Shown here: positions 1 to 28,652 of the stretch, one piece after another | How positions within the stretch are numbered: the stretch's first letter is position 1 | Layout: each line of letters begins with the position of its first letter | IMG/VR virus record: IMGVR_UViG_3300050132_000377 | Location: 1-28,652 of that record | DNA length: 28,652 nt | Source of the DNA: a virus | Reading direction: 5' to 3' (one strand) | Translations under genes and position numbers: made by a program | The notes under the pieces: model-generated | Databases searched by the model: none | The model's input: only the letters and a program-made list of their open reading frames with translations | Told to the model about the DNA's origin: nothing

Positions 1-92
1 GAACAAGAAACGGCCCTGGAATCTGGATCACCCCACTGGATAAGTGGGAACCTGTAGTAATTCACGGGCCAGCGGAAAAGAGCTGTACATGA
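1..92 (+). CDS. 3' end of an upstream phage gene (partial, hypothetical)
   Basis: The reading frame starting at base 3 is open from the window edge to a TGA at 90-92 and encodes about 29 residues ending PAEKSCT. The TGA overlaps the ATG of the next small gene as ATGA, the coupling used throughout this phage, which supports the frame. The other two forward frames stop earlier, at 40-42 and 55-57. Too little is visible to assign a function. By position it would be one of the early or middle genes of a Mu-like phage. Confidence 0.45.
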   Translation, partial: TRNGPGIWITPLDKWEPVVIHGPAEKSCT

Positions 93-226
93 AGAAAGTC
101 GTCTGTTTGCAGGCCAATATCTGTGAATCAAAAACATGCCCACACAAAGAGCCACATTTACCGTCTGACTGCTGCGACCACTTTGTGGGGTTTTGTGATT
201 GTCAGATGATAGGAGACCAAGCGTGA
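89..226 (+). CDS. Small Cys-rich protein (45 aa), unknown function
   Basis: I chose the ATG at 89 rather than the in-frame ATG at 44, because 89 overlaps the upstream stop as ATGA and gives a clean start (MKKVVCLQ). The 45-residue product has seven cysteines (6, 12, 17, 28, 29, 36, 38) and His19 and His31, arranged like a small zinc-binding or disulfide-rich protein. It overlaps the next tiny gene by four bases (GTGA), so the two are probably made together. Similar small Cys-rich proteins are common in the early/middle region of Mu-like phages, and the Mu Com protein is a zinc-finger RNA binder. I see no specific similarity that would justify that name here. Confidence 0.55.
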   Translation: MKKVVCLQANICESKTCPHKEPHLPSDCCDHFVGFCDCQMIGDQA

Positions 227-342
227 AAAAGAAAATAAAAAGCAAGGAAGATTTGTACCGAATTCTCACTACTCCGGGCAGGAACCCGTGTAGTTGCGAA
301 ATTTGCAAAGCGGCATGGCAATGGAAGAGACAACAGGGCTAA
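223..342 (+). CDS. Tiny Lys-rich protein with CxCxxC motif (39 aa), unknown function
   Basis: A GTG start at 223 overlaps the previous stop (GTGA) and has a good ribosome binding site, AGGAG at 211-215, seven bases upstream. The 39-residue product begins with a very basic stretch (VKKKIKSK) and carries Cys23, Cys25 and Cys28 (CSCEIC), then a Trp/Lys/Gln-rich tail. The basic start plus Cys cluster could bind nucleic acid or metal. That is a guess from composition, and no family is recognised. Confidence 0.5.
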   Translation: MKKKIKSKEDLYRILTTPGRNPCSCEICKAAWQWKRQQG

Positions 343-391
343 CACTCAGTTCGGCAGTTTATCCGCCGTAGTTAGAGTTAGGTGGCAGGTA

Positions 392-420
392 TTGACGCAT
401 ATTCGTATGAGTGATACTCT
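392..420 (+). promoter_or_regulatory. Candidate promoter for the orphan gene at 457
   Basis: TTGACG (392-397), a 17-bp spacer and TACTCT (415-420) lie in the 114-bp gap ahead of the gene at 457. The -35 is good and the -10 is poor, so it might need an activator, as Mu middle promoters need Mor. A short inverted repeat GTAT-N5-ATAC (404-416) overlaps the spacer and -10 and could be an operator. Confidence 0.35.
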
Positions 421-456
421 CCCCCAAATTATTTAGTCCATACAATTGGAGGCAAT

Positions 457-810
457 ATGACTTTCGTAAAATTCCAGCAGTATACACCCGGCCAAGGATT
501 TAAAGTTTTACCGGATTATATATCCTGGAAGCATGGTGAAGGCGAAGGCGATCAAGACGTAATAGGGAGGCTCGGCTATACAAGATCAGATGTTCTCTTC
601 AATGAAAAGACGTGTGAAATAATTATATACGAAGTTAATGACCATAGTGATTATAAACTGAATCCTCGCTTTATTTTTGAAATCGAGCTGCCAGGACATA
701 CTGACTATATTTTTATAAAAAATATCGGGGAATTTCTTGAATTTAATCGAGAATACTTACCATCCATCGAAATATTAAACAAAAACAGTAAAGGTAACGA
801 ACTTCCATAA
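457..810 (+). CDS. AT-rich orphan gene, hypothetical protein (117 aa)
   Basis: The ATG at 457 follows a good Shine-Dalgarno (GGAGG, about 449-453). The product is 117 residues, acidic, with many aromatic residues and alternating hydrophobic stretches that suggest a small alpha/beta or beta protein. It has no signal peptide, membrane segment or helix-turn-helix that I can see. Its base composition is visibly more AT-rich than the late genes that follow (codons such as ATA, TTA, AAA, TAT dominate), and it has its own candidate promoter. It sits between the early/middle region and the lysis operon, where accessory 'moron' genes are often found. I do not recognise the family. A phage-carried host-benefit or immunity gene is possible but unproven. 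Confidence 0.75.
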   Translation: MTFVKFQQYTPGQGFKVLPDYISWKHGEGEGDQDVIGRLGYTRSDVLFNEKTCEIIIYEVNDHSDYKLNPRFIFEIELPGHTDYIFIKNIGEFLEFNREYLPSIEILNKNSKGNELP

Positions 811-821
811 GAGCATATGCG

Positions 822-850
822 TTGACATTCTAACCCCATCGCGATATAAG
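822..850 (+). promoter_or_regulatory. Sigma70-like promoter P1a (module 1), fires into terminator
   Basis: TTGACA (822-827), exactly 17 bp, then TATAAG (845-850), 11 of 12 consensus bases. The predicted start is near 857, only about 10 bases before the terminator hairpin at 866-901, so the transcript would be a terminated RNA of roughly 45 nt. The same arrangement is found at 8694 and 15128, which argues that it is selected and not chance. Confidence 0.6.
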
Positions 851-865
851 GCGACAAATTACCGC

Positions 866-901
866 AAAGCCCCTTTCCGTTCCCACGGTCTGGGGTTTTT
901 C
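866..901 (+). terminator. Intrinsic terminator T1 (module 1)
   Basis: The stem pairs CCCC (870-873) with GGGG (892-895) and CCGT (877-880) with ACGG (885-888), with a small internal loop, followed by a TTTTT run from 896. It ends transcription from upstream, including from the promoter at 822-850, immediately before the activator-type site at 903. Confidence 0.75.
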
Positions 902-902
902 T

Positions 903-947
903 TTTGAAGCGCTTCAAATAGAACCCACCCGCAGCATCCCGTACTAT
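903..947 (+). promoter_or_regulatory. Late promoter P1b with 16-bp activator palindrome (lysis/packaging operon)
   Basis: A perfect palindrome TTTGAAGCGCTTCAAA (903-918) is followed directly by TAGAAC (919-924, weak -35), 17 bp and TACTAT (942-947, -10). The palindrome centre lies 31.5 bp before the -10, i.e. about -43.5, overlapping the upstream edge of the -35. The same bases and spacing recur at 8776 and 15207. This is the layout of a class II activator-dependent promoter. In Mu, the C protein binds a dyad in the same place at its late promoters. The activator gene is not in the window. The predicted start near 954 leaves an 86-nt leader before the endolysin gene. Confidence 0.7.
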
Positions 948-979
948 CCCCGTTGTCATAGTTGTTCTCCTTTTGCATC

Positions 980-1008
980 CCGCCCCTGGTTTCGTCTCCC
1001 AGGGGCGG
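980..1008 (+). promoter_or_regulatory. GC-rich hairpin in the leader of the lysis operon
   Basis: A 10-bp perfect stem pairs 980-989 (CCGCCCCTGG) with 999-1008 (CCAGGGGCGG) around a 9-base loop. It lies in the predicted 5' leader between the late promoter (start about 954) and the endolysin ATG at 1040. No T-run follows, so it is not a normal terminator. It could stabilise the mRNA, pause polymerase or tune lysis expression. Confidence 0.5.
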
Positions 1009-1039
1009 ACACCTTAACCTCTACCCCCAGGGAGCCCCC

Positions 1040-1660
1040 ATGGCCGAATTTGAACCAGCATACCTGAAAACAACCGCCACCGAGGGTGGCTATGCCAACG
1101 ATCCCCACGACCGCGGCGGCGAAACCTACAAGGGCGTTTCCCGCATCAACTGGCCGAAATGGGGCGGCTGGAAGTACATCGACGGCGCCAAGGGTGGCCT
1201 GCTCAATCAGCCGGCCTTCGGTTCCCACGAGTATTACAACTGGACAAAGGTACTGAACAACCAACTGGCAAACGTCAACGCCCTGCAAGTGCTGGTTGCC
1301 GCGTTCTATCAGTTAAATTTCTGGAAGCGGCTGGGCGAAATTAGCGATCAGGCGCTGGCCTCATTCATCTACGACAAGGATGTCAATACCGGCTCCATGG
1401 GTTCGCGCTGGCTGCAAGAGGCGGTAGTAGTTACCGTTGACGGGCAGATCGGCCCCAAGACTATTGCCGCCGTCAACAGTTCTAATGCTTTTGTATTACT
1501 GGAGCGAATAAAGACCCTGGCGGTAGATTACTATCTGACTCTCGCGCAGAAACCTGGACAATCAGGTTTCTGGAAATCATGGATAGGCAGAGTCGATTTA
1601 TCACCGGCAAAACTGGCCCAGGCAAACTCTCGCGCTCTGGAATTAGGCATACTCGCATGA
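1040..1660 (+). CDS. Endolysin, glycoside hydrolase family 108-type muramidase (206 aa)
   Basis: Cleaves cell-wall peptidoglycan at lysis. The start at 1040 (MAEFEPAY) fits the GH108 family beginning. The longer frame from 962 begins inside the leader and lacks family sequence. The signature EGGYxNDPxDRGGxTYKG is at residues 15-32, with Glu15 the expected catalytic acid. The C-terminal half (about 95-206) resembles the peptidoglycan-binding domain usually fused to this family, including VDGQIGPKT. There is no signal peptide or anchor, so it should need a holin to reach the wall. It is the first gene of late operon 1, and its stop overlaps the next start (ATGA). GGGAG at 1030-1034 is the ribosome binding site. 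Length is normal for Mu-like phage muramidases. Confidence 0.9.
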   Translation: MAEFEPAYLKTTATEGGYANDPHDRGGETYKGVSRINWPKWGGWKYIDGAKGGLLNQPAFGSHEYYNWTKVLNNQLANVNALQVLVAAFYQLNFWKRLGEISDQALASFIYDKDVNTGSMGSRWLQEAVVVTVDGQIGPKTIAAVNSSNAFVLLERIKTLAVDYYLTLAQKPGQSGFWKSWIGRVDLSPAKLAQANSRALELGILA

Positions 1661-2031
1661 CGCCGCAACTCTTTGCCCCGGCCAGCTACAACGAAGCATC
1701 TCCAGAGGTCCGGGCGGCCGTCAATGGCTGCGGCACGGCTGGCTGGAAGGGCGACCTTGTTCCGGATACCATCTGGGGGCTCTGCATCACCCCGTCGTGC
1801 AACCGTCATGACTGGATGTATACCTGCGGCTCCACTCTGGCCGACAAGAACGAGGCTGACCGGGTGTTCTTCAATAATATGCTCCGGCAGATCGATGCGG
1901 CCGGTGGCTTGTGGATAATCAAGAGACTGCGCCGTAATCGGGCCTGGGAATATTTTGAAGCGGTGGACCACTTCGGTGGGCCCGCCTTTTGGGATGGTAA
2001 AAATCCGGCAGTAAATCTATCAGCAGCATAA
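1657..2031 (+). CDS. Phospholipase A2-like protein in the lysis cassette (124 aa)
   Basis: The start ATG at 1657 overlaps the endolysin stop (ATGA). The product carries CNRHDWMYTCG at residues 48-58, which resembles the catalytic C-x-x-H-D-x-x-Y core of secreted and bacterial phospholipases A2, with His51 and Asp52 as the dyad. EADRVFFNNM at 66-75 resembles the second conserved Asp helix. Cys25, 43, 48 and 57 could form disulfides, and the Gly-rich stretch around 24-33 could be a calcium loop. No signal peptide is visible. If active it would hydrolyse membrane phospholipid at lysis, perhaps helping with outer-membrane disruption, since I see no obvious spanin pair. The gene itself is certain. 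The function is inferred from short motifs only. Confidence 0.65.
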   Translation: MTPQLFAPASYNEASPEVRAAVNGCGTAGWKGDLVPDTIWGLCITPSCNRHDWMYTCGSTLADKNEADRVFFNNMLRQIDAAGGLWIIKRLRRNRAWEYFEAVDHFGGPAFWDGKNPAVNLSAA

Positions 2032-2042
2032 AGGAGTCGGCC

Positions 2043-2483
2043 ATGTTCAGCAAACTAGCAGCGTTCTTCAAGGGATTTTTTCACAATGTGGCAGCAGATC
2101 CGGCGTCATCCGTCAAGGGTGTAGTCCAGCTGGGTGCTGCTGCAGCAGTAGGTTACGGGATGGCGACCGGCATAGTGCCCATTCCTGTCGGCGCTCCGAT
2201 GGCGGCATCATTCGCCACGTCCGGTATCCATGCCCTGGGGACAAACAGTGCCACCGGCGTGGAAGCGCCTGCGGCGCTCAAAACCGAGGCGGCGATTGAG
2301 ACCGTAACGGGCCTTGTGCCTAACGTCCTGTCGGTTGTGGACCAGGTAAGCGCGATCAAAGCCGAAGCGGATGCCGGTCAAAAGAAGATCGACATCTACC
2401 AGGCCGTTGCTACGGCGCTGGCGCAGATCGTCCCGCCGCCTGCTCCGGTTGCTCAAGTAGCGGCCCCGATAGCCGGTAGCTGA
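2043..2483 (+). CDS. Holin-like or membrane-associated small protein (146 aa)
   Basis: The gene follows a good ribosome binding site (AAGGAG at 2031-2036) in the lysis cassette. The N-terminus (1-18) is amphipathic and Phe-rich. Residues about 24-62 are Gly/Ala/Val-rich and could form one or two membrane-spanning helices. The remainder is an Ala-rich helix ending in a Pro/Ala tail. Position next to endolysin and a hydrophobic segment make a holin plausible, but the segment is weak and no holin family is recognised. It could instead be a structural or lysis accessory protein. Confidence 0.6.
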   Translation: MFSKLAAFFKGFFHNVAADPASSVKGVVQLGAAAAVGYGMATGIVPIPVGAPMAASFATSGIHALGTNSATGVEAPAALKTEAAIETVTGLVPNVLSVVDQVSAIKAEADAGQKKIDIYQAVATALAQIVPPPAPVAQVAAPIAGS

Positions 2484-2497
2484 GCGGAGTCGTAGCT

Positions 2498-2710
2498 ATG
2501 GACGACATGGACCAGGTCCAGCCGAATATCGATGCCTTTCAAGCCTTCGCCCTGGACCAACAGCAGCGCCATCGCGAACCGGATAACAATACCGGTACCG
2601 ACTGTACCGACTGCTATGAAGAAATACCGCTCAAGCGGCGGCTGGCCAAACCCGGCTGCCGCCGTTGCATAACATGCCAGGAAACATTTGAAATGGAGGC
2701 CACCGTATGA
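2498..2710 (+). CDS. TraR/DksA C4-type zinc-finger protein (70 aa)
   Basis: A small protein with an acidic, helical N-terminus (MDDMDQVQPNIDAFQ) and a C-terminal C4 zinc finger: CTDC at about 36-39, then CRRCITC at about 54-60, the pattern of the TraR/DksA family that enters the RNA polymerase secondary channel. Mu-like phages regularly carry such a short version in this position. It may tune host or phage transcription without ppGpp. The SD is GGAG at 2486-2489. The stop overlaps the next ATG (ATGA at 2707). Confidence 0.85.
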   Translation: MDDMDQVQPNIDAFQAFALDQQQRHREPDNNTGTDCTDCYEEIPLKRRLAKPGCRRCITCQETFEMEATV

Positions 2711-3219
2711 CACCTGACTATTCCGCACTGCAATTCTGGGTGATCATCATCAACTCCCTGATCACCGCGATCTTCGCCGGCTACTCCTGGTGGTGCAATC
2801 GGGAAAAAGTTACCAACCGCCGCTTCACCACCCTGGAAAGCCAGGTCAAGGACATGGTCGGCAAGCCCGAACTGTCCAAAATCAAGGAAGCTCGGGATCT
2901 GGAACTGGCCGGAGTCAGGAAGTCGCTCGACAATATCCCTCTGTGCTGTCAGGGCCATGCCACGATGGAGAAACGCTTGACTGGCCACAGCGACCGGTTG
3001 GGCCAGCACAAGGAACTGATCGTCAAGATCGAGGCGGAGTTCAAGGCTATGCCCAAAAAACATGACCTGGACGCCGTCTACGAGCGGGTCAATCAGTGTA
3101 ATACCCAGATGTCCGACCTGCGCAGCGAGGTTGGCAAGATCGCCGGCGCCATGCCGGGTCTCACCCATATCACCGAAATGATGAACGAGTTTCTGCTGCG
3201 CCAGGGAGGGAAAAACTAA
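2707..3219 (+). CDS. Mu gp25-like DUF2730 membrane/coiled-coil protein (170 aa)
   Basis: One N-terminal transmembrane helix (about residues 8-27, FWVIIINSLITAIFAGY) is followed by a charged, heptad-like region to residue 165, the layout of the DUF2730 family found between lysis and terminase genes of Mu-like phages. Its exact role is unknown. A membrane-anchored coiled coil in a lysis region could be a lysis accessory. It starts at an ATGA overlap and ends in TAATG with the next gene, so all three are translationally coupled. Cys78, Cys79 and Cys132 are visible in the soluble part. Confidence 0.8.
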   Translation: MTPDYSALQFWVIIINSLITAIFAGYSWWCNREKVTNRRFTTLESQVKDMVGKPELSKIKEARDLELAGVRKSLDNIPLCCQGHATMEKRLTGHSDRLGQHKELIVKIEAEFKAMPKKHDLDAVYERVNQCNTQMSDLRSEVGKIAGAMPGLTHITEMMNEFLLRQGGKN

Positions 3220-3524
3220 TGGGCAACTTTGCCGATGTAATAACCGCCGATATCCGCCTGGTCCTTATGCGCTTCCTGATGGAAAGCGACGGTGATTACC
3301 GCCTCAACTCCTCCATCCTGCACAAGTTGCTGGACATGAAAGCCGGTTACACTACACCCCGCGATAAGATGATCACCGAACTGAACTGGCTCAAAGAGCA
3401 GGGCTACATCACCCTGGAAGAGTCAGGCAATATCTTCATCGCCACCCTCACCCAGCGCGGCCTCGATGTCGCCTCCGGCTCGGCCCGAGTTCCTGGTGTC
3501 GCCCGTCCCAGCCCAAGGAACTGA
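3219..3524 (+). CDS. Mu gp26-like winged-helix phage protein (101 aa)
   Basis: The protein looks like an ArsR-type winged helix: helix pairs at 6-40, a putative recognition helix around 48-65 (TPRDKMITELNWLKEQG) and a beta wing at 66-83, followed by TLTQRGLDVASG. Proteins of this length, ending in VPGVARPSP, are typical between DUF2730 and DUF3486 genes in Mu-like phages. It could bind DNA for packaging or transcription. The function is not established. The start overlaps the upstream stop (TAATG). Confidence 0.8.
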   Translation: MGNFADVITADIRLVLMRFLMESDGDYRLNSSILHKLLDMKAGYTTPRDKMITELNWLKEQGYITLEESGNIFIATLTQRGLDVASGSARVPGVARPSPRN

Positions 3525-3525
3525 T

Positions 3526-4092
3526 ATGCCGAAGCCCTCCACCATCGATATACTGCCTCCCGAAATAAAGGCCCAGCTGCAGGCATGGCTCCAGGACCCC
3601 CGCATCACCCAGCTGGAGGCGACCGAGCGTGCCAACAGTCTGCTGGAGCTTGCAGGCCACCCGGAGCGGGTCACCAAATCAGCCGTCAACCGCTATGCCG
3701 TGCGCATGGAGGAGGTCGGTGCCAAACTGCGCCAGAGCCGCGAAACGGCCGCGATGTACATCGCCCAGGTCGGCGCAGCGCCCCAGGGTCAGACCGGACT
3801 GCTGATCAATGAAATGCTCCGTTCAATGGCTTTTGAACTCTCCTTAAAGATGCAGGAAGCCGACGCCGAAGATCCGGAGTCGATGTCCGCCACCATCAGC
3901 CAGCTCAAGAACCTCGCCCTCACCATGCAGCGACTGGAGCAGTCCGCCACGATCAACGTTAAGCGTGAGGGCGATATTCGCAAGCTGGCGCTCTCCGATG
4001 CCGCCAACGCAGTCGAGAAGGCCGCCGTACAGCAGGGCATGAATGCCGATCAGGCCGCCTTCTGGCGCCAGCAGGTTCTGGGGGTTCAGTGA
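3526..4092 (+). CDS. Mu gp27-like DUF3486 protein, probable small terminase component (188 aa)
   Basis: I chose the ATG at 3526 (MPKPSTIDILPPEI), preceded by AAGGA and directly after the previous stop. The longer frame from 3466 would run back into the upstream gene. The N-terminal 65 residues include a helix-turn-helix-like region (LLELAGHPERVTKSAVNRYAV), and the rest is helical. This family sits directly before the large terminase in Mu-like phages and is thought to be the DNA-recognition part of the packaging motor. That role is by family and position. The stop overlaps the terminase GTG start. Confidence 0.85.
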   Translation: MPKPSTIDILPPEIKAQLQAWLQDPRITQLEATERANSLLELAGHPERVTKSAVNRYAVRMEEVGAKLRQSRETAAMYIAQVGAAPQGQTGLLINEMLRSMAFELSLKMQEADAEDPESMSATISQLKNLALTMQRLEQSATINVKREGDIRKLALSDAANAVEKAAVQQGMNADQAAFWRQQVLGVQ

Positions 4093-5726
4093 GTACTCCC
4101 GGCGATGTCATACGGATCCTCGATCCGGCCGAACTGCCAGCCAGCGTCCGCGAAATCCCCGAGGGGATAGACCCGCTAGCCGAGGGCGTGTTGATGCTGC
4201 ATCAGCGCCAATGGATCAAACAGCTCCACGAGTTCGATCTCAACATTTCCGAAAAGGGGCGCCGTACCGGCATCACCTATGCCACCGCCCTGGATGACTC
4301 CATCACCGCGTCAACCTCTCGCAAGGCGGGCGGCGATAATATCTACTATGTCGGCGACACCAAGGAGAAGGGACTCGAATTTATCGGTTACTGCGCGTCG
4401 ATGGCCAAGATCATGGCCATGGCCATGGCCGACGGCTGGAACGGTATCGAGGTATTCCTCTTCGAAGATCAACAGGAAGATGGCTCAAGCAAACAGATCA
4501 CCAGCTACCGTATCCGCTTCGCCTCCGGCTTCCAGATCGTGGCGCTCTCTTCCAACCCGGCTAACATTCGCGGCCTCCAGGGGATAGTCAATATCGATGA
4601 GGCCGCCTTCCACAAAAATGTCCAGTCCGTAATTGATGCCTGCCTGGCGCTCCTGATCTGGGGCGGCAAGATCCGCATCATCTCCACCCACAACGGCATG
4701 AAGAACGCCTTTAACCAGCTGATTCGCGACGCCCGCGCCGGTCTCAACGGCTTCAAGGTTTTCCACTGCACCTTTGATGATGCCGTGGCCAACGGCCTCT
4801 ATGAGCGCGTCTGTATGGTCAAGAGCTGGGAGCCGACCGCCGAAGGGAAAGCGCGCTGGTATGCCGGCATCATCAAGGGCTACGGCAGCAACATGGCGGC
4901 CAAGAAAGAAGAGCTGGACGCCATCCCCCGCGAGGGCTCCGGCGTGGCCATCCCCGGCGTGCTGATCGAGCAGTGCATGAAAGAGGTGCGGCCGATGCTG
5001 CGCCTGGCACTGGAGAGCGACTTCGTGCCAAAGGCCATACCCTACCGCGACTCCTGGGTTGCCGAGTGGATCAGGATCAACGTCAATCCGGCCCTCGATA
5101 CCCTCGATAAAACCAGAGCGCACAGCTTCGGCAGTGACTACGCCCGTTACGGCGATTTTGCCGTCTTTAACCCGATGACTATCGAACAGGATCTGCGCCG
5201 CCGGGTGCCATTCTTTCTGGAGATGAAGAACGTCCCGACCCGCCATCAAAAGCAGATCCTCTGGCACATCATCGACCATCTGCCTAAGTTCAGGAATGGC
5301 GCGATGGATGCCACCGGCAACGGTTATGGTCTGGCCGAGTCAACCGCCGACAAGTACGGCCGACCACGCATTATCGAGGTAATGCTCAGCGACTCCTGGT
5401 ACCGCGAGAACATGACCCCCTTCCAGCAGGCGTTTGAAGATCAGATGTTCGATATCCCCAGGGATGCCGATATCCTTAACGATCTGCGCGCTCTGGAGAT
5501 GATCGACGGCATCATCAAACTGCCAAGTCTACGCATTCAGGACACCAAGGACGCCGAGTTCAAACGTCACGGCGATGGCGCTATCTCGCTGACCCTGGCG
5601 CATTATGCCACCCGGCAGGATGTAGCACCCATCGAATATCAATCAACCGGCCAGGTCAGACTAATGACCGGCTACAGCGACTATGTCGGCGGATACGGCG
5701 GCCGACGCGACACAGCGGGGTTTTAA
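4089..5726 (+). CDS. Terminase large subunit, Mu gp28-like (545 aa)
   Basis: ATP-driven DNA packaging motor with a headful nuclease. A GTG start at 4089 overlaps the upstream stop (GTGA). The ATPase half shows a deviant Walker A at about 55-63 (EKGRRTGIT), Walker B IVNIDEA ending at Asp170-Glu171, and a coupling motif ISTHNG around 198-203. The C-terminal RNase H-like nuclease shows Asp350 (FGSDYARYGDFA) and Asp407 (GAMDATGNG), with a further acidic HGDGA motif near residue 508. Length and order agree with Mu gp28. It acts with the portal (next gene) at the prohead vertex and, in a transposable phage, cuts packaged DNA out of flanking host sequence. Confidence 0.95.
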   Translation: MSTPGDVIRILDPAELPASVREIPEGIDPLAEGVLMLHQRQWIKQLHEFDLNISEKGRRTGITYATALDDSITASTSRKAGGDNIYYVGDTKEKGLEFIGYCASMAKIMAMAMADGWNGIEVFLFEDQQEDGSSKQITSYRIRFASGFQIVALSSNPANIRGLQGIVNIDEAAFHKNVQSVIDACLALLIWGGKIRIISTHNGMKNAFNQLIRDARAGLNGFKVFHCTFDDAVANGLYERVCMVKSWEPTAEGKARWYAGIIKGYGSNMAAKKEELDAIPREGSGVAIPGVLIEQCMKEVRPMLRLALESDFVPKAIPYRDSWVAEWIRINVNPALDTLDKTRAHSFGSDYARYGDFAVFNPMTIEQDLRRRVPFFLEMKNVPTRHQKQILWHIIDHLPKFRNGAMDATGNGYGLAESTADKYGRPRIIEVMLSDSWYRENMTPFQQAFEDQMFDIPRDADILNDLRALEMIDGIIKLPSLRIQDTKDAEFKRHGDGAISLTLAHYATRQDVAPIEYQSTGQVRLMTGYSDYVGGYGGRRDTAGF

Positions 5727-7265
5727 ATGGCACTTCCAGAAGTATTAAAAAACGAAATAGCCACCATCGATAAAGACATCACCGTTCCGGTCTACTGCGG
5801 AGTACTGCGGTCCCAGGACGATACCCTTCTCACCAGGGGCGGCGGTCGGGGGCTGCGGATCTACGATGATATTGAACGCGATTGCCACGCCTATGCCGTG
5901 TTGCAAAAACGCAAGATGGCCGTCATCGGTCGCGAATGGACCGTTGACCCCGCCTCCACCAGCCGTCTCGACAAACGGGCCGCTGACCTGGTGCGCGCCC
6001 AGCTGCAAAACCTGTCGGGCGACATCCCTGATGACGAAGTCCTGCCCCAGGTCACCGGCTTTGATGCCGTCTGCCTCAATCTTCTCGACGCCAACCTCAA
6101 GGGCTTCGCCGTAGGCGAGATCATGTGGAGCAGCGACGGCGCCGAGATCGTCGCCAATGAAATTCGTGCCCGCGATCAGCGCCGCTTCGCCTTCGCTCCC
6201 GGTAATCGTGGCTATCGACTGACCCTCAAAACCTTTGACAACCTGCTACCGGGCGAGCCGGTACCGCCGCGCAAGTTCGTGGTCAACAGCTTCGGCACCA
6301 AGGACAGCAACCCGTATGGTCTCGGCCTCGGCTCCCGGCTGTTCTGGCCGACCCTGTTTAAACGGCAGGGCATAACCTTCTGGCTGACCTTCATCGACAA
6401 GTTCGCCGCGCCCACCGCCATCGGCAAATACCCGACCGGTTCTACCCCCGACGACCAGACCAAACTTTTGAATGCCCTGGGCGCCATCGCATCGGAAGCC
6501 GGTGTCATCATTCCCGAAGGGATGGTCATCGAACTGTTGGAAGCGGCCCGCTCTGGTTCCGTAGATTGTTACGAGAAGCTCGCCCGCTACATGGATGAGC
6601 AGATCAGCGAGGCGGTCCTGGGCGAGACCCTGTCCACCAACCTGGGTAGTGGAGGGGGAAGTCTGGCCGCCGCCAAAACGCACAACGAGGTGCGGCTGGA
6701 ACTGGTCAAGGCCGATGCCGATCTATTATGCGGTTGCCTCAACGGGACCCTGATCAAGTGGATCACGACGCTCAACGTACCCGGTGCCAAGCCGCCAAAA
6801 GTCTGGCGCGATTGCGCTCCGGAGGATGACCTCAAAACTAAGGCCGAGCGCGACGGCATCCTGTCCAAGGATGTGGGGGTGAAGTTCACCCAGGTCTACC
6901 TGCAGCGCGAGTATGGTTTCGAAGAGGGAGATATCGAGAGTATCGGTGCCCCGGCTCCCGGTTCCGATAAGGGGCTGATAAATACGAAGATATCGGACGC
7001 CGCTTTCGCCGAACTTGCCCCGCAACCGGCGTCCACCGATCAGACCATGGAAGATCTGACCGCCGCCGCCTCGCTGCGCTACACCGATCTGCTGATGACA
7101 AGTATCAAGGAGATCCTGGACAAGGCCAAAAACCTCCAGGAGGCCCGCGAAATGTTGACTAATGAGGGCATGGATATCTCTATCGCCAACCTGGCCGGCT
7201 TCATTGCCGAGATGAACATGAAGTCCATGATGGTCGGCAGACTGGAAGCGGCACAAGAGCCATGA
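5727..7265 (+). CDS. Portal protein, Mu gp29-like DUF935 (512 aa)
   Basis: Forms the dodecameric portal through which DNA enters the head. The start follows the terminase stop without a gap (TTTTAAATGG). The central region has the DUF935 hallmarks: AVLQKRKMAVIGREW near 50-64, RFxxxxGNRGYRLT, a long KFVVNSFGTKDSNPYGLGLGSRLFWP block around 180-210, then DEQISEAVLGETLSTNLGSGGGSLAAAKTHNEVR around 290-325. The C-terminus (about 400-512) is the variable helical portal extension. There is no strong SD, so translation is probably coupled to the terminase gene. The last bases overlap the MuF start. Confidence 0.95.
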   Translation: MALPEVLKNEIATIDKDITVPVYCGVLRSQDDTLLTRGGGRGLRIYDDIERDCHAYAVLQKRKMAVIGREWTVDPASTSRLDKRAADLVRAQLQNLSGDIPDDEVLPQVTGFDAVCLNLLDANLKGFAVGEIMWSSDGAEIVANEIRARDQRRFAFAPGNRGYRLTLKTFDNLLPGEPVPPRKFVVNSFGTKDSNPYGLGLGSRLFWPTLFKRQGITFWLTFIDKFAAPTAIGKYPTGSTPDDQTKLLNALGAIASEAGVIIPEGMVIELLEAARSGSVDCYEKLARYMDEQISEAVLGETLSTNLGSGGGSLAAAKTHNEVRLELVKADADLLCGCLNGTLIKWITTLNVPGAKPPKVWRDCAPEDDLKTKAERDGILSKDVGVKFTQVYLQREYGFEEGDIESIGAPAPGSDKGLINTKISDAAFAELAPQPASTDQTMEDLTAAASLRYTDLLMTSIKEILDKAKNLQEAREMLTNEGMDISIANLAGFIAEMNMKSMMVGRLEAAQEP

Positions 7266-8002
7266 CCGGTGCCGAAGTTAAACGTATCTTCAGCCTCCCT
7301 TTCAAAGAGGCTGAAGCCTTCTTTAAAGAGAAACTGAACATTCCAACCCAGAAATGGGATGATCTCTGGAAGGCGGAACAGGCCAAGGGCTTCATGTCGG
7401 CCGGGGCCTACAAGGCTGATCTGCTGGTGGATCTGCGTGATGCGGTGGATAAATCGATCTCTGGCGAGTTGGACCTGAAGGCGTTCCAGGGGCAGTTCGA
7501 TGTTATAGTTGAAAAACATGGCTGGCAGTACAACGGCGGCCGCAACTGGCGCAGTGAGTTGATCTGGGATGTGAACATCCGCACCGCCTACCAGGCCGGG
7601 CGCTGGCAGCAGTTTGAGGATATGGCGGCCGACGGCAAACCGGTCATGCTGCGCTACGTGCATGCCAACGGGGTCATGCGTCCCCGTCCGGAACATGTTG
7701 CCTTGAATGGGACCACGTTGCCGCAGGATGACCCCTTCTGGAATTCGCACTATCCACCTAACGGCTGGCGCTGTCATTGCCGGGCGGTCTATGCCAATGA
7801 CGAAGCACAACAGCCGCCGCCAAAGGGGTGGAACAAGACCGATTCAAAGACGGGCGCGCCGGTGGGGATTGACAAGGGCTGGGATTATAACGTCGGTCAG
7901 GCCGGGCAGCAACGGGCCGGGCAGGTTCTGGCTGATAAGTTAGCATCGCTGCCGCCTGATATCTCAGCCAGGCTGAAACAGGAACTGGAGTCGCGATCAT
8001 GA
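7262..8002 (+). CDS. Head morphogenesis protein, MuF/gp30 family (246 aa)
   Basis: A minor head protein made with the portal. In Mu, gpF/gp30 is injected or sits inside the head. The MuF core is visible from about residue 95 to 185: WDVNIRTAYQAGRWQ, LRYVHANGVMRPRPEH and the signature WNSHYPPNGWRCHCRA near 162-177. The C-terminal tail is short, so no toxin or enzyme domain of the kind fused to some MuF proteins is present. The start overlaps the portal gene (ATGA at 7262) and the end overlaps the next gene (ATGA at 7999). Confidence 0.93.
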   Translation: MTGAEVKRIFSLPFKEAEAFFKEKLNIPTQKWDDLWKAEQAKGFMSAGAYKADLLVDLRDAVDKSISGELDLKAFQGQFDVIVEKHGWQYNGGRNWRSELIWDVNIRTAYQAGRWQQFEDMAADGKPVMLRYVHANGVMRPRPEHVALNGTTLPQDDPFWNSHYPPNGWRCHCRAVYANDEAQQPPPKGWNKTDSKTGAPVGIDKGWDYNVGQAGQQRAGQVLADKLASLPPDISARLKQELESRS

Positions 8003-8529
8003 ACGTTGGCGTCATCATAGACGATCGTGAAGTTCGCGCGGCCCTGGATAAACTGGCGGCCAAGTGCCGCAATATGAAACCGCTTATGAGCAGGATCGGC
8101 GGCTACTACGAGGGGCGTGTCCTGGAAAATTTCAAGAATGAAAGCGATCCGGAGGGTCACAAGTGGCCGCGCCTCTCCCCGGTCACGCTGATGATGGCAC
8201 TGGCTAAAAAGAAGGGTTTTAAAAAGAAGGGCACCCTGTCGGCCAAGGGCAGAAACTTCCTGCAGCGCAAGTCGTTGCTGTTTCAGTCCGGCGCACTGTA
8301 CGACTCGATCCACTTCCAGGCCAACAATGACGGCGTGAAGATCGGTACGCGAGGCGGCATCAAATATTCTCGCATCCACCAGTTTGGCGGCATGGCCGGC
8401 CGTGGTCATAAAGTACGCATTCCGGCGCGGCCCTATCTGGCCATGAATGACGGCACTGATAATATGCGTCTGGCGTTACGGGATCAGAGAGCCATTTTGG
8501 ATCTGGTGACCAATTATCTGGAGCCATAG
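7999..8529 (+). CDS. Virion morphogenesis / tail completion protein, Mu gpG (gp31)-like (176 aa)
   Basis: Related to the phage virion morphogenesis (tail completion) family. It starts MNVGVIIDDREVRAAL and has the conserved block WPRLSPVTL near residue 54-62 and the C-terminal HQFGG...PARPYLAMND around 131-152. In Mu, gpG is needed for head completion and head-tail joining. A Lys-rich insertion at about 72-82 is notable. It is the last gene of late operon 1. About 320 bp of non-coding sequence with the second promoter module follows. Confidence 0.9.
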   Translation: MNVGVIIDDREVRAALDKLAAKCRNMKPLMSRIGGYYEGRVLENFKNESDPEGHKWPRLSPVTLMMALAKKKGFKKKGTLSAKGRNFLQRKSLLFQSGALYDSIHFQANNDGVKIGTRGGIKYSRIHQFGGMAGRGHKVRIPARPYLAMNDGTDNMRLALRDQRAILDLVTNYLEP

Positions 8530-8693
8530 TCCAACGAGCAAATTTGCCCTGTACGGCGTTTGACCACTCCTGTCCCTGCAAGGACTCAAATATTTTATTT
8601 GAACGCGACACGCGGGAGTTTAAAGATGGTTTTAACACGGTTGCAAGAAGTCTCACGGGTACAGAATCCAGCTTTCCATATTTCTTTGTTCCC
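8530..8693 (+). other. Gap with no convincing gene between gpG and promoter module 2
   Basis: This part of the 321-bp gap has no gene I can defend. The forward frame with a TTG at 8544 stays open to a TAA at 8700-8702 and reads like a protein tail (52 residues with a CPC motif), but it has no ribosome binding site. A 119-residue minus-strand frame also crosses it, without support. It could be a decayed small gene. The rest of the gap (8694-8850) is module 2. Confidence 0.4.
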
Positions 8694-8722
8694 TTGACAT
8701 AAATTCCCGCTCGTGGCATAAG
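8694..8722 (+). promoter_or_regulatory. Sigma70-like promoter P2a (module 2), fires into terminator
   Basis: TTGACA (8694-8699), 17 bp, CATAAG (8717-8722). The predicted start is near 8729 and the terminator hairpin lies at 8755-8775, giving a short RNA of about 45 nt. It is the second copy of the arrangement at 822. Confidence 0.6.
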
Positions 8723-8754
8723 GCAAAAAACAACTACCTCGCCCTTCTTCGATT

Positions 8755-8775
8755 CCCCCGGAGAGGGGCTTTTTA
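8755..8775 (+). terminator. Intrinsic terminator T2 (module 2)
   Basis: A short GC stem, CCCC (8756-8759) with GGGG (8765-8768), is followed by a T-run at 8770-8774. The stem is only four to five pairs and therefore weaker than T1 and T3. It ends late operon 1 and the short RNA from P2a. Confidence 0.6.
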
Positions 8776-8820
8776 TTTGAAGCCCTTCAAATAGAACTCC
8801 CCGTCGCCATCACGTAGTGT
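8776..8820 (+). promoter_or_regulatory. Late promoter P2b with activator palindrome (head/sheath operon)
   Basis: Palindrome TTTGAAGCCCTTCAAA (8776-8791; seven-base arms, two-base centre), TAGAAC at 8792-8797, 17 bp, TAGTGT at 8815-8820. The palindrome centre to -10 distance is 31.5 bp, identical to the copies at 903 and 15207. The predicted start near 8827 leaves a 24-nt leader with the SD of the protease gene (AGGGG, 8841-8845). Confidence 0.7.
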
Positions 8821-8850
8821 GCCCCCTAGCAAATCTTGAAAGGGGCGCAC

Positions 8851-10011
8851 ATGACAAAGAAACTCCTCGAAATATTCAAACCCGGAACCCATACCGCCAT
8901 GGCAGGTCAGGCCCTCTCGTTCGCTGAAGCCGACCTGGCTGCTACGATCGCCGCCTATGATCCTGCCAAGCACGAAGCTCCTCTGGTCGTCGGCCATCCT
9001 ACGATCAATGCCCCGGCATACGGTTGGGTCAAGTCCTTGAGCTTTGCCGATGGCGCCATGCTGGCCGAGCCTGACCAGGTGGATGTTGCTTTTGCCGAGA
9101 TGGTCAACTCCGGCAAGTTCAAGAAGATCTCCGCCTCGTTCTATCTCCCCACTGCACCGAACAATCCTGTGCCGGGCGTTTACTATCTGCGCCATGTCGG
9201 CTTCCTGGGCGCACAGCCTCCGGCAGTCAAGGGGCTCAAGAGTGCGTCGTTTACCGAAACGGAAGACGGCGTGGTCGAGTTCGGCGATTGGGCCGACCAA
9301 GTTGAAGCCGGCCTGTTCCGCTCCTTGCGTGAATGGATCATCGGCAAGTTCAGTCTCGATGATGCGGATAAGGCGCTGCCTTCCTACGATGTCAACACGG
9401 TCGAAGGCGAAGCGGCTCGGCCTGATCCAGCTGCGCCAGGTGTCTGTGGATACTGTGGTAATCCCTGTTGTGATTGTACCTGTAATTCATCCCCCGGCCT
9501 GGCCGGATCTCAATTTTCCGAAGAACAAAAGGAGAGCCCCACTATGCTGACTTCAGCGCAGATCGCCGCCAAAGAGGTGGAATTCGCCGAGCGCGAAACC
9601 AAACTCAAACTGCAGGAAACCACAAACCGCCATACAGAGCACCTCTCGTTTGCCGAAGCCCTGGTTAAAGAGGCCAAACTGCTGCCGGCGCTTAAAGAAC
9701 AGACCGTTGCCATGCTGGACTTTGCCGCCGGTCTGGAAGGGACAAGCGTAGTCGAGTTCGGTGAAGGCGACGGCAAGAAAAGCCAGCCCCTGGTTGAATC
9801 GTTCAAGGCCTTCCTTTCCGGACAGCCCAAGATCGTCGAGTTCGGCGAGGTGGCCGGCGGTGAGGTCGAAGGTGACACCACTGCCAGCTTTGCTGCAGCT
9901 CCAGGTTACACCGTAGATGCTACATCGCTGGAGACCCATAACAAGGCCCTGGCCTACCAGACTAAAAACCCCGGCACAGAGTACATGACCGCAGTCAAGG
10001 CAGTTTCCTAA
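8851..10011 (+). CDS. Prohead protease-scaffold fusion, Mu gpI (gp32)-like (386 aa)
   Basis: Matures the prohead by proteolysis and, through its C-terminal half, scaffolds capsid assembly. I chose ATG 8851, seven bases after AGGGG, over a TTG at 8836. The protease domain is residues 1-160, with the Mu-I-type core KKISASFYLP (Ser94/Ser96) and RHVGFLGAQPPAVKGL (His115). A cluster of six cysteines lies at 199, 202, 206, 207, 209 and 211, an unusual insert. The scaffold (232-386) is helical and repeats short (V)EFGE/SFAEA motifs. A second start at Met232 has its own SD (see nested CDS). This is the first gene of late operon 2. Confidence 0.9.
   Translation: MTKKLLEIFKPGTHTAMAGQALSFAEADLAATIAAYDPAKHEAPLVVGHPTINAPAYGWVKSLSFADGAMLAEPDQVDVAFAEMVNSGKFKKISASFYLPTAPNNPVPGVYYLRHVGFLGAQPPAVKGLKSASFTETEDGVVEFGDWADQVEAGLFRSLREWIIGKFSLDDADKALPSYDVNTVEGEAARPDPAAPGVCGYCGNPCCDCTCNSSPGLAGSQFSEEQKESPTMLTSAQIAAKEVEFAERETKLKLQETTNRHTEHLSFAEALVKEAKLLPALKEQTVAMLDFAAGLEGTSVVEFGEGDGKKSQPLVESFKAFLSGQPKIVEFGEVAGGEVEGDTTASFAAAPGYTVDATSLETHNKALAYQTKNPGTEYMTAVKAVS
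9544..10011 (+). CDS. Nested scaffold protein, Mu gpZ-like, from internal start (155 aa)
   Basis: An in-frame ATG at 9544 (codon 232 of the protease gene) is preceded by AAAAGGAG at 9527-9534, nine bases upstream, an excellent ribosome binding site inside a coding region. The product is the helical scaffold half alone (MLTSAQIAAKEVEF...). In Mu the 3' part of gene I is likewise translated separately as scaffold Z, so a high scaffold:protease ratio can be made from one mRNA. The internal start is seen in the sequence. Its use is inferred. Confidence 0.75.
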   Translation: MLTSAQIAAKEVEFAERETKLKLQETTNRHTEHLSFAEALVKEAKLLPALKEQTVAMLDFAAGLEGTSVVEFGEGDGKKSQPLVESFKAFLSGQPKIVEFGEVAGGEVEGDTTASFAAAPGYTVDATSLETHNKALAYQTKNPGTEYMTAVKAVS

Positions 10012-10040
10012 GTCACTAATAAAATCAGGAGGAAGAATCC

Positions 10041-10385
10041 ATGAGCAGGCAAGCGCAACCCATTTTGTCCCAGACCATCACCGCCAGTGGCGCTATCGGC
10101 GAATACCGTTTCGTCAGTCCGGCCTCCGCTCTGGCCGGCGCCGGTGTCAACACCCTCGGCGTCGCCCGAGTGGCTGCCGTCGACAAGGATACGATTCCGG
10201 TCGACGTCCTCGGCACCGCCATAGTCGAGACCGGTGCCGCCCTTACCGCCGGCGGCCCCATCCAGACCGACGCCACCGGCCGGGCCATAGACAAAGCTGC
10301 CGGTGTCACTGTGGCCCGTTTATTGCCTGGCCAGACCGCCACGGCGGCCGGACAGTTCGTCGAAGTGTTGCTGATCCCCAACTAA
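10041..10385 (+). CDS. Head decoration/cement protein, DUF2190-like (114 aa)
   Basis: A small all-beta-looking protein rich in Gly, Ala, Thr and Val (SASGAIGEYRFV-type start, ALTAGGPIQTDATGRA near 72-87, ending FVEVLLIPN), typical of capsid decoration proteins encoded between protease and major capsid genes. It probably binds the outside of the expanded head. It has a strong SD (AGGAGG, 10028-10033). Family assignment is by pattern and position. Confidence 0.75.
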   Translation: MSRQAQPILSQTITASGAIGEYRFVSPASALAGAGVNTLGVARVAAVDKDTIPVDVLGTAIVETGAALTAGGPIQTDATGRAIDKAAGVTVARLLPGQTATAAGQFVEVLLIPN

Positions 10386-10414
10386 AATTATAACCCAATC
10401 AGGAGGTATGAACC

Positions 10415-11338
10415 ATGCTCAATACCGCGTCAATCCGGGTCATCAACCCGATTCTCAGTACCTATGTCCAAGGTTATCAGCAGGCGAACCTCGTCGGCGA
10501 TGCCCTTTTCCCCCGCGTCCCGGTCGAAATTTCCGGCGGCCAGATCCTGGAGTTCGGCAAGGAAGCCTTCAAACTCTACAACTCGCGCCGTGCTCCCGGT
10601 GGCGGCACCAAGCGCATCCAGTTCGGCTATCTTGGTAAGGTTTTCGCTCTGCTGAACGATGCCCTGGAAGCACCGGTACCGCGTGAATACCTGCGTGACG
10701 CCAAGGTGATGCCCGGTATCGATCTCGGTCAGCGAGCGGTCCGCATCGTCATGAACTCGCTGCTCTTGGGGTTAGAATCTGGCCAGGCCACCCTGGCGCT
10801 GGATGCCAGCCAATACGACGCCAACCACAAGATCGCCCTGGCCGGCGTCGCCAAATGGAGTGATCCGGCAGCGCTCCCGATCACCCAGATGGATACCTAC
10901 AAGGAGGCGGTCCGCACCACCGTTGGGATCAACCCCAATACGCTGCTACTCTCCTCCCAGGCGTTTATCGCCCTGCGTACCAACCCGCAGATCCAGGGGC
11001 AATTCAAGTACACCTCGGCCGAATCCATCACCACCGATATGATTGCCCGTGCCTTCGATCTGGAAAAAGTCGTGGTCGGCAAGGCGGTCACTTCCGACGA
11101 CTCCGGCGCGATCTCCGATATCTGGGGTAACAACGCGGTTCTGGCATACGTTCCGGCTGGCCCCTCCGGTCTGGAAGAGCCCTCTTACGGTTACACCTAC
11201 ACCATGACCGGTCATCCATTGGTGGAAGAGGCCTATTACGACAACAATGCTAAATCATGGATCTATGGCGTCGGCTTCGAGCGCGCGCCGGTCCTGTCCG
11301 GCATCACTTCTGGCTTTCTGATCCAGACTCCGAAGTAA
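10415..11338 (+). CDS. Major capsid protein (307 aa)
   Basis: Located after protease, scaffold and decoration genes with a strong SD (AGGAGG, 10401-10406), where Mu carries gpT. The sequence begins MLNTASIRVINPIL and shows the features of HK97-fold capsids of the 'capsid E / gpT-like' type: an N-terminal arm, VGDALFPRVPV, EFGKEAFKLYNSRRAPGG, then a Pro-rich SDPAALPITQMDTYKEAVR helix region and C-terminal GHPLVEEAYYDNNAKSWIYG. It looks like the version common in hybrid Mu-like prophages rather than close to Mu gpT itself. A REP-like hairpin follows the stop. Confidence 0.85.
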   Translation: MLNTASIRVINPILSTYVQGYQQANLVGDALFPRVPVEISGGQILEFGKEAFKLYNSRRAPGGGTKRIQFGYLGKVFALLNDALEAPVPREYLRDAKVMPGIDLGQRAVRIVMNSLLLGLESGQATLALDASQYDANHKIALAGVAKWSDPAALPITQMDTYKEAVRTTVGINPNTLLLSSQAFIALRTNPQIQGQFKYTSAESITTDMIARAFDLEKVVVGKAVTSDDSGAISDIWGNNAVLAYVPAGPSGLEEPSYGYTYTMTGHPLVEEAYYDNNAKSWIYGVGFERAPVLSGITSGFLIQTPK

Positions 11339-11341
11339 CCC

Positions 11342-11386
11342 TTCGACTCCGCTCAGGGACCGTTCCGGTTGGTGAGCGGAGTCGAA
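11342..11386. repeat. REP-like palindrome between capsid gene and gp35-like gene
   Basis: A 14-bp perfect inverted repeat: TTCGACTCCGCTCA (11342-11355) and TGAGCGGAGTCGAA (11373-11386), with a 17-bp loop. Its sequence resembles a widespread bacterial REP-type palindrome family (TTCGACTCCGCTCAG). As RNA it would form a strong hairpin just after the capsid stop (11338), which could protect the capsid mRNA or reduce expression of the genes beyond. Confidence 0.7.
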
Positions 11387-11409
11387 CCAAATTGAAAGGA
11401 ACTTATATT

Positions 11410-11703
11410 ATGGCACTAAAACTTTATCTGGTCCTGTCGCCGATCCTGGCCGACAAGCGTTATGAGGAAGGTGATACCATTACCCTGGAAGATAAGGCCG
11501 CCCTGGAGCTGCAAGGTTTAGGTGCGATCGGAGAATCAAGCGGGGATGCACCTGTGCCTGGCAAGCTTTCGGCAACCGATGCGATCGCTCAGATCAAGGC
11601 TGCTGCAACTGTTGAAGAGGTGAATGCCATCCTTGGCGATGATAGCCGTGCGACGGTTGTCGCTGCCGCAACTGTTCGCACAACTGAACTGGCCTCGGTC
11701 TAA
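11410..11703 (+). CDS. Mu gp35-like small head protein (97 aa), hypothetical
   Basis: ATG 11410 follows AAAGGA (11395-11400) at nine bases. The longer frame from 11257 runs inside the capsid gene and through the REP-like hairpin and is rejected. Residues 1-38 (KLYLVLSPILADKRYEEGDTITLEDKAALEL) look like a small beta domain seen in phage proteins of this position. Residues 52-97 look like a helical repeat (DAIAQIKAAATVEEVNAILG). The exact function is unknown. By order it matches Mu gp35. Confidence 0.7.
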   Translation: MALKLYLVLSPILADKRYEEGDTITLEDKAALELQGLGAIGESSGDAPVPGKLSATDAIAQIKAAATVEEVNAILGDDSRATVVAAATVRTTELASV

Positions 11704-11706
11704 TCC

Positions 11707-12135
11707 ATGGCTTACTGCACCCTGGCGGACATCGATGTACCCGAAAAGGATCTGATCGAACTGACCGATGATAATAATGTCGGCGTGGTTGACCAGGCTG
11801 TGATCGACAAGGCCATCGCTGCCGCCGGGGAGCTGATAGACGGCTATTTGAGGGGGAGGTACACCCTTCCCCTCGACCCGCTGCCGGGCCTTCTGAAGAC
11901 ACTGGCGCTGGATATCGTCATCTACCGGATCTATACCCGCCGGGTGCGGCTCGCCCCTCCGGAAGCACTGACCGATCGTTACAAGAACAGCCTGAAGCTC
12001 CTCGACCAAATTGCCACCGGTAAGATCTCCCTCGGTACCGAAGCCCTCAACGGCCAGGACACTCCGGAAACCGGCGGCGCCCAGTCAGCTGCTCCTGATC
12101 GAGTATTCACCCGCGATAAACTGTGGGACTACTGA
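11707..12135 (+). CDS. Mu gp36-like DUF1320 protein, head-tail connector region (142 aa)
   Basis: Begins MAYCTLADIDVPEKDLIELTDD, the usual DUF1320 opening, with the core IDGYLRGRYTLPLDPLPGLLKTLALDIVIYRIYTRR near 44-79 and VFTRDKLWDY at the C-terminus. This helical family lies between capsid and tail genes of Mu-like phages and is likely an adaptor at the head-tail interface. The start is three bases after the previous stop. Confidence 0.9.
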   Translation: MAYCTLADIDVPEKDLIELTDDNNVGVVDQAVIDKAIAAAGELIDGYLRGRYTLPLDPLPGLLKTLALDIVIYRIYTRRVRLAPPEALTDRYKNSLKLLDQIATGKISLGTEALNGQDTPETGGAQSAAPDRVFTRDKLWDY

Positions 12136-12136
12136 G

Positions 12137-12649
12137 ATGCTCAACGAAATCGAAACCAATATTGCCGCACTTCTGACCGCTCGTCTGGAAGGCGCCCGTA
12201 AGATCGGCGTCCAGAAGGGTGTCAAGGGGCTGGCTCAGCCGGCCGTGTATGTATCGGTTGAGAACGGGAGCTTTGAAAAGACTTCACCAAGAGCCGTCAA
12301 GCAAACTGTGGCTGTTTATGTCGATATCATCTTCTCCAATTTAAAGGATCAGCAGATCCGGCGTGAAGGTATCAATCTGATCCTGGAAGGGGCGCTGCAG
12401 TTGCTCCTGCTAAACGATCTCGGCCTAACTATCCACCCGTTGATCCCGAAGTCCTGGTCCAATACTACTACGGCAGAGCTGGACGAACTGGGTTTGATCT
12501 CCTACTCCCTGGAGCTTTCGACGTTTTACCACCTGGTAAAACAGAGTGAAGACGAGATTAACGACCTGATCACCATCGGAATCTCTTATCTGCTCACACC
12601 CGGCGATGCCGCCACTGACTCATCCGATACCCTGACTACCACAGTTTAA
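12137..12649 (+). CDS. Mu gp37-like DUF1834 protein, tail terminator-type (170 aa)
   Basis: ATG 12137 (MLNEIETNIAALL) lies one base after the previous stop. The longer frame from 12011 is a shadow of the DUF1320 gene. Family pattern: helical N-terminus, VYVSVENGSFE, KQTVAVYVDIIFSNLKDQQ and REGINLILEGALQLLL. DUF1834 proteins resemble tail terminators that cap the tail tube for head joining. That role is inferred from position and family. Confidence 0.87.
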   Translation: MLNEIETNIAALLTARLEGARKIGVQKGVKGLAQPAVYVSVENGSFEKTSPRAVKQTVAVYVDIIFSNLKDQQIRREGINLILEGALQLLLLNDLGLTIHPLIPKSWSNTTTAELDELGLISYSLELSTFYHLVKQSEDEINDLITIGISYLLTPGDAATDSSDTLTTTV

Positions 12650-12662
12650 AGGAGGTTTAACT

Positions 12663-12854
12663 ATGTCACAAAAGCTGCTCGTAAAAGCCAAACCCGGCGA
12701 AAAATGCCCCCGCGAGGAGAATCCCCGCACCTACATCAGCGATGACCCCAAGGGGACGCCGGTAGAAAACACCTCGTACTATCGTCGCCTGTTGAATGAC
12801 GGTTCCCTGGACCTCGTCGACGGCACCAAGAAAAAAACCGGAGGTGAAGCATAA
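12663..12854 (+). CDS. Mu gp38-like DUF2635 small protein (63 aa)
   Basis: Strong SD AAAGGAGG (12648-12655). It starts MSQKLLVKAKPGEKCPREENPRTYISDDP, with the KPxxG.xCPRExNP.TYI core typical of DUF2635, then YYRRLLNDGSLDLV. Always next to the sheath gene in Mu-like phages; function unknown. Its TAA overlaps the sheath ATG (TAATG at 12852-12856). Confidence 0.88.
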   Translation: MSQKLLVKAKPGEKCPREENPRTYISDDPKGTPVENTSYYRRLLNDGSLDLVDGTKKKTGGEA

Positions 12855-14275
12855 TGGGATCCGCAAACATCGCCTTTGACAACATCCCCAGCACGATCCG
12901 CAAGCCTGGGGCATACTTCGAATTCAATACATCCCTGGCGGTCAACTCCCTGCCGGCCAACGTGCAGCCCACCCTGATCGTGGCGCAGCGCCTGGAAGCT
13001 GGTAGCGTTGCCGCCCTGCTCCCCACACGGGTCTACAGCACCGCCGATGCCGCCACCTATTTCGGGCGGGGCTCCCTGGCACACCGCATGGTCATGGCCG
13101 CGCTCAAGGCCAACCCGTACCTCGACCTGACCGTCTGTGCTCTTGATGACGGCGCCGGTGCAGCCGCCGCCGGTACGGTTACGATCGCCACCGTCCCGAC
13201 CGGCTCCGGTGTCCTGTCCCTCTATATCGGCAATGACCTGGTGCAGATCGCAGTCGCTTCCGGAGACACCGTTACGGCCATCGGCGCCGCCCTGTCATCT
13301 GCCATCAATAACCTCTCCGATCTGCCGGTTAGCGCCGCTCCCGTCGCGGGCGTAGTTACCCTCACGGCCAAGAATAAAGGGCTGGTCGCCAACCAGATCG
13401 ACCTGGAAGCGGCCATCACCGCTAATGTCGCTACTACCGTGGCTGTTGTCACCATGGCCGCCGGCACCATCGATCCTGATCTTCAGGACGCCCTGGACAA
13501 GGTCTATGCCAGCCAGTATTCCCTGATCATCACCCCTTATAACGACGCCGTCAGCCTGGCCACCCTGCGGGATCACCTGGACGCCGTCTCCGGTCCGATC
13601 GAACAGCGCCCCGGTGTCGGTTACTTCGGCCTGGATACCGCCCTGGCCACCGCCATCACTCTGACTGTCGGCCTTAACAGTGGCCGCCTGGTCGGGGCAC
13701 TGCTGCGCGGATCCCGCTCGCCCAGTTTTGAAATCGGCGCCGCCTTTGCCGCTGTGCGCGCTTCCGAATCCGATCCCGCCCGGCCGCTCAACTACCTGCC
13801 GCTCAAGGGCATCGCCACACCGCCCGCCGCTCTGGTCCTGACCAGGCTGGAACAGGAAAGCGCGCTGGCCAACGGTGTGGCACCGCTCCAGATCGGCCCC
13901 GGTCAGCAGGTGCAGATCGTCCGGGCTGTCACCACCTACACCAAGAATATTGCCGACGTGCCCGACATCAGCCTGCTCGATGTCACCACTATCGACACCC
14001 TCGACTACACCCGGCGCAGTGTCCGTGAGCGCCTGCTGCTCCGTTTCCCCAGGGCCAAGCTCAGCACAAAGACCCCGGCCCGTGTCCGGACCGAGGTCCT
14101 TGATGTCTTGAACAAGCTGGAGCGCCTGGAGATACTTGAGAACGTTGCCCTCAACAAAGCAGGCGTCATCATCGAACGCGACGAGCAGGATCCCAACCGC
14201 CTCAATATTCGCATCCCGGCCGATGTCGTCAATGGCCTGCATGTCATCGCCGGTCGCATTGATCTGATTCTTTAA
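12854..14275 (+). CDS. Contractile tail sheath protein, Mu gpL (gp39)-like (473 aa)
   Basis: Builds the contractile sheath around the tail tube. The N-terminus (FDNIPSTIRKPGAYFEFNTSLAV) and C-terminus (NALNK-type region ENVALNKAGVIIERDEQDPNRLNIRIPADVVNGLHVIAGRIDL) match the sheath family. Between them are AYFEF, RGSLAHRMVMAALKANPYLDLTVCALDDG and YASQYSLIITPYND. An Ala/Thr/Val-rich insertion at about 95-200 is the variable outer domain. Length is near that of Mu gpL. It proves a myovirus morphology. Translationally coupled to the DUF2635 gene. Confidence 0.95.
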   Translation: MGSANIAFDNIPSTIRKPGAYFEFNTSLAVNSLPANVQPTLIVAQRLEAGSVAALLPTRVYSTADAATYFGRGSLAHRMVMAALKANPYLDLTVCALDDGAGAAAAGTVTIATVPTGSGVLSLYIGNDLVQIAVASGDTVTAIGAALSSAINNLSDLPVSAAPVAGVVTLTAKNKGLVANQIDLEAAITANVATTVAVVTMAAGTIDPDLQDALDKVYASQYSLIITPYNDAVSLATLRDHLDAVSGPIEQRPGVGYFGLDTALATAITLTVGLNSGRLVGALLRGSRSPSFEIGAAFAAVRASESDPARPLNYLPLKGIATPPAALVLTRLEQESALANGVAPLQIGPGQQVQIVRAVTTYTKNIADVPDISLLDVTTIDTLDYTRRSVRERLLLRFPRAKLSTKTPARVRTEVLDVLNKLERLEILENVALNKAGVIIERDEQDPNRLNIRIPADVVNGLHVIAGRIDLIL

Positions 14276-14296
14276 TCCGCCTTAAAGGAGGCTTGA

Positions 14297-14656
14297 ATGG
14301 AAGCATATATCACCACCATAACCCTGGAGATCGACGGCGAGCTGCTGGAAGACTTCAACTCATTCACCGAAAAAGAGCGGGTCAAAAAGAAGCTCGTCAA
14401 GCTGATGAACGGCCACGGTACCACCAAGGTTACCGCTTCCAATCTGTTCAGCCTCGACTATGTTATCCCTGCTGACAAAACCGAGTTCGACTTTGATGGC
14501 CTTGAGGATGCAACCGTTACGGTCGACTACGAAAACGGTACAAGGATCAGCTTTGGCGGCTGCGAAGTACTCTCGATCGGCGAGGCCAAGTTCGACGGCG
14601 ACAAGGAAGTTACCAAGAACATCGAGTTCGCCGCTACTACGCGGACAGTGGAGTAA
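14297..14656 (+). CDS. Tail tube protein, Mu gpM (gp40)-like (119 aa)
   Basis: Forms the inner tail tube. Strong SD AAAGGAGG (14284-14291). A small beta-rich protein with the family motif MNGHGTTKVTASNLFSLDYVIP, then EFDFDGLEDATVTVDYENGTRISFGGCEVLSIGE and a C-terminal TTRTVE. Located directly after the sheath and before the tail chaperone, as in Mu. Length (119) agrees with the family. Confidence 0.93.
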   Translation: MEAYITTITLEIDGELLEDFNSFTEKERVKKKLVKLMNGHGTTKVTASNLFSLDYVIPADKTEFDFDGLEDATVTVDYENGTRISFGGCEVLSIGEAKFDGDKEVTKNIEFAATTRTVE

Positions 14657-14659
14657 GCC

Positions 14660-15004
14660 ATGGTTCAGACCGGTACCTTCCCCAATGGGATCGTCAACGA
14701 TAAAGACGCCGCCTGCCGCGAGTTCATCCTCCAGGAGCGCACCTTCCGCAACACCCTGGAGCTGGCCAACGATCCGGCCATCAAGAAAGAACTGCTCGCC
14801 GTCCCGGCTTACTACGACGCCGCGATCATCTCCAAGCGGTTGAAAGTGGCCGGCATCGACAACCTGACCCCCGAGATGGTCCTGGATCTGGACGGTGCCG
14901 ATGGCGATACCCTGGCTGGTGCCATGATGGACCTGGATCAACGGAGGACGGAGTTTCGAAGCGAACAACAAGCCGCACAGAAAGCTATTGCTGGCGTTGA
15001 TTAA
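14660..15004 (+). CDS. Tail assembly chaperone, zero-frame product, Mu gp41-like (114 aa)
   Basis: A helical protein (KDAACREFILQERTFRNTLELANDPAIKKELLAVP, then LTPEMVLDLDGADGDTLAGAMMDLDQRRTEF) that fits the Mu gp41 tail assembly chaperone family, placed between tube and tape measure. It chaperones the tape-measure protein during tail assembly. Start ATG 14660 lies three bases after the tube stop. A second open frame continues from 14928 to 15131, so a longer frameshift product is predicted (separate entry). Confidence 0.88.
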   Translation: MVQTGTFPNGIVNDKDAACREFILQERTFRNTLELANDPAIKKELLAVPAYYDAAIISKRLKVAGIDNLTPEMVLDLDGADGDTLAGAMMDLDQRRTEFRSEQQAAQKAIAGVD

Positions 15005-15131
15005 ACTGGGAGTCCCCTGGTCTGAGGCGCTTGATATGCCTCTGGCCGAGGGGGACAGCCTTCTGCTCAACTATAACGAGATCGTCGATCCAAAACCCGA
15101 AAAGCAGAGGGTAAGAAAGAAGAAAGCTTGA
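14660..15131 (+). CDS. Tail assembly chaperone, predicted frameshift product, Mu gp41'-like (~156 aa)
   Basis: The +1 (equivalently -2) frame is open from 14928 to the TGA at 15129-15131, well past the zero-frame stop at 15002-15004. It encodes coherent protein (KPHRKLLLALIKLGVPWSEALDM, then PLAEGDSLLLNYNEIVDP and a basic tail RVRKKKA). The WSEALDMPLAEG segment looks like the T-type extension of tail chaperones. It has no start or SD of its own. If ribosomes shift at TTT (14954-14956), the product is 99 zero-frame plus 57 shifted residues. Tail chaperones of many phages, including Mu, are made with such programmed frameshifts. The open frame is seen; the shift is inferred. Confidence 0.7.
14943..14959 (+). 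promoter_or_regulatory. Candidate +1 ribosomal frameshift site with SD-like stimulator
   Basis: Just inside the overlap of the two frames lies GGAGG (14943-14947) and GGAG (14950-14953), directly before TTT (14954-14956) and the rare Arg codon CGA (14957-14959). Slipping one base forward re-pairs tRNA-Phe from TTT to the better TTC and continues as GAA-GCG. SD-like tract, slip codon and slow codon repeat the logic of the RF2 (prfB) +1 site. An alternative +1 site in the overlap is AAA-G at 14981-14984. Confidence 0.5.
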
Positions 15132-15156
15132 CATATCACCGCCGTTTTGGCATACA
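15128..15156 (+). promoter_or_regulatory. Sigma70-like promoter P3a (module 3), fires into terminator
   Basis: TTGACA (15128-15133), 17 bp, CATACA (15151-15156). The -35 overlaps the stop codon of the chaperone frameshift frame. The predicted start is near 15163, about 10 bases before terminator T3, giving an RNA of about 45 nt. The initial transcribed region (AAATACCACATCAAGCCCC) closely resembles that of module 1. Confidence 0.55.
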
Positions 15157-15172
15157 GAGCAAATACCACATC

Positions 15173-15206
15173 AAGCCCCTTTCCTTACCGGATCGGGGCT
15201 TTTTTA
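15173..15206 (+). terminator. Intrinsic terminator T3 (module 3)
   Basis: AAGCCCC (15173-15179) pairs with GGGGCTT (15195-15201), with an inner TCC/GGA pairing, followed by a run of T to 15205. It ends late operon 2 and the short RNA from the promoter at 15128. Confidence 0.8.
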
Positions 15207-15251
15207 TTTGAAGCCCTTCAAATAGAAACCGCCTTCCCCTCCACGTATTAT
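15207..15251 (+). promoter_or_regulatory. Late promoter P3b with activator palindrome (tail operon)
   Basis: TTTGAAGCCCTTCAAA (15207-15222), TAGAAA (15223-15228), 17 bp, TATTAT (15246-15251). Centre-to--10 distance is 31.5 bp, as in the other two copies. The predicted start is 15257-15258, so the tape-measure ATG at 15260 has a leader of at most about three bases. Confidence 0.72.
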
Positions 15252-15259
15252 TCCCCATC

Positions 15260-17110
15260 ATGGCTGATATGAAACTCTTTATAGAGCTGCTCGCTCGTTC
15301 CACTAGTCTGAAACGGGAACTGAAAGATTCCGAACAGGGCTTTCAGCGTTTCGGCACTGTTGCCAAGCGCGAGATGGCATCCATTCGCCAATCGGCCCGT
15401 TCACTGGGCGGAGTCCTGGCGGGGCTCGGCGTTTCGTTGAGCGCCCTAAAAGGGTTCCAGGCATCTACCGGCCTTCAAGAGGCCGTTCTCGATGTCAAGA
15501 TGAACCTTCAGGAAGCCGGCGGCGATGCCGGGGTGCTCAACAAACAGCTGGATCGAGTCCGGCAAACCGCCAGCGTCATCCAGAAACAGATGCCCTTCGG
15601 CGCCATGGAAGTGGTCGGGATCGAAAACGTGCTGCTCAAGGCCGGTCTCAAGATGGAGGACGTCGCCTCAAAAAGCGGCGCCGCCTGGGCAGCGGCAGCG
15701 CTCGCCACCATCTCCAAGGAAGCGCCGGCGGCGATGGGCGAAGGACTGGTCGCCATGGCGTCGCCGTTCAACATCAAGGGCGATCAGTACGGCGACCTGG
15801 CCAACTATATTCAGAAGGTGGATCAAGCCTCAGTTGCCAAGATCCCCGACCTGGTCGAGGGAATGAAATACGTTGCCGGCACGGCCGCCAATATGAAAGT
15901 CCCCGCCCAGGACATCCTCCGCGCCATGGGTGCAATGAGTCAGCAGGGTATGCGCGGCTCCATGGCTGGTACTTCGCTGAATGACTTCCTGATCCGGATG
16001 GTCGGCACCTCCCGCATCGCCCGTAAGGTTATGGGGGCGCTCAACCAGGAACTCGGCCGCACCGGGAAACAAAAGCTCGAATTTTTCGATAAAAAAGGGA
16101 CTCTTAAATCGTTCAACACTATCATCCCGGAGATGCGCAAATCGCTGGTTGGTATGACCGATCAAAAGAAACTCTTCGTCATGGAGAAAATCTTCGGCGA
16201 ACAGGGCGGCCGTGCCGCATTTGCCCTGATCCATGAAGGTGCGGGATCATGGGAGGAGGTCGGCGAAAACATCAGCAAGGCAGCCGATATGCAGACCAAG
16301 CTTAACACCCGCATGGAGGGTTTTTCTGCCAACCTCAAATCACTGATAGGGACGGCTCAGACAACAGCAGCCGCAATCTTTGATCCCTGGCTGGGATTCC
16401 TCACCAAGATCGTTGCGAAAACCAATGAGGCAACCGACGCCATCGGCAAGTTCGCCGAAAAGAATCCATCGAAACTGCTGCCGATCGCCGGGGCGGGCCT
16501 TGTCGTTGGCGGGCTTTTAGCGGGCAAGTATGGTGCCCGTGGTTTGGGTGCGCTCTTGAAAGGCGGAGCATCCACCGCCCTCGGCGTGGCCGAAGGCAAA
16601 GCCCTCCAGGCCGCAGCCGGAGTAACCCCGGTTTTTGTCACCAACTGGCCTGTCACTCTGGGCGGTTCTGCTGTTGTTGATGCGCTCGGTGGAGTTGCTG
16701 GTGGCGCTGCTGCAGGTGGAGGCAAAAAAGCGGCCGGTTGGATGATGCGCAAATTTGGGCTACTGGCGGGATCTTCCATGGGGCTTGCCTCCACGGAGCT
16801 GCTCCCTTTACTGCTTGCCGGAGGAGCTGGCTATGGTGTCGGCACCGGCCTCAATTATGGGCTCGGTGGTCTGTCTGGCTGGGCAAGCGGTGGCAAGTAC
16901 AAGGGCACAGGCTGGGCCGGGGATCAAGTTTACGACATGTTCCACCCGGAACCGGCGAAGGGCTTTCAGAAGAACGAAATCAAGATTGACCTGCAGATCG
17001 ACAGTGCCGGCCGTATCTTTGCCCGCAGCAACGATATGAACACCAGCGCCGGCATCGGCGGCAAACGCGGCAGTTTCTTTGATGCCCTCCTGACTACGGA
17101 GGCGATGTAA
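15260..17110 (+). CDS. Tail tape measure protein, Mu gp42-like (616 aa)
   Basis: Sets tail length and later passes through the tube. The N-terminal 360 residues look like the TP901-type tape measure core: helical, with IRQSARSLGGVLAGLG, FGAMEVVGIENVLLKAGLK, AAMGEGLVAMASPF, QDILRAMGAMSQQGMRGSMAGTSLNDFLIRMVG and FGEQGGRAAFALI. Residues about 395-560 are Gly/Ala-rich hydrophobic stretches that may be membrane-active. There is no Shine-Dalgarno before ATG 15260 (or ATG 15269), consistent with a leaderless mRNA from the promoter at 15207-15251. At 616 residues it is short for a contractile-tailed phage, implying a short tail. Confidence 0.92.
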   Translation: MADMKLFIELLARSTSLKRELKDSEQGFQRFGTVAKREMASIRQSARSLGGVLAGLGVSLSALKGFQASTGLQEAVLDVKMNLQEAGGDAGVLNKQLDRVRQTASVIQKQMPFGAMEVVGIENVLLKAGLKMEDVASKSGAAWAAAALATISKEAPAAMGEGLVAMASPFNIKGDQYGDLANYIQKVDQASVAKIPDLVEGMKYVAGTAANMKVPAQDILRAMGAMSQQGMRGSMAGTSLNDFLIRMVGTSRIARKVMGALNQELGRTGKQKLEFFDKKGTLKSFNTIIPEMRKSLVGMTDQKKLFVMEKIFGEQGGRAAFALIHEGAGSWEEVGENISKAADMQTKLNTRMEGFSANLKSLIGTAQTTAAAIFDPWLGFLTKIVAKTNEATDAIGKFAEKNPSKLLPIAGAGLVVGGLLAGKYGARGLGALLKGGASTALGVAEGKALQAAAGVTPVFVTNWPVTLGGSAVVDALGGVAGGAAAGGGKKAAGWMMRKFGLLAGSSMGLASTELLPLLLAGGAGYGVGTGLNYGLGGLSGWASGGKYKGTGWAGDQVYDMFHPEPAKGFQKNEIKIDLQIDSAGRIFARSNDMNTSAGIGGKRGSFFDALLTTEAM

Positions 17111-18420
17111 TGGATCTCTACGATGCGGCCATAGACAAGATTCCGCTGGAGATCGAAACGCTTGACGATCAGTTCGAGGTTGCAATATCCCGGCACGAGT
17201 TCCCGTTCAAAGATGGTGCGCTGCTGGAAAACATGGGGCAGAAGGCCCGTACCGTCACGATCCGCTGCTACTTCTGGGATGACGGCAGCCACCTGACCTA
17301 CAACGACCATATCAAGCTGGTCAATCACCTCAAGGACAAGAACCTCTTCGAACTGACCCACCCGATGTACGGCACCATGCCGGGCATGGTCGAGCGGGTC
17401 AGCGTCAAAGCCGATGATCGCGAACTGACCGCCGAGGTCGATATCACCTTTGTCGAAAACCTGCGCCAAAACATCAGCGAGGTTCAGTACGAGGATGTCG
17501 AGGTTGCCGCTGATCAGGCTGTGATCGACACTCAGGATGAACAGATGGAACAGTTTGCCGCCGAAGCCCAGGAGGAACTGGGAGCCGAGGCCGCATCCAT
17601 CCTCGATCAAATACTGGACCCCTTGCAGGACGTTTTGGAGCAGTTCAACGACATCAGTCAGCAGGCCCGTGGCTATCTCAAGGGAGTCAACTCTGCTGTA
17701 GCACTCTTCGAGGGCGCCTTGAATGATGTCATGCAGCCGGTCAACAGCCTGATCTCATCGGTCAACTTTGTTACCAAACTACCCGGCCGGGTGATCGGAG
17801 CCATTGCCAAGATGGTTGACCGCTTCGTCACTCTGTACAAGACGATCACCACTGCCCCCAGCCGTTTCATGAGCAACCTGAACTCAGCCATTACCAATCT
17901 GCTCGGTCAGCTGCCCTTATCCAGCCGCATGTGCAAGCATGTCCTGGTCGCCGTCTCCATCCAGGGTGCTCACGCCGTGGCGCAGTATTATGCCACCGAC
18001 GAACAACAGCGCCAGATCCTGCGCCGCCTGGAAAAGCAGTCCGCATTCGACATCAAGGGCCGTTACTTGAATCCACCGGTTGCCGAGCCGGTCTATACCG
18101 TCAACGAGCTGGAAGCATCCATCTTCATCAGCCGCGCCATGCTGCAGGCCGCCATCGACAGCGACGGCGGCCGCAGCATCGCCAGCCTGAAGACCATGGC
18201 CCGTATCCTGGTCGACCATGTCAACATCATCAAGATCGAGCGCGAAAAGATCATCACCGTAACGCTCGATAATCCGATGCCGCTGCATCTCGTCTGCCTG
18301 CGCTATGGCCTCGATTACCACTATGCCGAGCGCCTGGTCGCCATCAACAGCATTCCCCGTCCCAACTTCACCGGCGGTTCGCTGCAGATCTATATCGGTT
18401 CCGGAGGGGTGCCCGTATGA
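17110..18420 (+). CDS. Mu gpN (gp43)-like DNA circulation / baseplate protein (436 aa)
   Basis: The N-terminus (PLEIETLDDQFEVAISRHEFPFKDGALLENMGQKARTVTIRCYFWDD) is the conserved N-terminal domain of the 'DNA circularization protein' family, which includes Mu gpN. The name is historical; in Mu-like phages it is a baseplate component attached to the tail tube, probably part of the distal tail ring. The middle (about 125-270) is helical. The C-terminus (LHLVCLRYGLDYHYAERLVAINSIPRPNFTGG) is typical of the family and LysM-like. The start overlaps the tape-measure stop (TAATG). Confidence 0.9.
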   Translation: MDLYDAAIDKIPLEIETLDDQFEVAISRHEFPFKDGALLENMGQKARTVTIRCYFWDDGSHLTYNDHIKLVNHLKDKNLFELTHPMYGTMPGMVERVSVKADDRELTAEVDITFVENLRQNISEVQYEDVEVAADQAVIDTQDEQMEQFAAEAQEELGAEAASILDQILDPLQDVLEQFNDISQQARGYLKGVNSAVALFEGALNDVMQPVNSLISSVNFVTKLPGRVIGAIAKMVDRFVTLYKTITTAPSRFMSNLNSAITNLLGQLPLSSRMCKHVLVAVSIQGAHAVAQYYATDEQQRQILRRLEKQSAFDIKGRYLNPPVAEPVYTVNELEASIFISRAMLQAAIDSDGGRSIASLKTMARILVDHVNIIKIEREKIITVTLDNPMPLHLVCLRYGLDYHYAERLVAINSIPRPNFTGGSLQIYIGSGGVPV

Positions 18421-19490
18421 GCGATATCGTTACCCTGCAGATCGGCAACCAGCGCATCGAAAACTTCGTCAGCTATGACATCGGAGCCGACCTCTACCAG
18501 GCTGCCGATACGTTCCAGCTGGAGTTGGCCAACCCCGAGGCACCGGTCAAGGCTGGCATGCAGTGCAAGCTCTTCATAAACAACCAACTGGAACTGACCG
18601 GGTTGATCGATAAGACCGCTCGTAAAGGATCCAAAAGCGGCAGGACACTTACGGTCGAGGGTCGCGATCTGATGGGGCTGCTGGTGGACAGCCACGCCGA
18701 ACAGTTTGTCACTGTCCAGGGCAAAACCGTCAAACAGCTGGCCGAAATGCTGCTCAAGACGGTGCCGTTCATCCAGCGCTCCCAGATCGTCTATCAGGAG
18801 AACGTGGTCGGTAAGCTCAAGGGCAAAAAGAAAACAGCCGACAATCCCCTGACTGCTTTCATGGACACACCCCAAAAGTTCAGCCAGATCGAGCCGGGCA
18901 TGTCCGTGTTCGAGGTGCTGGCCGTCTATGCAGCAAGTCGCGGCCTGATGTTTTTCGCTCTCCCTGACGGCACGCTAGTCTTTGGCCGCCCCAAGATAAC
19001 CGGTGCTCCGCTGTTCAACGTGACCAACCGCCTGGACGGCCAGGGTAACAACATCGAAAGCTGGGATGAAACCGATGACATCTCGCGGCGCTACTCCAAA
19101 GTCACCGTGGTGTCGCAGGTCCAAGGGATGCAGGATTTCGGCATGGACACTAGCAAGGTCAACGTCAAGAAAAGCATCACGGATCCGGGCTTCCCCTTTT
19201 ACAAGCCGCTGGTAGTCAAACTCAATAACGACAGCCAGACCCCGGCACTCTATGGCCGCATGCTGCTGGAAAAGCAGAAACACGACGGTTACAGCCTTGC
19301 CTATACCGCACCGATGCATAGCCAGGGCGGAACAAACTGGGCTATTAATGAACTCTGTACCGTCAATGATGAAGTGCTTGACGTCAAGCGCACCCTGCTG
19401 GTGTTCAATCGCCGCTTCCGTAAAACCAAACAGGGGAGCTGGACCGACATCAAGCTCGGCCCGCCCGGCCTGGTGGTGGCTAGCTCATGA
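18417..19490 (+). CDS. Baseplate hub protein, Mu gpP (gp44)-like (357 aa)
   Basis: The start overlaps the previous stop (ATGA). The sequence has the hub signature: an N-terminal beta domain (SDIVTLQIGNQRIENFVSYDIGADLYQAADTFQLEL), a T4 gp27-like fold pattern, GRTLTVEGRDLMGLLVDSHAEQ near 78-99, VFEVLAVYAASRGLMFFALPDGTLVFG near 162-188, and NELCTVNDEVLDVKRTLLVFNRRF near the end. It forms the hub that carries the spike encoded next. Length is close to that of Mu gp44. Confidence 0.92.
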   Translation: MSDIVTLQIGNQRIENFVSYDIGADLYQAADTFQLELANPEAPVKAGMQCKLFINNQLELTGLIDKTARKGSKSGRTLTVEGRDLMGLLVDSHAEQFVTVQGKTVKQLAEMLLKTVPFIQRSQIVYQENVVGKLKGKKKTADNPLTAFMDTPQKFSQIEPGMSVFEVLAVYAASRGLMFFALPDGTLVFGRPKITGAPLFNVTNRLDGQGNNIESWDETDDISRRYSKVTVVSQVQGMQDFGMDTSKVNVKKSITDPGFPFYKPLVVKLNNDSQTPALYGRMLLEKQKHDGYSLAYTAPMHSQGGTNWAINELCTVNDEVLDVKRTLLVFNRRFRKTKQGSWTDIKLGPPGLVVASS

Positions 19491-20068
19491 TTCGCGGCAT
19501 AGTTTTAAGCATAGCTGAAGGGGTCATTAAACGCTTCAGCGCTACCGGTCGCTGCGACGAAACAATTTCCGATCGGGAGTACTTCCAGCACTATGGCTAC
19601 ACCTCGCGTCCGCAGGCGGGTGCCGAGATCATCATTATCCGCGAGGGTGGCCACTTCGTCGCCGTCGCCTCCGATGATCGCCGTTACCGCATCGCCCTGG
19701 AGGATGGGGAGGTGGCCCTCTACACTGACGAAGGCGACAAGATCCATTTCAAGCGCGATCGTATCATTGAGATCATCGGCGGCGAAAAGGTCATCGTCAC
19801 TACCAAGGTGGCCGAGATCACCGCTACGACTAGCGCAACCGTTATATCTCCGGAAGTCACAGTCGTGGCCTCGACCAAGGTTACCTTGACTACGCCGCTC
19901 CTGGACGTGTCCGGCGATATCAAGTCCGGAGGCAACATAACTGCTGTCGGCGATGTAGCCGATGCTATAAGCACCATGGCCGGTATGCGTACGATTTACA
20001 ACAGCCACACTCACCAGGAACATGGCACCGGCGGCGGCATAACCAGCCCCACAACCCAGGGGATGTAA
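19487..20068 (+). CDS. Baseplate assembly/membrane-piercing spike protein, Mu gp45-like (193 aa)
   Basis: The start overlaps the hub gene (ATGA at 19487). The N-terminal OB-like domain (1-100) is followed by regularly spaced Thr/Val-rich strands (TTKVAEITATTSATVISPEVTVVAST) typical of a trimeric beta-helix. The tip carries HTHQEHG (His174, His176, His179), the HxH iron-binding motif known at the apex of spikes such as P2 gpV and Mu gp45. It punctures the outer membrane when the sheath contracts. The stop overlaps the next start (TAATG). Confidence 0.92.
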   Translation: MIRGIVLSIAEGVIKRFSATGRCDETISDREYFQHYGYTSRPQAGAEIIIIREGGHFVAVASDDRRYRIALEDGEVALYTDEGDKIHFKRDRIIEIIGGEKVIVTTKVAEITATTSATVISPEVTVVASTKVTLTTPLLDVSGDIKSGGNITAVGDVADAISTMAGMRTIYNSHTHQEHGTGGGITSPTTQGM

Positions 20069-20430
20069 TGGATTTCCAACTCGCCTACGACAACCAGAGC
20101 GGCACCATCGACCAGACCTTTGACAAGGCCGGGAGTGTCCTCAATAACATCATCATCACCCTGGCGATCAAAAAGGGCAGCTGGTGGCATGACCCAAGCT
20201 TCGGCCTGATCGATCGTCCCCGGCTCAAGAATACCCCGACCAGCGGCCGTCTGATTCGGCAGGATATCGAGCAGGCGCTGCAATGGATCATCGATGCCGT
20301 CCGCGCCACCAGTATCAGCGTTGCCACCTGGCGCGACGATAACGACCGCTACCGTCTGAATATCCTGATTACCGCCACCCAGGCGGACGGTCAGGTCGTA
20401 ACCTACAGCACATTTAAAGAGGTGGTTTAA
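20068..20430 (+). CDS. Baseplate wedge protein, Mu gp46 (GPW/gp25)-like (120 aa)
   Basis: Belongs to the phage GP46 family: LAIKKGSWWHDPSFG near 31-45 and the helix RLIRQDIEQALQWIIDAVRATSISVATWRDDNDRYRLNILI, which match the gp25/W-like wedge fold. It helps to start the sheath on the baseplate. The start shares bases with the spike stop, and the stop abuts the baseplate-J gene. Confidence 0.92.
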   Translation: MDFQLAYDNQSGTIDQTFDKAGSVLNNIIITLAIKKGSWWHDPSFGLIDRPRLKNTPTSGRLIRQDIEQALQWIIDAVRATSISVATWRDDNDRYRLNILITATQADGQVVTYSTFKEVV

Positions 20431-21204
20431 ATGCCCTTTACCGTCCCGACATACGATGAGCTGTTAAACGCCATCCTGACCGACTACACCAACCAGCTGC
20501 CAGGTGCCGATAACTCCAAGGGCTCCATGATCTATATCAAGTCGGCCGCAATCGCCTCGGCCTTCTGGGGGCTCTATCAGCATCAGAGCTGGATCTCCAA
20601 CCAGATCTTTCCGGACACCGCCGCCACGGAAAACCTTGAGCATCATGCCTGGATTCGCGGCATCGTCAGGAAGAGCGGCGAGACCGATGCCGATCTGCTG
20701 TCCCGGCTTCTGGCTTACATCCGCCGCCCCCCGGCTGGTGGTAATCAATATGATTACGTCAACTGGGCGCTAACAATTACCAACGTCAAGGCCGCTTACT
20801 GTATCCCCCTGGGTCAAGGTCCCGGCTCCGTTGATGTTGTCATCGTTGCCGATCCAGCCACCGGCAGCGAGATCCCCAGTGCGGATCTGCTCGCCGAAGT
20901 GTGGGCATACATCGACAATCTGCGTCCGGTCACAGCCAAATACATCCGCGCATTGGCGCCGACAATTCTGCCGGAGAATGTGACAATCTCCGGAACCGGT
21001 CCAAACTATAACCCGGTCCAGGCCGCTGCCGATATCACCGCATATCTGAACGGCTTTACGCCGGCTCAGCCGCTCTACCGCAGCCAGCTGGGCAACTTTG
21101 CCATACTCAACGGTGCTGCCGACGTTATTGTCACGCTGCCGGCAGTAAACGTGGTCCCGACAACCACGCAGATCATCCGTCCAGGAGTGATCAGTGTCAC
21201 ATAG
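20431..21204 (+). CDS. Baseplate J-like wedge protein, Mu gp47-like (257 aa)
   Basis: Starts MPFTVPTYDELLNAILTDYTNQLPGADNSKGSMIYIKSAAIASAFWGLYQ, the standard opening of baseplate J proteins. It continues with DTAATENLEHHAWIRGIVRKSGETDADLLSRLLAYIRRPPAGGNQYDYVNWAL, which is highly characteristic. The C-terminal half is beta-rich. At 257 residues it is shorter than Mu gp47 (about 360), so an outer domain appears to be missing, though many Mu-like relatives are of this smaller size. It forms the baseplate wedge with the gp46- and gp48-like proteins. The start follows the previous stop directly. Confidence 0.92.
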   Translation: MPFTVPTYDELLNAILTDYTNQLPGADNSKGSMIYIKSAAIASAFWGLYQHQSWISNQIFPDTAATENLEHHAWIRGIVRKSGETDADLLSRLLAYIRRPPAGGNQYDYVNWALTITNVKAAYCIPLGQGPGSVDVVIVADPATGSEIPSADLLAEVWAYIDNLRPVTAKYIRALAPTILPENVTISGTGPNYNPVQAAADITAYLNGFTPAQPLYRSQLGNFAILNGAADVIVTLPAVNVVPTTTQIIRPGVISVT

Positions 21205-21739
21205 CGAAGCGCTCAAACTGCTGACTCCGCTGGCCCTGGGCGATGCTTACAATCGTGACATCGCGATCGAAGGGGCTCATCTGGATCAGGCCGGAGTGCG
21301 TGATGATAATCTGGTAGCTGAACTGTTTGCCAACAGCGCATTTGAGGTGCTTGAATCATGGGAGTGCATCTACGCCACGGCACCGTATTACGACGACACC
21401 CTGTTGATGCGGCAAAACCGAATCGTGCAGAAGATGAGTGAGCTGGGCCGCCTCGATCGCACCTATTTCATCCAACTGGCGGCCTCTCTGGGCTATGCCA
21501 TCGTTTTAGAAGAGTTGCATCCATTCATGCCCGGCTGGAGTGACGCCGGGGACGAGTTGGGTGATGATGTTTGTGATTGGTGCTGGCGGGTCTATTATGC
21601 CGAAGGTGATGCCTACGCCTACAGGGCCGGAATATCAGCCGCCGGGGAATGCCTGAGTTATTCATTCGCCGACATGATGCGCCAGGTATTCAACGACCTG
21701 AAACCTGCCGACACTTTTGTTGAATTTATAGAGGGATAA
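21194..21739 (+). CDS. Baseplate/tail protein, Mu gp48-like DUF2313 (181 aa)
   Basis: GTG start at 21194 inside the end of the J gene, with AGGAG (21183-21187) six bases upstream. The DUF2313 (YmfQ) pattern is clear: LLPxG-type start replaced by LTPLALGDAYNRDIAIEG, then ECIYATAPYYDDTLLMRQNRIVQKMSELGRLDRTYFIQLAASLGY near 53-97 and a C-terminal DMMRQVFNDLKPADTFVEF. It connects the baseplate wedge to the fibres. The usual LLPPG motif at the N-terminus is altered. Cys132 and Cys135 (CDWC) lie in a Trp/Tyr-rich loop typical of the family. Confidence 0.9.
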   Translation: MSHSEALKLLTPLALGDAYNRDIAIEGAHLDQAGVRDDNLVAELFANSAFEVLESWECIYATAPYYDDTLLMRQNRIVQKMSELGRLDRTYFIQLAASLGYAIVLEELHPFMPGWSDAGDELGDDVCDWCWRVYYAEGDAYAYRAGISAAGECLSYSFADMMRQVFNDLKPADTFVEFIEG

Positions 21740-21749
21740 GGAGGAACAC

Positions 21750-22148
21750 ATGGATAGAATAGACTCTTCCGACGGGCTGTTTGCCGAGGGTAATCCGGCT
21801 GGAGGTATTAAGGGCACCAAGGTGACAGCCGTCTGGCTCAACGCCCTCCAGGAGGAGGTAATCGGCAAGGGCGGCAATATCATCACCGCCGTCGTTGAAA
21901 CCACTCTGATCGAGGCCAACGGCGTCCTGTTTGCCAACCCGGCCGAAGGTGCTACAGTAGCCTATCATCTGCCTGTTTATGCTACTGTTGGGGCGCTCAA
22001 GCGCTATAAGATTAAAAACATCGGTCAAGGCGTGGCCAATATCGATGCGACTGATGCTAAAACCATCGACGGCGATTTAATCCTGGTAATGGCGCCCGGC
22101 GATCGCTGTGAATTGGCAAAAGACGGTACCAACTGGCAGACTATTTAA
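21750..22148 (+). CDS. Tail fibre N-terminal/adaptor-like protein (132 aa)
   Basis: SD AGGAGG (21739-21744). It starts MDRIDSSDGLFAEGNPAGGIKGTKVTAVWLNALQEEVI, the motif found at the virion-proximal part of many Mu-like tail fibres (xxGNPAxGxxGTxVTAxWLNAxQEE). It then has a small beta domain (residues 50-132) and stops. It is therefore a short fibre or an adaptor without receptor-binding region. The receptor-binding part may be the next gene, whose C-terminus looks like a fibre tip. Whether the two genes were once a single fibre is not visible: the 25-bp gap has its own SD. Confidence 0.8.
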   Translation: MDRIDSSDGLFAEGNPAGGIKGTKVTAVWLNALQEEVIGKGGNIITAVVETTLIEANGVLFANPAEGATVAYHLPVYATVGALKRYKIKNIGQGVANIDATDAKTIDGDLILVMAPGDRCELAKDGTNWQTI

Positions 22149-22173
22149 CATACTATTTAGGGAGGATTACACG

Positions 22174-23973
22174 ATGAAAAAAGGACTTTTTACACTGTTT
22201 TTACTGATTACGACTGCCCTGCCTGCACTGGCCGCACCGGGCAATACAAGCGGTCCCTGGGGCGTAGATGCAGGAGGATTCAGAAATCTTTCTACGGCCC
22301 TGGCTGCACCAGGCTATTCCGGAAAAACGTTTGTCATTTCTAAACCCATGGCCATCAACAATAAGACCCTACCTACAACCCGCCATATTAAATTTATCGG
22401 CGGTGGTTTCATTAACCCCGCAGCTGGGAAGGTATTCGATTTTGCTGGTCAAAACCCCAAGGCTGGTCTGTATCAAATATTTGGCGGTAGCGGTTCGATT
22501 ACAGGGCTAACAAAGGCATCTCCTGAATGGTGGCCAGGCATGAACTTGGGGCCAGCTGTGGCTGCGATGCCTAATGGTGGTGTTGTGAAGTTGCAGATAG
22601 CAACCTATATTTCACCCTTTATGAGTGATGCAACTACTATGGGTACAAATAATATCCACTTTGCTGGCTCTAAAATGCCCTCAGTAAACGCCGGAAGTAC
22701 GGCGCTGGAAAAAGGAACCATAATTCAAGGGGTATTTTCAATTGAGGCCCATAATGCGTCAGTGAGTGATCTTGGTGTAGATGTGGGTTCAGACTACTGT
22801 ACTGCTGTAGGAGCTACAGCAGGATTGGAGGGGTTAGATGTTACAGGACTAGGTACATTCCCATCACCAACAAACCCATGGAAAGGATTTAGGGCAGAAA
22901 ATATTCAAGTTTTAGGACAAAGCCCCACTACAGTAGCACATGCCTTTCTTATAGATTATGTTGATGGGGCTTTCATCAAAAACATTCACACCAAGTATAA
23001 TGAGCATGGCATCGTATTTAAGGCATTGAACACAACAGCAAGTGGGTTATGGGCTACAGATCATTATGCTGATGGATTGATAATTAGATCGAGCTACTAT
23101 GCAAATGAGAGCAATTCCAATTACTCAGGTATCAATATCACAGCAACTGTTCAGGGGGGTGGTGGAGGACTTCGCATAAGTGCGGAGGATGCCTACATGA
23201 ACAATGAAAATATATCTGATGTTTATGTCAATAATACAACCTATGGATTTTGGACAACTGGGACGGCTCCGTGGGGTAATAGCGGAATGAACCTGACCAA
23301 TGCCAATGTAACTAATATTGGTTCTGGCGGTTATGGGCCGGGTGTTGGATACCAGATTGACCCTACAACAGACCACCTCACTATGAATAATGTGACTGCA
23401 CAACATGGGCTTAGTACCGGTTTTGTGGTTGCGCGTGGCGCGACAAATATTAAAATAAATAATGCAAACTCACTAACCAATGCAGGTTATGGGTATGCAG
23501 TAGATAGTTTGAGCACCAAGATTACAAATAGTAATAGTAATAGTAATACTGCTGGTGGTCTCTATGTTACGACCGCTGTGTCAGTAGATGGCAGCACCTT
23601 CAGTGACGGCATTACTGTTTCTGGGGGTGGAAAGATTATTAACCCCAATGTCCCTTTTACTCCGGTTCATCCCACGCTCCTTAACTCTTGGGTGTATTTT
23701 GGTAATGGCCCTGATGTTTTTTGGTGGCAGGATTATGGCCGTGTGAGATTGATGGGGCTTATCAAAAGTGGCACACTTAGTACAACTATTTTTACACTCC
23801 CTGTAGGGTTCAGACCAGCAACAAACAAACGATTTCCAGTGAGTTGCTGGAACGGGACAACAGGCGTATATGGTGAATTACTTATAGCCTCGACCGGGGA
23901 TGTAAGCTTGCAGTATGGAGCAAACGGTTATCTTTCTCTTGATGGAGTAGAGTTCAGTATGGCTAATGACTAA
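22174..23973 (+). CDS. Beta-helix tail-spike-like protein with N-terminal signal peptide (599 aa)
   Basis: ATG 22174 after a strong SD (GGGAGG, 22160-22165). Residues 1-20 form a textbook Sec signal peptide (MKKGLFTLFLLITTALPALA, AxA cleavage site), odd for a phage structural gene. Residues 20-480 are Gly/Asn/Ser/Thr-rich repeats of the right-handed beta-helix (pectate-lyase-like) kind seen in tail spikes and depolymerases. Residues about 505-599 (SWVYFGNGPDVFWWQDYGRVRLMGLI then IFTLPVGFRP then YLSLDGVEFSMAND) resemble a fibre-tip receptor-binding domain. The base composition is lower in GC than the baseplate genes, suggesting recent exchange. It could be a virion spike, or a secreted enzyme or decoy. 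Catalytic residues are not evident. Confidence 0.8.
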   Translation: MKKGLFTLFLLITTALPALAAPGNTSGPWGVDAGGFRNLSTALAAPGYSGKTFVISKPMAINNKTLPTTRHIKFIGGGFINPAAGKVFDFAGQNPKAGLYQIFGGSGSITGLTKASPEWWPGMNLGPAVAAMPNGGVVKLQIATYISPFMSDATTMGTNNIHFAGSKMPSVNAGSTALEKGTIIQGVFSIEAHNASVSDLGVDVGSDYCTAVGATAGLEGLDVTGLGTFPSPTNPWKGFRAENIQVLGQSPTTVAHAFLIDYVDGAFIKNIHTKYNEHGIVFKALNTTASGLWATDHYADGLIIRSSYYANESNSNYSGINITATVQGGGGGLRISAEDAYMNNENISDVYVNNTTYGFWTTGTAPWGNSGMNLTNANVTNIGSGGYGPGVGYQIDPTTDHLTMNNVTAQHGLSTGFVVARGATNIKINNANSLTNAGYGYAVDSLSTKITNSNSNSNTAGGLYVTTAVSVDGSTFSDGITVSGGGKIINPNVPFTPVHPTLLNSWVYFGNGPDVFWWQDYGRVRLMGLIKSGTLSTTIFTLPVGFRPATNKRFPVSCWNGTTGVYGELLIASTGDVSLQYGANGYLSLDGVEFSMAND

Positions 23974-24011
23974 GGATAACAGTAAATAAAACGAGGTAAC
24001 AAGAAGAGGCA

Positions 24012-24045
24012 GCGACCGGACCATGCTATAACATGATCCGGTCGC
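24012..24045. repeat. Long inverted repeat after the spike gene
   Basis: GCGACCGGACCATG (24012-24025) and CATGATCCGGTCGC (24032-24045) pair over 14 bases with one mismatch around a 6-base loop. No T-run follows on either strand, so it is not a classic intrinsic terminator. It may end or process the long tail mRNA before the methyltransferase gene, or act as a protein-binding site. Confidence 0.6.
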
Positions 24046-24063
24046 CAACCCACAGAATTAGGC

Positions 24064-24146
24064 TGTGAGCCAGCCAAGGCTGCCCCGCTCCGATCAGAGC
24101 ACGGGGAGCCTACCACAAACTCCAAAAACTGACAAGGAGGCTCACA
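24064..24146 (+). promoter_or_regulatory. Structured leader that can hide the Dam gene ribosome binding site
   Basis: TGTGAGCC (24064-24071) is exactly complementary to GGCTCACA (24139-24146), which includes the last GG of the Shine-Dalgarno AAGGAGG (24134-24140). The intervening RNA contains its own hairpin (24077-24111; AGGCT-CCCCG-CTC paired with GAG-CGGGG-AGCCT, with small bulges). The fold would present a long stem with the SD at its base, three bases before the ATG, a layout suited to translational control. Mu mom is controlled at its SD by Com. Whether a similar regulator acts here is unknown. Confidence 0.5.
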
Positions 24147-24148
24147 CA

Positions 24149-24919
24149 ATGAAGCATTATCCAATATTGGCATGGCCCGGTGGAAAGCGCCGCCTGGCAA
24201 AGAAACTGATACCCCTTATCACCAGTCGTCCACACACCTGTTATGTAGAGGAATTCGCAGGCGGTGGCAGTATGTTCTTTCTCAGAGATCCCGCGCAGGT
24301 CGAAGTTCTAAACGATTGCAACGGCGAAGTTATCAACCTCTATCGTGTAGTAAAGAATCACCTTGAGGAATTTTTGCGGCAGTTTAAAAGCGCTCTGGTC
24401 AGCCGCCAGCTTTTCGAGTGGGCAAAAGAAACACCTCCGGAAGTCCTAACCGACATCCAGCGGGCTGCTCGGTATATGTATATACAAAAGCTCTCGTTCG
24501 GGGCTAAAGTTACCGGCCAAACCTTTGGCACTTCTCCCAGTTCTCCGCCACGGTTTAACTATCTGCGGCTGGAGGATGACCTAAGCCAGGCGCATCTCAG
24601 GTTGTCACGGGTATGGGTAGAACATCTGGACTGGCAATCCTGTTTGAACAAGTGGGACCGTGATTATACGCTCCACTTCATGGACCCACCCTATTGGGAA
24701 ACGGAAGGTTACGGTGTCCCCTTTCCGTTGGAGGAATACCACAAGATTGCAGAGGCCATGCGGACCATGAAGGGCTCGGCTGTTCTTACAATCAACGACC
24801 ACCCGGAGATGCAAAAAATCTTCAAGGGATTCGGAATGGAAACAGTAGAAATTAACTATACAATCGGTGGGGCAGGTAAGGGTAAAAACAGGCGGGAATT
24901 GATCTACAAAAACTGGTAA
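24149..24919 (+). CDS. DNA adenine methyltransferase, Dam/D12 class (256 aa)
   Basis: Transfers a methyl group from AdoMet to the N6 of adenine in DNA. I chose ATG 24149 (MKHYPILAWPGGKRRLAKKL), eight bases after AAGGAGG. The frame from 24065 would translate the structured leader. D12-class motifs: WPGGK at 9-13, the AdoMet motif EEFAGGGSMFF at 34-44, NDCN near 55-58, and the catalytic DPPY at 179-182. It is the last gene of the tail operon, the place of mom in Mu. It probably modifies phage DNA to escape host restriction; the target site cannot be read from sequence. A terminator follows at 24926. Confidence 0.92.
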   Translation: MKHYPILAWPGGKRRLAKKLIPLITSRPHTCYVEEFAGGGSMFFLRDPAQVEVLNDCNGEVINLYRVVKNHLEEFLRQFKSALVSRQLFEWAKETPPEVLTDIQRAARYMYIQKLSFGAKVTGQTFGTSPSSPPRFNYLRLEDDLSQAHLRLSRVWVEHLDWQSCLNKWDRDYTLHFMDPPYWETEGYGVPFPLEEYHKIAEAMRTMKGSAVLTINDHPEMQKIFKGFGMETVEINYTIGGAGKGKNRRELIYKNW

Positions 24920-24925
24920 CTTTCA

Positions 24926-24973
24926 GGGGGTGTTTAAGGGCATTAAAATGAGCCTTAAAACCCCCTTCTTTTT
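24926..24973 (+). terminator. Intrinsic terminator T4 after the Dam gene
   Basis: GGGGG...TTTAAGG (24926-24939) pairs with CCTTAAA...CCCCC (24953-24965) with a small bulge, followed by TTCTTTTT. It ends the tail operon. As in the three late modules, the T-run leads directly into a TTTGAAG palindrome. Confidence 0.75.
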
Positions 24974-24986
24974 GAAGTGCTTCACT
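24971..24986 (+). promoter_or_regulatory. Degenerate fourth copy of the late activator palindrome
   Basis: TTTGAAGTGCTTCACT keeps the left arm and the GAAG/CTTC core of TTTGAAGnnCTTCAAA but loses the last two bases of the right arm and the TAGAA extension. At the expected -10 position (25010-25015, AAAATC) there is no good hexamer. No gene follows before the probable phage end. It may be a remnant promoter of a lost right-end gene, or chance conservation next to the terminator. Confidence 0.4.
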
Positions 24987-25160
24987 GCCAAAGCAGATGT
25001 GAATCGCTGAAAATCACTGCCAAACCAATCGGCGCGCTACAATAAGCGATAACGCGTCCGGTGTGCTTTATTGAAATATGTTCTTTATGAAATAAAAACA
25101 CTGGTACTAGGTAGGGCAGCCAGCACATTAAACATCAGCTGCGTCAGATCTGCGTCAGAA
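24982..25160. other. Probable prophage right end: non-coding, short direct repeats
   Basis: No gene is supported here. TCACTGCCAAA occurs twice, at 24982-24992 and 25014-25024 (32 bp apart), and CTTTATTGAAATA (25066-25078) is followed by CTTTATGAAATA (25083-25094). Short tandem repeats of this kind could be transposase-binding sites, as at Mu ends. GCGTCAGA also repeats near 25141 and 25152. The terminal dinucleotide and target duplication cannot be fixed because the left end is not in the window. Confidence 0.4.
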
Positions 25161-25161
25161 A

Positions 25162-25196
25162 ATAAAAAAAAGAGGCTAGCTGATGTGCTAACCTCT
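25162..25196 (-). terminator. Terminator of the tRNA-Lys transcript
   Basis: Read on the minus strand, AGAGGTTAGC and GCTAGCCTCT (25187-25196 with 25171-25180) form a 10-bp stem with a 6-base loop, followed by a run of T (A-tract 25163-25170 on the plus strand). It shows that host DNA starts left of about 25162 and that the phage did not disrupt the tRNA unit. Confidence 0.8.
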
Positions 25197-25214
25197 TGTA
25201 ATAAAGCGGGAATA

Positions 25215-25290
25215 TGGTGGGCACAGTTGGGATCGAACCAACGACCTGCCGATTAAGAGTCGGCTGCTCTACCAGCTAAGCTATGTGCCC
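25215..25290 (-). tRNA. tRNA-Lys (anticodon CTT)
   Basis: A full 76-nt cloverleaf on the minus strand: acceptor GGGCACA/TGTGCCC, D-arm GCTT...GAGC, anticodon stem GCCGA/TCGGC with loop CTCTTAA (anticodon CTT, reading AAG), T-arm GTTGG-TTCGATC-CCAAC, and an encoded ACCA end. It accounts for the chance ORF ending in the peptide LGSNQRPAD on the plus strand. Confidence 0.97.
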
Positions 25291-25322
25291 ATTTCAAGTT
25301 GAGAGACAACGAAGAGTTGTTC

Positions 25323-25351
25323 TTTCTACGCTACTAAGACTAAGAAGTCAA
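25323..25351 (-). promoter_or_regulatory. Promoter of tRNA-Lys
   Basis: On the minus strand TTGACT (25346-25351), 17 bp and TAGAAA (25323-25328). The start would be near 25316, about 26 bases before the mature tRNA. It lies between larE and the tRNA, so the tRNA does not depend on larE transcription. Confidence 0.6.
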
Positions 25352-25374
25352 GTGTGACATGATGGGTGTGTAAA

Positions 25375-26184
25375 TTATTGCGTTTCTTCATTCATGGACC
25401 CGGCTCGATACCCCTGCAGATCGAGCGCCACATAGGTAAAACCGGCTTCTTTCACCAATCTGGTTACGGCGTCCCTTAAGGCTCCGGTTGCACGTTCAAA
25501 CTCCTGTTCACCCAGTTCAATCCTGGCCACGCTTCCGTGATAGCGCACCCGCAGCGTCCGGAATCCCAGACTCCGCAACGATTCTTCGGCCAGACCGACC
25601 TGGCCGACCCGCTCGGGGGTAATGGCGGTTCCGTAGGGAAAACGACTGGAAAGGCAGGCAAAGGCCGGCTTATCCCAAGTCTGCAACCCCAAATTGCGGG
25701 AAAGATCGCGGATGTCCTGCTTGGTGAAACCTGCTTCCTCCAGCGGGCTGCGCACTCGCAGCTCTTCTGCCGCGGTCCGCCCCGGGCGGTGGTCGCCAGC
25801 GTCGTCGATGTTGGTGCCGTCCAACACATAGCCAACTCCTTCCTGATCGGCAATCGCCCTCAATTTACCGAACAGTTCCTTCTTGCAGTAATAACAGCGG
25901 TTGAGAGGATTGTCGCGAAACTCTGGGATATCCAGCTCTTCTGAAACGATCACCAGGTGGCGACCGCCGATTTGTTCGACCAGTTCGCGCGCTTCATTCA
26001 ATTCACGCTCCGGATAGGTTTTTGAAGTAGCCGTAACCGCCAGTGCCCGATTTCCCAACACTTCAGTCGCCACCGCAAACAGCAGCGTCGAATCGACCCC
26101 GCCCGAAAAGCCGATCACGCAGCCACCCATATCGGCCAGAATTGTGCGGAGTCTGTCTGTTTTGTCTTGGAGCAATAAATTCAT
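25375..26184 (-). CDS. larE: LarE-type ATP-dependent sulfur transferase, [4Fe-4S]-type (269 aa)
   Basis: LarE adds sulfur to the pyridinium precursor of the nickel-pincer nucleotide cofactor (lactate racemase and related enzymes). The PP-loop SGGVDS is at residues 27-32, used to adenylate the substrate. Cys97 and Cys100 (NRCYYC) and Cys177 (AFACLSSRFPYG) give the three-cysteine pattern of LarE proteins thought to use an iron-sulfur cluster as sulfur carrier instead of sacrificing a protein cysteine. No larB, larC or larA is nearby, so the substrate-supplying enzymes must be elsewhere, or this homologue has another sulfur-transfer role. It starts 21 bp after the dehydrogenase stop and probably shares its transcript. 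Confidence 0.88.
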   Translation of the reverse strand: MNLLLQDKTDRLRTILADMGGCVIGFSGGVDSTLLFAVATEVLGNRALAVTATSKTYPERELNEARELVEQIGGRHLVIVSEELDIPEFRDNPLNRCYYCKKELFGKLRAIADQEGVGYVLDGTNIDDAGDHRPGRTAAEELRVRSPLEEAGFTKQDIRDLSRNLGLQTWDKPAFACLSSRFPYGTAITPERVGQVGLAEESLRSLGFRTLRVRYHGSVARIELGEQEFERATGALRDAVTRLVKEAGFTYVALDLQGYRAGSMNEETQ

Positions 26185-26205
26185 TGTAGTGGCGACCCTT
26201 TCTTT

Positions 26206-27825
26206 TTACAGCATGTAATCCGTCGAAAGAAAATGAGATTTCCGTTCCCTTACGATGTTGGTGATAATCTCCCGGTTAGCCTCGGTTTCCCGCGCCGCCA
26301 CCACGATTCTGATTGAAAAAACCCGCAAGGCATCGGTGACAGACTGGGTCCCGTCGGCAGAATTTTTCCGCCCATTGAACGGGAAGCTGTCCGGGCTTCG
26401 TTGGCACTGACTGTTGATGTTGATGCGGCAGACCTGGTTGACCAGCGCATCAACCAGTTGGGCCAGCAAATCGGTATTCTGTCCGAAGATGCTTGCCTGC
26501 TGGCCGTAATTTGAGGCCACGACATACTCAATCGGTTCACAAATGTCGTCAAACGGCACAACCGGAATAACAGGCCCGAACTGTTCTTCGTTGTAAATCC
26601 GCATGGCTGGGGTAACCGGATACAACAGCGCCGGATAGAAAAACGAAGCGCTGCTGGCGCCGCCGTCAGGATTCACGATCCGGGCACCGAGAGCTTGGGC
26701 ATCACTTACCAGCCCTTCCAGATAGGCCGGTTTTTCCGGCTCCGGCAGTGGCGTAATGATGACCCCTGGCTCCCAAGTCATGCCGCATTTCAGAGCGCTG
26801 ATCCCTGCGGACATCCGCTGCAGAAAATCATCTACGATTGAGCGGTGTACGAACATGATCTTCAGCGCGGTGCAGCGTTGGCCGTTGTAGGTCAGACTCC
26901 CCTGGATACATTCGGCCACCGCCAGGTCGAGGTCGGCGTCCGGCAGGATGACCGCCGGATTCTTGGCATCCAGTCCCAGTACACAGCGAAGACGGTGAGG
27001 ACGGGGATGAACCGCACGCAGCGCATCAGCTACCCGGTGGGTTCCGATAAAACCGAGCACATCCACCTGCCCGGAGGCCATCAGCGGGGGAACCACGGTT
27101 TCACCTTCTCCGTAAACCGTATTTACGACACCGGCCGGAAACGAATCGCGAAACGTCTCCAAGAGCGGCTGAAAGATCAGAATGCCGAAGCGGGGCGGTT
27201 TCAGCAGGATGGTGTTACCCATCACCAATGCCGGAATCAGGGTGGTAAAAGTTTCATAAAGGGGGAAATTATAGGGGCCCATGCAGAGCACCACCCCCAG
27301 AGGGGCACGTCGAATCTGCCCGATGATCCCCTGCTGGATGACAAAACGGGATGATACCCGATCCAGCTCTTTCAGCGCTTCAATCGTGTCGCGGATATAG
27401 GTCACCGTCCGGTCGAACTCGCGTTCCGCCTCCTTCAGCGATTTGCCGATCTCCCACTGAAGAAGCGTCACGATCTCCACACGCTTTAGCAGCATTACAG
27501 CGGTAAATCGCTGCACGCTCTGGATCCGTTCGCCTACCGACATGGTCGGCCAGACGCCGCGCCCATTTGAATAGGCCAGTGCCGCCACCTCAAGGGTTTC
27601 AAGCGCTGCCGCTTCAGTCAGCAGTGGCGCTTCCCCGACCAGCTTCTGCTGACTTCCCGCAGCGGTACGTATCCAGACAGGAGAGAGCACCTCCTGAAGC
27701 GGCCCCTCCCATCTGCGCAGCTCACCCTGTATCAGGTAGTAATTCTGCCTGACCGGCTGCAATACACGGTACTGTTCGGGAATCTGATGTTCTTCAGGAA
27801 ATAGCGCATCAATTTTATGTATCAT
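26206..27825 (-). CDS. NADP-dependent non-phosphorylating glyceraldehyde-3-phosphate dehydrogenase-like ALDH (539 aa)
   Basis: Aldehyde dehydrogenase superfamily, GapN-like: oxidises glyceraldehyde-3-phosphate to 3-phosphoglycerate with NADP+. GPYNFPLYE (Asn186), NGQRCTALK (catalytic Cys318), EEQFGPVIPV and the C-terminal RININSQCQRSPDSFPFNGRK, shared with GapN enzymes, are visible. The N-terminal 60 residues are longer than in typical GapN. The usual ELGGK motif with the general base Glu is GLDAK here (284-288), with Gly at the Glu position (34 before Cys318), so catalysis or substrate may differ. No strong SD. larE follows 21 bp downstream. The enzyme assignment is good, the substrate less so. 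Confidence 0.85.
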   Translation of the reverse strand: MIHKIDALFPEEHQIPEQYRVLQPVRQNYYLIQGELRRWEGPLQEVLSPVWIRTAAGSQQKLVGEAPLLTEAAALETLEVAALAYSNGRGVWPTMSVGERIQSVQRFTAVMLLKRVEIVTLLQWEIGKSLKEAEREFDRTVTYIRDTIEALKELDRVSSRFVIQQGIIGQIRRAPLGVVLCMGPYNFPLYETFTTLIPALVMGNTILLKPPRFGILIFQPLLETFRDSFPAGVVNTVYGEGETVVPPLMASGQVDVLGFIGTHRVADALRAVHPRPHRLRCVLGLDAKNPAVILPDADLDLAVAECIQGSLTYNGQRCTALKIMFVHRSIVDDFLQRMSAGISALKCGMTWEPGVIITPLPEPEKPAYLEGLVSDAQALGARIVNPDGGASSASFFYPALLYPVTPAMRIYNEEQFGPVIPVVPFDDICEPIEYVVASNYGQQASIFGQNTDLLAQLVDALVNQVCRININSQCQRSPDSFPFNGRKNSADGTQSVTDALRVFSIRIVVAARETEANREIITNIVRERKSHFLSTDYML

Positions 27826-27878
27826 AAGAGAGCTTTCGTAGGTTTTGATTGAGAAATCGGTTCAGGGCCAAATAGCAA

Positions 27879-27903
27879 TGGCCTGCGAATAAATCGCAAG
27901 CCA
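27879..27903. repeat. Inverted repeat between the regulator and the dehydrogenase gene
   Basis: TGGCCTGCGA (27879-27888) and TCGCAAGCCA (27894-27903) pair with one mismatch around ATAAA. A T-run follows only on the plus strand (27907-27911), where no gene ends. On the minus strand it lies between the TetR-type gene and the dehydrogenase gene, so it could be an operator or a weak terminator. The remaining gap (27826-28069) shows nothing else I can name. Confidence 0.4.
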
Positions 27904-28069
27904 CTGTTTTTAATTGGTGCGAAGCTGAGGCAGAACTGAATGTATACCATGTACGTGCTTCAATTACTGACGGGTGAATATACTGTTATTCCAATTCCAA
28001 ATCAAGGCGATATCTTCGTTGGCTCGTTTTCAGCTCCTCAACGTAAGTAGTCATCTGCACACAATACGG

Positions 28070-28652
28070 TTAGTGGCTCAAGATTCCTTTGGTAAAAATA
28101 TCCATGTAGTGCCTTATCAACACTTCATCGCGTTGGGGTGAATGTTTGATCAGCTCTTGTGTGGCCAGCGTACTCAGGAAGTAGTAATTAACCATCCCGG
28201 CCATGGCCAGCACGGTATCTACCGGATTCAAGTCTTTTCTGAATTTATTTCCGGAAATACCTTCTTCAATAATCTGAACCAGAATCTGAATTACCTTTCC
28301 TATTGCCGGCTGGACGATCAATGAGAAAAACTGTGTGGGATTGGTAAGTTCGCTGGTGTAAAACCGCAATAGATACGGTTTATTCCGATGTCTCACAATT
28401 ATCCAGCGGATATATGCCTCAATTTTTTCCAATGCTTCCGAATCTGCTTTATTGATTTCTTCGATATATTCGAAGCCGGAGAATTGCTCTTGAATTACTG
28501 AAGAATACAGGCCCTCCTTTCCCCCGAAATAATAAGAAATCATGGATATACTAACTCCCGCAGACCTGGAAAGCTCCCTGATACTCACTCCATTTAAACC
28601 CCGTTCGGCAAATAAACGTGTCGCAATTGATAGTAATTTATTCCTGAGATCA
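28070..28652 (-). CDS. TetR-family transcriptional regulator (5' end beyond window)
   Basis: The frame is open to the window edge. Beyond the GTG at 28588 it continues upstream as LLSIATRLFAERGLNG, the first helices of a TetR DNA-binding domain, so the true start lies outside. The recognition helix region is VSIRELSRSAGVSISMISYYFGGKEGLY. The C-terminal ligand domain (about 125 residues) has ILVQIIEEGISGNKFRKDLNPVDTVLAMAGMVNYYFLS, similar to regulators of efflux or fatty-acid genes. It may control the dehydrogenase-larE pair downstream, 244 bp away. The ligand is unknown. Confidence 0.88.
   Translation of the reverse strand, partial: DLRNKLLSIATRLFAERGLNGVSIRELSRSAGVSISMISYYFGGKEGLYSSVIQEQFSGFEYIEEINKADSEALEKIEAYIRWIIVRHRNKPYLLRFYTSELTNPTQFFSLIVQPAIGKVIQILVQIIEEGISGNKFRKDLNPVDTVLAMAGMVNYYFLSTLATQELIKHSPQRDEVLIRHYMDIFTKGILSH

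Follow-up and report, generated by a model that had tools for sequence, protein, structure and literature searches.

Candidate Mor/C-type operators before three late operons of a Mu-like prophage, each preceded by a putative promoter and an intrinsic terminator

Late region of the prophage

The window analysed here spans an IMG/VR record in full (28,652 bases). It covers the right-hand portion of a Mu-like prophage and then runs into host DNA, in which a tRNA-Lys gene lies; this tRNA was the sole match in an Rfam search of the window. Comparison with the Mu annotation found the late genes in Mu order, which is the arrangement of the late region of a Mu-like transposable phage. Three late operons can be read, and their gene content agrees with the lysis/packaging, head/sheath and tail assignments of the original prediction (Table 1). 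Also in the lysis operon, 1579-2031 weakly resembles phospholipase A2, with a score under the family cut-off, and 2498-2710 encodes a DksA/TraR-type zinc finger protein.

In the gap between gene G and the protease gene (window 8615-8650) lies a TTTAAAnnnGGTTTTAAnnnGGTT-type element, which was found in 14 of 44 related loci and in 0.9% of random stretches. As the central gyrase cut site of Mu is annotated in the G-I gap, this element may be its counterpart.

Table 1. Predicted features of the late promoter units and late operons (window positions, except for the last line)
Feature	Position	Strand	Description
P1, lysis/packaging	822..850	+	TTGACA (822-827), 17-bp spacer, TATAAG (845-850); estimated start about 857
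Intrinsic terminator, lysis/packaging	866..900	+	GCCCC...GGGGTTTTT; T run at UP-element position of P2
Operator, lysis/packaging	903..918	+	TTTGAAGCGCTTCAAA; 16 bp, 5+6+5
Weak -35 of P2, lysis/packaging	919..924	+	TAGAAC; 17 bp before -10
-10 of P2, lysis/packaging	942..947	+	TACTAT
Lysis/packaging operon	about 1041-8529		Lysozyme (GH108), gp27, terminase-sized ORF, portal, F, G (lysozyme to portal/Neck1)
P1, protease/sheath	8694..8722	+	TTGACA (8694-8699), 17 bp, CATAAG (8717-8722); estimated start about 8729
Intrinsic terminator, protease/sheath	8741..8774	+	Stem-loop 8741-8769, T run
Operator, protease/head/sheath	8776..8791	+	TTTGAAGCCCTTCAAA
Weak -35 of P2, protease/sheath	8792..8797	+	TAGAAC
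-10 of P2, protease/sheath	8815..8820	+	TAGTGT
Protease/head/sheath operon	8851-15004		Protease, scaffold, head, adaptor, sheath, tube
P1, tail	15128..15156	+	TTGACA (15128-15133), 17 bp, CATACA (15151-15156); estimated start about 15163
Intrinsic terminator, tail	15173..15205	+	AAGCCCCTTTCC...GGATCGGGGCTT plus T run
Operator, tape measure/baseplate	15207..15222	+	TTTGAAGCCCTTCAAA
Weak -35 of P2, tail	15223..15228	+	TAGAAA
-10 of P2, tail	15246..15251	+	TATTAT
Tail operon	15260 on		Tape measure, baseplate, tail fibre
Late promoter units of phage AFS-2018a (L118)	9616, 16826, 22257, 28209		TTTAA-type operator TTTAAAGnnCTTTAAA, Mor/C layout

A palindrome repeated before the three late operons

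The sequence TTTGAAGnnCTTCAAA was found in three exact copies in the window and nowhere else, and the exact 16-bp TTTGAAGNNCTTCAAA lies, to the base, at the three places where the original prediction had put it. All three operators have the make-up TTTGA-AGCnCT-TCAAA, that is, two 5-bp arms split by 6 bp. With up to three mismatches, TTTGAAGNNCTTCAAA has six matches in the window against 0.97 expected, and 0 of 100 shuffles reached six. One of the weaker matches, a degenerate operator-like sequence at 24971-24986, lies behind a hairpin with a T run and downstream of a DNA methyltransferase gene; it was rejected as a fourth late promoter for want of a suitably spaced -10.

In all three units, exactly 31 bases separate the dyad centre from the -10 of P2, the putative late promoter. 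The identical spacing, the three -10 sequences and a TAGAAm hexamer exactly 17 bp before each -10, all of them claimed originally, were borne out. A scan of the plus strand of the window for any perfect 5+6+5 palindrome with TAnnnT at 30-32 from its centre, with no sequence given, returned the three operators and nothing else; 300 simulated sequences of the same dinucleotide content gave a mean of 0.66 sites, and none of the 300 held two sites with the same arms.

The -10 elements of P2 follow the pattern TAnTnT, and the TAGAAC or TAGAAA hexamer shares three or four of six bases with TTGACA and is thus a non-consensus -35. RNA polymerase binds the Mu lys, I and P promoters without C, which is required at a later step (PMC4461284).

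Conservation of the unit in related phages

The unit was surveyed in its clade, as 23 units from 13 records. Two of these records, G001 and G002, had been picked by the motif and are not independent evidence for the operator; G027, G032, G012, G018 and G016 were found by their protease, and G035, G036, G056, G079 and G094 by their Mor protein. The Mor genes of G024 and G001 are identical, so these two records are possibly near-copies. The distance from dyad to -10 is 31 in 19 of the 23 units and 32 in the other four, the -10 begins with TA in 22, and the right-half CTTCA is invariant or nearly so. Poor -10 elements were seen in the protease units of G032 and G035 (TATCAC and GAATGT). In the records fetched by Mor protein, the operator that this predicted was found at late positions in G035 (lysis and protease), G079 (two sites) and G056, and in a weaker version at the late promoters of G036 and G094. 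Weaker TGAA-type operators, at a distance of 30 or 31, also precede late genes in G012, G018 and G016.

Between units of different operons, identity is 91-93% in the arms and 85% in TAGAA, and falls to 42% in the spacer and 32% in the DNA past the -10. TAGAA itself, counted by position, is present in 19 to 21 of the 23 units; its place directly after the palindrome, part of the original description, holds in all three window units and is not universal, the lysis unit of G002 having TATAT instead. Since TAGAA is kept so much better across operons than the spacer, it is probably a working weak -35, as had been supposed. Units of one phage do resemble one another, as they would if recent copying or shared descent had left functionless duplicates. 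This explanation is exceedingly improbable, because the spacer and the downstream DNA differ between operons while the arms and TAGAA are kept, and because the unit is retained before divergent head modules, with proteases only 30-44% identical in L006 and G001.

When the remaining protease relatives were put through a strict blind scan, only L089 showed a repeated operator (a pair in L038 is weak and probably due to chance), and no repeated palindrome was found by scan in KP12 and PhiKM. A looser motif scan of IMG/VR returned, among the matches listed, mostly contigs not otherwise linked to this phage. Upstream of the protease in L022, L023, L024 and L026 there is another palindrome, CTGACACGCGTCAG (or CACGTG); in L024 it lies, by eye, about 31 bases before TAACAT and is a possible operator of another Mor clade.

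Comparison with the Mor and C promoters of Mu

In phage Mu, the Mor dimer binds a 16-bp element that contains two 5-bp inverted repeats and has its centre at -43.5 (PMC4390567). The units in the window share with the Mor-dependent promoter Pm the 16-bp element, the 5-bp repeats split by 6 bp, the centre at -43.5 with a sigma-70 -10 behind it, AT-rich DNA at -57 to -52, a terminator hairpin nearby and, going by the relatives, a predicted activator of family PF08765. The class II spacing proposed from the centre at about -43.5 is supported and is that of Mu Pm. In the 8776 unit, five T and one A occupy -57 to -52, the position of the partial UP element of Pm, and the terminator T run seems to serve as a partial UP element of P2. 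The window differs from Pm in its operator (TTTGA/TCAAA versus AGTAA/TTAAT), in having three late operons where Pm serves one middle operon, in the weak -35 TAGAAn and in the putative promoter and terminator upstream.

The Mu C promoters Plys, PI, PP and Pmom offer the second comparison. There too one activator serves several late operons, including lysis and head (protease), and in the Mu sequence the centre of the Pmom C operator TTATgccccaATAA lies 31 bases before TAAGAT, exactly the distance seen here. The proposed functional counterpart of C-controlled promoters is thus supported in layout and in the operons served, lysis and protease among them. The operator is unlike TTAT-N6-ATAA, however, the window operators being near-perfect palindromes, and nearly all relatives encode one Mor/C protein against two in Mu.

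In Pasteurella phage AFS-2018a (MH238466), a blind scan showed that the lysis, protease, tail and baseplate genes are preceded by TTTAAAnnnCTTTAAA-type units, four in all (Table 1). Their TTTAA/TTAAA operator is centred 30 bases before TAnnnT, its half-site is one base apart from the TTTGA of the window, and the Mor protein is about 31% identical; by eye, no promoter-terminator pair stands upstream. No experimental study of the late promoters of AFS-2018a was found in the literature, and the units are apparently undescribed. Likewise, a partial literature search found no description of late operators of Mu-like phages outside Mu.

By these comparisons, the operator sequence is clade-specific and the units are best read as Mor/C-type promoters with an operator of their own. 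Their layout matches Mu Pm and Pmom and only the operator sequence is new, so the "new late-promoter class" that had been proposed is not sustained.

The operator follows a clade of Mor-family proteins

No activator gene lies in the window, as the left end of the record falls to the right of the region where relatives carry it. In operator-bearing relatives with records extending that far, a single Mor-family (PF08765) gene was found, at roughly 0.4 to 4 kb ahead of the lysis promoter. By their sequences, operator-bearing relatives encode one clade of Mor-family proteins, and the "not yet described C-like activator" of the original prediction gives way, in the relatives, to a member of the known Mor family. 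A profile of this clade and its predicted structure gave Mu C (9l0x) and Mor (1rr7) as first PDB matches. The best structural model has a modest TM of 0.28-0.40 to known Mor/C proteins, with no match at E <= 0.001; an alignment of just four sequences and the modelling of a single chain by itself may be the reason. A simple recognition-helix code was sought by eye; TxRQ occurs in the Mor proteins of TGAA-type operators but also in some others, and no code is claimed.

Operator and Mor clade covary. On the Mor tree, the TGAA-type operator label needs two changes, against a mean of 7.8 when shuffled (none of 500 shuffles got down to two); the TTTGA clade is supported at 100/100. On the head protease tree the same label needs five changes, at least four of them forced. 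G003, G004 and G025 have proteases 62-68% identical to that of the window, yet lack the operator, and their Mor is distant; the operator is kept with proteases as divergent as those of G001 (44% identical) and L006 (30%). The operator thus follows Mor and not the adjoining protease. Conserved genes without the palindrome had been named beforehand as an observation that would speak against the promoters. Many protease relatives are indeed of this kind, but the Mor tree accounts for them, as they carry another Mor.

In G001 (L068, IMGVR_UViG_3300031722_000084) the Mor-like gene and the lysis promoter are separated by a diversity-generating retroelement at 6415-9265; its parts, named from their sequences, are a reverse transcriptase, an avd-like gene and two variable-type proteins.

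Repressors, too, typically act on perfect palindromes at promoters, and a phage or host repressor holding the late genes off could, in the units with an upstream promoter, block polymerase arriving from it. We consider such a repressor operator very unlikely, since the centre at -43.5, the weak -35 and the fixed 31 bases are activator geometry common to Mu Pm and Pmom, the operator tracks a Mor-family activator on the tree, and units without the upstream promoter or terminator retain operator and distance. The three operators are very probably Mor/C-type activator sites that drive the late operons through P2. Three sites with this layout, each before a late operon, also support the claim that the regulon can be read from the sequence.

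A putative promoter-terminator leader upstream of each operator

The original description of the promoters was incomplete, as it had overlooked a further part of each unit. In all three, the order is P1, a leader of about 45 nt ending in an intrinsic terminator, the operator and P2. P1 is a conserved sequence of a putative promoter that would fire into the terminator. Three of the seven TTGACA hexamers on the plus strand of the window are P1 -35 elements. The terminator begins about 20 bases after the P1 -10, its T run reaches, or almost reaches, the operator, and the predicted P1 RNA is 44-47 nt. Across most phages the P1 -10 goes with the operon, being TATAAG for lysis, CATAAG for protease and CATACA for tail.

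Among 30 units of a wider group, 22 have P1 and terminator, two have a terminator without canonical P1, six have neither and none has P1 alone (P = 4.7e-5 for co-occurrence, which is only a guide because the units are related). The terminators of the 22 P1-bearing units are predicted at about -16 kcal/mol or stronger. When 17 P1 units were aligned on TTGACA, whose identity is then given by construction, identity between operons was 37% in the spacer and 29% in the flank; these low values indicate that the P1 -35 is probably under selection. A scan of IMG/VR for the P1 signature alone gave almost only chance matches apart from the phages of the clade.

As the palindrome directly abuts the terminator T run in most units, it might be part of the terminator or of an RNA processing hairpin instead of a protein site. 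This is highly improbable: the arms are 2 bases apart, too tight for a loop, the palindrome is kept where there is no terminator, and in weaker copies arm bases are lost with no compensating change, whereas the right-half TTCA and the -10 stay. An antisense role of the P1 leader RNA likewise found no support, as its complementarity to the window is limited to 9-base chance runs.

The leader resembles pR'-tR' of lambda, where late genes likewise stand behind a constitutive-looking promoter that runs into an intrinsic terminator and Q acts by antitermination; the window differs in adding a putative activator-dependent promoter after the terminator and in having a leader of only about 45 nt. An antitermination layer as in lambda is a third option for P1, beside the two set out below. 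In its full form, P1 would be the true late promoter, its terminator overcome by a phage antiterminator, and P2 would be secondary. TTGACA-17-YATAAG is far nearer to consensus than P2, a strong terminator follows some 45 nt on, and P1 and terminator go together in 22 of 22 units and are both missing from six. Nevertheless, the protease units of G032, G035, G012, G016 and G018 lack P1 and terminator and have operator and P2, and the P2 elements are conserved as well as those of P1. No antiterminator, Q-like gene or Q site was identified in the general, not dedicated, analysis; the early region lies outside the window. We therefore regard P1 as the true late promoter as unlikely.

Proposed mechanism and implications

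In the preferred reading, the palindromes would be the operators of a dimeric activator of the Mor/C family, with its gene a short way beyond the left end of the record. Late in the lytic cycle, the dimer would bind the 16-bp element at about -43.5 and let the host sigma-70 RNA polymerase use P2, with its weak -35 TAGAAn, 17 bp and TAnTnT, so that the lysis/packaging, head/sheath and tail operons would start together. The upstream terminator would stop transcription arriving from the left. Its T run occupies the position at which Mu Pm is contacted by the alpha subunit, a contact that may be made here as well.

The P1-terminator leader is the part worth following, as it asks what a prophage gains from retaining ordinary-looking promoters whose transcripts would stop at terminators adjoining the activator site. 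After termination, polymerase often remains on the DNA and is able to start again (PMC6978322, PMC6978380), so P1 could load P2; polymerase stopped at the terminator would also be expected to cover the operator, so that traffic from P1 and binding of the activator may be mutually exclusive. The two can be cast as a relay of promoter, terminator and activator, in which a constitutive P1 feeds the terminator at the activator site, and either a Mor-like dimer captures the post-termination polymerase for P2 or the traffic keeps the dimer off until it has accumulated. Such a relay is a speculative model, which we think rather unlikely. If true, it would be a timing control by two linked layers at each late operon, which is not known in Mu.

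For the Mu-like phages more widely, the pairing of operator and regulator becomes readable from sequence across a wide set. Half-sites on a nearly fixed scaffold are TTTGA in the present clade, TTTAA in AFS-2018a, TTAT for Mu C and AGTAA for Mu Mor, and with the polymerase complexes of Mu C and Mor in the PDB (9l0x, 9l0y), the DNA-recognition code of the Mor/C family becomes testable.

Follow-up and report, generated by a model that had tools for sequence, protein, structure and literature searches.

The window analysed here is a 28,652-nucleotide stretch of viral DNA (IMG/VR record IMGVR_UViG_3300050132_000377, positions 1 to 28,652). It belongs to a Mu-like phage, with the Mu gp27, portal, F and GpP families all present, and reaches the right end of the phage near 25.1 kb, beyond which lies host DNA. 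Three late operons are encoded on the plus strand. The first starts with an endolysin that has GH108 and peptidoglycan-binding domains (962–1660; PF05838, 4e-14; PF09374, 4e-11; likely start codon ATG at 1040), followed by packaging genes. The second starts with a Mu I-like head maturation protease (8869–10011; PHROG 976, E = 1.1e-121) and continues with the capsid and the contractile sheath; sheath and tube are both found here. The third starts at the tail tape measure gene (15260–17110; PF10145, 7e-29; PHROG 28), with baseplate genes behind it.

Each of these operons is preceded by the same short element. The original prediction of a palindrome plus TAGAA at 903, 8776 and 15207, placed before lysis/packaging, head/sheath and tail genes, was borne out by an exact scan of the whole window and by the Pfam and PHROG matches of the genes behind. 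The pattern TTTGAAGnnCTTCAAATAGAA matches exactly at 903–918, 8776–8791 and 15207–15222, and the palindrome TTTGAAGnnCTTCAAA has exactly three copies in the window, each followed by TAGAA. In dinucleotide shuffles, there were on average 0.97 operator matches with up to three mismatches allowed. All three operators are on the plus strand and consist of the arms TTTGA and TCAAA around a 6-bp spacer, AGCGCT in operator 1 and AGCCCT in operators 2 and 3.

The operators are followed by a weak −35-like sequence and a −10 sequence. By direct reading, these are TAGAAC (919–924) and TACTAT (942–947) at the lysis/packaging promoter, TAGAAC (8792–8797) and TAGTGT (8815–8820) at the head promoter, and TAGAAA (15223–15228) and TATTAT (15246–15251) at the tail promoter, the last pair also being found by the promoter scan. 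Site 3 was the only one to pass the sigma70 scan. From the operator centres at 910.5, 8783.5 and 15214.5, the distance to the −10 is 31.5 bp in all three cases, and TAGAAm (at 919, 8792 and 15223) invariably stands 17 bp upstream of the −10, both as originally described. A feature absent from that description is an intrinsic terminator, a GC-rich hairpin followed by a run of T, which adjoins every one of the three operators, although the terminator scanner lists two of the three. Terminator 1 (866–902, plus strand) was read directly as AAAGCCCC..TGGGGTTTTTC, with a terminator-like site at 881–895; terminator 2 (8741–8775, plus strand) has an 11-pair stem at 8741–8769 followed by TTTTTA; and terminator 3 (15174–15206, plus strand) reads AAGCCCC..CGGGGCTTTTTTA.

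A near-match with two mismatches at 24971 was considered as a fourth late promoter but discarded, since it is embedded in CACTGCCAAA repeats at the right end of the phage and has no late operon behind it. This right end (24971–25030) contains TTTGAAGTGCTTCACTGCCAAA with a second copy of TCACTGCCAAA 32 bp on; these repeats are probably transposase-binding sites, and the element recurs near the end of a related contig, G010. The last phage gene (24146–24919) encodes a D12-class adenine methyltransferase (2.9e-17), which is also found in B3 and other Mu-like phages. Just past the right end is a tRNA-Lys (CTT) gene on the minus strand (25215–25290).

Conservation of the elements in related phages

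In an exact scan with the 21-mer, matches came from six other viral contigs (seven stretches) and from several Geobacteraceae or Deltaproteobacteria MAG contigs. The phage-like matches are located downstream of a terminator-like hairpin and upstream of late genes. Exact matches in unrelated MAGs (L015–L019 and L021–L025), with neither a terminator nor a phage late gene, were set aside as chance. A search of related prophages had been proposed along with the original prediction, and the palindrome was indeed found at the same three places in relatives. With mismatches allowed, G001 and G009 have all three sites, about 7–8.5 kb apart as in the window.

An alignment was made of 26 distinct sites, three of them from the window. 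Positions T2, T3, G4, A5, A6, T11, T12, C13, T17 and A18 are invariant, and TAnnnT or a close form is present in 25 of the 26 sites, at +39 in 22 and at +40 in three. In three sites of the MAG G086, positions 7 and 10 change jointly from G-C to T-A, as expected of a dyad, and single-sided changes occur too. The arrangement of terminator followed by site is found at most of the related sites, with TAGAA also conserved.

The next gene at the aligned sites is a lysis, protease or tape measure gene, except at the protease promoter of G009 and G007. There (G009:C32:21681 and G007:C494), a 155-aa ferritin-like ORF (MKGNPDII..) lies between the protease promoter and the head genes and is apparently cargo under late control. 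The third site goes with the contractile-tail module: none was found in G132, G010 and G086, contigs that have other tail genes, and more distant tape measure relatives (30–50% identity) had no dyad before that gene. G086 also has two lysis-type promoters in tandem on contig C48 (L202 and L203) and a third on C53 (L204), with TTTGAATCCATTCAAATAGAA common to all.

A Mor/C-family candidate for the activator

Almost all relative contigs that extend sufficiently to the left have one gene of the Mor/C family, PF08765 (G001, G004, G005, G009, G010, G017 and G078 in a profile search, with E-values of 1e-14 and 4e-19 for two of the members). The proteins of G009 and G010 are 115–125 aa long. It sits after gemA-like genes, which is the place of mor in Mu. 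The suggestion that a Mor/C-like gene would be found to the left of the window region thus held in the relatives’ contigs, but the proposed “not yet described C-like activator” gives way to an ordinary member of the Mor/C family. No second Mor/C gene corresponding to C was found downstream in the relative contigs searched with PF08765. The window starts downstream of the expected position of the activator gene, which thus falls outside it, and the window’s own phage presumably carries that gene to the left. The MAG G086, which may be incomplete, has variant sites and no PF08765 match, and a phmmer search of the PDB with a single Mor/C member gave no useful match.

The Mor/C proteins that go with the TTTGA class of operator form one clade (98/98) with two subfamilies. 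An out-of-sample test of the linkage between operator and activator, comprising one new contig, came from L226, which was found in a scan of viral contigs solely via its Mor protein. It has the operator before both its lysis gene and its protease gene: the lysis site, TTTGAAGCGCTTCAAGTAGAA, follows a terminator, and the protease site, ATTGAAGCGCTTCAAATAGCA, about 85 bp upstream of the gene, has no terminator and a poor −10, GAATGT. Loci from a further protein-based scan of viral contigs mostly end just past the activator gene and were left out.

In three of the relatives, G001 (L063/L064), G005 (L069) and G004 (L070), the interval from the Mor/C gene to the first late promoter contains a diversity-generating retroelement. 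This element includes two DUF1566-like variable proteins, an Avd protein (PHROG 3206, 1e-31) and a reverse transcriptase, and is absent from the window.

Proposed mode of action and alternative readings

A dimer of the phage Mu protein Mor binds a 16-bp element in which 6 bp separate two inverted repeats of 5 bp each; at the middle promoter Pm, this element is centred at −43.5 and takes the place of a −35 (PMC4390567). The C protein of Mu, which is related to Mor, has related dyads as its binding sites at Plys, PI, PP and Pmom (PMC4287176). The window sites share the 16-bp plan of the Mor site, with 5-bp arms, a 6-bp spacer and a centre at about −43.5 (given a normal distance from the −10 to +1), and the PF08765 gene of the relatives similarly closes the set of early genes, behind gemA. 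Unlike Pm, there are three late promoters here instead of one middle promoter, the sequence of the arms is different, and no C gene was found. What the window shares with the C-dependent promoters is that late promoters preceding lysis and protease genes are controlled by a dyad, with an activator from the Mor/C family (PMC4287176, PMC4461284). It differs from them in having another operator word in nearly identical copies and in that one activator apparently does both jobs. The window’s word is not found in the Mu Plys and PI regions. The original prediction of a functional counterpart of the C-controlled promoters stands as regards a class of late promoters with an operator word unrelated to those of Plys and PI, but the geometry was already known from Mor at Pm (PMC4390567).

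The position of the third promoter apparently differs as well, being before the tape measure gene in the window and before gene P in Mu.

What can be read directly in the DNA is the elements and their spacing, the fact that they are conserved in front of the same operons, and the presence of a linked Mor/C gene in relatives. Together, these features make it very probable that the three elements serve a Mu-like phage as late promoters and that its single PF08765 protein activates them. That the protein binds and activates at these sites is inferred from the same features. A Mor/C dimer would sit on the TTTGA and TCAAA arms, 6 bp apart and beside a poor −35, and would recruit sigma70 RNA polymerase to the TAnnnT −10, as Mor does at Pm. 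The upstream terminator would insulate each operon from its neighbor. In this way, one protein made early could switch on the lysis/packaging, head/sheath and tail genes together. Since no separate C gene was found, the Mor-to-C-to-late cascade of Mu seems to have been shortened to one step.

A perfect dyad beside a promoter would fit a repressor equally well, and the sites are found in prophage. The dyad might then be an operator for a phage immunity or host repressor that silences the late genes in the prophage. However, the sites keep a constant phasing to the −10 beside a poor −35, as is typical of activators; their geometry matches that of Mor; they are accompanied by a Mor/C gene; and among the relatives examined no copy of the operator was found in the early region, all of which makes a repressor quite unlikely. 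The presence of the exact pattern in Geobacteraceae MAGs would instead be expected if the phage had borrowed an activator from its host. Yet the convincing MAG matches precede phage late genes, while the remaining exact matches come from unrelated taxa, have no promoter context and look like chance. Any match at all was found in only nine of 76 genomes of the family, several of them without promoter context, and a host activator is considered very improbable.

The palindrome also abuts an intrinsic terminator, as it might if it acted as an RNA hairpin, within the terminator or a leader, and not as a protein site. Little RNA should contain it, however, since it lies downstream of the T-run and upstream of the −10. 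Conservation also extends to the neighboring TAGAA and to the distance from the −10, and in other phages this position is occupied by a dyad with another sequence, so that an RNA hairpin is a most improbable explanation. Late promoters with a new operator, activated by a Mor/C protein, remain the best reading of the sites.

Operators of other Mu-like phages and the question of specificity

A perfect 5-6-5 dyad is present at −95 to −60 upstream of 20 of 51 distinct protease genes, compared to 1–7 in control windows and 1.5 in shuffles. The dyad words follow lineage (GCGGA, ACTGA/ACCGA, GCTGA and TTTAA), and a phage often has its word again ahead of its lysis or tail operon. The window’s word is missing from most other Mu-like phages, but many have another dyad at the same place. 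Such different dyads at the same places point to lineage-specific operators, so the window’s operator would be one of several that make up a single family.

Phage B3 has exactly three copies of TTTCGnnnnnnCGAAA, at 11567, 19836 and 26819, before the holin, protease and tape measure genes. For its relative Fc02, RNA-seq after induction revealed an early operon with mor as its last gene and three forward late clusters, the first of which begins at the holin-endolysin genes (PMC9936078). The window group resembles these Beetreviruses in having a single Mor gene at the end of the early operon, three dyads (as read in B3) and three late clusters (as seen in Fc02). B3 differs in its half-site, TTTCG, in its recognition helix, TEDWIY, and in the inversion of its early operon. 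No description of the B3 dyads was found in the literature consulted.

The Mor proteins of B3 (L212) and of JBD67 and its siblings (L216–L224) are nearly identical and differ mainly in the recognition helix. In JBD67, PM105 and other B3 siblings, TEDWIYSV is replaced by SEGLIYEI, and the operators differ where they can be read. B3 and its siblings may possibly represent a natural switch in specificity, although the change in helix and operator counts as one event and the dyads of the siblings are weak.

A recognition code for the Mor/C family can be proposed tentatively, with some leaning towards doubt: an arginine as residue 3 of the helix ([ST]xR) would specify G at position 4 of the half-site, and other residues would specify other bases. 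Arginine accompanies the G4 half-sites TTTGA, GCTGA, ACTGA and GCGGA; glutamine or valine accompanies A4 (TTTAA, CTTAA); and the aspartate of B3 accompanies C4 (TTTCG). The association is found in 25 of 25 phages compared, but it is not significant, as there are only three changes on the tree and one well-supported independent pair. The code is weakened further by the dyads of D3112, Bhz63 and MuM16-1, which are imperfect and were picked out manually among repeated stretches. If the code were true, Mu-like late regulons could be predicted, and their activators paired with them, from sequence alone.

No earlier description of these operators was found in the open-access literature. The mechanism belongs to a known kind; what is new, to the extent that this literature shows, is the operator, the apparent one-step control of the late genes and the lineage-specific words. 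For one group of Mu-like phages, known here almost only from environmental contigs, the analysis supplies the operator word together with the family of the regulator and the full late regulon of three promoters. The different dyads at the same places, including those of B3, make DNA recognition by Mor/C proteins testable with few constructs. In this group, the arrangement suggests that one Mor-like protein is able to replace the Mor-plus-C cascade of Mu.

Follow-up and report, generated by a model that had tools for sequence, protein, structure and literature searches.

Which bacteria a phage can infect is determined by its tail fibres, and in standard accounts these are added to the particle in the cytoplasm. 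The window analyzed here, a 28,652-base IMG/VR record with a Mu/P2-like tail operon of a virus integrated in a relative of Geobacter, contains a spike gene that begins with an apparent export signal (Table 1), raising the question of whether the product leaves the cytoplasm and, if so, whether it is still part of the virion. An earlier note on this DNA had proposed that export would make the protein a secreted depolymerase, a receptor decoy, or a surface-changing protein released by the lysogen or at infection, in contrast to virion proteins, which normally stay in the cytoplasm for assembly.

Table 1. Features of the spike gene and the genes preceding it, in window coordinates
Feature	Position	Strand	Details
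Gp48-type baseplate wedge gene	21194..21739	+	PF10076 E 1.7e-15, phrog_203 E 3.4e-34
Fibre adaptor	21750..22148	+	132 residues; residues 1-38 match PHROG tail fibre families
Shine-Dalgarno sequence GGAGG	22161..22165	+	8 nt 5' of spike ATG
Signal-bearing tail-spike gene	22174..23973	+	599 residues
Predicted Sec/SPase-I signal peptide	22174..22233	+	20 codons, predicted cleavage between ALA and A
Conserved N-domain of mature spike, candidate docking domain	22240..22548	+	
Variable trunk, presumed beta-helix	22549..23541	+	sequence pattern; low-confidence model
Fibre-tip-like C-terminal module	23542..23970	+	phrog_11445 E 1e-9; tblastn

The spike ORF (22174-23973) starts with MKKGLFTLFLLITTALPALAAPGNTSGPWG, and positions 22174-22236 correspond to MKKGLFTLFLLITTALPALAA; the putative signal reads MKKGLFTLFLLITTALPALA followed by A, with the cleavage point between the two. 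Two lysines, an uncharged hydrophobic core, and ALA before A at -3/-1 were present in this signal, and neither a lipobox nor a twin arginine was found in it. It scored 3.69 with a rule-based caller (cut-off, 3.2) and 12.7 with the von Heijne prokaryotic matrix (usual cut-off, 3.5; site after residue 20), these being scores of our own caller and of a matrix in which 12 of 15 columns sum to 36 and three fall short, and not of SignalP. With both methods calling Sec/SPase-I, the signal-peptide prediction that had been proposed as a check agreed with the earlier description of a textbook export signal with an AxA site. The ATG also has a good ribosome-binding site. Judged from these sequence features, export of the spike by Sec is well supported.

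Signal calls were rare in the comparison sets. The spike was the sole gene called among the 31 window genes checked, none of 55 tail-collar proteins from IMG/VR was called, and of 67 structural genes lying upstream of fibre cassettes just two were called, both of which resemble fibre proteins. Those two ORFs (L004 3026-4312 and L014 268-1806) contain a repeat of the kind ATKLQTARTINGV.FDG and represent a second signal-bearing fibre-like gene shortly 5' of a gpW-like baseplate gene. A wrongly chosen start codon was ruled out by a Shine-Dalgarno-like motif 5' of the signal start in 20 of the 21 entries examined; an alternative GTG start of the spike at 22108 falls within the adaptor gene. A chance hydrophobic N terminus was ruled out by the background rates and by conservation of the signal.

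That conservation was assessed in relatives found by searches with the adaptor, with the whole protein, and with an N-domain alignment from which the signal was omitted. Seven close relatives lie in tail operons (L002, L003, L004, L005, L014, L017, and L018; L003 is a Geomonas limicola prophage [L015]), and the signal was present in all seven, as the earlier note had suggested checking in sister phages. Homologues starting after the signal, which that note would have counted against export, were found among distant relatives (L055, L064, and L069) and not among the seven closest. By position, the relatives' 20-residue signals are just 25 to 70% identical to that of the window, with charge, hydrophobic core, and AxA site all retained. 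When random mutation without selection was simulated to the same DNA divergence, each pair being handled alone, a callable signal survived in 2 to 16% of trials.

The genomic setting is that of a tail operon, as had been claimed: baseplate J, Gp48, wedge, and hub genes lie 5' of the spike and are followed by the adaptor, the Gp48-type gene being the final baseplate gene ahead of the fibre cassette. The adaptor has a Mu-type N terminus and a C-terminal knob ending GTNWQTI, carries no signal, and is the only other fibre gene adjoining the spike; the same gene also precedes the spike in the seven close relatives. Fusion of adaptor and spike by frameshift or read-through was ruled out, since the frame relation varies among phages and the spike frame in L003 and L004 is open for just 1 to 2 codons upstream. 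A Dam-type methylase gene comes after the spike, and the right end of the window, beyond a tRNA-Lys gene (25215-25290), is host DNA with up to ~82% identity to Geobacterales genomes.

Between the spike and the Dam-type gene, a conserved structured RNA leader was observed (window positions 24005-24148; fold z, -6.1), for which there was no Rfam match at gathering score. Ten pairs of its first consensus hairpin are changed on both sides across 17 sequences, and an upstream TGTGAGCC can pair with GGCTCACA, which adjoins the Shine-Dalgarno sequence. One motif placed the leader on 24 IMG/VR contigs, nearly always before Dam-type or Com-like genes (the following gene in L198 and L199 resembles a Com-like one). 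The leader is a candidate translational switch.

The mature spike is organized as expected of a tailspike, with a conserved N-terminal part and a divergent receptor-binding remainder: identity between the window and its relatives is 48 to 71% over the N-domain and 21 to 25% over the rest. Residues 457-598 match the phage minor-tail family phrog_11445 (E 1e-9) and are 34% identical to Streptomyces phage minor tail proteins (tblastn), in keeping with the fibre-tip-like end that had been described; INPHARED phages, among the matches listed, matched the spike through this C-terminal part only. A beta-helix trunk is plausible, although the Pfam search gave no hit. The full-length AlphaFold model was too poor for use; the N-domain alone modelled well and weakly resembled parts of tailspike structures. 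No solved relative was found by sequence, and no plasmid homologue was found.

The adaptor knob is 62 to 66% identical between the window and L002 or L018, whereas the adaptor N termini of these two are of a different type from the window's (23 to 30%), so that phages seem to exchange knob and spike together as one cassette. Strict covariation of knob and N-domain was not upheld because of L014, in which an N-domain 71% identical to that of the window is paired with a knob of 40% identity, and this weakens the argument for docking of one on the other.

The N-domain was found in 21 of 141 Geobacterales genomes, and larger stretches around the matches were read; many of these loci had been found through homology of the spike and not of its signal. 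Geobacterales prophages of several tail types often combine a signal-less adaptor with at least one signal-bearing distal fibre protein. The T7-type adaptor of L055 and L068 (phrog_1640; PF03906 for L068) ends after about 250 residues, lacks a signal, and is followed by a gene for a fibre-like protein that has one; L054, L065, and L069 are similar but have other tail genes (tail types according to our reading of gene order). Three signal-bearing genes occur in the L053 tail region, and signals recur in fibre genes of the tail loci L052 to L054, L056, L065, L069, L098, and L100. Overall, 25 of 32 fibre-cassette proteins scored at least 3.2 with the rule-based caller, and two more scored lower; the protein scored for L069 is a different ORF from the L069 beta-helix protein (end at 1513), which has no signal at its start.

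Loci containing PF10076 (Gp48) were picked regardless of signal. Four of the seven such tail loci in Geobacterales have a fibre-cassette signal (L003, L014, L098, and L100) and three do not (L096, L097, and L099), compared to none seen in the fibre genes of seven comparable tail loci from other Desulfobacterota, of which L124 was hard to read (one-sided Fisher probability, 0.035, calculated by hand on very small numbers). No signals were seen in the P2-type gpI loci of Geobacterales. A candidate Tfa-like fibre-assembly gene follows the fibre in signal-less loci (L096 2398-2934, L097 5687-6226, and L122 1728-2198); none was seen by eye in the signal-bearing loci read. The signal-bearing fibre proteins of L054 (7877-9097) and L068 (7909-8550) end in a recurrent cysteine-rich sequence, CWK.GG..GYCS....DG.CTC, of a kind that would fit an oxidising compartment. 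Disulfides as a general reason for export were not supported (cysteine, 0.78% versus 0.57%).

By sequence comparison, gain and loss of signals among the relatives take place precisely at the mature N terminus. In L100 (656-1612), MFKRALFTLLILLLPAAAMA stands directly before GKTVFVDGNP of a baseplate adaptor or collar fibre (PHROG tail fibre, E 1e-39), whose counterparts in L096, L097, and L099 start M-GKTVF, M-AKTVF, and M-SKTVF; the internal ATG of the L100 gene is not preceded by a Shine-Dalgarno sequence. Likewise, L064 (M-AILVVSTNGKTISK) is the signal-less counterpart of L052 (signal, then AILVFSSNGSYTTK), and genome G046 contains both an N-domain with a signal (L066) and a similar one lacking it (L069). 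On the N-domain tree, the presence of a signal requires three changes, at least two of them forced by well-supported branches. In L063, an N-domain match and a T7-type adaptor occur in a single chain without a signal, so that this domain has a natural place in a virion-type fibre. Signal-less versions of the spike domains occupy equivalent operon positions in other phages, which would also suit a signal left over from a host secreted gene, or one acting as an uncleaved docking helix, with the spike remaining in the cytoplasm; host secreted homologues could have donated such a relic. This is the least probable of the readings weighed here, as charge, hydrophobic core, and AxA site have been kept despite divergence, and a docking helix would neither need an AxA site nor precede an otherwise complete adaptor such as that of L100.

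Copies of the spike were also found in host genomes, and host and phage copies are interleaved in the N-domain tree. Signal-bearing homologues beside polysaccharide genes (L049, L051, L058, L060, and L067) are possible host secreted glycan enzymes and possible donors of the phage signal. At L061 (4598-6646), a signal, a podoviral-type adaptor, and the N-domain were found together at a host locus away from phage genes seen, and the same adaptor type occurs without a signal in L064. There appears to be gene exchange between phage and host, and the first phage signal may have been donated by a host secreted protein.

The homologues beside polysaccharide genes also bear on the main rival explanation, in which the spike is made by the lysogen or dying cell and exported but never joins the virion, acting instead, in solution or bound to the envelope, as a polysaccharide depolymerase or a receptor mask, with the short adaptor-knob protein serving as the virion's own fibre. 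The signal and tailspike-like features of the spike fit this explanation, and an exported glycan enzyme with a tailspike fold is known in Pantoea (PMC7949094). We consider it less likely than a spike that joins the virion, since it leaves unexplained why a conserved N-domain is joined to a varying remainder, why the gene has a fixed place after the adaptor, and why the L100 adaptor has a signal. Signal-bearing orphans located away from intact tail operons (L047, L048, L050, and L061) could instead point to a surface adhesin of the lysogen that serves the host and not the phage, much as phage-tail-fibre-like MAT proteins are displayed on the Bdellovibrio surface (PMC10769870). Such a role is improbable for a spike that stays in the tail operon, beside structural genes that look intact, and has relatives on IMG/VR viral contigs.

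The reading that we tentatively prefer, at somewhat less than an even chance, is that the gene encodes a distal receptor-binding spike that is exported by Sec and joins the particle at lysis. In its favour are the N-domain, which is conserved while the remainder varies, the constant position of the gene behind the adaptor, the joint exchange of knob and spike, and L100. We infer export and cleavage, binding of the N-domain to the adaptor, and joining at lysis. Incorporation of the adaptor into the baseplate would take place in the cytoplasm, while the spike would pass SecYEG as a Sec precursor, undergo cleavage after ALA-20, and reach its fold in the periplasm. The particle would encounter the periplasmic spike at lysis, and the tail would be completed there, outside the cytoplasm, by docking of the conserved N-domain on the adaptor knob. 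In extracts, P22 and T4 particles that are otherwise complete can acquire their spikes and fibres, respectively, which makes joining at lysis physically reasonable. Against this reading, the signal is missing in L064, L096, L097, L099, and the P2-type loci, export has no apparent reason, and cysteines are not clearly enriched. Of the claim in the earlier note, export held up (the signal, its presence in 7/7 relatives, and its recurrence in Geobacterales), but the step from export to a nonvirion role is only a possible one, in view of the conserved N-terminal and variable C-terminal parts, the lone 132-residue adaptor, and the signal-less counterparts.

It is possible, and put forward a shade more cautiously than the reading of the window gene, that several Geobacterales phage lineages assemble adaptors inside the cell, while Sec-exported fibres mature in the periplasm and attach at lysis. 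If true, tailed phages would have an assembly route that spans two compartments. The recurrence of a distal-fibre signal across different tail types in one order points to such a route or to an existence of the fibre apart from the virion, and either would alter the understanding of host range, superinfection, and lysis in these phages. Isolate lysogens exist, e.g., Geomonas limicola (L015/L126), which carries such a prophage (L126 3694-5427).

To our knowledge, known tailspikes and tail fibres lack a signal and are both synthesised and attached in the cytoplasm, and in the open literature, outside which most subscription papers lie, we found no report of signal peptides on the tail fibres of tailed phages. 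Lysins and an esterase are phage proteins that take, or are predicted to take, the host Sec route (Lys44, PMC6116005; PBR31 gp40, PMC10975493; also PMC8878798), but unlike the spike these are lytic enzymes or hydrolases and not receptor-binding tail parts. WceF of Pantoea stewartii, encoded beside exopolysaccharide genes, is likewise exported and has a tailspike fold, but it is a host enzyme with a Tat signal and does not occur in a phage (PMC7949094). The MAT proteins of Bdellovibrio, a deltaproteobacterium in the old sense, are phage-fibre-like trimeric proteins with a signal peptide, displayed on the predator surface, and are described as sharing a beta-rich domain of ~130 residues after the signal; the likeness to the spike is taken from that description, which presents them as host proteins and apparently not as components of any phage tail operon (PMC10769870). 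The fibres of P22, Sf6, Mu/P2-type phages, and T7 (gp17) resemble the spike in tail-operon position, adaptor, conserved N-terminal part with a variable remainder, and fibre-tip module, but differ in that here the chain is split and its distal part bears a Sec signal.
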